From the NCBI GenBank assembly GCA_951230915.1, contig OX579642.1, forward strand, positions 5,642,001-5,706,000: a stretch of DNA of 64,000 nt, written 5' to 3'. Below are positions 1-64,000 of the stretch, piece by piece; positions within the stretch are counted from its first letter, which is position 1; every line of letters begins with the position of its first letter. The notes under the pieces were generated by a model that was not told the origin of the DNA, searched no databases, and saw only the letters and a program-made list of their open reading frames with translations. A program made the position numbers and the translations under genes. Source of the DNA: Antitrichia curtipendula (Eukaryota > Streptophyta > Bryopsida > Hypnales > Leucodontaceae).

Positions 1-173
1 ATGCGCAATTTTTTATAATTTTTTTTCAATATTGATTTCTTCATATCCAGATATGAAGGAATTTTCACCTCCGCGACGTAACAATCCACAAGACGACGCA
101 TGACATTAGCTCAAAAACTCCGAGCTCCAAGACGAACTTCGTACCAAAGAGGTTCCAAAGAAGGTCAACTCAC

Positions 174-712
174 TTGGTCCGCTCGCGGTTGTAAGGCACA
201 TGCCCTCCATCGACGAAGAAGAACAATGTCGGGTAACTGGACACCCCAAACATCTCCCCGACTTCCGTATTCGAAGTCGCCTCCACCTTCGCCACTGCAA
301 CGCGTCCTTTCAAAGCGGTGGCCGCTGCGGCCCATTCCGGAGCCAATTCCTGGCAATGCCCGCACCAGGGAGCGTAGAACTCCACCAACACGTACGGCTC
401 CTTGGTCACGAACGCCGTGAAGTTGCTGGATCCAAGCACCACAACATCACTCTCATCAAAATCCTTCTTGCCTCCATTCTCTTCAACTTCGTCTTCGTCT
501 TCTTCGTCCTCCTCGTCTTCTTCGTCGTCCTCTTCGTATTCTCCATCTTTCACCGCCGCTTCGGAGTCATCCCCTTCATCGGCATCCTCCATCACCTCCA
601 CTGCCCCATTCTCCCTTGTCTCGGCACCGATTTGGCGCAAATTTGAGACCAAAAGGAAGCACAGAAGCGCGAGGAGGCAGAGCACGAGGTGGCGACGATT
701 TCTCGACGCCAT
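174..712 (-). CDS. Protein disulfide isomerase-like, 5' exon (partial)
   Basis: This is the first coding exon of a plant protein disulfide isomerase, which catalyses thiol-disulfide exchange in the ER lumen. I start at the ATG at 712 (MASRNRRH), because it is followed directly by a hydrophobic signal peptide (about residues 9-30). A further in-frame ATG six codons upstream is possible. A long Glu/Asp-rich stretch (about residues 45-85) follows, then a thioredoxin fold with the active site WCGHC and the cis-proline segment SSYPT. The acidic linker ahead of the first a-domain is typical of the plant PDIL1-3/1-4 subgroup. The exon ends inside the conserved ERTK motif at a GTGAGT donor (173-168). 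The remaining domains (b, b', a', KDEL-type tail) lie beyond the left edge of the window. I could not place exon 2 reliably in the 170 bases left. Confidence 0.9.
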
Positions 713-930
713 TGCTGCGTAGATCTGCAATGCGGAGATTGATTTCTAGCAGAGGTGAACTGACGCACCCCTGCTTTGTCAAATACGCTGCCGAGAAGGG
801 AAGCGAAGCGAAGCAGATGGATGAAGAGGTGGTTCATCCCCTAAATTTGAGGTTCATCCATGGATATGAGGATGCGTTCATCCAAGTCAGTTGCGCACAT
901 CCGGCAAGTTCCGTGAATCACTGAGTACTA
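713..930 (-). promoter_or_regulatory. Probable 5' UTR/promoter of the PDI-like gene
   Basis: This is the GC-richer stretch directly upstream of the PDI-like start, before the sequence becomes AT-rich beyond about 930. No clear TATA box was seen. The call rests on position only. Confidence 0.35.
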
Positions 931-3900
931 TTTTTTACACACCGTACACTAGGGTCAGATTCGTGAAGCCCTACACAGAATCATTTTTTTTTCGGTTGAT
1001 TTTCTTTGAGTAACTTGATTTAGATTTTTCGGGAGTTCATTTTACAAAGTTAAGAATATTTTGTGGCCTTTAGCATGGTTGAAAATATTCTACAATCTTT
1101 AGCAATACTCACAGCTTTATCAATACTTGCGATTTTACTAGAACTCATGACTTTGGCTTTATAGTTTTTTTGAGGACTAAGATTAATTTCATTAGTTTTT
1201 ATTATATTATTCAATCATGTCATTTTATAATTTTTGAAAATTTCATTAGATACCTTGGAGAAGCTATTTGTCAACCCTCGGATGTTTCAAAGATTGAGAA
1301 GTTTGAGAGAAGCCATTTGCAAGTACAATCATCAAATTTTGACAATAAATGAATTTTTTGTGATTTTTCAGATTTTGTTGGGACAAAATTGGTTTAGCAT
1401 GGTAGACCCATGCTAAACCATATGCTGACTTGTCCCCTCTCCAAATACATTGTTATGATGCTAAAGGGATGCTAGGATTATGAAAATAGATGGGTGATTG
1501 ATGCAAATGGGAGGATTCAATACATGTTGAAATTCGGTGATTGATGACATTGGATTGTTTTACCTTAATTGCATTTTCCGTATTATAAGACAATCATTTA
1601 CACTACTAGTGCATCTTATATTAATTTATCAAAATCATACTATTTTATATTATTATTAGTATTGGCTAAACATTTATTATATTGCATCAATTTTTGACAA
1701 TTGTTTGGAGGATTGACATTAAATTTGCAAGTGACATTATATTTGCATCAAGAATAACATTATTCTTTGTTAGTGAATATATAGTGCACTCTCTACGTCA
1801 ATAGAAAATTCAATATTAGCAATATTGAGGTTTTAGATTTTAAGATTTTAAAGAGAAAATTTAAATTTTGATTCTATAATATTTTGTGTTCATGTCTTAT
1901 GATATTCTCAAACTTGAATATTACGATTTAATCTTCTTGAAGTAGTACAGACTATAATAGAAAGTTTTTGATCATTTAATGGCTTTCACAAATGAAATCT
2001 TACGTTTGTGTGTAGAATTTAGTTTAATTAACCCTTCATTATCCATTATATAGTACACAAAATTATAGATAGAGAGTAATCCGATAAGCAACAGTGAGCA
2101 TGAAATGTGAGCATGTGATCTTTGAGCATATATGTAAGTAGAAATACTACAACCATTGACAGTGCTTATAATCTTAATACCTATAAATGTAGGCACCTAC
2201 ATCATATATTACACTATAATCATGGAAGTTTTTAATAATATAGACACCTATAGCATAGGTGTTTAGTCTTCTAGACTCATGTGCTCATGCTTTTAGGCCC
2301 ACATAATAGAACCCCTCATCCCGTGAGTACATAAAAGAGAGACAAGAATTAGAAATGTTTGAAGTAAAATGTATTTTTTTTAAGATCATAGATTCCTTTC
2401 CTGTTTTTATCTTAAGTCATCAAATAAAAGGCTTTAGAGTAGGCAATGTTTTCTTTAGTAAATTTTTCTAAATCCTCAATCATAAAGAATAAACTTTATG
2501 GAAATATAAATATATAATATATTGCTATAAGTGATTTTAAAATTTTAAATTTATTTTTTCAATATATATAATTGAGTTAATTTTACAGTGCTCCCTTTAT
2601 TTCATTTTAAATAGGGAGGAATAAGAAAATTTTGGTTGTATAGGATTGTAAATTTGTAATATTTTTTATGGTCATTTGTCCATTGGCTACTTAAAAAATC
2701 ATGAATTTTATTTGACTACTATATGATAATGTTTTTCTATCTAGATGGCATAATTGCTTTTATCAATTGTCATAATCACAATATTTGTTATTCTAGAATT
2801 GAGCTATTATGAAAAAAAATGAAGCATGTAAAAATTGGTTTAGAAAATTATGTTTGGCAATCTCTTGTAAATTTGGTTGCTAGTTAAATTATTTAATGCA
2901 TAGTAGAAGACCATAAATTTTAGGGATTTTAATCAATATCGTTTTATTATATCCATCATTATAATTGCCAAAAATAATAAAGCTATTGAGCCAAATTCAA
3001 TGTTGCAAGTACTTTATTAGTAGTAGATCACGTAAAATGAACGTAGTTTTTGATGATGAACACTAAATTCTAAATCCTAATTAAATTTTACTTCTAACTC
3101 TTAACCCTTAGGATTCACACTTTATTCTTTTTTTTGCACAATGAAATAGACTATGTTTGAAAGATGTGTTACAATTGTAATCTATTGCTATTGCCTGATT
3201 TTCTTATTAAAAAAATGAATATAAAGTGCACTGTAAAGTTGAATATCTAATATTAATAGTAGAAAAATAATGACTTTTGGATAATCAAATCTTTGAAAGT
3301 TTTGTGCTATGGAATGGAAGATGAAATCTCAAGGATAATTTTTTAGCCAATCGTTGAAGAAATTCACATGCCTACATTGATATGGTCATATATAGTTTGA
3401 TGTTGTATGAACTTCTAGTGACCCAAAGGATCTTCAACAAAACTTAGAGGTGATATATAAAATATGGATATCTTTTACAACTTTCTTGAGGATTTCATCA
3501 AATGATATTACATAATGCATCAAATTTACATAAAATACTTGACTTATATTCTACTTCACAAACATTGTTCACAAAACAATCAACCTCTACCTATCATTAC
3601 AAATGCTCCAAACATTGCCTTCAAATATCCTCTAACATTACTACCCAAACATTCCATTGCACCTCCAAATACATATTACCAATATTCATTACTTAACCCT
3701 TGAGGATTGAGGCACATTTAAGGTAAAAATTGTCAAAAATTATCACTTTTTAGGATAGTAAGAAAAAATACAAAAACATCTTTTTTGGAAACTCAAACAT
3801 ACAAATTTGTACTAGTTTACAATAGGAGTTTGCAGAAAAAAATTCAGAAACTTTGAACACACAAATTGAACAAATATAACATTTGAAGCTAGATGAGAAA

Positions 3901-5520
3901 TGATTTTTTCCCCCTTGTCCAATAGGATCAATAGACTTTTACTCCTTTTAGAGTGAATTTTCTGTATTACATGTAGTTTCTTTTTGACAGTTGTATCTTG
4001 TATCATGTAAGTTGTATATTGCCAAATTTTAAAAGAAGAGGAGTTTTGCACATGCTACTTGAAGTTGCCCCAAAAGTTAAGAGCAATAGAAATTTTGATC
4101 TAGGCATACAATTGAAGAAAAAAAAAATTCCCAACAAGGGGGTATATGTTCACATCTTGTGTCAAAATATTGTGATATTCAACAAAAATTGACTTTATAC
4201 GCAAATACCCAACATTTATTGCGTACATTGAATGGTTACTTGATCCTTTGGAGGATAAACTCAAGAATAACTAGCACCATACCTTGACTATATTATAAAA
4301 GATTGTATTTTTTCCTCTTTATTTCAAATTTCAAATCCCTAATAAACATAAAGTATCCCTCTTAATATAAGTATATAGTATTGGTGTCATTTGAACAACC
4401 TTAAAGATTGACCATATAAATCTAAAATAAAAGACCCTTCATTACTAAAGTTTTTTTTAAATTTGAAACATTTTTTGGATGCTTGGAGCATTTGAAGTGA
4501 AGTATCAAATTTTGGATTTTTTCTCTTTTTTTTTTCAAGATTCAACAATCAAATGATCTTATAGGAAATCTAATTTTTATAAAGATTAATCAATTGGATC
4601 AAAAGTTATGTCTCATTGTTTTGTTTTAATTTGCAATTCACATTGAATTTGGGCTCAATTTGAGCAAGTCTAACATAACATTGTTTTGCTTTAAAAATTT
4701 GCATTCTTCTCCTTAACATGAGTCTCTACTCAAATTTGAAGTCTTTAGATCTTTTTGCAAAGTAGGATTTGAGTTATAGGGCTTGAAAGCTTGATAGAGC
4801 CTCATTATCAAAAGCACGAGCAACCTTAAAAACATTGTATTATTCTTTGCTCAATCGTATTTCACACATACCTTACTTTTAGACCTATTTTTTAATAGAA
4901 AAAATCTCTTATCTAGTCGAGAATAAGATCCTACACTTATAAATTTTGTAAAGTAAAATTTAAAAAATATATTTATTTATTTTAAAAGGTATTATTTTTG
5001 ACAATTTTGTGAGTATTTTCTAATTTTTGAACCCAAGGAACTTTAGGTGTTAAGTTAAATGCCATCCTCTAATAGTTGGAGTTATTTTCTCGTACTCATC
5101 TTGAATAAAAATCATCTAGGTTAGGAGGTCTATAGAGCGACCACACTCTAAAAGTATCCTCTAACATAGTGGACAACTTGAGAGTCCTATGTGATTCCTT
5201 CAAAATTCAATAAATTGCACGAAGGTTCAAAAAATATGAAACAACTTGAAATAGATGCCAATTCTATTTTTCATTCAAGGAGAATTTACTAAAAAATATT
5301 TTAAGAAGTCAAACTCCCCAAATTGCAAATCAGCTTGTAAATGGCCACTTTATGAACCTCTTCCGTCAAGTTTGAAAAACTAATAATTACCATTGTTCAA
5401 ATCAATTTCAAAGCATTTCACTTAGACACTACGCTTAAAATAATTACCATTTTTATATGGCAGTATGCACCAAGGTGGTGATAACCATAAATTTATTTTC
5501 CAAACTGTAGCCCTTTCTTT
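931..5520. other. AT-rich intergenic DNA without recognisable genes
   Basis: This is a long AT-rich stretch with only short random open frames. A TTAACCCTTGAGG string near 3695 resembles the ends of the TTAA-flanked repeats seen elsewhere in the window, but no full element could be bounded here. No coding domain, tRNA or rRNA was recognised. Confidence 0.6.
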
Positions 5521-5547
5521 TACCCTCCGACCGAAGGTCGGAGGGTA
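5521..5547. repeat. Perfect 12-bp stem, 3-nt loop hairpin upstream of PBD
   Basis: TACCCTCCGACC is followed by GAA and then its exact reverse complement. It lies about 200 bp upstream of the proteasome gene start, in its promoter or 5' UTR region. Confidence 0.75.
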
Positions 5548-5746
5548 GCTTCGAGCTTGTTTTTTCTGTCCGTCGGTCGGGCAGGTTGAGGCGTCATGCC
5601 AGAATTTCTTGGGACGTACGGTAAGTCCTTGCCCAAGCCCTCCTGTTGTAAGTTTTCGGAAGACATTTGTTGCTCTGTTGCTCAATTTGCACCGTTGCAG
5701 AGTTTTGCCGATTGTCCACTGTAAGCGATTTTAACCTCGATCGATC

Positions 5747-7707
5747 ATGGAGTGCATTTTCGGACTGGTGGGCGATGGGTTTGCGCTCGTGGTGTCCGAC
5801 ACCTCGCAAGTGCAGAGCATCGTGGTGCAGAAGACCAACGAAGACAAGATCATGATCCTCGACTCGCACAAGCTTCTGGGCGTCACTGGCGAGAGCGGCG
5901 ACAGGTGAGGCTTGAATCCCGAACTCCCTTTCTTGAATTCACCATTTCGGTACTCAAATGTATTCTTGTTTCAAGAATTAGGGTTTGTGGGGTATTGTGG
6001 ATAGACGGATGCTTTAGAGTTGGATGATTGTGGCTTTGATCCGTCGTATGTCGGATTCTGGATCGAGGGCTTCTGTCATCGGGGTTGGGAATCAGGTTGG
6101 TTTTTGATGGAGTTAGGGTTTGGTGGTTGTTTGTATCGCATGGAACTCCCTTTCTTGAATTCCCCATTTTGGTACTCCAATATTTTATAGAATTTAGGTT
6201 TGGTGGTTATTGAATTTCCCATTTCGGTACTCAAATATTTTCTCGTTTCAAGGATTAGGGATTGAGTGTTATTGTGGACAGACGGATGCATTAGAGTTGG
6301 AGTGTTGGATGATTATGGCTTTGATCCGTCGTTTATCGAATTCTGGATTTAGGGCTTCTTCCATCGGGATTGGGATTGAGGTTGGTTTTTTGATGGAATT
6401 AGGGTTTGGTGATTGCTTGTGTAGAGTGCAATTTTCGGAGTTTATCCAGAAGAATATTTTGTTGTACCAGTACCGAAATGGGATTCCTCTTTCAACGTCG
6501 GCCGCTGCGAATTTCACTCGCGGAGAGCTTGCTACTGCCCTTCGAAAGGTACGTGAAGAAGGCCAGTTAGGTCGCTCCAGATTCAAAGAGATCTTTAACT
6601 GCATAACGAAGGAAGGATCACGTCTTTGTTTTGCTAATTCGCTACTACCGGCAACCCTAATAGCTGATAAGCATAATGAAAGAGAATTTCGTATACTTAG
6701 GCGGTGCACTTACATGCAGTTTGACTAGGTGTTCTGAAAGATTTCGGAGATATAAAGAATTAACAACGAAGTCTATTGAAAGAGGAATTTCGCTTCTTTA
6801 TCAAAGCTGGAAAGTGCAAGATGATGATGCTGGAGACTTTGCTATTGCTTTTGTGAGGGCCTCTTGATTTTACATATTGTGTATATTGGACATGCAGTGT
6901 TTTCTAATGGATTTGATGACAAGGAGATGAGTGGGCAAACTAATAAAATCCCATATGGACATTGTTACGCGTATCAACCTGGATATATCTGGGCTTATAT
7001 AGGCCTATCTGACTTCCGATTTGCTCTACATGACCCTTTGTTTGATACCTTGTGTTTACAGAATCCCTACCAAGTCAATATGATGCTGGCTGGGTGGGAT
7101 AAGGACCAGGGTCCATCACTGTACTACTTGGACTATATCTCTACCCTCCATAAGCTTGAGAAAGGTGGAATGGGCTATGGTGAGTTATCTACAATCCTGG
7201 TACATGGTCCTGTACATTGGAGGATACTATTTCAACATATAAAGCGTGAGTTTTGGGAGATCGACGTGAAGTTGTGGAGAGATCTTTGGGTACCAAGAGA
7301 TCTGTTGGGATCTAATTTTTTTATCAGTATGTGTGAATTTCTTATGCGATTATTCCATGTGAGAGACTGTAGACCACTGTACGTGTCAGGTGACAACTCC
7401 GAGGTTGTTTTAGATTAATCACATTGTTTTGTGCTGATATGAGCGTATCAAATGCGATGCAGGGGCATACTTTCTGCTTTCACTTATGGACAGATACTTT
7501 GAGAAGAACATGTCACTGGATAAGGCCTTGGAGCTGGTTGATAAATGTATTGAGGAAGTGAGGAGCAGACTTGTGGTCTCCCCCCCGAACTTTGTCATTA
7601 AGATCGTGGACAAGGATGGTGCCCGGGAGCTTTTGTGGAGGAGAACCGTAGAAGATAAACAGGGGCCCCCTGCAGCTCCCATAGCCTCCCCCATGTCTGT
7701 AAGCTAG
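5747..7707 (+). CDS. PBD: 20S proteasome subunit beta type-2 (PBD / PSMB2-type), 4 exons
   Basis: This encodes a non-catalytic beta subunit of the 20S proteasome core, which degrades ubiquitinated proteins in cytosol and nucleus. Exons by splice sites and phase are 5747-5904, 6425-6548, 7062-7179 and 7463-7707, giving 214 aa. The start MECIFGLVGDGFA, the RNGIPL and ANFTRGELATALRK blocks, LYYLDYISTLHK, the LVDKC helix and PPNFVIKIVDKDGAR all match the PBD1/PSMB2 family, and family length is about 200 aa. As in relatives, the protein begins at Met with no propeptide or N-terminal catalytic Thr, which fits a structural subunit. All introns are GT-AG. Intron 1 holds a diverged internal duplication. 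The tail after the DGAR motif is Pro/Ala-rich and looks lineage-specific. Confidence 0.97.
5918..6420 (+). repeat. Diverged tandem duplication inside PBD intron 1
   Basis: The block with TTGAATTCACCATTTCGG, GACGGATGC, GATCCGTCG and ATTAGGGTTTG (about 5918-6135) recurs in the same order at about 6211-6418. A partial third copy of its first 40 bases lies at 6140-6180. The second copy runs up to the exon 2 acceptor. It is non-coding. Confidence 0.8.
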
Positions 7708-8756
7708 AGCAGAAATATGGTTGATCACTGAATGCTTGACTGTTAGCAAGTTTGGCATTGTGGACTTCAGAATAGCCGTTCTGGATGGGTTTAGCTCTCA
7801 TGTGAATAACTTTTCTTTCGAGACAATCATGCCAGAAGGCCTCCATTTGGGTTTAACTCTAGCATTGGTTTGTCGAAGTTTCGTTCAATTTGTTTGTCCC
7901 TGCTTGTGGCCTGAATGAACATCGTGAACAGGTGACTTTAATCTTGCTCATGTGAACAACTTCTTGCCATTATTGCTGCTATGGGGGAATGTGGAGCATC
8001 TGATGGGGTTTATTTGGAACTTTCTATCTTGAGATGTGTTCTGGACGATGGATTATTCTTGAGCGTCTTCCAAACAGTCGATACAAAATACTCGCTAAGT
8101 GTTAAATACTTGCAGAAACATAAGGTAGGGAACCTTACAAATTGTTTTGCAACCTCTAGCCTTCCCAGTTCCCAACAGACTCAGTTTCTGGTGCTGCAAG
8201 TGCTGAGGCAACAGAGTTTTTGATACAGTATAGTTGATTGTCAATAATACAATGTTTAGCGTTGGCAACTTCCGCACCAACACACCAGCGCATAACGGGA
8301 AACAACCGAAAAAGTTCAGTGACATTGAATTTGCAACCATCTTAGCTGTGCCAACTATAATTTGTATTTGGATCGCAGTGCATTAAGCTTGGTCTCCTCA
8401 TTGATAGATAGCTCCTCAGTCGCCAATATATCTTCCCACAACTTTCGTATGACTGCATCACAAGTTGATAGGCTGGAGGTCAAACACATACTGAGCAATT
8501 ACCGCTACTGGAATGAGACACTATTCAAGTCTAAGGATCGTGGAAGAGTCACCCTGACCAACGTAGAGAAATAGCAGCAAATTTGAATCGCTCTTCACCA
8601 AGAAACACAACCAAAAGCTTCAAAAAGAGTCGAGATTCTTGCGTAAAAACTATTCATGCCCTGAATAGCTATCAGTATGATATACTACTCCGAAGTCACT
8701 AACTGAAACAACTACAATCCAAGGCACTGCTCTGAAGAAGCGTTTCGTACTCAGAA
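7708..8756. other. Intergenic space between convergent genes (3' UTRs)
   Basis: This separates the PBD stop (plus) from the RPAP3-like stop (minus), so it should contain both 3' UTRs and polyadenylation signals. A 70-codon open frame at 8362-8574 (plus) matches nothing I recognise and has no splice or start support, so I do not call it a gene. Confidence 0.5.
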
Positions 8757-11700
8757 TCAAAACCAAAAAAACAGGCGAAATCTGAGGACGAGGAACTGAC
8801 CCGTTTTGTCCTTGACCGTGAGAAATAGGATTGTCATGTCGAACCGACCAACTTTAACCAGATTTTCCAATATACGCAGCACTAACCTTGTGTCATCACT
8901 GCAAAACAAATGACCTATGAAATTGAGAGAGTTTCAATGGAACCCACCTGAGTTGGTGAGACGAATCATTGTTCCATATGGACACTTAAGGTCCATGGAT
9001 AAAATATTTTGCATTTTATCACTTAAAGGAACTTGCTCAACTACATAGTGCTTAATAAGAGTCAAACCTTCTAAACAAAAAGATTGTGTAAACAGATTCT
9101 ATCAAGTTCTATACATAGAATTTGTAACCATATATAATTAGAACTTTATGAGCGGCAAGAAAAGACGTGCAACAATGGATGAAATGAAGAAATCTCACGG
9201 TAATAGCAATGGCAAACTGTTCATGATGTCCATCAGCAATGGTGCCCCCAATAAATCCTTGAACACTTTAGGCAGTGAAGATGGCTCCATGATCTACCAG
9301 TTCCAATGCAATAAACATCAGAACGTCAGATTATCTTCATAAGAATAAATGGTCATCGTCACGCCAATCAATGCAGAGAGGGACAGCAATGTGTACCTTT
9401 AGAAGACGAGATTGAGACTGACGATCATTGGCAAAACCTTTCCAAGTTGCCTCAAATTCATAAGAGGTCTTTGGTGCAATCATATTCCTTGCCAATCCAG
9501 CTGTAACATTCATAGCTGCTCGATCTACAGCAGCTTGTGAAGGCGCTGTCACTTGTGCAGTCAACTTGCTGTCCACCTTCTTGCCCTGGGCACAAGCAAG
9601 ACAAAAACAGTATTAAGGTTCATTGATTGCGCATCAATGAAAATGTCAAAGATCACGGCAACTAATGAACGTTAAAATGTCATTGAAGCTACAGATCTAT
9701 TATGCCCCATAACATCTCCGAACTTTGTTCTAAAAGGATTGGCAGGTATCCCAATCGAGTGTTTGCGTTGAAGTACCACGCCTCATTCAGCCAACGCTGT
9801 GACAAACATAAACAGCATTCAAGTCTTCTAACTTATTATAGATACCAGAGATGATTCAATAATAAAAAATCAGCAATGTCGCAGGCTGGAGGCACAGAGA
9901 GTTATCACAGCACAGATAGCAGCATTTACTTGTTTCGAGGGTTCTTTGATCTTTGTCGGTTGCATCGAAGGTGGCCGGGATGCGTCCAACTTTCTTGACC
10001 AGGCCAAAATATCATCTGAGCTTTCAGGCTGCGCACTTGGAGCAATCTTAACCTCTTGTGCTGAAGAGGGTGCCTCCACCGAACGATCCAACCTTCCTGA
10101 AGCAGATAAATTTCCATCTGAACTTCTAGGCTGTGCACTTGAAGCCACCTGTGAAGTGGCAGTTTCAGAAGGAGTCGCGCGCGGCCTGGTTGAAGCGACT
10201 GACCGACCAGATGCACTTGCACTGATCCCAGTATCGTTGCGGTCAAAAGGAACATTTCCTGCTTTCAAGGACGAATTCTGAGGACTTCTGAGGCTTGAGC
10301 TAGCCACAACAGTCTTAGTTGAAAGAATAGGAGTTGCAGTTTTCCTCTCATCCAGTTTTTTTGCTGAGCTTGCTCCACTGTTGTCTGTTGTCTTGCTACT
10401 AGAGTCCGTTGTTTGTTGTCTTGGACAAGATAAGTCACCACGTTCCAAGGAATTGATTGTTCGAGGTGATATCTTCGAAGATGACAATTCTTCAACCAAT
10501 ACTGGAACTTTCTTTTGCACAGGCTTTATCTTGGAAGCAAACTGTAAGAAAGTGATTGAGATATGTCACCTTTCGACACGAAAAGGAATATAAAATCACA
10601 TTTATCGATTATCGAGGCCCACTAACATCTATGTCCAAGTTACTTCCATAGACCTCTTCCATGACTTAAAATCTCATCAGACAACTTCAAATCATGCACT
10701 CTGTCAAATCAAATCTCTTGGCATCTAGACTTCAAATTTGTAGTGCATAGAATATTTCCATGGGTGCAGATATCCGCTCAATCCACAACTCAAGTAACTG
10801 GGTCCCACTTCACCGTAACAGTCGTATTATGACATCCAACATGCCCTTGATTTCTCAGGTTGTATCTTACAAACCTTTTCGTATATGTCTTTTGCTTCGT
10901 TATACTGCTTCTTAAGCTCCTTGTTTTCAGGCTCCAAACGCAAAGCAAACTCAAAATCTGCAGACATGGACATACCACGTTATGATACAAACACTGGCAA
11001 ATACAATTATAATTTTGAAGGCTCGTAACGAGAGCTACTGATGTTTATGATATCAAGAGGTCTCACCTTCCACGGCTGCAAAATACTTTTGAAGCTCTTT
11101 ACGTGCCGTCCCCCTACGGGAGTAGGCTTTGGTATAGCGATCATCCAATGAAATGGCCTCCGTACAGTCCACTTCTGCGTCTGCATATCTGATGTGAAAA
11201 TCCTTGTTAGAGAGTACGATTTGAAAAGGGACAAGTTAGTGATCTCACGCGTAGTATTTACTGATTAGATAACTAGTATAAGTACTAGAGTAAACTCGAT
11301 ATTCATGTAGATAGACATAAAATCAAAATGACGTAGAGAAAACATAGAAAGAAGGTAAGATATTTAATACGATGTGCAGTATCATGAAAAACGTAGGCCT
11401 GGAAACAATCATGCAGTCTCAGAAGCGCAAAAAATCCTAATATACACATGCGTCACACAACCGAAGAAATTCTCAAATAAAATTGCCAAATACTAATCTA
11501 TTAAATGCAATAGCAGTATGGTGGAGCACAGTAAACCCTCAGTTGTGAAAAAATCGAGCGCTGCAGATTGAACCCTTCCTATTCAAGCACACGAATTGAC
11601 AGTAGACTTTCATTATGTTTAAGCAGTCATGAATAGAAAATGTTTCAGCAAGAGTGACCTTCTTATCTTGAGTAAAGCCATAGCTCGATTTGCAAATGCC

Positions 11701-14190
11701 ACTGCGGTTGGTTGCAAGGCAATACTCCGTGAATAGCATTCAACTGCGTTCACGTATTTACCTTCCTTGAAAAACTCATTACCCTGAGAAAAGGGAAAAA
11801 GAAAAACAGGTAAGAATCTGATAGAAGTCAAAAAGGATATTCAAGGATTGTTTTGATCACTAGCAGGAGATTGAAAAGACAAGGAATTGAGTACTCACAA
11901 GATCCTTTTCTGACATAGCATCAGGGGCAGGCCCTTCTTCAAGCCCGTAAGGACTTGTTAAGCTGCCCAAACCTGCAAGGGATCCACTGCTTGAACCTCG
12001 AGTAGCTCCATGGGATTTACTTGCGGGCACACTCACAGTGGACTTCGAGGGCTTCACCTCTACTTTAACCTTGGCATCTGGTGGTTTGGTTTTGCTAGTC
12101 CGCGCCACTTTCTTAGGAGAAGGTTTTTGGGGCTCTTCATCCACCTCAGCCAAAGCAGCGTCCTACTGAATAAGAGGTGTAACAAAACAGGTGACAATTA
12201 TTAACTGAAAAAACGGGTACAAAGAGGTAAACTTTAAATATTGAGAAGTATTCGATGTACAGCACGAAGTTGATTTCAAAAGTAGGGAAAATTGCTAATT
12301 CGCACAGGTGGTAATGCTTTAAAATCAATTGTTCATAGACTGCGAATACTAGTTTCAAAATCACTGATAGGTATCCCAGATCACCATCAACAGAAGTCTA
12401 AATGAAAAAGACCCGTTGATGGTCACTCGTAAGCAAAAAGCAAGCCTAAAACAGAATACCCAAACCATGTGAGTTTCTCAAACAAACCCATTCGAAGTCA
12501 AGTCCCTATTGCAACGAGCTTCTCAAAGTGAAAGGATGCTGCAACCAGATTACAGTATCCAGCAAAGATGAGAGGTCAATACTTACCACGTCATACTTGT
12601 CCCACTTGTCCTTGAAATAGTCATAAGTATGACCAGCTGCTTCTTTCTTCGGAACGTTTTTTTCTGCGTCATCACTCACGACACCCTTCTTTTCTAAAGA
12701 GCTTTCCTTTTGACCTCGCACAGCAGGAATTGTCTGCAACCATTCATAGTCAAAAAAAGAGAACAGTAAGCGAGTATCTCCAGTTACTCGACATGTACAC
12801 AAGAAGATTATCTACCAAAAACTATCGTAGTTCTCTCTTTAAACCCTCAAAGAAAATCAAAACTGGTTCTTTGAATGAGGGAAGCATGTTCTCACCTTTT
12901 TTGCACTGCCAACAAGTTTTTTCTCTTTCTCCTTCACAGTATGCTCCCAGGCTGTAAGGTCTTGCAGGAATTCATTTAGCTCCTGGAGAGAAAAAACAAT
13001 CCAAACAGAACAATTTCATTGAGGAGAAGAAAAGCATTTGAATCTTAAGACGCGCCTAACGCAATGCGATCAAGCTCATTCCCCAAAGCCGTGGGAGCCT
13101 ACAAAGAGTCGAAAAATCCCATAACATCAGGAGTTTAAAATGTACGAACAATGAGCTTTCACAACAAGAAATGAGCAAAGCCCTGACTCAGCTCACTCAT
13201 ACAGTCCTTGAGAGAATAAAGGCTTTATGGTCATTCTCGGCACAACCGAGAAGAGTTAAACATCGATTAAGAATGTCCAGTAGCGACAATATGTTTACAC
13301 GGAAACAGTAAATACTAGACATGGAGGTCTAGACACTTTGGGTCTTGATTTCGAGCAAAGAGATTGAAGAGCTAGCAGAAGATACTGTTATAAGGTTCCT
13401 GGTAAGGTTTGAGATCAAATGCACAAAATCTCAAAAATATCCAGAATGCAACTTCGCTCCGAACTAGTAAACCAAAACGACCCAGATACAGAGAGGGTAG
13501 AAACTCACAGAGATTCATCAGTGGAGGCCTAGGACTTCCGCAAACAAAACAATATAACAAAGAACTACAAGTGTCGCACTCACCTCTTGCAATAAAGGGT
13601 AAATGCCGTAATCGCAACTAGCTAATTAGGGTCCTAAAACCACGCACAAGCCAGAAAGGTGATACAGCAGCAAGGGCATAGTAACACACACCGCAACATT
13701 CACCACAATCGCTTGCGAAAATTCTCGATAATTCCCATTGACATTGCAAACCCTAATCTAAGCTCGCAAAGCCAAGTATCACAAGCTAGAGCTCAATACT
13801 GAACTCCAAACGTCACCATGACAACCAACAGCACGTGTCATACTCCCGCACCTCCTCTTGCAAAAACGAGTACATGCCCTATTCGCAACGCAGCTAATCA
13901 CGGCTCTAAAATCAAAATAGATATCGTTATACAACACCAAAGGCGTAGCAACACACACCGCAACGTTTACCACGATCGATTGCGAGAATCTCCATTACCG
14001 TTGCAAACCCTAATTTGCGGTTCCAAATACCAGCTAGGGCACAAGATTCGACTCCAAATATCATCAAAACAATCGTGGAACCAGAAATCAAAGCCATTCA
14101 AGACACGACGACGTTTTCTCTCCCCTACCAATGCAACGTAACACTTACCGTACTGTTCTCCCTGATCTGCATCTGCGTTTCCATCGACAT
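8757..14190 (-). CDS. RPAP3: RPAP3-like TPR co-chaperone (R2TP complex), 11 exons
   Basis: This is the plant homologue of RNA polymerase II-associated protein 3, the HSP90-binding TPR subunit of the R2TP complex that assembles RNA polymerases, PIKKs and snoRNPs. Exons (minus): 14190-14149, 12982-12896, 12733-12587, 12162-11899, 11783-11659, 11188-11067, 10957-10875, 10541-9930, 9585-9397, 9293-9199, 8898-8757. All phases agree and give 635 aa. Visible features are an N-terminal helix with FLQDLTAWE, the WDKYDVDAALAEVD segment, TPR units from about residue 181 (GNEFFKEGKY, NRAMALLKI, CTEAISLD, YSRRGTARKEL), a Ser-rich linker (about 291-494) and an RPAP3 C-terminal domain (TSYEFEATWKGF, SLPKVFKDLLGAPLL, LVKVGRFDMTILFL). 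The exon 5 donor is AAG/GTCACT, a weak but workable GT site forced by phase. The first intron is 1.2 kb and contains a tandem duplication. Confidence 0.93.
13565..14050 (-). repeat. Diverged ~265-bp tandem duplication in RPAP3 intron 1
   Basis: Blocks with CCTCTTGCAA, a CACACACCGCAAC string and GCAAACCCTAAT occur in the same order at about 13570-13760 and again at about 13835-14015. Copies differ by many substitutions and small indels. The duplication lies in the intron next to the first exon. Confidence 0.7.
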
Positions 14191-14221
14191 GGCTGCTCGA
14201 ATTCCGCAAACTCCTTGAAAC

Positions 14222-14560
14222 TGTACAGAAATTACAAAATTTTCAGCTCCTCGATTGAATTGGTCGAAGATCGGTGCACGGTTTGTGACAAACTGTAATA
14301 CAAAGTCCCGAATTCTGCGCTACAGAGCGAACGTGATTGACAGTATCGAATTGCTCTGCTGCTCTAGTAACTGTCACTCGAGGCGGGCCTATTACCGTCG
14401 ACGCCTCATGAGCGTGCCGAATTCCGTCCAGTCGCATTCCTGTTGCCGTGCCTCTGTACCGAGGCAATGCAATCCGCGGGGAGACTGACAAAAATCACTC
14501 AGGCAGTCAGACCTCTAGAATGTCACCTGCTTGCTAGGGTCTTCGGCAGTAAAAATACAC
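14222..14560 (-). promoter_or_regulatory. Probable promoter/5' UTR of the RPAP3-like gene
   Basis: This is a GC-richer stretch (relative to the flanking intergenic DNA) directly upstream of the first ATG, ending where AT-rich DNA begins. It is called by position and composition only. Confidence 0.35.
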
Positions 14561-15349
14561 ACTTTCTAACATTAATAACATTTTCATTAAATACATTATT
14601 ATACTTACATGCTACTAGTACTATACAATCAAACACTTCCCAATGTAAACAAATTATCCTATAACACTAAATGTTCTTTATACTGCCTCTACTCTAATCC
14701 TCCACTCATTACACTTCTTTTTACAACTCTACCAAATCACCTAATTCTCAACCTATTCCCCCTCCCATCTCAAATTCAAATTAGCTAATATATATAACCT
14801 CCTTTCATTTGAAGATATATAGCTAGGTGTTATTCAAACCGACTTTCCAGAGCCCAATTTATGATCCTAAATGAATAAACTCTTTGTGTACATCAACTAC
14901 TTAAATTAAAGTGGTTAGATTTCTTTCGTTCTTTTGATACTCTCTCAATAAGGCATTTTTGAATATCAAGAACCACACAAGGACAACAAAGATTGACAAG
15001 TGGGTTCTTATTTGGGAACAAAATGACCAATGAAGAGGGCATTCCCCATTATAAACCATTGCACAAAAATCAAATGAATGTTTTATTGAATTTGAATAGA
15101 TGATCTTGGATTGCTTTGATATAAGTGTACCTTCCCCAAACACCATGCATAACATTGTTAAACTTTGTTGGCAAATTTTCTCACGCAAAAGCTAATTTGA
15201 TAGTTAGCATGGTTTGAAATAGTAGCATTGTCAATTCATGTATCTTTGCTTAAAGATAGTATTTTGGTCTATCGCAAATCCTATCCTTTGTATTGCTTAT
15301 TTTGTTGCATTTTGAAATTTTTTATCACTTGAATAGAAAAAAATCTAAA
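14561..15349. other. AT-rich intergenic DNA
   Basis: Nothing recognisable was found. Frames are short and lack domain motifs. Confidence 0.5.
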
Positions 15350-15667
15350 GGGCAATTTTGTTAAAATGGCGGTATTCCGTTAGTTTGGCACTTTAAATAG
15401 TTCAGACCGTGCACTCTGAAATGGTCTAAATTCTATACCTATCTTAGTTTTCTAAAATCTATAGAAATCCTAGATATTTGAAATTTATCAAATCCCTAGA
15501 TTTTTCAAATTGTGCGGTCTGAAATCTATATTTGTCCTAGATTTTAGAAATCTATAACTGTTCTAGATTTATGAAATCTATACTTGTCCTAAAATCCCAC
15601 TTTTATGGTTTAAAGTGGACACTCTAAAAATGACACAAGGAATACAACCATTTTAATAAAATTGCCC
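15350..15667. mobile_element. MITE family A, copy 1 (318 bp)
   Basis: Terminal inverted repeats begin GGGCAATTTTGTTAAAATGG at the left end and recur inverted at the right end (CCATTTTAATAAAATTGCCC). The interior has repeated CTAGATTT/AAATCTAT strings. It is non-coding and has the same 318-bp length as the copy at 20625. No convincing target-site duplication could be fixed. Confidence 0.8.
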
Positions 15668-16439
15668 ATTTATGATGTAATATTGCTTCTTTTGTATTAT
15701 ATTTAGACATGGCATCTTCTTTGTATTTAAAAGTACTTAATAAATAAATTGTATTCCTTTAGGACTTGAGAAAGTATCCTCAAGGGTGTTAAAAAATTTG
15801 ATTTTATTAACTATTGGTGTATTTAAATTTAATTTTGGCCAACAAGGAAGGAAATTGAGACTTTCTTGTTCATCTTTTGCCAGTAATAGTGTTCACGTCT
15901 TTAGCAAAGACTTCAAAAAATTTGAATTTTGAGTTCTCTAGTCTTTATTTATATATGATGACCTTTGTAATTCAAAGTTTTTTGTTTATATGAAGAGATA
16001 GATATTATTCCCGTATTGAAATAAAATGCATGTCAATGTACTTTCTAATGCAAGTGGCTATCTAGACATCATTTGTTATAACTCTAGAATTTTAAATACA
16101 AAATTATAATATGTTGTATTGGCTTTTTTGTTTTTGTTTGTTGAGAACAATTTTTTCTTGGAACGGTAATTAGATGCTATTAGTTCTAAAGTTTATTTCA
16201 TATTTCTTCAATAATAGTATGTCTTGTGTATTGCCACAATCAAACTTAAAGTAATATATATTTTTAATTTTTGATTTGTAAAAAATTTGAAATTCAATAT
16301 TTTTCATAGTATAGTAGTGAAAAAAGTTACATTCTTGATAATATAAAAGTAAAAATAATTTTCTAATTTTTTAATTTAGAAACCCTTTGAAATTCAATAA
16401 CTTTTATACCGTAGTGTAAGAGGTTACATTCTTACTACA

Positions 16440-16800
16440 AATAAAAGGCTTTATGTACAAAGGAGTGCAAGGGCTTTGTTTTGTGGCGTTTGGACATGCA
16501 ATACAAAGATATGTTTTCTTTCAAATAAAAGATAATTTAATTCAATGTTGTAATTTTAAAAATCCTAAAGTTTCACACTGTAGGTACAAATGCCATGAAA
16601 TTGACACCAATAGAAAGTTGTATGCACAAAGGAGTGCAAAGACTTTGTTTTGTAGTGTTTGGACAAGCAATGTGAAAGTTACAATTTTTCCAAAATAAAA
16701 GAGAATTTAAATCATTTTTTGATTCATAAAAAACTTTGAAATTCAATAACTCTCACACTGTTTGTCCAAACGCCACGAAGCAAAGTTCGTGCACCCCTCC
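16440..16800. repeat. Direct/inverted ~55-bp repeat block
   Basis: The string ACAAAGGAGTGCAA followed by GACTTTGTTTTG-like sequence and TTTGGACA occurs at about 16455 and again at about 16625. An inverted relative (TTTGTCCAAACGCCACGAAG) lies at about 16760. It is non-coding. Confidence 0.5.
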
Positions 16801-17639
16801 TTGTCAAGAGCTTTCAAGCAATACCAAGAGCGCCACCAGACGTCTCCCAATTTGTTAGATCTCAGCGTATTAAACAAAACAAAACAAACAACCTAATTTA
16901 AAGTATAGATGTGAAAATCTTATGATGAGACTCAAATCCTAATTAATTGTTGTGGTACTTAGCATATGTTCTAATAGCACATGGAAATACCTTGTGTGAT
17001 ATTTTGCAATTGAATAGATTGCATCCTTGCCTTAAAACACAATTTTTGCTTTTAGAGTTTCAAATTAGCAAGCCAATAAGCTTGATAATATCTTATAGAT
17101 GATACTTTATTGATTTGTACTATTTACAATGCAATATCAATATTTGATTTTACATGTACATGTTCATAAAAAATTTTACTTTGAAATGAAGTAGATGCCA
17201 ATTGTAGTGTTTGGATGACAATCAAATGAGTCAAATGAAAATTAGAGCATTTTTGCATACAATTTTTTCTTGTTGACCTTTCATGGTAGGCAATGGAAAG
17301 TATCCAATTGAGTTTGTAATCTTTCCAATGTTTATCTCCATGAACATGAGAAGTTAGTAAAAAACAAAGACCACAAAATATGTTATTCTAGTGTATTTGA
17401 AGAAATTGTTGTTTTTTCCTCTAAATTTGAAATTTTTCCATAAAAATAATATTTTTGAATTTAAGTCCAACTAATGAAATGAATTTCATCTATTTGGTTT
17501 CTATTATAATTTGAATTATTTTTAAACCCTAAATTTGAACATTTTATTGCAATTTGAACTTTGGGTGTAATATCAATGCCTATTGAATTTTAATTGTAAA
17601 ATAACCAACAAAAAATTGTGTTTGTCTATAGATAATCAA
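16801..17639. other. AT-rich intergenic DNA
   Basis: No gene, RNA or bounded repeat was recognised. Confidence 0.5.
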
Positions 17640-18330
17640 CTTTGAATCTTTGTTGATAAAGTTTGAGTGAATTTTTGGTGTTTGTGTGATTGTATGTGTT
17701 TAATTTGGTGCTTTTGGTGTGTTAATTTCCAATTTGGAGTCATTTTGATGATGTTATGGAGGTTGTCAAGTCAATACCTAGTTGGGTAGATTATGGTTTA
17801 GTTGATGGTGATGTGGTCAATTCTAATTGGAGGGTGTTTAAATCTAAATTCTATTCCAAATTGGTAGATGAGTGGCTATGGTATGTGACGTAGTAGTTTC
17901 ATAGTTGAGAATTGCATTTTAGTTTTAAAATTGAGTTAGTTTTAAATGGTAGTTCCAAGTTGGGAAGTTATCTTGCAGCTAGACTATCTATTCCAAATCA
18001 TTCCTACTAGGCTAATTTTGATTCCATTTTTCTTTACCCAATGTCAAAGAGTGTCCAGTGCGAGTTCTAGTCCAAGTTGGCTGCATATTTGATTTTCTAT
18101 TTGGAGTTTGAGTGTGTTATGAGATGGTGTTTAACTGTGATGGTTATATGTATGTGTCCTAATCGGTGAAATTTTTTTTGTGTCGATGGAGTAATGGATA
18201 TGTGGTGTCCAATTTGAAGTGATGACCAACTTAAAAAATACTAATGTTGTGTTCAAGTCAAGATGTAGTGCAGGAGTGCGGTGAAATTGACAAAAGAATA
18301 GTCAGAGTGCTAGTTGGAGGAAGCATAGGC
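17640..18330 (+). repeat. CCAANTTGG-motif array, first part
   Basis: Unrelated spacer sequence is punctuated about every 40-70 bp by a near-palindromic motif such as CCAATTTGG, CCAAATTGG, CCAAGTTGG or CTAATTGG. Examples lie near 17728, 17862, 17955 and 18073. No ORF spans it. Confidence 0.65.
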
Positions 18331-18880
18331 TCGGGGAGTTCACTTAGAGTGTCCATTAGAAACCGCATGCGAGCAAAACTCTGGCCCCCCTATATATTTT
18401 TTGAATTTTAAATAAAACAAAATAAATATGAATATGAATAGATTTTCCTATTTTGAAAGTTTATGTTTTGAATTATTGATATTTTTATTTTCTAATACTA
18501 ATTGGTTATAAATTTTTGAAGTAAGAAGATACACTATAGAACTAAAAATAACTTTCACATCTCTATATTCTATAATAAAAAATTGTCTAAAAAATAACCA
18601 AATTTTTTCTAAAAATAACTCTCTATTGAAAGCTCATTTTGAGTTGAATATTGATTCAAGGGTCATCTAAATGTATTCTCTATAATTATTTGAATTGAAA
18701 AACATGTCATTTTAGTTCATTTTCAACCTTTCCTAGAAATCATTTCATATTTTATTTGAGTTGGAAATTTTGGCAATAGAAACCTATAGTTATTATTAAA
18801 CAATGCTCAAAATTTTAGATTGAAATTACAGTTTATTAGAAACCACTTGTTCACATGTGGTTTGTTGTAGTAGAACTAAC
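18331..18880 (+). repeat. AT-rich block shared, inverted, with 55005-55315
   Basis: It begins GGCTCGGGGAGTTCACTTAG and GTGTCCATTAGAAACC, runs through an AT-rich core and ends with CTCTATTGAAAGCTCATTTT. The same succession occurs on the opposite strand between 55005 and 55315 with substitutions and small indels. It lies between two halves of a CCAANTTGG array, so it may be a terminal or junction part of one repeat family. Confidence 0.7.
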
Positions 18881-20290
18881 TGTGCACCCCCCAAAGCGGA
18901 GGTGACTAAGGAAATTGAAGAACTGTGGGATCAATTCAAAGTTCTAAGTGGGAGAGTCACAACTTGTGCTGATGAAGTATAATCAATTTGGTTTGTGATT
19001 GTGATATGAGGATGTCTTAAGGTGCAATCGGGATTGTGAGTATGGTGGAAACTATAAAAGCTTTACAAATGGGATAAGCAGATTCTAAGTTGGAGAATTT
19101 TCAGAGTTGTTGGAGAGTTTGAGGTCCTTGCTATGTGAAAGACTGAATATTTTAGCTACAAGAGATGTACGAAGAAAGTTGAGACTTTCAACAAACAATT
19201 AAATTTTGTTTAACGGTGATTTAATCACCAATTCGGCAATAGGATATGAACAAAATCTGAATTGGTCGTTGTATGTATGTCAATGTTTGATAGATGGGCG
19301 ATGGAAAAGGATGTGTAGCTTTGAGAAGTTTTAGCTTTGAGTCCAAATTGGTTGCTATTGTCCTTGCATGAGAATGTATGTTGTCCAAATGGAAAATTGA
19401 ATGCAAGTCAAGTTAGAAAATGTTGGCAGTCATAGATTTTATTTTGGAGAATGAATGTGTATTTTTGCATTGAATAAGTCCAAGTTGGATCAAGATTGTA
19501 ACCAAATTAGGAGATGTAAATGCAATTTGATTTTCAATTTTTTGGCAATTTATGAATTCATAATTGGAAGAGTGATAATTTTACAAGTATGTATGCCTTT
19601 TCTGTGTTACCAATTTGTTTTTGTTTTTTAATTTGAGAATATGAGCCAAGTTGGGTGTCGAGTGTCATTGTAGTGCAACTTGTAGTGTTATTGATTGAAT
19701 TGTTCAAGTTGGGAAGTTGATATGGTATGCTTACTATCTAAGCATACTACATTGTTGGATAATGCATGAGTTAATTGAGTGATCCAATTTGGATATAAAG
19801 TCTAGATGTTGTCCTATTCTTGATCCCCAGTTGTGTCTGTAAACATTGAGTGATATATATTCAAATTGGAGAATTTTAAAGTGGTTGTAAGGCAATCATT
19901 TTATCCAAATTAGAAAGAAAGTATGAGAAACAATGAGTGAATTTAAGGTTGAAAGTGTTGGTCCCAATTTGGTAAGAAAGAAGTGTCAATTGTGTTGTAA
20001 CAAAAATTACATCAAGCCAAATTATGGAGTTAAAAGACATCCATATCAAATTGATAATTAAAGATTCTCTGGTTCATGTTAGAGTAGACAAGATCAAGTT
20101 GGTGAGCAGTACAACCTAAGTCGGAAGCTAAAGAGTCATGGCTGAGCACAATGCTTAATTGATGGTGTTCCAAGTTGGAGGAAAGTTGAAGGCTCAAATC
20201 AGTTAAAGAAATAAGTTGTTGAAGATTGAAGAAACTATTGGGAGCTATCTAATCATTTGTGGCCTTTAAGAGGAGAGGGGAAAATTGTGG
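18881..20290 (+). repeat. CCAANTTGG-motif array, second part
   Basis: This continues the motif-rich non-coding DNA with about 20-25 matches or near matches to CCAANTTGG (for example near 19345, 19483, 19652, 19780, 19865, 19965, 20170). Spacer sequences are not related to each other, so this is not an ordinary tandem repeat. Confidence 0.65.
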
Positions 20291-20624
20291 AATTAGTATT
20301 TACCTTGTGAGAAAAACAATTTACATGTGGTTTAAGGAACAATTTCTTTTAATTCTTTGGTTGCAATGGCCTACTAGTAGGTGTTTATTAGAAGCAAATC
20401 CTATTTAAATTGCCTCCCTAAGAACAAACTATACTATTAGCTTAGTTTTACCAATTAGGATCTAAGCTTATTTACATTGCCCTATAATGTTTTTCATTAT
20501 AGTATACATATATTATGAAATTTTAAACTTTTTTATATAACATTCTAATTGATATGATTTGTTTTCACTTATTTTAAAAGAAATCCCCCCAAAATAAAAT
20601 AGAAATAATTTTTTTTGTCAATAT

Positions 20625-20942
20625 GGGCAATTTCGTTAAAATGGCGAAATTCCGTAACTTTGGCAGTTTTCACAGTTCAGAGCGGCCGCTCTGAAATGTT
20701 CAACTGTCTTAGATTACTAAAATCTAAGCCATTTATAGATTTCTGAAATCTACAATAGGCATAGATGTTGCTTTCAAAGTTCAGACCGCGCGATTTGAAA
20801 TGTCCATCAGTGCTAGATTTCTGAAATCTATATAAGACAAAGATTTATGTAATCTACACCCCTCTTAGATGTCACTTTCGCAGTTCAAAGTGGCCGCTCT
20901 GAAAATGGCATATGGAATACCGCCATTTTAACGAAATTGCCG
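20625..20942. mobile_element. MITE family A, copy 2 (318 bp)
   Basis: It starts GGGCAATTTCGTTAAAATGG and ends with the inverted sequence CCATTTTAACGAAATTGCCG. Sub-terminal GTTCAGAG and CTCTGAA strings form a perfect AGAGCGGCCGCTCT palindrome near 20679-20692. It is less diverged at its ends than copy 1 at 15350. Confidence 0.85.
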
Positions 20943-21030
20943 TTCAATTTACAAGTAGTTGCTAAATGACAACATACAAAGTAATGAAATTTGGTCTCTA
21001 TTTTTGTAGTTACATGCCTGCTTTTCAAGA

Positions 21031-21730
21031 TTAACCCCTAAGTACCCAAGCCTTTTCAAGTGCATTTTTTCTATGAAAAAAGAGCATGGAGCTAATAGTT
21101 ATTACTAATGAAGCAATTTTTTTCAAAATCTAACTATATAGTTTTTTTGAAGAGATTGCTTATTAGAGTGCATACCAATTTTGAATGTGAAATTGCATAG
21201 GAGTTGTAAAATTATAAATTTTTTTTTTTATGTACATCATATTTAGTATACTGCCCATTTTCACAATGTTCAAGAAATTTGGATATAAGAATTTTGGAGG
21301 ATTGGAGGTGATATAAACAACTAGAAATTGTATTAGTACACTAAAATGCACATCAAAAAATCTTAAATTCAAATGAAAAGCTATCAAACTCATTACACAA
21401 TCCACTTTATAATTGTTGAAATGCAATATACTTTATATGTTTTTTTGATTAAATACCATCCAATTTATAATAAACTATACGGTTGTGAAAGGCTTTTAGG
21501 CCCTTCAAGGGTTAATTACTCTTCCACTAATCGCACATATAATTATGCCTTTGAAGACCTCTCAAAATCAAATATTTATTTTGTTCTTTAAATATCAAAA
21601 ATAAAAACTTCTAATACCTAACCTTCAATACTACCTTTAAAACTTTTTAGAACGGTCAAAGAAATTTAACTACCTACACACAAATGAGGAGAAATTCTGG
21701 AGCGACCATATATGATCGCTTAGAGCATCC
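21031..21730 (+). repeat. Dispersed repeat family B, copy 1
   Basis: This is collinear with 28060-28850 over roughly 700 bp. Shared landmarks are a CCTATGAAAAA-like string, CAATTTTGA-TGTGAAATTG, CACTAAAATGCAC, CACACAATCCAC-like sequence and a TATGCCTTTGA...CTC string. The left edge reads TTAACCCCTAAG, and CCTTCAAGGGTTAA lies at 21502-21515, resembling the TTAA-flanked ends at 50046. It is non-coding. Confidence 0.6.
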
Positions 21731-22314
21731 TTAGTCCTAAAGGTATATTGACCCTCTAAATGTATTTCTAACTTTTAAACAATAAATAATTAGAACTTGA
21801 AATTTGTATCACTAGAAGCACATCTAAGAGAACTTTGAGAAGGTACAAAAAAATTCAAATTTAGACATTAGACAACCACTTCAAAAGCAAGATATGAAAG
21901 ATAGAGACTATAGAGGTCTTAGCATATCACGGTTACCAAAGCAAAATTTGGCCATTGGCACTCCGCATTTGGCCACATTTGGAGTGTGAATGGTCAAATT
22001 TTGCTTTGGAATATATACCATTAGAATTGACTAATTCAGGTCGATGTACCATTAGGATTGAGGATACTCTTATTAGGCAATTAGGGATTAACCCTTGAGC
22101 ATCCCAACGCCTCAAATCTAGCCTCTCAAAATTGAAAGATTTCCTTGTTTGAATATTATAATCTTTTCAATGGTATAGTCGAAGGACATGTCCCTTTTCC
22201 TTGAGCTTTAGACCTGTCTCCACTACCAATTGGTACAGTTAGTTTAGATGGATCTCTGTATAGGTGATAGTTTGAGTGGAATGAGTTGTCATAAGGGTTT
22301 GGATTAAACATGAG
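21731..22314. other. Intergenic DNA without recognised features
   Basis: A short inverted pair, GCAAAATTTGGCCA (21942-21955) and TGGTCAAATTTTGC (about 21990-22003), is present. No gene was found. Confidence 0.4.
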
Positions 22315-22671
22315 CTAAGCGCTCACGGGATAATAGAATTTCTGAGGATCCTTCTTCGATAGATTTGGTGCCTTGCCAAGGCTACTGGTACGGTACTGTG
22401 GGACCATCTTCAGTTTAACAGGTTCTGTTACGAAGCCCAAAGATTGAAAAGTTTCCCGTTCAATATCTGAACAAGATAGAAATTCATTGAACCAAGATCA
22501 CCTTACCGTTGGAATCAAGAGGAAGCTATCAATTACCAGCTATTCGATCAATTCAAAGAGACTAGGTCTTGTATGAACAGTGTAATCAAGTAGTGTGGAC
22601 GAGTTCAAATCTGGCCGGAGATCTTGATTCTTTTCCGACATCTGTTGCAGAACGTTATCGCTGCATATCAT
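22315..22671 (-). pseudogene. Unrecognised small gene or gene fragment
   Basis: I do not recognise this product. On the minus strand an ATG at 22671 opens a 43-codon frame ending in RPSLFELIE and a TAG (22542-22540). A second open frame starts after an AG acceptor at 22466 (IERETFQSLGF) and runs through VPQYRTSSLGKAP to KFYYPVSA and a stop at 22315, or splices at a GTGAGC donor just before it. Composition is gene-like compared with the AT-rich surroundings, and a TATATATATA string lies about 30 bp upstream of the ATG. The two parts cannot be joined in frame without passing the TAG, so it may be a broken or partial gene. Confidence 0.3.
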
Positions 22672-23494
22672 CAGTGTTGGGCTTCAATTCCCAAGCAGCA
22701 TATATATATACAATATACTAAACAATATTAATTTTACTGGCTTCTTGATTGGCTCTCGATCGATCGCTGTCTTTCACCTTTCAGAAAGCAAGCTAGATCA
22801 GGCACACGTACAAGATGGAATGATTTGGCAACCGATCGACTAGCTTGGACCCGAGTCAAGCACGGGATCGATCATTGTGTGGTCTGCAGCGAAGTCGTAA
22901 GGGATAGGTGGTAATTAAACAAATATTTTCACGATCCTCTCACGTATTCTAGCTCAGTAGGCCCACGATGCTTCGGACAGTGGATGAATCTACAGTGGGC
23001 GGGCGGGGCTGGTAGCAGGAATGAAAGGTGGAGATGCCAGTCACATGTATTCCGATCCCGTTCCAACTCGACCGCGTCGATATATTAAAAACCGCGTGCA
23101 TATGGCCTGGAATCGATCGATCATTAATCCACATCAACTGTTCACGAAAAGGGATTGTCCGGTCACAATCAGAGACTCTGGTAGCACAAAAATTCCCTAG
23201 ACCACTATAATTTCAATACGTGGACCAAAATTGGTACGTTGATCAATCCATCAAAAGTTAATTCTCATGCTTAGCACCGTATTGGTCACTTGAACTTCCC
23301 GTCTTCGCGTGGAACAAGCCTGGGAAAGCGAAAGGCATTGACAAGACGGACGAAAAGTCGAAACCCATGCGGCGGAGAGCACTCGATCATCACCAAGGCT
23401 GAGAAAAAACTCACATAATATCCGATCCCCAATTAGAGCTTGAGAGAACCAAGGAAGGATTGTAGTACAGAGAGAGGGAGAGCGAGCTCGGAAG
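22672..23494 (+). promoter_or_regulatory. Upstream region of the YVH1-like gene
   Basis: This contains several CGATCGATC-type strings (near 22758, 22868, 23113) and a GA-rich leader (AGAGAGAGGGAGAGCGAG) immediately before the ATG at 23495. A TATATATATA string lies at 22701. Called by position; no defined factor sites are claimed. Confidence 0.35.
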
Positions 23495-26400
23495 ATGAAG
23501 AAAGTGCGGGACAGGTTGTACATCGGCAACATTAAGGATGCTGCTGAGGTTCTGTCGTCGCCAAATCCGCCTGTCACCCACATGTTGTCGCTCATCACGC
23601 CCAACATGGACCCTCTGGAATACAAGAAGCCTGCTGCTGCTGCCTGCGATGAGGAGGAGCACCATAGTCCCTTGGAAGTCGTCGATGTCGCCAGTGTGGA
23701 GGTCGATAAGCTGGAGAGGAAAATTGTACCGATTCGAGACATCGAATCCCAGAATTTGTTGGATCATTTGGAGGCCTGCCTGGAGTTTATCGAGAAAGGC
23801 CGCAGCGAAGGCGAGATTCTGGTGCACTGCGTGGCGGGCGTCTCACGCAGGCAAGAGCAGTTGGCTGTACATCCCAAGAGTCTTTTGTAACAAAAGTTTT
23901 AGTACAATTCTTAGTACAATTTTTGTCCCAGTTTTTGTCCCAAGTTTTAGCACAAGATTTGCTTACATGGAGTGACAATCCATTCTAATTTGTGCACTCA
24001 ATACTTCATGTGGTCTAGTTTTTATTTTTGGTTGTATTCTTCAACTGGAGACCTATGATTTCAACGAGTGGGCCACGGAGATTTCCAACATGTCTCCCTC
24101 AGGATTTGATTTGCTGGCTTTACTGTGGCATATGGAGTTTTGAAACATTTTTCTTGAATTTTTATTAACCTAGCTTGCTGCTGTCTGGGTTTCGCAATTT
24201 TATCAGTGAAGATGGTCTAACATTTGTGATGTTGAAATCTGCAGTGCGGCTGTTATTACTGCGTACTTGATGCGCTTGGATCGATGTACTGTTGATGGTT
24301 CTCTTCCTCCCCGCTTTTTTTTTTTATCTCTTGTTATCTTGTTTCTTTCTGGTGAATATTCTCAATTTTGGACATTTTCTATGATTCTTAGAGTACTTTA
24401 ATAGTTTCGTTTTACGTCGTGACAGTCTGATTCGTGGTAGTAGCTGAAACATGTTTCAAACTACTGGATTTATTTTGAAGTTGTGCAAGAAAATGTTCTC
24501 TCTTTGTCTAGTCTTTCTGCAATTTGACGAGTGCTTTCTTTCTTATATGCAGAAGCACTAGCATCCTTGCAGCAAGTGAGTAGTAAAGTATACCCGAACT
24601 ATGGGTTTATGCAGCAGGTAATTGTTATTACAGTCTTATTGCTTGTAGTTCACTTTGGAAACTAGCAGTCGATCCAAAACACATTTCTATTCAAAATTGT
24701 AGAACATGATTTTTTTCGGTACGTTTTGAGATCGTCTTTGAAACTTCCTATATTTTTTAGACATGCATGTAGTCACTTTTGACCACTTTGACATATAGGG
24801 AGTATTCCTAGAGCATAAATATATAATTGGACTATCGTTTTGTTTGTACATTTCTCTCCAGTTTCATGGTATAGGCAACCAAGAACAGGCTCCAAGTTCC
24901 TAATTGCATCTCTAACGCGACGAATGAACGTTCCCATGGTTGCAGTTGCAGTTATTCGAGGAAATGGGCTACGTGGTGGACCGAAGGCAGCGCTCATTTA
25001 AGAAATTTCATCTGAAGAATCTGGGTAAGCACTTCTATCACCCATCCCTCTAGAAGTATTAGTAGGCAAATAGAGAGAGGCAAGGAGGAGCTCTCTCTCT
25101 CTCTCTCTCTCTCTTGCTTCAACTAGCTAGAATGGAGCAAGGCATTATTTAATTGGATTGTTTGCAATCCAGGCGAAGCCTTTGGGAGGGGGGAGAAGAT
25201 CGAAAGCTCTCGTTATACTGCCGATCCGGGGGTGGTCACCACAAATAAGTCTGAGGAAGAAGATGGGGTGTCTTCTTCTTCACAACAGGCCTGCTACTCT
25301 TGCAAAAAGTGCAAGCGAGTTGTAGCCTATCAGGAGAATGTGATTCCTCACGATCCCATGTCTGGTGAGAGCTCTTTCAGGTGGAGACGGCGTGGTGCTC
25401 GGCGCTGGGGAGGCGAGGATGATGACCCTGCATGCACGTCCCTTTTTGTTGAGCCCATGCAGTGGATGAGTTCAGGTAATAATATAATTATATGCACACA
25501 TTTCTTTCTACATGATTGTCCATTGGAAATTCTCTCCAAAATTCTAAAAATTGAGATACATGAGTCATTCGAAGTGTGGGGGGGGAATGACCTTTTTGTA
25601 GTCAAAATTTATGGGTGAATCTAATGAATACCGGTAGTGCCGTTAATGCAAAATTCTATTAATAAGTATTGGAAAATTGTGGTTCAATTTCAAATTTGAA
25701 GTAGTGCTGTATTAAGAATATCTTGAAGTTTCTAGTGGGCATTTTACCAGCATACGTACGTGGTATTTCTTTTTGTGTGTCTGAGTCTCGATATGGACTT
25801 CATAACGGGTCTAGGTCCAAGATAGTTGTTGGATATAGACGGATGATATGCATGCGATTGTGGATGTTGAGATCTCACTTTTGGGTCAATGAGAGGGTAG
25901 CGAGGTTATCATGTATCTCTCTCCTACTTTTTAAACCAAGAGAATGACACCTAATGTTTGTTGAGCAGTATGCTACTCTAATGTTTGTCTGTTTATACTA
26001 GTGTGTCTAAACTATTACTCTGATCTTTGCGGCATAAATTTGCTACTGTGGTTACTGGTTAGGAGCTACTATTGGATTAGTACTGATATGCCCAAGCTAA
26101 GAATAGAACGTTAAATTGGAACCTAATGGAAAATTTAACTAACTTTCAAAACACTGGTTTCTATCGTTCAGAATGTAGGACATTATTTCTGTATTCCATT
26201 GCTACATTTTGTTTTGCTTTCCTCCTTGACTTTTCCTAACTCTTGTAGACATGGAACTCTTTCCACTTCTGACCTTTCGGGATCTTAAGGGTTAAGAGTT
26301 TTAATTAGCTATTTTAATAAAATTAGCCCGTTTTCCTCGAATAGTGTTTTAATGAATAATTTAGCTTTTAAATTTTTTATGAATCCCAGAATTGTGTGTG

Positions 26401-26973
26401 CTGTTTTTTCAAATCTCGTTCTCGGGCGGTACAGTGCAAGATGGCGTGTATGAAGGAAAGCTTCAATGCTTGAACTGCGAGGCGAGGCTTGGTAGTTTCA
26501 ACTGGGCGGGCATCCAATGTAGTTGTGGCACTCGCGTCACTCCGGCTTTTCAGCTGCATAAATGCCACATGGATTCATCTCTTACGTAAGTTTCTTCGTG
26601 CTTGCTCACGTAATGTGAAGGAAAACTGAAAACCAACATGAATTCTCCTTGATTCATGCTCCTCAATTTTTAACACGCTCCTCAAACAGTAGCTTGTCGG
26701 ATTAATTTGGTTCTGTTTCTTAGATGTTGTTTGCTTCAATATTTCCATGATAGTTTGTTCTCTATCGGTAGCTTCATCTTGCAACTTCTTATACTCGATT
26801 TCATAATTCTGGGTTACAGTTCTCTCTGCTTTTAGAATCCTCATATTTTGTATTTGGAACCTATGTCATACAGGGTCAATGCAGAATCGTCCGAGGGACC
26901 CATGCGATATCCTGCTCATTCGGAGTTCAGTACTACATCCTCAACCCGGCTCTGCGGTCACCTACTAGTGTAG
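23495..26973 (+). CDS. YVH1: YVH1/DUSP12-type dual-specificity phosphatase, 7 exons
   Basis: This is a dual-specificity phosphatase with a C-terminal zinc-binding region, the plant homologue of yeast Yvh1 and human DUSP12; yeast Yvh1 acts in release of a 60S ribosome-assembly factor. Exons 23495-23850, 24245-24297, 24553-24617, 24946-25024, 25173-25475, 26435-26585 and 26874-26973 join in phase to 368 aa. The N-terminal RLYIGNIKDA motif and the catalytic loop HCVAGVSRS (about residues 111-119) are visible. The loop is split by intron 1, whose donor is AG/GCAAGA, a GC-AG intron required by the reading frame. The C-terminus has CYSCKKC, a C-x-x-LFVEPMQWM segment, CLNC and CSCGTRVTPAF, the two Cys clusters of the family. 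The last exon is short and not conserved. The exon 2 donor (GTTCTC) is weak. Confidence 0.93.
25089..25114. repeat. (CT)n microsatellite in YVH1 intron 4
   Basis: This is an uninterrupted CT dinucleotide run. Confidence 0.95.
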
Positions 26974-28055
26974 TGCAAGTTGAATTTTTCTGTCAAGTGC
27001 AGGTGGTTTTTATTTGGACCGACAAGGAATCCGAGGTGGATGAAAACTGAGGCTACCAGAATAATTATAGTTTGATTATACTCCGTTGTAAAGGAAGAAA
27101 GTAAGTGAAGAATTTTTGGGGACCCAGCCACTGTAAGTCAAGCAAGCTTGACTTAGACGATGGCAGCAAATTTTGGCGTAAGGAATGTGAAACGTGGGAA
27201 GAGTCTTACTGAGTTCCCCGAGGGGCATTAAGTTAGATTTGAAGAGTGTTTTTTTTTGTCAGGTGGAGCTCATCAGTTTTTTTCAGATTGAATTTTGGCG
27301 TGGTGTTAAATACTAACTCTTACTGATTCTCTGTATAGCCAAATTGCTGTTGTACTGTACAAAACGATCCGTTCAAGTTTTATGAATTACATTCACAAGT
27401 TCGCTTATAAATGTAGTGAACTTGGTGTTCTCTTTTTCGATTAATGCACGATTTGATTACTGATGAATTTCGTATGACTTTTGAGTCTCATTGGTGGTGT
27501 ATTTGCTTTTTCCTCTTTTCGTTGTTCAGTATTTTCTGTGTCGTTCATTGACCACTAATAGTATGCCCAATAGTATGTCGTGTCCCCTATCTACCTTGTC
27601 CAAGATTTTTTTGGATTTTTTGGACTGGTTTGCTTCGTGCGTGTACAAGATTTGGAAACTACTTTCCTGTTCCTAGGTCCTTTTCCTGGCATAATATTCG
27701 TAGCTCTTCACTGGGGGATCCTTTTGCATTCCTTGGAATGCGAGTGAGGGTGGTTCCCAGCAAAACGCAAGCGTGTCAAGTATTCAGCAGCTGAAATCTT
27801 AACCCGCAGTCTGGTCAGGGTTCCAGCAAAAAGGATATCCCTCTTTTTCTATGAGAATCTCTCTTTCAGGGTTTCAAACCATAAGTGGAGTAGTTATGTT
27901 TATCCCATAAATTGTCTCTTCAATTCAATATGATGTCATCACCCAATGGAGAGATAGAAAACAATCCTATTGAATAGTTGAAGTTGCCACTTACATTGTG
28001 CCACCTCAACATTAAAAGTTTTTTAAAGTAGAATTCTTGGCTTGCTTGGAATTGA
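26974..28055 (+). other. YVH1 3' UTR and downstream intergenic DNA
   Basis: This follows the stop codon and becomes AT-rich after about 27,950. No further gene was recognised. Confidence 0.45.
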
Positions 28056-28850
28056 GATAGTTTATTAATCCCTAAATGCCCAATCCTTTTGAAGTGTGTT
28101 TTTCCTATGAAAAAATAACATGGGTTTATAGTAATTCCCAGTGAAGCAAAAAAAAAATTTTCAAAAGCTAACCGTATAGATGGTTAAAGAGCTTGCTTAT
28201 TAGTGTATATTCCAATTTTGAGTGTGAAATTGTGAGGTTACAACAAGAAAAATTTATGTATCCTATTCTTAGCATCTACCCCTTCTCAAAATGTTTTAGA
28301 ATTTGGCATATAAGAATCTTTGGAGATTGAAGGTGACATGAACAACTAAAAATTGTGTTAGCACACTAAAATGCACTTCCAAAAACCTTAAGTTCAAATG
28401 AATAGCTATCAAATTCATCACACAATCCACCTTGCAATTGTTGCAAATGCAATTTTTTTTATCAAGTAAAAATTGCAAATAACTCCAAATCAACACTTGC
28501 ATGTTCAAATTTTCAACTGTGAAAATCATAAAAACACTCAATTCTTTCCATTGGAACCACATTCAAAGCAAATGAATACATACAATTTTTTAGATCTCAA
28601 ATCAAGTGAAATTGGTAAACTTTGTTCAAAGCCAGGAAATGAAGTAAAATTGGCAAGCTTTACTCTTCAAAAATGGTACATGTATGCCTTTGAGGACCCC
28701 TCACAAATCAAAATATTTACCTTTTTCACTACAAAATGAAAACTTCCAATAGTTAATCTTCAAAAGTGTCCATAATTTTTTTTTAAATAGTCAAAGGAAT
28801 TTAATTCCTACACCAAAATAAGCCTAAAGTTTCAAATTGACCATATGTGG
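28056..28850 (+). repeat. Dispersed repeat family B, copy 2
   Basis: Collinear with 21031-21730 in the same orientation, with an unrelated insertion or replacement around 28480-28660. Confidence 0.6.
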
Positions 28851-29599
28851 GTGATTGGAGACTTAGGAGTTTAGCAAGTTTGTTGAATTGCATTCAACAA
28901 AGTATTATCAAGGCATGGTATCAAGGTGTCTTTTAGGATTTAAGAAAAAGGTAAGTTTGTTAATTATCATGGAAAAAATAACTACACTAAATAGTGAAAT
29001 TAGGTTGGCCTACACTAATTTCTTGACATTTGACATTATATAAGTATATATTCTTATTATACAAGAATTAACTACTTTTGATTTAGGTATTGTTGTTATT
29101 GTGACTCATAAACCTCCATGTGCACAAATGAAAAAAATAAGTAGAAATATCTATTGACTTTGATGGCTTGCAAGGTAATTTTTTTAGGATAAAGCAAAAA
29201 AATTATTTAGATAACCTGATTTTTCTATTTAATACATTGAAGAAGACCATTTGCAACTTTGATCAAATGCTCTTTCAATTTAGACCGTACATATTTCTTG
29301 ACTCATGTGATGTTGGTGTATCTTTTTTCATTTATGTGCTTGCTAAATTTTAACCATTTAACAACTTTTAGAAGTATATTTCCTTCAACATTTTATTAAA
29401 AGTAGTCTCCCTACCTTGTTGAATAATAAATGTGGCGTGAAATTCACTTTGTAATAACACTATCCATAAAGGGTGTTGTTTTTTAACCTTCAAAATGTGT
29501 TACTAACTTTATGTCAAAAAAGTGTCAAAAAAAGTGTTGGAAAAAGTGGCCAAAAAAATATATAGAGAGAGATTTTGAGTTCTTTTGGATTGCTTGGAT
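28851..29599. other. AT-rich DNA without recognised features
   Basis: No gene or bounded element was seen. Confidence 0.45.
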
Positions 29600-29765
29600 T
29601 TACTACTTGAGACATCCAACTACCCACTCAAATTTTTTGTGCTACCCAAGTAGCCCACCCGTGCTTGGGGTGGCTCACAGCAACTACCATGTAAGTGATG
29701 GGATTTAAACCCCTCGCCTCATGGTTGGAGGTGGAAATTCTTAGTGCCTTGCAATATGTATAAAC
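29600..29765 (-). mobile_element. Possible tRNA-related SINE fragment
   Basis: On the minus strand the sequence GGGGTTTAAATCCCATC (about 29711-29695) is close to a Pol III B-box (GGTTCRAAYCC). Structured GC-richer sequence follows it, and a candidate A-box region (AAGGCACTAAG) precedes it. No tRNA cloverleaf or poly(A)-type tail was established, so the call is tentative. Confidence 0.3.
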
Positions 29766-29899
29766 TTTGGAGATTTCTTGTAACTTTTATGAGATGAAGT
29801 GATTAATTAGCATTTCTTGTATTGTTGATCTTCACCCTTCAAAAGGTGTATAATCCCTTAAAATGTTTTTTTAAAATTTAAATTTCCTTGAAAGCAAGC

Positions 29900-30206
29900 A
29901 ACAAATGCCAATTCTTTGAGAGTACAAAAATGATAGTAGATTTATTAATGACTATTTGTCTTTATTACCATCTTGTACAAAATTACTTATGACTATTTAT
30001 CCGAACCTTGTTCATTTGTTACTATAAATTACCGCTTGTCTATTAGTCCATTCTTAATTTTTAAATCTCCCTTACATTTCCATAATTACTAATAATAATT
30101 GCTTTATTTCATTTTATTTTTGTCTTAAATTTTTATTTATTTTAAATAATATTCTTATTTATATATTTTATTTTATTTTAAAATTTACCTTAGAAATTTA
30201 ATTAAA
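29900..30206 (-). repeat. Probable remnant of the 3' LTR side of the Ty3/gypsy element
   Basis: This lies directly downstream (minus sense) of the polypurine tract. It carries motifs such as GACTATTTGTCT, GACTATTTATCC and GTCTATTAGTCC, the same style of motif that fills the 5' LTR region at 51,480-53,200. The LTR end corresponding to 51,445 was not found, so the LTR is truncated or rearranged. Confidence 0.4.
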
Positions 30207-30222
30207 CCTACCCCCTACTTTT
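30207..30222 (-). other. Polypurine tract of the Ty3/gypsy element
   Basis: The minus-strand purine run AAAAGTAGGGGGTAGG lies just after the end of the integrase frame, where the plus-strand primer of an LTR retrotransposon is expected. Confidence 0.6.
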
Positions 30223-30234
30223 AAATCATAACTT

Positions 30235-31469
30235 ATCCTCAAGTTAGGTAAGGTTTTAAACGGAAGCCATTATATCTAGTCAAATGGACAACTCCTACAA
30301 AATCTTGTATTTGTACCAAACCATTAGGGTAGAGTTTCAAATTTTATAGGGGCCAAACCATCTCATTTAAAATTTTCCAGAATTTTTTTGAAAACAGCTA
30401 TCAAATAAAAGAACTAAATCATTTTCTTTTAAGTTTTTAGGGGTTAGCTTATTGTCATAGTAGCTTTTCCAATGTTTTTGGATTGCTACCATATTAAGAT
30501 ATGCTTGTCTACGTGTTTCATCTAGTTTCTCTAACATCACATATCTGTGTCTTAAAAAATCTACGTCTCCTAATCTACATTCCATGGCAATTCTTAGAGA
30601 TTTTACCTCTAATTCAATGAATAAAATTGCCTCTTGGCCATAGACTAGTTGAAATGGGGTACAATTAGTGGTTACTTTAAAAGTGGTTCAATAAGCCCAT
30701 AACACGTCTAAAACTTGTGCATCCCAATCGGTATTAGCACCTTGGACCCTTTTAGTTATAATTTTGTATAAAATTCCATTAGTCTTTTCTATTTGTCATT
30801 GGCTCTTAGAACACCATATTCATTAAAATGAGAGATTGGAGACCTCTCAAAATAATCATGTTGATCTCGATCTAAAACATCAGTTTCCATTAAAATGAGA
30901 GTTTTGATCTAAATTGATATAAAACCTTTCAATATTAGGTCAAATCTGAAAGGTTTTCTGTCAATTTAACTCGAATAAAGTTAAATTGACAGAAAACCTT
31001 TCAATTTTAGCTGAATTGGCATAAAATATTTGGTTGATTTTTTTTAAATAACTTCTCATTTCAATGGAAAACTCCCATTTTAATGAATATGGTGTTTTGG
31101 GTGGTAGGGACTAGTTTTCTAATGTTTAATAAAATATTTTTTGGTCAATTTTTCAATAGTATCATGTATAAAATGTGCACCCCGATCACTTACAAGTTCT
31201 CTAGGACAACCAAAATGAGTGATAATATTTTCATACATAAATTTTGCAACTGTTTTGGCATCATCAATTTTAGTGGCAACGGCTTCTACCCATTTAGTGA
31301 CATATTCTGTTGCAACGAGAATATATCATTTTTGGCCATGTTGACTAGGGTTTTTTATAGGACCTACAAAATCAATGCCCCATTTTTCAAAAGGAATTTG
31401 TGCTAAAATAGGAATTAGAGGCATGGATGTTGTAAAAGTTTGTTTTCCAATTCGCTGGCAAGGATCACA
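30235..31469 (-). pseudogene. Ty3/gypsy integrase, core and C-terminal part (broken)
   Basis: Minus-strand translation shows the second half of an HHCC zinc domain (CDPCQRIG), the catalytic core with WGIDFVGP, ATEYVTKWVEA and VSDRGAHF, then the C-terminal region with RLGDVDFLRHRY, ENDLVLLF and a final YPNG/RLKPYL stretch near 30,250. Several in-frame stops and at least one single-base deletion make it non-functional. A 285-bp MITE interrupts it just after the conserved YHP motif. The first half of the HHCC domain lies at 43,675-43,950, on the far side of the 12.2-kb transposon. Confidence 0.9.
30811..31095. mobile_element. 285-bp MITE (family C) inside the integrase
   Basis: The ends are perfectly inverted: ACACCATATTCATTAAAATG at 30811 and its reverse complement ending at 31095. 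Inside is a perfect 23-bp stem (30948-30970 with 30980-31002) around a 9-nt loop. Integrase frames resume on both sides, with YHP on one side and a GQxE-like helix on the other. No clear target-site duplication was found. Confidence 0.85.
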
Positions 31470-31479
31470 CTTTTTTGCA
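31470..31479. repeat. 10-bp target-site duplication, left copy
   Basis: CTTTTTTGCA here is repeated exactly at 43665-43674 immediately outside the other end of the 12.2-kb element. One base may be chance, giving the 9 bp usual for MULEs. Confidence 0.9.
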
Positions 31480-31525
31480 CGGGGATGCTAGTTTGTGAGC
31501 TTGTGAGCGTGAGCCTGTGAGCCTC
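31480..31525 (+). repeat. Left terminal inverted repeat with GTGAGC motifs
   Basis: This includes the left end of the transposon and several copies of TGTGAGC/GTGAGC within 40 bp. It is a candidate transposase binding site. Confidence 0.8.
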
Positions 31526-32153
31526 CATTTTTTTATCCATTTAGTATTCCTAAATTTGTTCAAGTCCTATGACCGTGGAAATAAATGTAAGGATCTATAG
31601 TCCAAATGAATAACAAATGAATATATTCCTATGAGATTTTGCCCCCCAGAATTGAACCATTCTATTTTTTAAAAATGAAATATTATAAAATAGGAGGTTT
31701 TTGAATGTAACACATAATGAAAATAGGTGTATATAGTGGTTTAGAATATCTCAGTACAAGATATATATTAAAATAATACAATGCAACATAATACCAAAAT
31801 TTTAAGGGAACATTTATCAATTTAAAAATAGAAGGGACAATAAATATGGGTTGTAGAGATTGAATATAAATTGAATGATAGGCAAAATTTTACAAGCATT
31901 AGAGCATGAACAATGGTCTTGAGCTTATAACTAAGTGATAAATGTAGTCTTAATTGTTGACCTTCATGTAAATTTAATGAATGAATCATAAGCTCAAGAC
32001 AATTTGGGCATAGACAAGCTCAAAGGCAATGTGGACATGAAGTGAAGTTGAAGGCCATCAAATGGAATTGTTGCCATTTGCCACATCATGCATAGTTAGA
32101 TTTAGTTAAACAAAAAGTAAATAGAAATCAAATATAAAAGCATGAAATTGAAC
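31526..32153. other. Non-coding subterminal region of the MULE
   Basis: AT-rich DNA, presumably containing the 3' UTR of the minus-strand gene. No ORF was recognised. Confidence 0.5.
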
Positions 32154-35100
32154 TCAAATATCGTCTGACTCAGATGCACAGAGTTCGAAATAAGAACATA
32201 CTCTGGGATCATAAGATCTATGAGGTGATAAAGAGATTGAAGATGAATCAGATGAAGCATCAACATAAGCTAATGCTAAATGTTCGGCATAAATAGGTAG
32301 GCCACAAGGACTCAAAGAAAGACTTCTAAGAAATCCAGGATGTCGATAAAAAGGCAAAGTGCGTCTTGGTGATGGACTCATCCAACTGCAAACAACAAAT
32401 CATATGTTTGAGTATATAGTAACAAATTAAAATTCAAAATACAAAACTTTGAATCGAAATTATTGAAAAATAAAAATAAAACTTACTCACATAAGTCAAG
32501 TAGTTCGACATCTTCAATTGGAGAGTCATCATCAATCTCCATACCATCATCCGAGGTAGTAGAATCAAGAGCCTTGGAGATGATTGTAGGTGTTTGTAAT
32601 GGCTTCAGTACCTCATCAAAGAGCTTGGCATCACTTTCTAATGCTAAAATATGACGATTAGATGAATGAGCTGCTTTGATGGAAGAACCTGTATAAGACA
32701 ATAAATTGACATTACAAATACATTAGAATTTAAGGGTAGATAGAAAAATCAAATTAGAAAATACAAAAAACAATGATTCAATGATATAGATTACAATACC
32801 TGTAGAGGCAGTCATGTCTGCCACAATACCACTTGTAGGGGTCAAGCCATGAACAAAAAGCTTCATGAGAACCTTTGACTTCTCCTTAGCACCCCTCCAT
32901 GGCTTGCCATCTTCCTTTCTACGTGATTGAATTGTCGTCGTAATAGTGTTGAAGAGGACGTCATCTGTAGTTAAATCAACCTCAGGAATTGAGGGATCAA
33001 TAGAAATCTGAAGCTCTTGAGGTTGCTTAGCAATGGGAGAGGCAAATGATCGAACCAACAACAAAGCCTTGAACTTCAAAGTCTGCAAATCAAAATTAAA
33101 ACCAAGTTAGATTGTACATTTAAATGCAAAATTCATTATAATAAAAGACTTCAGTGAATTTGAGAAAATACTGTTCAGGTCCAGTCCACCTGATCTGCAC
33201 CAGAGATTGGAAAACTGGAATGTTGAAGTGACGATAACTTACTCAGATTTTGTCCAAACTGGGCATATGAGGTGTTTTTTGACATCTACGGAATCTGTAG
33301 ATGTCAAAAAACACCTCATATGCCCAGTTTGGACAAAATCTGAGTAAGTCATCGTCACTTCAACATTCCAGTTTTCCAATCTCTGGTGCAGATCAGGTGG
33401 ACTGGACCTGAACAGTATTTGAAATCAGAGATTGGAAATAACGAATATGGTGTTACTTGAAATCAAAATAAATGACATCTACAAGTGAATCAAAGCTAAA
33501 AACAAAAGATTGAAAGTAGTACTTACAAATTTGGATGGATTCATAGGATTGGCCAAATGTAAGCAATTTATGATAGTCCACTCATCCTTGATCTTCAACT
33601 TGTAGTTCTTGAAGAATCCAGCCACTTCTCTCTTCACTGTGGAACTGTCAGGATAAAATAGAAGAAATGCTCCATCATCATGAAGATAGGTAAGAAAGAA
33701 TGCCATCATTACTTGGAGGAAACTTGGAATGCTAGCATTCCAATGAGGAATTTCAGATGATGGATTTGAAACCTCTGGAATTGGAAGACCATCTGGATAT
33801 TCTGCAATGATGAGGTCTACAGCTGGTCTCTTTTGGATTTTGCCATCAAAAAAGAACTCTCTACCTTCACCAACCTGTAAAGATAAATTTCAAAAATGTT
33901 AATTCATAATAGAAGATGTCAATGTCAAAGAAGAACAAAAATGAGAAGATGTAAATGATGTAGAATATGTAAGATTACATAACAATCAAAATGAGATGGA
34001 AATAAAACAAATAAACTAACCTTTGAGAGAAAAGCCACAATGTTCTCATATGGTACTCCAAATGTACCATTCTTTTTTTTTTCTTCAATGATTCTAACAA
34101 AAGAATCGTTCAAGATTAGATCAGAAGATGTATGATTGGTAGACAAAGGAGCCAATGTACTCCTCATACCTTTAAGCTTGGGAGGTAGCTCAAAAATAGG
34201 AGAGGAGGTTGGTACTAAAACCACGGGAGTAGAAGACGTCTTCTGGCGCTTTAAAGCAGGGAGTGTAGCTTCAACATTCGAAGATGAAGGTCCAGTAACC
34301 ACAAGGCTCTTGATAGTGTCTTGAACTAGTACATCTTCACTGGAATCATCAAGTTCAACCACCAACTTCTTTAACCTGGTCTTCCTGGTCTTCTTGGTTG
34401 CCTCCTTATCTACTTTCTTAGGAACATCTATAGCTGTACCCTTGAAGGCGGGCTCAATAGAATCTCGAAGGACAATATCAAAAGTTGGTGGTCTTTTGAG
34501 GGGACAATCCAAATACCACCCACATTTTTCCCAATGTATGGGATCCCAAGATGCCATGATCCCCTCTGTGAACATACACTCTTCACTTTCTTTGTCCAAA
34601 TAATTGGCAAAGAAAGTGGGAGTCTTGAAAATGGCTTTGGTAGGGAAGAGGACATACTTGAAGTATCTATAAAGCACCCTTTGCATGGCTGACTTGAAGT
34701 TGAGTTGCTTCTCTATCTTATTATTCTTGTGAACCCCCTTATCCACAGCAAACTCACGAAAAAATGCAGTATCCCACAACAATATGCGCATAGTCTCCAC
34801 ATAATCAAAAATGGTAGGCAAAGAATCCATACCATCAGGAAGATAGTTAATAGATACGTCCAAATCAGTCACTGTAGCATTGAAGAGTTTTTCGGTCTCA
34901 ATAGCCAACTGCCATGCACATAAATTGTAAATTAGAAGAATGTTTTGATTGATCCACAAGGTTCAAAGAATACACCATATTCATTGTAATGAAAGACTTT
35001 AGTGAATTTGAGAAAATACTGTTCAGGTCTAGTCCACCTGATCTGCACCAGAGTTTGAGAAACTGGAATGTTGAAGTGATGATAACTTACTCAGATTTTG

Positions 35101-38100
35101 TCCAAAGTGGGCATATAAGGTGTTTTTTGACATCTACAGATTCGGTAGATGTCAAAAAACACCTTATATGCCCACTTTGGACAAAATCTGAGTAAGTTAT
35201 CATCACTTCAACATTCCAGTTTCTCAAACTCTGGTGCAGATCAAGTGGACTGGACCTGAACAGTATTTGAAATCAGAGATTGGAAATAACAAATATGTAA
35301 TGAATATGGTGTTAGAATTAATACTAAAACTATAAGAAAGAAAGATAAGTACTTACTTGAGCCCACCATGTAGCTTTATGAAGCCACTCTGGAAATTCAA
35401 GGTCACTGAATTTTGGTTTAGAGAACTTGAGAGCCTCACGAAGAGAAGGAGACTTGTTCCATCTCTCAAGCCACTTGATCTTCATGGAAGTATCCATTGC
35501 TGAAGTTGCCAACATCCAAAGTTTCTCTTGGGTCATCTCCGGATTGTCGTCATGAGTTTCATAGTGAAGCTTGACTTGCTCCAAAAATGCAATCGTATGT
35601 TTTGGATCTGCAATGGGAAGCTGCTTCTTCAATTCGGAATGAGAAGCCACCTTGACCTTATCAATAGCTTTGGAGACCCACTCAGAAACTGCAGTTGAAG
35701 TCCAATCCGCGGAATCGGGATACTTTTCATAGAATTTTCTTTGAGCAGCAGCAGCAGCATCCCCCAACTCTTGCTGCACAACGTAAAGAAAATTTAAAAA
35801 TAAACATAAATGTTCATGAGAACAAATGTTTTGCATAGGAGAACAAGGGATATGAAATCAAATTAAAAAGAAGAACTAATGTCAAGAAGCTTAAACATTC
35901 AAGAAAATATGAAAAGTAGAAAAGGAAATAAAGAAGTAAACCTGGTACAAGACTCCATTTAGAGCCTCAATAGTTAGAGTGAACCAAGTCCTGTGTTTTG
36001 ATTTTTGCTTGGCTTCAGCTGCAGCAAGATCCTCCTTAGAAACAAGTTTCTCAAAATATGACAGTGGCTGCCCGGCAATATTATGAATGCGATAGAGCTT
36101 GTAAACAAGATTTATGGAAACATGAGACTTCTGGTTTCGCCTGCCAAAACAAAATTTACTATATTAAATCATATAAATTAAACATTCAATTAAAAGAAGG
36201 TAGGACATAATGATTCAAAGTGAACAAACATTGGAAACGGAAGACTTGAATAAAATGGAAATTCATCAAGGATGATAAGAAAATACCAATTGACTTCATG
36301 TAATGCTGTCAATGTAGTTGCAACATCCCCTTTGACTTCCAAAATGATACTTTCAACCGCATAATGCCATTGAAAGTCGTCCGTATGATCTCGGTTGATA
36401 AGAGGTAACCATGCTTGCAAACGATGGTTTCCATCCCATACCATGAACATCTTGCCAGAGAGAACTTTGAGATCTTCATCGTTTTGCAATTCTCTCTCAA
36501 ATGCAGCATTTGCTCTCAGCCAATTTGGACTCCAGGTTTTGATAATGTCATCCGTGACATCCACTGTCTTCCCTTCATTGTTCTCCAAGGCAACATAAAA
36601 AACGCCATTTCCTTCCATATAACCACAAGTAACAAAGTGTGCAGCTAAATTCATGACATCATTCTTCAAGAAAGGCCTCACCACCGGTAGAGATATCATA
36701 CGGCATAAAGGAATGTTGATCTTTGATTTAGCTCGTGGTTGATACCTCAAGCGCTCAAGACGAGAAGAAGTATTCACAGTCTCCTTCTTCAAAAATCCAT
36801 GCAACTCTAACTCAAGTTGATTTTGAGAAAGAGGCTCAAGTATAGCATTGACTCTTGGTGCTTGTGGATCTCCTTCTGCCGGCATCCCCAAAACAATGTA
36901 TACATAAAGATTAGAAAAAGTTTTGGTGGAGGCCCAAGAATTTTCAGCATAAAATGACATAGATAGCATACATTCATAAGCAAATGTGTGTCTCAAAAAG
37001 TGTGGCCGTCAACGGCTGGGGTCTAAGGTTTCCTAGAAAATTTCAGATTTTGATAAGCATTGAGGAACATAGCATACATTCATAAGCAAATGTGTGTCTC
37101 AAAAAGTGTAGCCGTCAACGGCTGGGGTCTAAGATTTCCTAGAAAATTTCAGATTTTGATAAGCATTGAGGAACATAGCATACATTCATAAAAGAATATA
37201 TGTCTCAAAAAGTGTGGCCGTCAACGGCTGGGGTCTAAGAAGTGTCTAAAAAATTTAGCTTTAGACAAACATAGCAATGTAGTATATTTTGACAAGCAAT
37301 TTATGTCTCTAGAAGCATGGCCATTAACGGCTACGGCCCAAGGTCACAAAGATTTCAGCATTTGATCAAATCCCTAATGTTGTATAGAGCCAAAAGAATT
37401 CAGCATTAGCCTAAATCCCTAATGTTTCGTAGAAGAAAATGTATGTCTCAAAAGTGTAGCCGTCAACGGTTGGGGTCTAGGAAGGCTCACGAAATTGTAG
37501 CACCTTGATTCTGAAATTAGAATTCCGAAAATTGTGTCCGTTCAAGGCTGTTCATTAGAGAGGAAGAAAAGAGCCGAAAAAAGCGCAGCCGTTAACGGCT
37601 GGGGTCTAGGAAGGCTCACAAAGTTCTAAACTGGAATGCAGAAAAGCGTGGCCGTCAACGGCTGTCCATTAGAGAGGCGATATTGAACACAAAATAGGAT
37701 TTGAAAAAGTGCAGCCGTCAACAGCTGGGGTTTAGAGAGGGCAAAAAAATTAGCCACGCACCTGGATTGGCTTCATTCGGCGTACTTGCTGTCCTCTTCT
37801 CTTCCTGGATCGTCTTTTCTCCATGCTCATCTCCACGCTCCAAAACCGCCGCATCTCCCGCAGCAGCCTCTCCTGCAGCCTCCCCTTCCTCCATCGTGAA
37901 AGTTTCTTCCTCCAGTACCTTCAAAGTTCAAAGACAATGTGCGAAGAAACCACAAGGTTTAGGTAAAAGCAAGTGTCCAAAAAAAAAAAAAAAAAAAACA
38001 AGTATAAAATTGGTAGATGTATCTCAAAGGAATCATGCAAAGAATTTTTTCAATTTTCAAAATTTTAAGCCAAATTTTTTTGTACTTGTAGAGTCTTCAG

Positions 38101-38831
38101 GTCAGAATTACTCTGATTTTTTTCAAATTTTTTGGACACTCGAGCGATTTTACAAAATTCGCCAATAACTGCTGAAAATCAAAAGGCTGGATTTGGCCTC
38201 AAAATCAGCGGATTTTGAAGATTTCAAGCCAGATTCCAAGATGCCGTTTTAGTTTTTAGGCCGTAAAATACTCAATATGCATCCGTTTTTTCCGTGCTAT
38301 ACACCCTTGGAATTGGGATTCCGACGCGTACAAAATCATGTCAAGTTCCTAGAAATCTGGCTCGCTAAAATTTTCACATACTTTCTCATTTAGCATTGCT
38401 TGGAAAAATTATTTACGTACCATTCTGTTTGTAACTTCAAGCTCCATCTCCAACTCTAGCGTTAGAAGTAAAAAGTGCTCATGCTGTTGTTGTTGATGTC
38501 CTTCTCCCTTGTCTTCATTTTCTTCTTCTTCATCAATGTGTTCATCACAATCACTATAGCTACACACAATCTCTGGTTGAGCTTCACAAGATGTACACCC
38601 AACTTCTACAATATCCTCTCCTATTGCTTCACATGGACTTATATCTCCATAAGTCAAATTCCTCGTTGAGCTTGACAAATCAGCTGTACTAATTCGGGAC
38701 AATCGTCTAATCATTCTAGCCCTTAACAATTGCTTCTTACTCGAATAACGAAAGCTACTTCTCCTCTTCTTCTTCCTCTGTGGAACTTCACTGTCCAACA
38801 CTAACAATGGAGGAAGCAATTCCTCCTGCAT
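32154..38831 (-). CDS. ParB-like/DNA-methyltransferase-like fusion protein of the MULE, 10 exons
   Basis: Exons (minus) by splice site and phase: 38831-38421, 37918-37762, 36875-36287, 36140-35942, 35773-35357, 34908-34021, 33874-33527, 33082-32800, 32688-32487, 32385-32154, giving 1,241 aa. The first exon is the least certain; without it, an ATG at 37894 gives 1,096 aa. Residues about 245-370 resemble a ParB/sulfiredoxin-type domain, ending in FMVWDGNHRLQAW. Residues about 890-1,160 resemble a permuted beta-class (N6/N4) DNA methyltransferase: DLIIAEYPDG sits where DPPY is expected, then HDDGAFLLFYPD, and later VADMTASTGSSIKAA with HILALESD, matching the FxGxG AdoMet loop and following acidic residue. 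ParB-methylase fusions are known in prokaryotes and phages. The catalytic DPPY is replaced, so activity is doubtful. Function is inferred. Confidence 0.75.
33113..33440. repeat. Near-perfect ~130-bp hairpin in intron of the ParB-MTase gene (copy 1)
   Basis: The left arm at about 33158-33289 and right arm at about 33296-33420 are reverse complements with very few mismatches around a short loop (centre about 33292). The right edge carries GAATATGGTGT, as in family C MITE ends. It lies wholly within the intron 33526-33083. Confidence 0.92.
34972..35312. mobile_element. Near-perfect foldback element in intron of the ParB-MTase gene (copy 2)
   Basis: The ends are ACACCATATTCATT and AATGAATATGGTGT, identical to the ends of the MITE at 30811. 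Arms at about 35012-35137 and 35145-35273 pair almost perfectly. The sequence is closely similar to copy 1 at 33113. It lies wholly in the intron 35356-34909. Confidence 0.92.
37005..37725. repeat. Array of nine GCCGTCAACGGC palindrome-like sites
   Basis: Copies or near copies start at 37005, 37111, 37217, 37320, 37459, 37537, 37589, 37651 and 37714. The 37587-37600 copy is the perfect palindrome AGCCGTTAACGGCT. The first three are spaced exactly 106 bp and share longer flanks (a tandem repeat); the others are embedded in diverged sequence, mostly followed by TGGGGTCTA or TGTCCATTAG. The array lies in the intron just before the ParB-domain exon. Confidence 0.88.
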
Positions 38832-39482
38832 CTGAAATAATCAACTATCAAGGCATTACAATATCAACATCTACCATATTACATCACACCCTCTTCTGAA
38901 CTTACATTTCTATCTACTACTTCCTCATGTCCTGCAACCTTTTATATTCGATGAGACTTCAACAACTTCTTCCTACAAGGATATAAGTTCATTTCAAGAC
39001 TACATAACGGCTACTTCTATTTGCTACTCATCATCATCGATTACAATATTCTCGACCGGCCACTAAATATATTATTATAATTGTAAACGTGTCCTACGTC
39101 GCCATCAACTCTACTGCTTGACGTCTTGACATCTATTGTCAGTGACAGTTTTAACATTGCCAACTTGATTTAATTCATATTGATATCTTTCATATTGTAA
39201 TCCATTTATTACTGGTGATGTGCTAATTGATACCATACAATATGCCGTCTTACCCAACTCCATTTCACCTACCTCTTCTATATCAAATCTTGATACGGTA
39301 TTTATTCATGACCATTCAAATTATCAATCCAATTTCAAATTTAGTACATCCATGAAAAAAATTTCATTCAGTTTGAACAACTCTATTATTGTTCCTTTTA
39401 AATTCACGCCCTTTACACTCGTAAACACCATTGCTTACTTCTTCATTCTTCGTCTCTCTTCCCATTTTTTTAATGCTTCGCT
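38832..39482. promoter_or_regulatory. Shared divergent promoter region of the MULE genes
   Basis: About 650 bp separate the outermost ATG of the minus-strand gene (38831) from the transposase ATG (39483), so both promoters should lie here. The stretch is AT- and pyrimidine-rich. No specific elements are assigned. Confidence 0.5.
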
Positions 39483-42400
39483 ATGGCTAGTATTGTTGCT
39501 AAAGGTCATGATGTCCCATTTCTTCTACCACTGGATAGTCAAGGTATTGTTCGTGTGCTTGCCCATCTTCTTCATGTCCGGTTTGGATTCACCCCTTCTT
39601 CTATTATTGTGGAGGAAGAACTCCAAGGAGATGACGGTGTTGTTACGGGGTCTATCTTACAATCAAGGTGTACTGATCATGAAGAATTCTACTGGCTTCT
39701 TCTTGCTGGACGCTATAGAGTTTATGATCTCCTATCGGGGCTCTTACCACCTTCAACTGAAGGATTGACACTTACTTCTGATAAGTCAAAGGGACAACAC
39801 CCATTACCACGTCTTGTAAAAGTGGAGTCCCTAGGCAGTGGATGCTCCGAGAACACAATTGCGTTCAATATCAAGCGTGAGTCTATAGAACCTGTCATTG
39901 AGTTGTCTAGCGATTCTGAAGGTCAAATGCCGATTAAAGTTTGCCAACCTTCTTCTTCGAATGTTCATTTCCCACGTATGGTAGATTCATCCATTCCTAC
40001 TATCTTCCATAGTACACTTAGTAGTCCAGCATCGTCTGGATTTTCTCGTCCTCCTCTCCCCCCCAATCATCGCGATTCTTTAACCGTATTAGAATGCCTT
40101 CGCAAATTGTCTTCAGTGCTTGGTTCACGAAACGAACTTGCCCAAATTGATTTTGATGCCATGGACTACCACAAGGTTCAGTTTCTCCCGACTAGATTTG
40201 ATGGTAATGTTCTTTTTGAGCTACCACCTTCTCGTGGTTCCACATGTGGGGCTAGAGGCATGGAAGGTATGGACAAGCGATATGATGGTCATACATGGTG
40301 TCGCACCATGACATCAAACATCCATAATGACTTAGGTTTGAAGTTTAGAAAATTGCATTGTGTTGGGCACTTGATCTGTGAAAATACAAACTGTGACTAC
40401 CGCACACGAGCTCTAAAAAGCAATGAATCTCAGTGGATTGGGACCACCAAACATCCTTTTAGTGTAGGTCAGATTCCTCCTCCTGACTCTACCGTGCTCT
40501 GTAAAGTTTGTAGACAACCTCCTATTTGTCTCAGTCTATGTAACTCGAGAATTTATTATGTACTTAGAACTGGAGAATTGTCACGTGCATGCATCCATTT
40601 GGGTGTTCATTCACATCCTGTTTCTGATGGTCAATGTAGAGAGTCTCTTGAAGCAATAACTAGTCTAATTGCTAACGAGGTAGCTAAGACTCCAACAGCC
40701 AAAACTTTTGCCATTACCTTGGCAGCAAGCAAGGAATTCCTTGACACGTTTCTTATTCACGATGGGCCTGGACCAAAGGAGATGCTTCATGGTGATGCGT
40801 TAGAGAATGTCATGGATAAGTTCAAGCTCCTTAGCTCACCCAATGTGCGCAACATTGTTTCCTCCTTTCGGAACAACAATAAAGGTGCAGGCGAGATTGA
40901 TCGAATTCTTGACATGAAGGGACGTGCCAAAATGGAGTACATCCACGATAGTGTATTTCCAGGACAAGGACAAGATAAGGTTTATTTATTCAAGATGCTT
41001 GTGAATGGACCTGGAAGTGGAGTGGATCTCGTGCAACGGATGCAACCAGGCGGCAACCTTGAAAACTGTTTTATCATGTTCGATCATGTCAAGAGAGTGA
41101 AATTATGGACGACTATTGCTTGTCACGTCTATGATGCCACTTATTGTAAAGTCATGACCATAGCTGTATGTGATATGCAGACTGAGGGCACCGAAGGCCA
41201 GATCATTTTTTGGCATTGTTTGAATAGGGTCATGGTCAAAAATGGAGTGTCAAATCCTAACTTCAAGGGATTTATGTGTGATAGCGCTCAAGCCAACTTC
41301 AATGCTATTCGCATTGTGTATGGGTCAGGGGATCCATCTGTTCCAATGGTGGATCGTGAAAGGACTTGTTTGTTCCATTGGGCGACAAGCATGCACAAGC
41401 ACACAGAGAAACTAATCTCCAAAGAGTTCCAAAAACAGCATATCCGACTCTGCAGGCAGTATGAGGATGCAACGTCAATGGCTGAGGCAGAGATAATGTA
41501 TTTAGAAATTAAAGCTTGGTGGTATTCTTCTGGAGCTACATCAGAACCAGCTATCAGTGAACTTGAGGACTGGCTAGCATTTTGGCACTTTCGATATCGT
41601 CAATGGGGCGCATTCATGGATACGGTATGATCTCTACTTTCATAATTTGGTTTTCTAGTTTTTATTCTACATCTTCAATGTTTTAAATAATGACTTCATT
41701 CAATATATTTGCAGAAATTGACAACAGAAGAATTAGCAGATATTCCAACATGCAATCTTGCAGAAACTATGCACAACAAATGGATGCAAGCTTCAGGAAA
41801 GCGTGGATCTGATTTGTTCATTGCCACATGTGATGACTGGGTTCAAGCCTTCATGCAAATGACCAACTACAGAGCTTATCTTTGTGGGGGCCCTTCCGGA
41901 AAAGGCCCCTCTAAAGAAGATTTGAAATTGAAGAGGGCTATGGCATCTGGAGATGGGAAAAAAATCGCAGAAGCACTTAGTGAGATGCCTGGAGCTGAAG
42001 ACGTTTGCACTCGAATTCCGCATTTGGAGGGTGAAGAAGTATTTGGGTCTAGCAAAAGGAAATTAGATCTTCCAATTGGTTCTGAGGGTGATTCTCATCG
42101 CCCTGACAAAGTAAACTTCTCTCATCCTCGGGTTCAAATTAGATCAGCTACTGGTAGAGTGCAACTTGGGTCTGCAGTTGTAGAAACTAATACGGTTTTA
42201 TCCCATATCCAATCTGTCATGGAAACTGATTGCGATACATCAGAATGGCATATAGCGAGACTTTCTCACAAGTCAAGGAAACAGTGTCATGCCATTCAAA
42301 AGTATACACAAGCCAAATGCAAGCTATTGATTGTTAGGCATGGAATATCCACTGCTGCCCCTACTTATAGAGGACAAAAGCGTGAGTATAAGGGCACAAC

Positions 42401-43097
42401 AGTTCAAACTGAGGATTTCTGGTTTTGTGCAGACCAAATTGCACGATGCGTCATGGGACCTAAGCGTTCCCATGTTCTTACTCGACCTGAGATCCCTGAG
42501 ATTTGGCCTGTTCTTATTGGTACAAATCTTAGTCGTACTGAAATTATAGAGTTTGAAGAAGCTGGGTTCCGCTTGCAATCTAGCATTCCGATGTCACCGC
42601 GACGGCTATTTACCTCATCTAGAATATTTGAGCCCATGTTGTGGACTCATCCTCGACCAGCACATGCTGAAAGAATTCCTTCTATTCGGAATGGCAAGCA
42701 AGTTCGTCAGAGCAGTAAGGCCCCCACCAAAAATCACCGCAATCAGTGGGAGAGTGCAAGAAATGTTACAGCAAGTATCACTGGAGTGAACTTCCTTCCT
42801 TACCCTGGACTTGGTGCCATTATTACACTTCTGTCTGGTACTGAACCTAATCAAAAGGTTTATAATATCACGCTTTCAAATTTTCCATCTTGTACATGTC
42901 CTCATTATGGAGGTATGAATGGAACTTCCATTGGAAAGCGTGGTATGTACATAAACTGCAAGCATCTTTATTACATCTTTCGTTACTTTTGCAAATTGAA
43001 TTACAAGACAGACACATTCATCCACGCTCCTACCTTGAGTTCGGATGAAGTTAAGCAAGTGCTCGTTGCTGCCGGAATCATCAAGACATGCGAGTGA
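39483..43097 (+). CDS. MULE transposase with WRKY-GCM1-type zinc finger and SWIM domain, 2 exons
   Basis: Exons 39483-41624 and 41715-43097 join in phase 0 (ACG/GTATGA to TTTGCAG/AAA) to give 1,174 aa. Residues about 285-385 contain CVGHLIC, CKVCRQPPIC and a terminal GVHSHPV, the Cys/His pattern of WRKY-GCM1 zinc fingers found in some MULEs. The transposase core follows: YDATYC (about 549) and GFMCDSAQANFNAI (about 598) supply candidate catalytic aspartates. CLFHWATSMH (about 629) is the C/H motif, and an acidic helix ahead of WLAFWHFRYRQWG may supply the Glu. A SWIM finger, CTCPHY...NCKHLYY, lies at about 1106-1130. No stop or frameshift is seen, so it looks functional. It should bind the element ends and catalyse cut-and-paste transposition in the nucleus. 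Confidence 0.9.
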
Positions 43098-43569
43098 AGT
43101 TAGTGAACAAGTTAGTTGACTAGTATTAGCATGATATGAAGTACATCTATAGTACCAATATTTTATCTTCAAAATTTTCATATATGCAGATTATTATACT
43201 CATATTTCAATATCTATTCTTTTTTGCAATGACAAAATATTTTATTATCTGTAGGATGTTGAATTCTTTTTGATATTTTCATTGTATTTGTCTTTTTGTC
43301 AATTTTAGAATTCCTTTTGGATTAACTATTTGTACTTTCACTTTATAAGCCTATTCTAAGACAGACTCTGAAGATGTGATTTAAACCATTAAACTTGGAT
43401 ATAAAATTTGAGTCTGCAATAGCACCAACTTTTTAGGCTTTTAAATCCACGGTCATGGGTCCCATGGCAATAGGACATATTTTCAAAAAAAAACTTTGCT
43501 AACAAAACCTCAAATTTTTTTCCTTTTTAATTACAAAAAATTAGAAATTTCTCCAAAATTCAAATTTGT

Positions 43570-43664
43570 AGACTTCAGGCTCACGCAATTCCTGCTCACC
43601 GCTCATAGGCTCACGCTCACCGCTCATAGGCTCATGCTCACATGCTCACATACTAGCGTCGTTG
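43570..43664 (-). repeat. Right terminal inverted repeat with GCTCAC motif array
   Basis: This includes the right end of the transposon and about eight copies of GCTCAC/GCTCAT (the complement of GTGAGC), with CACCGCTCATAGGCTCA-type units repeated in tandem. Confidence 0.85.
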
Positions 43665-43674
43665 CTTTTTTGCA
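43665..43674. repeat. 10-bp target-site duplication, right copy
   Basis: Exact repeat of CTTTTTTGCA at 31470-31479. Confidence 0.9.
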
Positions 43675-46600
43675 TATCATACAACATCTAAAAACATAGT
43701 AGGCCATCAATAGCCAAACTGCAATGCTTTTTGAGCTATAACTAATCCCGCAAAATGTCCACCACATATATCACTATGACACCCTTCTAAAATTGATGGT
43801 ATTTCACTAGGATTTATACATCTTCTTAGAATTTTGTCTTTTCCCTTTTTATAAAAAACATCCACAATTAGTGTATATGGACTTAATTTGTACATTAACT
43901 TTTTCTTTTCATTTTTGGTATATTCTAAGGAAAATAGACCAATGGACAAATAATGGATAATATCAGCATATTATGGTAGAATTATATCTACTTGGAATAA
44001 CTCAGCATCTGGAAAGTTATCATTAATAGGTTCTTTTTCCAATTCTTGACTAATACGTGAAAGATGGTCTGCATTTGCATGACTTTTCCCAGGTTGAACT
44101 TGGACAGTAAAATTAAATTCTTGTAAAGGTAAAATCCATCTAGCAATTTGTCCACTTAATTAGGGTTTATTTATCATGTATTTTAGTGCATCATAATCTA
44201 CATGAAAAACAAACTTATAACTCAATAAATAATGTCTAAATTTTTGTACATAATAAATCATTTTGAGGGCTTCTCTTTTGGTGACAATATAATTCTTTTC
44301 AGCAGCTGCCAATTGACGACTAGCAAAATAAATGGGTTTATCATGCTTTTTTTTGTCTTTTTGACTTAATACACTCCCTATGGCAACATTAGAAGCATCA
44401 ATATAAACTTCAAAATCTTTATCCCAATTAAGGGGAATTAGGACTAGGGTAGTTGTTAGTTTACGTTTTAAAGTATTAAAAATGTTGGTACATGCTGCCA
44501 TCCATACTGGGGTTGTATCATTCTTTTTTGTTAATTCTATTAAAGGTATAGCTATATTGGCATACTTATAAATATACCTTCAATAATAGCCTACATGTCC
44601 TAAAAAGGCTCTTACGGTTGTAATATTACCAGGTTGAGGTAAATCTACAATTATTGCTACTTTATCAGGATTAGTGGCAATTCCTTGGTTGGAAAGAATA
44701 TGTCCAACTAGTTTACCATATGGAACTGCAAATTGAGATTTAGCGGCATTAACTAAAATTCCAAATTTTTCACATTGTTCAAAACATTTTTCAAGGTACT
44801 CAACATGTTTTTCTTTTGAACGAAAAATACAAAAATCATCTAAAAAGATTTCCATGAATTTTCATAAATATTCTTGAAAGGCTATTGTCATTAACCTTTG
44901 AAAAGTAGCCGGTGCGTTACAAAGTCCAAAAGGCATTACGGTACAGGCAAAAATTCCCCAATCTGTTGTAAATGCTGTTAATAATCTATAAATTTTTGCT
45001 ATTTGAGTTTGGTTATATCCAAAAAACACATCTAAAAAGGAATAACATTCATATCCTGCAACACCATCAAATAGTGTATCCATAAAAGGTAAAGGAAAAT
45101 GATCCTTTTTAATTCCACTATTTAACTTCCGATAATCTTGACAAATTTTCAATTTGCCATTTTTCTTAGGTACAATCACAATTGGTGAAACCCATTTACT
45201 ATAAGGCATTGGAAAAATAAATCCACATTCTAATAATATATTGATTTCTTCTTTAATCATTATGGAATACTTTGGATTCATTCTATATTGTCTGTGCCTC
45301 ACAATTTTTACATTTGGTTCAAGTTCTATTGTATGTTCACACACCTCAGGTTTAAATCTTTATAACTCCAAGCAAATACACTTTGGTGTCTTTTAAAAAA
45401 ATTAAACCAATATTTAAAATCGGTTTGAGACATTTTGGTGTAAACTTTAATAATTTTAGGAACTTCATTAGTTCCCAAATTCATTTCTTGTAAAGGGTTT
45501 TCAACATTTCCTTAAACTTAGATTTTTCTTTTTGTTTGAACATAGAATCACCATAAGCTAGTAATCTTTTATTTCTTGAGTATCTGAGTTAAGCTCATGT
45601 TCAAATAGAGAAGATTGACCAGAAGGGAGTTCTTCTACTAATATGTTCATTACCTCGGAGTTTTCCCATGCTAAAATAGCATCATCCGAATCTTCTATAT
45701 TACTTAAGGATGTAAAATATTCACCTAATTCCACACATTTATAAGGAATTTTCTTCCTTCTTTTCTGTGTTTGTTCAGATTCAGTCGTAGTATCGGTGGG
45801 ATTTTTTGAAGTAATATTAGAATCTTCTTCTCCATGATAAATAGGAGGGTATAAAGATAATATAATTTTATTTCTACCCTTTCCAATAGTTAAAGTTCCC
45901 TTTTCCATATCATCTTTAGCTTTAGCTAGGTACAACCATGGTCTCCCTAATAAAATTGGGTAGGAAGAAATAGATGCATTAAGTATGAATACAATATAAT
46001 CCACTTTATAATCAATTCCCTCGATTGTTGTTAAAATTTGGTTTAACATTCCTAATGGTTTAACTCTACTTTGATCTGCCATTCTAAGTATAATCAGAGT
46101 AGCAGTCATAGTATTTAGCCCTAGCTCTTCCATAATTTCAAAGTTCATAAGGTTCACACTAGAACCACTATCAATTTGGACTCCATGGATTAGTGTTTCG
46201 TCAATTATAACTTCAACGATAGGAGCTCCAAGATCTATAGTAATTTCATGTAACTCTAAAGATTTTACTCTTTTTCTTACCAAAGAAGTGCTCAAGTCAT
46301 TCCTACACTTAGGAGATATGGCCAAAAGTTGTTTCCTTGTTATTTCGGGTTGAATTTTATTTAAATTGGCTAACACATTATAAAGCTCCATTCCTATTGC
46401 CAATTTCATTGTTTGCGGTGTTTTTTTTTTCGTTGAATTTAATTCACTTTTTTTAATAGGAGTTTTATAAAAATTTGGCAACAGGTTTGGTACATTAACT
46501 GGAGCTTCAATCAAGAAAAAATTATTTTGAAAAGGTAAAGATTTAATTGGTTGGGTTAAAATTTCTACAAATATTGGATCTGAATCAAGATCCGAGTCTT

Positions 46601-46748
46601 CTTTTTCATGAAGGGTTTCTTTTAGTGGTATTACCACTTGTGGTTCCCTATCTAGTTTATTCAAGGATTCCATAGGACTTGATCTTACAAAAAATTTAGG
46701 AATTAAACTTTCTTGGTCTACGTCTCTTGGAAGATCATTACCTACCAA
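43675..46748 (-). pseudogene. Ty3/gypsy pol: protease, reverse transcriptase, RNase H, integrase N-terminus (broken)
   Basis: Read on the minus strand, the protease frame (46748-45558) has an aspartic site IDSGSSVNLM and the YPILLGRPWL motif. Reverse transcriptase (45344-44580) has CQDYRKLN, FLDVFFGYNQ, FGLCNAPATF and FLDD in place of YxDD. RNase H (44501-44160) has YIDASNVAIG. The integrase zinc domain (43949-43707) has the two His of HHCC. The order protease-RT-RNase H-integrase is that of Ty3/gypsy elements. Frames are separated by stops and frameshifts, for example a stop just before the catalytic FLDD. The integrase continues at 31,469 beyond the inserted MULE. Confidence 0.92.
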
Positions 46749-46889
46749 ATTTTGTTTAGCTTTTGTTGCCCTAGTGGTAACAAAAGTATCCTCTAGACAA
46801 GGATTTCCAATAGGAATAATATAAGAGATATGGTTTGAAGACCTATTGTTATCCGGTTCTTGAAATGAAACTTGTTTTTCTTTATTATA

Positions 46890-49009
46890 ATCTCTCTCTG
46901 ATGCTGAAAATTTTCTAGGTGGTCCAGTACAATCTTAGGTACATGACCTAGTTGTCTACAACGTCCACAATAGGGTGTATAACCTACCTCTTTCAGTGGA
47001 TTAGGACAATTATTTGCATAATGTCATAATTCACCACATCTATAGCACACTATCATTTTTCCATCTTGTAGGGATCCATACCTATGTGTATTAGAATTTG
47101 TAGGTGGACCATTCCAAACTGGTGGTTTGTTATAGGTGTCATTCCAACAAGGTCTATTATTGTTAGGTTTATATGGTGGTCTATTATTAGAGCAGGTAAA
47201 TGGCCTTTTATTAGGATTAGATTTATTTATCCAAGGTCATTGATTGTCTATTTGAAGTACTTGTTTTACTTCACAAATATCTTGTTTTACGGATGCTAAA
47301 TTCCAACACTTATCTGTTGGATGGTTTCCACCACAAAAACTACAATATGGTCTAATGTTATTGGAATTATCCATCATAGGAGAAGGGCACTCGCTAGGCA
47401 AGTGTCCATGTCCTTGACAATTGGTACACCACACATTAGTCCTAGTATTAGTGGGTTTAGCTCTTTTAGTGGGTGCATTAGTAATTTGAATCCTTAAATC
47501 AGCCATTTTTTCAGTTAATTTATTTAATAGATCTAAACTAGGATTTATAATTTCTCGGTTAGGTGGTATTACTACCAAAGGTTGCATTATTTGTGTTGGA
47601 GGATTCCTCATAGGAGGAGGTTGATACATGGATGGTGGATAAGTAGATAATTGAGTTCCTAAAGGAGGGTAGACCAAATTTGGAGGGTACATAGTAGGAT
47701 CTATTGAAATCAATTGGTCTTCCCCTACTCGAGCTTCTTCATATTGTTTTGTATATTGCAATGCAGTAGCTAAATCTCTAGGATTTTTTTCTTTTATAGC
47801 AATTTTAAATTCAGGTGGGTATAATCTTCCTACAAAAATTCTAGTTAAATAAGCATTTGGTATCCCATGATCTCTCCAACGTTGTAATATATACTCCATT
47901 CTCCTATGATAATTATTTACACTTTCTCCTATAGCCATTCTAATGGTCCTTAAACGTTCTTGTAGACTCTCAATAAAAGTCAAAGGTCTAAATCGGTTAA
48001 GAAATGCATCCCTTAATGCATTCCAAGTCCTAAATGGACCATTGGTTTCATACCACTCTTGAGCAATACCTAACAAGGTAGCAGGGATGTAATAAGATAG
48101 TTATCTTCTGGTATTAAATTGGCTATACAAACTATATTAAATCGATTTATATGATTATCCAGGTCGGAACCCGCTTGACCATAATATTGAGGTAATGTAA
48201 CCAAATTTAAAGGTTATGGTTGTGCCATATTATAATCGTCCAACCACTTATCTTCTTGAAACTTTGGTGTTTCTATATCAAGGTTTAAATTATCTGGTAA
48301 CTCTGATTGTGGTTGATATGGCTCTTTTGAAGGCTTTATATTCTCTTCAGTATTAAAATTCAAAAACTGCCCGGTAGATATTTCCAAACGAGGAGGTGCC
48401 TCCAAATATTTTAAAGGTATAGAGCTGGTAGAAGAGGCTTCTATACTTTCTTTTACAAGAGATAAATAATTTTCTAATCTTTCTACTACACTACATCCCT
48501 TTTCATTCCAAGTTTTCCTTAAATATTGTGAAATAATAGCATTGAATTCTGGAGATTTAAAAGCCCAAGAATAATCTACCAGTATTGTAGATCTTCAGGG
48601 ATTGCTAGATGTTCTTACTATAGGAGAGATACTCTCACCTATAGCTAGAGATGTAGCAGTATCTTTGAATGGACTTGCCGTACTTTGTATATTTTTACTA
48701 ACAGGTTCCTCGAATCCTAATAAAATTGTAGAACTAATTTCAATATCAGTTTCGGATTCCGATAGTTCACCTTGGGATTCATTCTGTTTTTTAATGAATC
48801 ATTGAAAGTGTCCTAAGAGGATTCTACAATATTTTCACCAATTGGACTAGAAGGTCGTTGGATATAATCCATTGGACTGGTAGAGGACTAGGTGGAGAAA
48901 AACAAGGATTTGTATAAGTAGCTACTGTCCGTCTATATTTTGATTTTCCACCTTCATGAACCTTATATATGGCTTCCTCAAATATCTTTTTCGGATTTTG
49001 ACCAGACAT
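46890..49009 (-). pseudogene. Ty3/gypsy gag with several zinc knuckles (broken)
   Basis: Minus-strand frames 49009-48824, 48405-48214 and 48076-47237 carry pieces of a gag protein. The clearest is a retrotransposon gag domain (WNALRDAFLNRF, IRMAIGESVNNYHRRM, HGIPNAYLTRIFVGRL). CCHC knuckles follow: CTNCQGHGHLPSEC and CSFCGGNHPTDKC, then CYRCGEL and CGRCRQLGH near 46,930-47,060. Stops and frameshifts separate the pieces. Confidence 0.85.
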
Positions 49010-49218
49010 TTACAGAGGCCGTATGTAATTTTTTTTTTTAACAAAATCCGAGAAACATTGGAGACCTATTATTACAAATCATTAGGGTAATAGGTTCCCA
49101 ACGCTTACCGAGTTGTTTGCTTCAATCCTATGAGGGCTTTTATATAGACCATTCAGGTCTTTCCCTATCGATATGGGTTATCTAGTAGAAAGTCTAATCG
49201 AGTTTTCTGTATTCATTC

Positions 49219-49737
49219 TTACGGACATATCAAACTAAAAGATGGACTCAAGGGATTTTTCTTCTCACTACACATAAACTCAGGGATTAAAGGAGTACAA
49301 ATTAGATCAACCGGTCCATAAGTAAAAACATATGTTTTTTGTTCTACTTGTTTATCAGTCCATCCAACATGAACTCTAGGAACTTTAGGTTTTACAATAT
49401 GTTTTAATTTTTCATACTGAAGGAACAAATAGTGTAAGGAATAAGCTAACTGCAATTTTCCTTCCTTCACTAAAATGTCCTTAAAGGGTTTTCCTTCGTC
49501 CCAAACTTTACTAAAAATTACTCTTTTTATATCTAAAGGCAATTGATCAATATAATTTTTAAATTCTTTAGCTTTAATATTCTCTCCACTTAAATGAAAA
49601 CCTTGTCCACAATAAGCTTCTCTATAAAATCGATATAAAGCTTTAAAAAGGCAAAGGCCAGGAAAATAGTTTTCTAATACTTTCGGAACTTCCCATGGTA
49701 GTATTTGAATATTTGATTCATGATTAGTCCTATTCAT
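49219..49737 (-). CDS. Unrecognised ORF in the leader of the Ty3/gypsy element
   Basis: This is an intact 172-codon frame between the retrotransposon leader and gag, on the same strand. It has no motif I recognise. It is rich in charged and aromatic residues, with FPGLCLFKALYRFYREAYC near the N-terminus. It could be an accessory ORF of this retrotransposon family or an N-terminal gag extension. Confidence 0.5.
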   Translation of the reverse strand: MNRTNHESNIQILPWEVPKVLENYFPGLCLFKALYRFYREAYCGQGFHLSGENIKAKEFKNYIDQLPLDIKRVIFSKVWDEGKPFKDILVKEGKLQLAYSLHYLFLQYEKLKHIVKPKVPRVHVGWTDKQVEQKTYVFTYGPVDLICTPLIPEFMCSEKKNPLSPSFSLICP

Positions 49738-49751
49738 TTTCCAATTATTTA

Positions 49752-51174
49752 ATTAAGTGGTGGACAATGTTGGTTATATGCAGAAGGGTGAAAATAAATT
49801 AAAGTATCTATAATAGTTCTTAATTGTTTTAACTCAGGAATGGTTACAAGTTGAATTTGTAATAAATCTAAAAATTTAACAACTTTCAAAAATCCTAGTT
49901 CATGGTCTAATATTTGCGGTAACTTTTGGGTAGAATTTATAAAGGCTTGATTTTTAGGACACGTTGTTTTAATGTGTCCAGTTTTTCCACAAAAAATGGC
50001 ATTTAGATGTAGGTTTGTTTCTATGGGATGTCCTAGTTGCTTTAACCCCTAAAGGTTTTTGACTATGTTTTCACAAAAAACGCTCCCAAACTGCCATTTC
50101 TAGTATGAGTACCAAATTTTAGAAAAAAAACATTTTTGGATACATGTAACCGTAGGATCTTGTATTAAACTAGTTTGAGAAGATGTGGAAAAAATTTCAG
50201 AAATTTCCACCGTGTAGATTGCAAGATATTAGCATTTGAAGTGACAAAACCCCTTTTTTTGTCCCTGCGAAAAACCGGGCAGCTGCACTTCACATGGTCA
50301 CATTTGTATGAAAAAATGTCCAAAATGGTGGTAACTCTTTGGAATCATTCTTCTAAGAAAGTTATCTACATGCTTGAAAATTTTCAGATCATTTGAAATT
50401 GTACAACATATAGGAAAAAAATAGTAAGTAGAAAGAAGTAGAGAATGATTCAAAGCACTAAATTGTCAAGAATTTATTTATGGAATTGAAAAATGCCAAT
50501 CCAAACAATTGTAATGTTGTAATAAACAATCTACACCTTGTGTTTATATTTTTTTCCAAAAATATTGAAAATTGAGTTAAATAAAGGACTTCAAAGTTTA
50601 TTTTAGAGTAGAGATTCCATAACCACCCGCAAACTACCCACAACTAAAATTCCTCATAACTTTCATCTCATAAATCAAAGTGGAATGATTCAAAGCTTTC
50701 CTTGTGCACATAAATCTAGAGAACCAATTTCAAATTTTTATTTCTCTAGAAAATGATTTTTAAAGAAGTTTTTTTTGCTGCCCGGGCTGCCCGCCGAACA
50801 ATGAAAACTACATATCATACCATAACTTTTTAACCATGTGGTCAAAAGTTATGAAAATTGTTGGGCCCTAAAGCTACTCCTTGGGCACATCTTGTGTGAA
50901 AATTTCAAAGAAAAAAAATAAAAATTCCATTCGTGGTGAGCTGCCCAAAAACTCTATGTTGTCAAAAAATGGTGTTTGGTCCTTTAGGGGTTAAAATCTT
51001 CCCAATTTGTTTTACAATGTTCTTTCAAAAGAAATTAATAATAGGTTCACTTGGAGAATAATCTCTATTATAACGTATGGTAAGATTTGGTTTATTCTTA
51101 AGAGATTCTTTTTGAAATATTTCTACTAACATCTCATTTATAAAATCACGATTTATTTTGGTGGTGGATTCCAT
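49752..51174 (-). pseudogene. Leader ORF of the Ty3/gypsy element, split by a TTAA element
   Basis: An ATG at 51174 opens a frame that reaches 50,995 (one internal TGA). It is interrupted by the TTAA-flanked insertion and resumes in frame at about 50,041 with a zinc-knuckle-like FCGKTGHIKTTC before ending near 49,752. Ignoring the insertion and one TTAA copy restores the frame, which supports both the ORF and the insertion. Confidence 0.55.
50046..50990 (+). mobile_element. 945-bp non-autonomous TTAA-flanked element (family D, copy 1)
   Basis: Perfect 10-bp ends CCCCTAAAGG / CCTTTAGGGG are flanked on both sides by TTAA (50042-50045, 50991-50994). The TTAA duplication and CCC-starting ends are the signature of piggyBac-type transposition. 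No transposase is encoded. Related sequence occurs at 61761-62625 and, inverted, around 55330-56195. Confidence 0.7.
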
Positions 51175-51423
51175 TTAAAATTAATAAATTTTGCATTCTT
51201 ATATTATTAAGAATTTTTTTTAAATTTCCTATTGGTTGGTTTTGCATATGAAAGTTGCATGGGAAGAATACATGCCTTTCTTCCTAAGGTTGTAACAACT
51301 TGTGTAAAAAACTTGCATTTTCTATCCTTCCAACTAATTTTAATTTTATCACCTATCAAAACGGAATTTTTAGAAAAATTCCATCCTACTTTACATTCTT
51401 AGACACCGATAGCCAGGACCATT

Positions 51424-51440
51424 CCCTAGCAGCGGCACCA
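51424..51440 (-). other. Primer-binding site of the Ty3/gypsy element
   Basis: The minus strand reads TGGTGCCGCTGCTAGGG, close to the TGGCGCCGTTGCCGGGG site common in plant Ty3/gypsy elements. It is preceded by the LTR end CA. Confidence 0.75.
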
Positions 51441-51444
51441 AAAA

Positions 51445-52788
51445 TGTAGTATAAATTTTACTTGGGAACAAAACCCAAGGAAATTCTTAGTGGTGGTTCT
51501 TTGAATTTGGAGAATAGTCAAATAGTCTATCGTTTCGTATCAAAGGTCACTTTTACGTAGGATTTATTACTCAATAAATGGATTAAAATTTCATTATTTG
51601 TATATTTGTATGGTATAAATGTATTTATTGTCCTAACCTATGCGAATAGCAGTCCATTACCCATGAAAATATCTATAGACCTACAATTACCGTCTTGTAC
51701 TAGAATTCTAATGTCAAATAGTCTGGGTATGTCAAATAGTCATGGCTCTTGTTCTATCGACTTAATCAAGCCCATAATACATATTTATATAAATCCATCT
51801 TCTTTAATTACTTCTTTGAGTTTAGTGGATTGTCAATTGGTCCAATGGCTATTTTACTAACCTAATTGTTAAAATGCAAGATGCAAATATCACAATCAAT
51901 ATTGTCAATTGGTCTCAGTATGCAGAGCATGCGAAGGTAAGAGTTGAATCCTTCAATTCAGGTCAAATAGTCATTTCAATTCTTTATTCGAGCTCCATAG
52001 CTTACAATATGTCAATTGGACCAAGTCCCACCTTTACATTTACAATCTATCAAGCTTCCTAATTGTTGCGCTGTCAAATAGTCATTTGTTAATTGGTCTT
52101 ACTATACTAATATATATCTGATTTTATCTATCTCCAAGAGATGGTCAATTTGTCCAAGTTCCCACACAAGATTAGCAAGAAAGATGTACAAAGATTATGT
52201 TTATGTTGAGTTGTCAAATTGGCCAGGTTTCTACATCAAATCACAAAAAGTACACAGAGATTTTATTCTATAACATAAGATTACGCTCCTTTTACCTACA
52301 CTTGTCGATCTCACACCACTAGTCAATTGGTCATTTCAATTCAAACACAATTCCTTGACCAGTTGTCTTACTTTAATTTTGCTATAACCGTAAGTCATCT
52401 TAACATAAATTTCCACAGACAATTTGACTACAACAACACCCCTTACTACAATTGGATTCAATCAATTAGTCATACTCCAATGCTTAAGCTTCCACCACCA
52501 AATAACACCAATAATAGCCTTCAAGGTTTGATTATGAATTAGAACAACATTGTTCGACAATTAGACAAAAACAATACAATGATACAATCACCAATCACTG
52601 GCTAATTGACCTTAACATCAAACATAACAACGCCAATCGTTCGCTACAGTTTATTTGATATACTTAGTACCAATCCCTGGTTGCTAATAAAAATAATTCA
52701 TTGTCTATTGGACCATAATAAGATCACGCAGAGTGAATACATCATTTACTGTCTAATTGTCCCCAAATACAACATTAACCAATCACTG

Positions 52789-52836
<48 letters not shown>

Positions 52837-53230
52837 CAATAAACAAGTTCTGGACAATTTGTCTATCGCAAGATTTAAATAAATAATCCACCAATCATCA
52901 GCTTAGTCTTAATTTATAAACTTAATCTCAAAGACAAACGAACTACATAACATGGAAGTAGACTTTTGATAACTTGACAATTAACTAGAACACAGGAATT
53001 TAATTTTCATTAAATTTATCCAGTCATATTCACTTACCGTCTATTAGTCTTCATTCTTCTCACAGTCGCAACTCTTGTTGTCTTGTTCCAGCTCCTTTCA
53101 CAGTCTACTTGACTTTGATCCGCCTCCTCAAACACAGTCAAATTGACAAGTACAGTTCTCACTGAACTTCAATGAAAAACCAAGATCAACAATGCCACTC
53201 TTTGGCTAATTGAATACTTAGATGACTGTA
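51445..53230 (-). repeat. 5' LTR region of the Ty3/gypsy element with GTCAATTGGTC-type motifs
   Basis: The LTR 3' end (ACTACA, minus) is at 51445. Going right, the non-coding sequence is punctuated about every 50-70 bp by variants such as GTCAAATAGTC, GTCAATTGGTC, GTCAATTTGTCC, GTCTATTGGACC and GGACAATTTGTC. The outer LTR boundary could not be set because no complete 3' LTR is present for comparison; 53230 is where this motif style fades. Confidence 0.55.
52791..52833. repeat. (TA)n microsatellite
   Basis: GTGTG followed by about 36 bases of TA repeat. Confidence 0.95.
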
Positions 53231-53459
53231 GATAGATTTAGATCCTATTTGAGAATTTCTAAATCAATAGTAAAGTCCGTTCCAAGGGAGGTCTATTAAA
53301 TAGCATTACTTCTACAACGACAAAAGACAACTAATTAGGGAATAAAACAACGAGAAAGGCATACTTCCAACTTGTATTAATTTAATTCCTCACGGTTTGC
53401 ACAACCTAATTGCTAAATTTATTTCACTCCATTCTTAAAAATCCTCAAGTTAAAGGAAA

Positions 53460-55000
53460 TCTCCCAAATTGTATGTTGATCTTCACTTCACAGCCAATGA
53501 GGTCCTTTGCTCTTAGCTCCAAATTGGTACGCACTGGTACAGCCTTCGAGCCAAGCCTTTATCTTTGACTGGGACTTTTTACTAATTAAGCCAACCAAGG
53601 CTCTTCAACTTCCAAATCGCATTGATTGCTGGGCAGCACTATCTTGTCTCCTACTGGGACATGCATTCACAAACAAATCCAATTGGAAATTCCATTTGAC
53701 AACATTCAGACTTTATTCAAACTCCAAATTGGATTGTTATAAATCAAAGATCCCATACATACCCGACTTGGAAGAAATTTCAAATCACTGCAAGGTCGTA
53801 CAGAACTTCCAAATCAAATTCCGAATTAAATCAACCCAAAATGTATTTCATCAAAATATCTCCCATTTGGACATATTCACATCTCCATAAACCATTGTTA
53901 ACCAACTGGGACTTCAGTCATACATCAAATACTCCCAAATTGTTTGACTCATACACATGCCACCAATTTGCTAATACACTTTCATTTCATTAATCCGAAT
54001 TGGTGACAAATCACTGTTTACAGATTTAACATTTGATATAAAAAAATTATTAACTCTAATTGGAATTCAAAATCCTCCATCTCCAATTATTGCTTAATTC
54101 CAAATTTACTTCACTCCATAACTCCAAATTGCATTCTTTAGCTTCCCGAATTGAATCCAATTTCCATTACTAATCGATTAACAAACTATCATTGTACTTC
54201 TCCAAATAGGAAGATTAACTCCTTATAACGACTTCACCAACCTTCATACACTCCAATTAGGAAAATTGACTTTTCCCAATTATCATCTTCATTTGTCTGC
54301 ACAAACTTCCCGACTCGGAACCAACAGCCCAAGCATCCACGCTGACAGGCTTGACTCTCCGACTGGGCTCACACACATACATAAACAATCACCAAATTGA
54401 AAACACAAACAATCCAACTAGGACCACCCGTCCTCTTAGATCACACACACATAGAAATCAAATAGAAACATAAATACGTAGCCAACTTGAACTGGGACTC
54501 GCACTGGACTCTCTTAAACAATGGGTGAAAACCAAATTGGAAAACACCTCCTTAAAATCCCCCAAATCGGACAGTTTCCTAACCGATTTGGACTGAGACT
54601 CGAAACACAGCTCAACTGCCAAATTGGACTCCTTTGCAAAATTGTCACAACTCTTTTGATAACTAGCCCAACTTGGATTGATAACCCTATCATCTGACTG
54701 CCCAAAACAAAACCAAATTGGACTTCAAAATTGACATTCATCCTTAGACAACCAACTTCACCCAAATAGTATTACGAACTAACCTAATTCCAAAACAAGG
54801 ACTCAAAAACGAACATTCAATTTGACAATTACTTCACACAAACATCAAATTGGAACACAAACATCAAATGCACACAACAAAAGAAACAAAATACACCCAA
54901 TGAACCATCAAAATTCAAAAACTTTACTGCCAAAAAGCACATCTACAATGACCATTGAATAAATAATCAACTCAAAATGAGCTTTCAACAGAGAGTTATT
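53460..55000 (-). repeat. Inverted relative of the CCAANTTGG-motif array
   Basis: This is non-coding, with a near-palindromic CCAAATTGG/CCAACTTGG/CCGATTTGG-type motif about every 40-60 bp (for example near 53518, 53680, 53728, 54535, 54620, 54670, 54713). Spacers do not align with those at 17,640-20,290, although the adjoining AT-rich block does. Confidence 0.6.
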
Positions 55001-55004
55001 TTTG

Positions 55005-55315
55005 GAATTTTTTAATTCATTTTTCAGACTATTTTTTCTTATTTAATGTAGGGGTGTAAAAGTTATTTTTCAGTTCTACAGTGTATCTTTTTACTTCAAA
55101 AATTTATAACTAATTATTATTAACAAATAAAAATATCAATAATTCAAAACATAAACTTTCAAAGTAAGAAAATCTATTCTTATATTTTTAATTTTGTTTT
55201 ATTTAAAATTCAAAAAATAAATAGGGGTCCAAAGTTTTGTTCGCACATGGTTTCTAATGGACACTCTAAGTGAACTCCCCGAGCATTGGCTCTACGGAGA
55301 TCAAAATGCGACTTT
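55005..55315 (-). repeat. AT-rich block, inverted copy of 18331-18640
   Basis: On the minus strand it reads CTCGGGGAGTTCACTTAG, GTGTCCATTAGAAACC, then the same AT-rich succession as at 18,331 onward, ending with CTCTGTTGAAAGCTCATTTT. Confidence 0.8.
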
Positions 55316-55329
55316 AGGTAGGTTCATAC

Positions 55330-56195
55330 AATCTCAATATTCAATTTTAATTTTTTGAAACTTTTTTAGAGCTAGAAAAACACATAAACTTTGTATAAAT
55401 AAATTTTAAATTTCAATTGGTCCCTTGGAGCAAAAGTTGTGGCACAATATGCCAAAAACAAAGGTTGGTGGGCAATTAAAAAAAAATCACAAAAATTCAA
55501 AATAAGTTTTTAAATTTATATTTTTCTTGAACATTATATTTTTGTCTATATGTGAAGCGTTGATTCATTCTATTTAGACTAGTGATGAGAATTGAGAAAG
55601 TTATGAACAATCTTGTTTTTCGAGCAATCTAAGCATTTTCTTCAAAAAATAACTTATAAGATTCATTTTTTAATGCAATTTTTATAATTTTACAGAAAAA
55701 ATTGTTTGATAGGGTTATGTATGCTTCCTAAAACAATCTTACCATTGGGATTATTGTTTTTCAATTCCATTGTAGAGCTAGTAACAATTTAGTTTTTCAT
55801 TCAACCTTAGACTTATTTGTACTTAATAACTTTTGAAAGAATGAAAATAAAGTTTAAAAAAAAAAAATCTTTTTCCTAGGATTTCAACTCAATTCTTCAA
55901 CATAAAAAAATTGACATTCTAAGTCTATAGTGGAAAATATTTCCACAAATGACAATCAAAGTCATCTGAAATTGCAAGACAAAGTTCAAAAAATCTTCTT
56001 TTCAAACTTTGAATGCTAATATCTTCCAATGTGTTCGGTTAAACTTCATGAAAGTTTTACAACATGATCTAAGACAAGTCAAGTATAAGATCCTATGGTC
56101 AGGTTTCAAGAAAAATATTTTCTCTGTTTTCTTGGGCGAATGCAGCAAAAATGGCCGTTTAGAGTGTTTTTTGACAGAGAAATGGCCATGGGACT
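55330..56195 (-). mobile_element. Degenerate inverted copy of family D
   Basis: Near 56,150 the strand reads ATGGCCGTTTAGAGTGTTTTTTG, a diverged reverse complement of the start of the element at 50046. It is followed by CTTTAGGGAGTAATCTT, resembling a decayed terminus. Similarity elsewhere is patchy. Confidence 0.4.
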
Positions 56196-56479
56196 TTAGG
56201 GAGTAATCTTGGACGGGTTGAAGAGTTTGCTACAAGTTACTCACACCAAGTCTCATGCTACTATGCCAACAATTGTCTTTGCTTTTTTCTAGGCAAACCT
56301 TGGGTTATGATGGACTCAAGTATTCAACTGAAGAGCACCTCAGAAAATGTATAATTTCATTCAAATTACAAAACCCTAATTATACCAAACATTCACATCA
56401 AAAATTACATGAAAATTGGAACAAAATGTAGTTCCAAAAGATTTTCTTCAACCCTAAAAGGGTCTGAAAGCCCTTTGCG

Positions 56480-58490
56480 ATTGTATATTATATTATGAAA
56501 AGGGTGATATTTAATTACATGAGAAATTTCTCAGAGGAGCAACACCTAAGGAATATTCATGGCATTCGATTACCAGATAGCAACCTCCAACAATTGATCT
56601 CTCAATTTGCTAATGACACATGGATTTCGATACTTAGCAAAGAAGAAACTCTAAAAAATTATATTTCTCTTATAAATAGGTTTGGCTCAGCCTCGGGCCT
56701 TATAATTAATTGGACAAAAAGTGTCGGCTATTGGTTCTCAAGACGTCCTATTTCAACATGGTTAAGTAATTTTAACTTGACTTGGGTGCCTCCAGGGTTC
56801 TTCTCCAAGCTATTGGGTGCCCCCTTTGGCATCACACTTGATACCCAAGTTATAGATGGATTTCTTGAATAAAAAATTGCCAAAAAGCTCACTTATTGGA
56901 CCACCCAAAGACTATCCTTAGCAAGAAGAGTAATGGTAGTTAATGCCATTCTCCTTTCTACTCTATGTTACTTCATTGCCATCTAGAGCGGCTCTCTCCA
57001 GGCCATTCGGTCTATACGTGGTAGATTACGCAATTACCTCTGGAGTGGCAATGAACACAATTCATATACAAGAATCTGTTGGGACGATTGATGTCTTCCT
57101 AAGCACCTTGGTGGTTTGAATCTATTGGATCACGAGATCTTTTTGGCCGCACTATTGGCTTAATGGATCCTATTTGCTATTGAACTTGGCATTTCAAACC
57201 TCAAGGATCTCCTCAGGTTTAGAATTAACAAAATGAAACCCAATCCTTCTCAAGGCCATTAGTTTCCTTCACAATCTTGGCGTATAGTACAAGGCCATTC
57301 CGTTTCACGAGGCTCCAGGATTTGGAATAGAGTTACTTCTACATGGAAACAGTTCAGTAACTTCATCGAATATTTGTCTTTTATAAATGCGGATGAGGTT
57401 CTGTCCACCAGTATATGGTGGTCCACAATATACTTCGGATCTAACTTTCATTTTGACCTAGACAAAGCAAGGGAGCTTGCTAGACTTGACCTCAGATACA
57501 TAGCGGACATTTGGGATACCAATACCAAAGATTTTAGAACGTGGACCGATTTATCCTCCCATTTTCATCTTTTGGATACTGAACAGATCCAATGGTTCTA
57601 CATTATCTCATCCATTCCACCAACATAGAAATCCACGCTAGCTTACACATCATTTTTTCCAAGCCTAGCCAAGGGAGTGGCTTGGCATGTTTGACCAACC
57701 AGATGGAGCTCTTCCCTTAATTGTGTAGCAACATCAAGATCCGCCTGCTAACCTTCTTACCCCAGGTCTCGAACAATTATCAATTGTTGGAAGTGTCCAT
57801 AGAGCAACAATTGGCCTGACTTCTAGTTAGCTTGCTACCTTAACCATCTCTAGGATCCCTGAGACCCATATAGGGCATATACGTAGAGTAAAGGTCCTTG
57901 AAATCCAAAAAAGCCGCAACCATCCCCTTGAGTTATTCTATGTCGGAATTACTCGTACTCTAGTATACAATCCAAGGCGTTGGTCATGGAACAACGGGAG
58001 GCAGTTACTTTAGTATACCACATCATGTGGCCGGTTCTTTCTCACTCAACATCGTCAACCCAAACAAACAATTTCATCCAAGTAGCCAAGTATCTTAGCC
58101 CCCACCTAGCCACCTTCGAGCCCGACTAGCGAGATTTATAGCTCAAGGAGCGCTCTCAGAAGGAAGCTGCTTTTATGTGGTTTGTCTGGCACGACACAGT
58201 TGCGATTCACTCTTGGAGGGCCCAAATTAACCTGGGCTTGGATATCTCCTGCAATTGTTGCTCGACTGGTGTGGGTGCAAGATTATCCACCCTTGGTAAT
58301 CAGGCGAACACCAACCAGGTTCTATGCCTTTATCCACCTTTTTAATATATGGAAGTGTAGTGAGCGCGGTCCACTGACCACTGTGCCTTCCAAGCAATGG
58401 ATCTTTTTTGCTAACGTCTCCTAAGTGTTTGTGGATGGCAGTGAAACTAACTAGAAATGCATAGGTGACTAACATGCTAACTGCAATGAC
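56480..58490 (+). pseudogene. 5'-truncated LINE (non-LTR) reverse transcriptase relic
   Basis: Plus-strand frames contain the end of a LINE reverse transcriptase: LPDSNLQQLISQFANDT (the catalytic A/G-D-D replaced by AND), a SGLIINWTKS motif and FFSKLLGAPFG. The downstream connection domain (WTTQRLSLARRVMVVNAIL, LRNYLWSG, CLPKHLGGLNLLD) and a decayed zf-RVT-like region near 58,170-58,260 follow. Multiple stops and frameshifts are present. The 5' half of the element is absent. Confidence 0.85.
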
Positions 58491-58689
58491 CGGGGTTAAT
58501 AGTAAAATCCTAACTACCTAACTTTCTATCCTATGTTTAGGGTTGGCTGGGTAGTTGGCGTCATTTCTAACGTCCGTAACTACGCAAAAGGGAAACCCTC
58601 ACGTTCCTTCCATGAACCTCTACTACTATCTTTTGGATCTTTACACTTCTCTTGGAAGTTTCAATTCTACAGGCTAATCTTAGGCTTAG

Positions 58690-58885
58690 CTTTTATTCTA
58701 ATTTCTAACCTCTAAAGGTAACTCTAAATTTTTACTCCTAAAACTAATCCTAAATCTTTATTCCTAAATTTAACTCTAAATTTTTATTCCTAAACTAACT
58801 CTAGATTTTTACTTCTAAAATTAACTCTAAAGTTTTACTCCTAAAACTAACTCTACAATTTTAACTTCTATTTCTAATTTTTACC
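58690..58885. repeat. Minisatellite of TAACTCTAAATTTTTACTCCTAAA-type units
   Basis: Six or seven diverged units of about 30 bp, each containing CTCTAAA-TTTT-A-TCCTAAA, occur in a row. Confidence 0.75.
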
Positions 58886-59655
58886 TTTACTTATCACGGT
58901 TTACTATTCACGTGAAAAGGGCTAATTAAGGAAATCAACGCTAATAAGGAGGAAACACCAAGTATTGATTCAAAAACTCACCTCGTCACTACCGATGTCG
59001 GAAATATGCTCGTCCGCATCCGTGTGCACATTTCCATACTCCATGGTAGTCTTTGGGTTGTGGGAATCTCTCCCAAGCTCACTGCTTATTCTTCGGACAA
59101 TTAGTACACCCGTGTGATCTAACTTCTCCTTTCCTTTCCTCTCCCTTTCTCTTTCCTTTTCTTTCCCTTCTTCTCTTTTACACTAGTACTATTCTACCTA
59201 CTCTTTTATGGACGTCTTACAACTATAGATTCGAACCCCAAGGAGGTATTAATGTCTCTCCTACTCTCTTACACGACCTTGTCTTCGTGTCATCCTAATC
59301 CTCCTCCTAATGTTTACTATGAATTCCCAAGATTTCCTTCTCTAAACCCGCCTAGCCTAACCTAGGTCACTATTTATCATCTCTCTCACCTAATTTGCCC
59401 ATATAGCCATCCCCTCCTTTCCTCCTCCTTCCATCTTTGAGTGCTTTTGCAGGTTCTTGGACGGACGATTTACCTTACTTGGAGATTTAGCTAGAACTGG
59501 ACCCCATCTTTTCTTCCTTTCTTCTCTCGATCGTTACCTTGTTGATATTTTGTGTCAAAAACGAGCCCGACTCCCCACTTGGACTCTAACTTCAAGTAGC
59601 CTTGTATTTGATCTTTTTAGACTCTGATTTTTGATATTGGTAACCAGTTTTTTCA
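58886..59655. other. Pyrimidine-rich non-coding DNA
   Basis: This includes a TTTCCTTTCCTCTCCCTTTC-type run near 59,130. No gene was recognised. Confidence 0.45.
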
Positions 59656-59885
59656 AGCCCCTGGATTGTCCCGACTCCCCTTGTGATCTGGACTGCTCGA
59701 CTCCCCTTGTAACTGGACTCTCCCGACTCCATGGCGATTGGACTCTCCCGACTCCCCCTGTGACTATACTCTCCCGACCCCCTGGTGACCGGACTCTGCC
59801 CAAGTTTCCTTGTGACTGCACTGTCTCGACTTCCTTCGTAATCTGGACTACTCTTGACTCCCCCTGCTGATCTGGACTTCTGATT
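59656..59885. repeat. GC-richer ~30-bp minisatellite
   Basis: About seven diverged units of the type CTCCCGACTCCCCNTGTGACTGGA occur in tandem. Open frames across it are repeat artefacts. Confidence 0.8.
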
Positions 59886-60079
59886 TGTAAATTAAAGGAC
59901 TGAACTGGGTAGTTAGGCTAGGGACACAAAATAAAAAGGAACAATAATGGGACACCTGGAAACAAAGGAAAAAAAAAAGAACAAAACCAAAATCCTTATG
60001 ATTAGTTTAGGAGGTATTTGGGGTTCTAGTATTCTTACTAGCGGATGGTTATATTGTTTCAACTAGTTTTTGAACCTCT

Positions 60080-60270
60080 TGGATATTTGGACACTAACGA
60101 TCATATCTCCACGTGGATATTTGGACACTAAGGTAGAAGGGTGTTTGGAATCTTGTAAAAAATGCCAAACTTTTCTAGGCCCCAAAGTCAAAGCTTCGCC
60201 GTTCCAAGGATAACTAAAAAAATGCCAAACTTTTCTGGGTGCTACAGTCAAAGCTCCGCCGTTCCCGAGG
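60080..60270. repeat. Short direct repeats
   Basis: GGATATTTGGACACTAA is duplicated (about 60,080 and 60,116). A 60-bp unit with AAAAAATGCCAAACTTTTCT and GTCAAAGCT-CGCCGTTCC is duplicated (about 60,158 and 60,219). Confidence 0.75.
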
Positions 60271-61756
60271 GGGGTACCCGTAGCCAAGTGATGGTTAGAC
60301 AAAGGGAAAGTGAGAGATACACGTAGAGAATGCTCATGGAGAAGCCAAAGCTTCGCCAACAACGGAGGGATCCATACAACGATAGGGATGGTTAGACAAC
60401 GGTAAAACACTTGACTTAAGAGAACACACATGAGTTAGTATAGCAAGGCAAGGCAAATGACTCACACTCTAAAGGCCCCCAATGGCGGCATACGCCAAGA
60501 CACTAGAGGGGGTGGCTTTAGGATTAGTAGCAAACATAAAAGATTTTTAAAACACAAGGGTTAGTTCGTAAGAGTGTCTATAAAACACAAGAGAACAATC
60601 AAGGAGTACACAAGGCAAGATAGAAGGACCCCCAAGGACCTTCAAAGCTTAAAAAACAACAACAAAAGGAGCAAAAAGTGCTCCAAAAACACCGTAGAGG
60701 TTTTTGGCTTCAAACGCCAAAATATCCAAAATAACTTGGACCCACGGACCCAAAACAAGAATTGGGGGTGTTCTAGAAAGGAAAATGGGGACCTTAAATA
60801 GGTTTCCAAGGCCCCACTCCTCCCTCAAGAGTTCTAAGGTAACCTTATCAACTTGGATTTTCATCCTAATCCTACAAAACTACTTTTACCTATCTACGCT
60901 GGACCAACCTCCTAACTTTTGGAGATTAACTCCAATCGTCAAACGGATTGCGCCGTTGGCTCGAGATCGCCGTGTTTAGTCCAAGCCCCCCCTTCACCCC
61001 CACCCCCCGGGGGTCTCACTCTTAGATAGGACAAAGTAGGACAAAACTTTAAAGCAATGAATAGTGTTGGAGGGATGAAGTTGTCTGTGAGCACTTTCTG
61101 TAATTGAAGTCCTGATTTGTAAGCTGAGCAGTCTACGATGAACTTGCTTTGTATACAATGCACACATCAACTAGCATTAATTCCATACCATCATGTTGGC
61201 AGGGCACAATTTAAATACTTCGAGCAAGATTGAAGTCTGGAAGATTGAATTTCCTCAAATTTAAACTCAAAATTGCCTTTGGCTACTAATTTCATGAGGA
61301 TACCAAAAACAAAAAATTGTACTTGAAAAAATATGATTCGCCTGATTAGCATCTTCAGAGGGAACAACATATGCATCCAAGCCTTTGTTATAAGCATCTT
61401 TTGTAAATTCTTTCGTCAAGTTTGCCAATTTCTCATCTGGAGGAAAATCTTTTGATTACCCTTGCACACTCCCCTTTATCCCTTAAGGTAGGAACCCCCA
61501 AAATGGCACCTGACCCTAAAGCGCCATCTACAGGTTGTGTACATTTCCAAAATCAGTTATGTACCTATTTGGATGGAGCGCTTTCAGAAACAAACTTTGA
61601 TCCTTAATAACTTTTGCATACAATGTCCAAATGCCACGTTCTTTGGTACGTTGGAACCTCCTTTCACTTGCCAACAAGAATACATGAAAATTTGACCAGT
61701 CTAATAGTAGTAACTAGGCTCAGTAGCAAAAAGTGGCGGTTTTGGGTGTACCCACC
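60271..61756. other. Intergenic DNA without recognised genes
   Basis: A C-rich tract (about 60,985-61,012) is the only notable feature. Short open frames lack motifs. Confidence 0.5.
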
Positions 61757-61760
61757 TTAA

Positions 61761-62625
61761 GTTCCTTGACTATGTTTTTACCAAAAACGCTCCAAAGCTG
61801 CCATGATTTCTAGTACAAGTACCAAATATTAGAAGAAGAATAAGAAGAATTTGGACACATGCAACCATAGGATCTTGTATTGTACTGACTTGAGAACATG
61901 TGGAAGAAATTTCAGAAATTTCCACTATGTGGAATGCAAGATATGAGCTTTTGAAATCACAAAAATTCTTTTTTTGGCCTTGTAAAAAATCAGACTGGTG
62001 CACTTTACAAACTCACATTTTTATGAAAAACTGTCCCAAATGGTAGTGCTTATTTGGATTCATTCTTCAAGGCAAGTTGGCTATATGCTTGAAAATTCTC
62101 ACTTCATTTGGAATTGTATGACATATAGGAAAAAAAATAGTAAGTAGAAAGAAGTAGGAAATGATTCAAAGTATAAAATTGTTAAGAATTTAGTTATGAA
62201 ATTGAAAAATTCCAATTGCTATGGTTGCATTGTTGTAATAAACAATCTACATTATATGACATTATTTTTTTCAAATTCATAACTGAAAATTGAGTAAGAT
62301 AAAAGACTTCAAAGTTTGCCGTAGAGTAGAGAATCCACAATTGCCTACAAACTAAACTCCTCCTAATTTTCATCTCATTGATCAAAATGGAATGATTCAA
62401 AGCTTTCCACGTATACAAAAATCTATAAAATCAAGTTCAAATTTTTTTTTTTGAAAAAAGTGATTTTTTCTAATCTGCCTATATTACCTATTTACAAAAA
62501 GTAACATGTTCATCTTCGTCCACACTATCTATTAAAGTTTGGGCCCAAAATATAGAAATCTCCAGTCACATGTACCTGCCTAAAATTGCTATGTTGCTAA
62601 ATTCAACATGCTAGTCCTTCAAGGG
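61761..62625 (+). mobile_element. Family D element, copy 2
   Basis: This is collinear with 50046-50990: CTTGACTATGTTTTTACC, an AAAACGCTC string, AGGATCTTGTATT, ATTTCAGAAATTTCCAC, ATAGGAAAAAAA-TAGTAAGTAGAAAG. It ends CCTTCAAGGG followed by TTAA (62626-62629). The left end has TTAA at 61757 but a decayed terminal repeat. Confidence 0.7.
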
Positions 62626-62629
62626 TTAA

Positions 62630-64000
62630 AACCTTCCCAACATGCTCCCTTCCAATTCTCATACTCCCAATTTCAACAAGCAGGTTCAATTTCTTCCCAT
62701 GGACAACATGATTTTTACCACCACCCAAATTTCATGCAAGGTTCCATTTTGGGACCAGAAGTGTGAAGCATCATTGTTGCTAGGACTAAAAAAATAGGGT
62801 GGGCATGTGGGACAACAATTTGCCCATGATCTTTGCTTTGGTCATAGTGGTCGTTCCACTTCAAACCATGAACTAAGACACTACTTTCGTATTTTGAAAA
62901 AGAGACTCAATTGTTTTCATATTTATTGCATCATCAAAATGAAAAGAAACATATCAAATCAAACAATCATATTACAATTGATTGGAAAAAATTTGCAATA
63001 CAATGGAAATATTATTGTCAGGTAGAAAATTGCCTTGGAAATTTTAAATTCCTTTATACAAGATCAATTTCAATTTGGAAAAAAAAGAAAAAGATGAAGA
63101 CAAAAGAAGAAAACATAAAATGTAGTAGATGTTATATGCACTCATGTTAGAATTTATGTGTATTTCATTTAATATATAGATTTATTATACAATGATTTTG
63201 AGAAATTAGTTGTCATGTTGATGCTTTTTACAAAGCATTGGTTTTCATTTACGTATATTCCTATTTGAACACATATTTCTTTTAGAAACAAAATGATAAG
63301 TTTTATTGCAATCCTTTTATATTTCTTCACTTCACTATATGATTTCATTTATTTTCACTTTCCTTTAGATAACTTCATTCATTATATAGAAGTTATAATA
63401 ATAATTGATTGGTTGATTTAATATTTTTAATGAATTTATCATTATTGGTTTTTTTCTTCAATAATGCAAAATGATTTAATATTTTATTTTAATTTTCCAA
63501 CATCCTAATAAAAAAATAATGATAATTTCTTTTAATATTTTTCATTACATTGAAATATATATAGCACATTGAACATTGTTTTAGAATAATCAGTTTTTAA
63601 ATTTTTAAATCATGTTATAATAATTTAGAAAATATTGAACTAATTTAAGAATTTAATTCAAAACTTTTCTTCTGCTTAAATACAAGGATATTTTTGTTAT
63701 TATCTTTTTTTAAATTTAACATAAATGTGATTTTTTCAAGTTCAACTATAAACAATTTGTGTGGCATTGTGCACTTATCCAAGTATTTTATGTGATTAAT
63801 TTGTGTATTTTTTTAATTTTTATTCTTGAAAATAATTTATCCATAATTACATTAAATCTACAAAAACACAAGTCAATTGAAAATCTATGACTTTTACACT
63901 TAAGAACCAAAATTGCAAGATGACTTTGGTGCATTCCTACTCTTTGAGAGCTTTTTGAGCTTTTCTACTCTTTGAGAGCCCCAAATTAGCTAGGATAGGT
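62630..64000. other. AT-rich intergenic DNA
   Basis: Nothing beyond short random frames. The right 800 bases are extremely AT-rich. Confidence 0.55.

Follow-up and report, generated by a model that had tools for sequence, protein, structure and literature searches.

A ParB-like and methyltransferase-like gene in a Mutator-like transposon of the moss Antitrichia curtipendula

We describe a ten-exon gene that appears to be the second gene of a large, probably recently active Mutator-like DNA transposon. In the predicted protein, an N-terminal ParB-like domain would be followed by a conserved middle region and then by a probably non-catalytic methyltransferase fold at the C-terminus. On sequence evidence, we give an even chance to the reading that it is a self-recognising accessory factor, for anti-silencing or transposition, that carries a pseudo-methyltransferase and is not a methylase.

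The gene and its transposon

The stretch analysed (the window, 64,000 nucleotides) spans positions 5642001-5706000, in contig-level coordinates, of a genome of 400 Mb in 303 contigs. Ten exons with GT-AG introns are predicted from the sequence to form one open frame of 1241 residues on the reverse strand (32154-38831; Table 1), and a spliced aligner returned the identical ten-exon model, with the last exon given without its stop codon. The motifs lie where the initial annotation had placed them: MVWDGNHRLQAW in exon 3 for the upstream DGNHR motif, DLIIAEYPDGL in exon 7 for the DPPY-like position, and IVADMTASTGSSIKAAH...LALESD, spanning exons 8 and 9, for the AdoMet loop and the acidic residue after it. 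In the six-frame translation of the window there is a single match to the strict DGNHR pattern, and 30 base-shuffled windows contain none, which rules out a chance motif.

The gene lies within a single transposon of 12,185 bp (31480-43664), back to back with a transposase gene. The element has terminal inverted repeats matching at 35 of 43 positions and a 10-bp target site duplication; the range for Mutator-like elements is 8-11 bp. As a rough yardstick for the 10-bp repeat, random pairs of 40-bp stretches shared a 10-mer in 31 of 20,000 draws, where pairs less than 3 kb apart were skipped yet counted in the 20,000, and the search for the ends covered more positions. Similarity to a copy from an 84%-identical subfamily (L019) starts at 31480. 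Of the other close copies, 29 in number, five were also read at their ends: the right base is exactly the same in all five, and the left end, reached in four, falls on the same base, with exact duplications of 9, 9, 10 and 10 bp. Joined together, the flanks (the empty site) read in one frame, with stops, as a Ty3-type integrase zinc-finger region (...CDPCQRIGK). The transposase matched no Pfam family at E up to 1, and none at E up to 10. Since Pfam holds no model for it, we class the element as Mutator-like from its ends, its target duplications and a SWIM-like CxC..CxH tail recognised by eye at the transposase C-terminus.

Table 1. Features of the transposon, in window positions
Feature	Positions	Strand	Basis
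Left target site duplication CTTTTTTGCA	31470..31479	.	identical to 43665-43674
Left terminal inverted repeat CGGGGATGCTAG...	31480..31522	+	35/43 identical to the right one; 4 other copies begin at the same base
Exon 10 of the ParB-like/methyltransferase-like gene	32154..32385	-	stop at 32154-32156; splice model
Exon 9: end of AdoMet loop, R..ALESD acidic residue	32487..32688	-	splice model and alignment
Exon 8: motif X and start of motif I (IVADMTAST)	32800..33082	-	splice model and profile/alignment
Exon 7: start of methyltransferase fold, degenerate catalytic motif IV (EYPD replacing DLPY)	33527..33874	-	splice model and alignment
Exon 6: conserved middle region, then low-complexity linker	34021..34908	-	splice model and copy comparison
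Exon 5: conserved middle region	35357..35773	-	splice model and copy comparison
Exon 4: end of N-terminal conserved domain	35942..36140	-	splice model
Exon 3: ParB-like domain with DGNHR motif	36287..36875	-	splice model and copy comparison
Intron 2 repeat array holding 8 sites of the palindromic core GCCGTCAACGGC, allowing up to 2 mismatches	36963..37754	.	pattern counts
Exon 2, least certain of the exons	37762..37918	-	splice model
Exon 1, start ATG at 38831	38421..38831	-	splice model; similar stretch in L019 and L020
Transposase gene	39483..43097	+	two open stretches, 39474-41630 and 41694-43097; probable short intron
Right terminal inverted repeat	43622..43664	-	same end base in 5/5 other copies fetched
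Right target site duplication CTTTTTTGCA	43665..43674	.	identical to left duplication

Copies and selection

A search with the exon-3 protein gave 1308 candidates, of which 150 were scored; the scored copies range from 45 to 100% in identity. At the DNA level, the best 40 of 149 candidates comprised 30 copies at 97-100% identity and 10 at 83-85%; from the 30 near-identical copies, movement of the element was probably recent. The second open stretch of the transposase gave 91 scored of 2105 candidate copies. The best exon-3 copies, 44 in number, are 70-100% identical; 39 of them have an oppositely directed transposase upstream within 15 kb, and the five that do not are 70-88% identical. Seen from the transposase side, 39 of the 42 best copies have a partner among these 44. 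Of the remaining 106 exon-3 copies with a score, none of the 23 looked at was paired within the transposase set, which consisted of the best 91 of 2105; nor was any of the 49 lower-ranked transposases of that set paired with any of the 67 exon-3 copies looked at.

Twenty diverged copies were fetched and fitted with spliced models using the window protein as guide, giving 21 models with that of the window. The methyltransferase part is found in 18 of the 20, and the order of N domain, middle region and (where present) methyltransferase is kept down to about 33% identity, in L038. An intron falls within three residues of the position after residue 386 in all 21 models; those after 452 and 591 are kept in 20 and 19, the glycine-loop intron (1098) in 18, and those after 887 and 1003 in 11 each. 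Stretches similar to exon 1 are present in L019 and L020. Since gene order and intron positions recur in diverged copies, the predicted exons belong to one gene; an origin of the exons from different genes is ruled out by the introns common to the copy models. A single transposon-borne gene had been claimed in the initial annotation, and the element ends, the target duplications and the introns common to the 21 models bear this out. Individual models have their own peculiarities. The L022 model picked a methyltransferase part 3 kb further on that may be a neighbour's (another stretch lies at 5082-5928), and that of L034 lies about 4 kb downstream; motif I of L023 is mis-modelled; and the models of L032 and L033 have no methyltransferase part, which L033 carries on the other strand.

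Between the window and L019, dN/dS is 0.04 for the N domain, 0.13 for the middle region and 0.22 for the methyltransferase; over 14 pairs it ranges from 0.04 to 0.62 for the N domain and from 0.22 to 0.81 for the methyltransferase. Between subfamilies, the gene is under purifying selection. Near copies have a pN/pS of about 0.5 (0.51, with five copies counted twice). The dN/dS values rule out that the gene is only a pseudogene, although some copies carry stops. Some of the high dN/dS values come from poor models or short divergence. Outside this genome, tblastn found no close relatives, either in viral contigs, searched with the N domain and the methyltransferase, or in genome contigs, searched with the N domain only.

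The methyltransferase-like and ParB-like domains

Sequence comparison identifies the C-terminal part as a domain of the beta-class N6/N4 DNA methyltransferases with permuted motif order, in line with the initial annotation. Against the Pfam family N6_N4_Mtase (PF01555), whose cut-off is 26.7 bits, the whole window protein (E 0.046) and the window domain alone (E 0.0029, 18.0 bits) scored below the cut-off. The diverged copy L038 scored above it (1e-8, 35.8 bits), as did L030 by 0.1 (6.1e-6, 26.8 bits, with seven apparent intron residues cut by hand), while L037 (19.3 bits, ten residues hand-cut) and L022 (20.8 bits) fell below. Methyltransferase families in PHROGs were matched at up to 1.2e-9 with L038, and tblastn with the same copy (E limit 1) returned 489 phage records, of which 16 have at least 80% coverage; the best phage E among the matches listed was 1e-5. 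In the PDB, a five-member profile (two members hand-trimmed) matched chains of DpnA and CcrM (1.1e-4 to 1.6e-4). With hhalign, the whole domain was collinear with six phage methyltransferases, motif IV included, over 200 columns (P 9.6e-12); the C-terminal part of six phage ParB-methyltransferases gave 6.3e-8, versus 0.19-0.28 for reversed and other controls. Both the alignment and hhalign with the six phage enzymes place motif IV first, then X, then I. This similarity makes an origin from a prokaryote or phage plausible.

The catalytic motif of N6/N4 amino-methyltransferases is (D/N/S)-x-P-(Y/F/W). Motif IV reads DLPYG in four of the six aligned phage enzymes, DLPFG in one and DILYG in one; in the transposon family it reads EYPDG, DLPDG, DVPDG, DIKDG, DINDG, DLKSG, NMLEG or KYPDG. 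The aromatic residue is kept in none of the 19 models with a methyltransferase part; in four of them, E, K or N stands at the position of the first acidic residue. The motif I region (D..AS.G.S) and the R.....E.D that follows are retained in most of the 19. Because the motif IV aromatic is missing throughout while the motif I region is kept, the domain is probably a conserved pseudo-enzyme that has lost the catalytic aromatic but retains the AdoMet-loop region.

Membership of the N-terminal part in the ParB group is plausible from its conserved motif and several weak hints. A DGxHR-type motif is a feature of ParB/Srx proteins; DGNHR is exact in 18 of the 21 models, the others having DSNHR, DGNHH and NGNHR. 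Neither ParB_N (PF02195) nor any other ParB was matched in Pfam, NCBIfam, PHROGs, PDB sequences or phage tblastn. Pfam gave weak matches to DndB (0.076, window) and DUF1015 (0.13, one of 19 copies), which we take to be ParB-like and hence as suggestive only; a stronger weak match, at 0.017 in three of 19 copies, was to DUF5531, presumably not ParB-like. The hhalign comparison with nine phage ParB domains gave P 0.3, no better than controls; after removal of a 38-residue insertion, chosen once the alignment had been seen, the match was collinear but not significant (P 0.044, with two of 40 shuffled controls scoring higher). AlphaFold2 produced poor models both for exon 3 alone (19 rows, pLDDT 42.5) and for exons 3-4 of L024 read through intron 3 (pLDDT 43.3), which give no evidence either way. 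In the low-confidence L024 model (pLDDT 43), the elements run strand, helix, strands, helices, strand (with DGNHR), helix, and this is the order expected for ParB. A Foldseek search with that model (pLDDT 43.3) and an E limit of 10 returned 307 matches; none reached 0.001, and no ParB label occurs among the best 50 of the 307. Of the ParB-methylase fusion put forward in the initial annotation, the methyltransferase half is supported, with the PF01555 cut-off passed by L038 and, narrowly, by the trimmed L030 piece, and the window piece below it; for the ParB half there are the motif and weak hints, PF02195 and the other profile tests being negative.

Palindromic repeats and possible roles

The palindromic core of the intron 2 array gives 14 matches on both strands at its 8 sites versus 0.65 expected, a count reached in none of 100 shuffles, and no GCCGTCAACGGC-like site occurs in the window outside intron 2. 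Upstream of exon 3, L019 has 8 sites like GCCGTTAACGGC (0.04 expected) and L020 has 6 (0.02 expected), with none of 200 shuffles reaching either count; they are mostly about 97 bp apart, and the sequence between them is little like that of the window. Palindromic repeats of other kinds occupy this place in other subfamilies: L036, for example, has 64-bp units with GTGCCG(N4)CGGCAC, and similar units are found in L037; in L025, no palindromic repeats were seen upstream of exon 3. A count of perfect palindromes with 8-bp arms gave 27 upstream of exon 3 (about 21 x 1600 bp), a figure inflated by tandem duplication, and 16 downstream of the DGNHR codons (21 x 4000 bp); shuffled upstream stretches, in which repeats are broken, had about 2.3. 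Six of the 21 copies have no such palindrome before exon 3. Tandem duplication alone can multiply a site, a caveat on the core counts. The GCCGTTAACGGC-type palindromic repeats of intron 2 are a candidate self-recognition site and, adjoining the ParB-like exon, offer an immediate, testable target.

We propose that the protein would bind the DNA of its own element, with the palindromic array and the repeat-rich ends as candidate sites, and may have an accessory role, either against silencing by the host or in the assembly of the transposition complex. In this reading, the methyltransferase fold would be a DNA- or AdoMet-binding scaffold and not an enzyme. By analogy with plasmid partition, the ParB-like and pseudo-methyltransferase protein might load on the intron palindromes and spread or clamp along the element, which would mark every copy as distinct from host DNA for anti-silencing, counting or synapsis; we consider this version unlikely.

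Divergent pairing with the transposase in 39 of the 44 best copies, and an N domain under the strongest constraint, would also be expected of a structural partner of the transposase, comparable to mudrB of MuDR: another subunit, for binding the ends or for synapsis, with no silencing role. None of the 23 far copies looked at could be paired with the best 91 of 2105 transposases, which speaks against such a partner, and we regard it as possible but rather doubtful. Gene capture is frequent in Mutator-like elements, and we also considered that a Pack-MULE had picked up a host gene and carries it as a passenger useless to the element. The number of copies (1308 candidates, the 150 scored ones being 45-100% identical), the introns common to 21 models, the purifying selection between copies and the enclosure of gene and transposase within one pair of ends led us to reject a captured gene, which we judge very improbable. 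The initial annotation favoured a modification function, in which an active DNA methyltransferase marks element DNA (6mA or 4mC) for self-protection. Domain homology and the conserved motif I region fit an active enzyme, and one is proposed by the authors for the algal relatives (PMC12477816); the loss of the motif IV aromatic in 19 of 19 models and the changed first acidic residue in four, in a motif that phage enzymes keep, make methylation by the moss protein quite improbable.

The initial annotation had expected a new element-borne factor, but the pairing of the two domains in a transposon gene is not the first of its kind. According to PMC12477816, Sola1-1_Ec32, a brown-algal (Ectocarpus) transposon, carries a ParB and DNA methyltransferase accessory gene, and green and red algal cases are cited there. 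By that description, the moss gene resembles its algal counterparts in joining ParB-like and N4/N6 methyltransferase domains (the algal protein has about 1,100 aa) and in being coded opposite to the transposase within a long DNA transposon. It differs, by the same description, in its Mutator-like element with 9-10-bp duplications, its 1241 aa and ten exons, and its degenerate catalytic motif. Among the titles and abstract openings in the part of the literature covered, there was no land-plant or Mutator-like case of a ParB-methylase transposon gene. Beside the pairing already known in algae (PMC12477816), the lost catalytic motif, the palindromic intron 2 repeats and the Mutator-like setting appear to be new, and a little-known class of transposon accessory genes, found in print for algae only as far as these sources go, would extend to a multi-copy Mutator-like element. 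Phage ParB-N6_N4_Mtase fusions, such as that of Wolbachia phage WO (L048), likewise have ParB before the methyltransferase, whose profile matches that of the moss. Unlike the moss protein, the six fetched fusions are about 400 aa long, have no middle region and keep D-P-P-Y, and their ParB parts gave no profile match to the moss N domain.

VANC and VANA are anti-silencing proteins of the Arabidopsis VANDAL Mutator-like elements. The moss gene is likewise an accessory gene of a Mutator-like element, for which self-recognition of element repeats is proposed; we know of no domain in common between its product and VANC/VANA. Should the moss protein shield its element against silencing, this would make a second solution, unrelated to that of the VANC-type proteins. 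Catalytically inactive methyltransferases that act as partners include METTL14 and the DRM3 type, in which, as in the moss protein, a methyltransferase fold is conserved without its catalytic residues. In the moss protein, the enzyme part would have turned into a conserved non-catalytic scaffold. METTL14 and the DRM3 type are host genes of other families, unlike the element-borne moss gene.

Insertion site and intronic hairpins

The Mutator-like element is inserted in the integrase of a Ty3-type retrotransposon; when the flanks are joined without the element, one reading frame across them gives ...CDPCQRIGK and also contains stops. Among the retrotransposon-like ORFs on the minus strand beside the element, 47240-48100 matched Pfam Retrotrans_gag (6e-11), and a Pfam search of 45561-46934 returned no match.

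The accessory gene carries two intronic inserts, nearly identical to each other, each a hairpin with 127-bp arms (98% complementarity) and a 1-nt loop. They were not found at the corresponding intron places in the two genomic copies compared, L019 and L020. They resemble foldback or MITE insertions, or else hairpins that give rise to small RNA.

Features of the element, its surroundings and copy L022 (window positions unless prefixed)
Feature	Position	Strand	Location
Hairpin insert, 255 bp	33166-33420		intron 7, accessory gene
Hairpin insert, 255 bp	35014-35268		intron 5, accessory gene
Ty3-type integrase parts	31119-31325 and 43707-43970		split by element
LTR-retrotransposon-like ORFs	45558-48100	-	beside element
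Two tandem methyltransferase-like stretches	L022:5082-5928 and L022:7817-9121		behind single ParB-like gene

Unpaired transposases

The 49 lower-ranked of the 91 scored transposase copies (58-83% identity) were paired with none of the exon-3 copies compared genome-wide, namely 67 of the 150 scored among 1308 candidates. These transposases may represent a sister element lineage lacking the accessory gene, or one with a more diverged accessory gene.

Repeat arrays in the distant subfamily

Both L038 and L029, copies from a distant subfamily, have a degenerate long repeat array at about 7860-9580. Since their accessory gene is on the minus strand, this array lies upstream of the N-domain exon, where other copies have palindromic arrays; nearly no perfect palindromes were found within it. 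In L038, a palindromic 57-bp unit occurs near 2149-2257, beyond the 3' end of the gene rather than in the upstream array.
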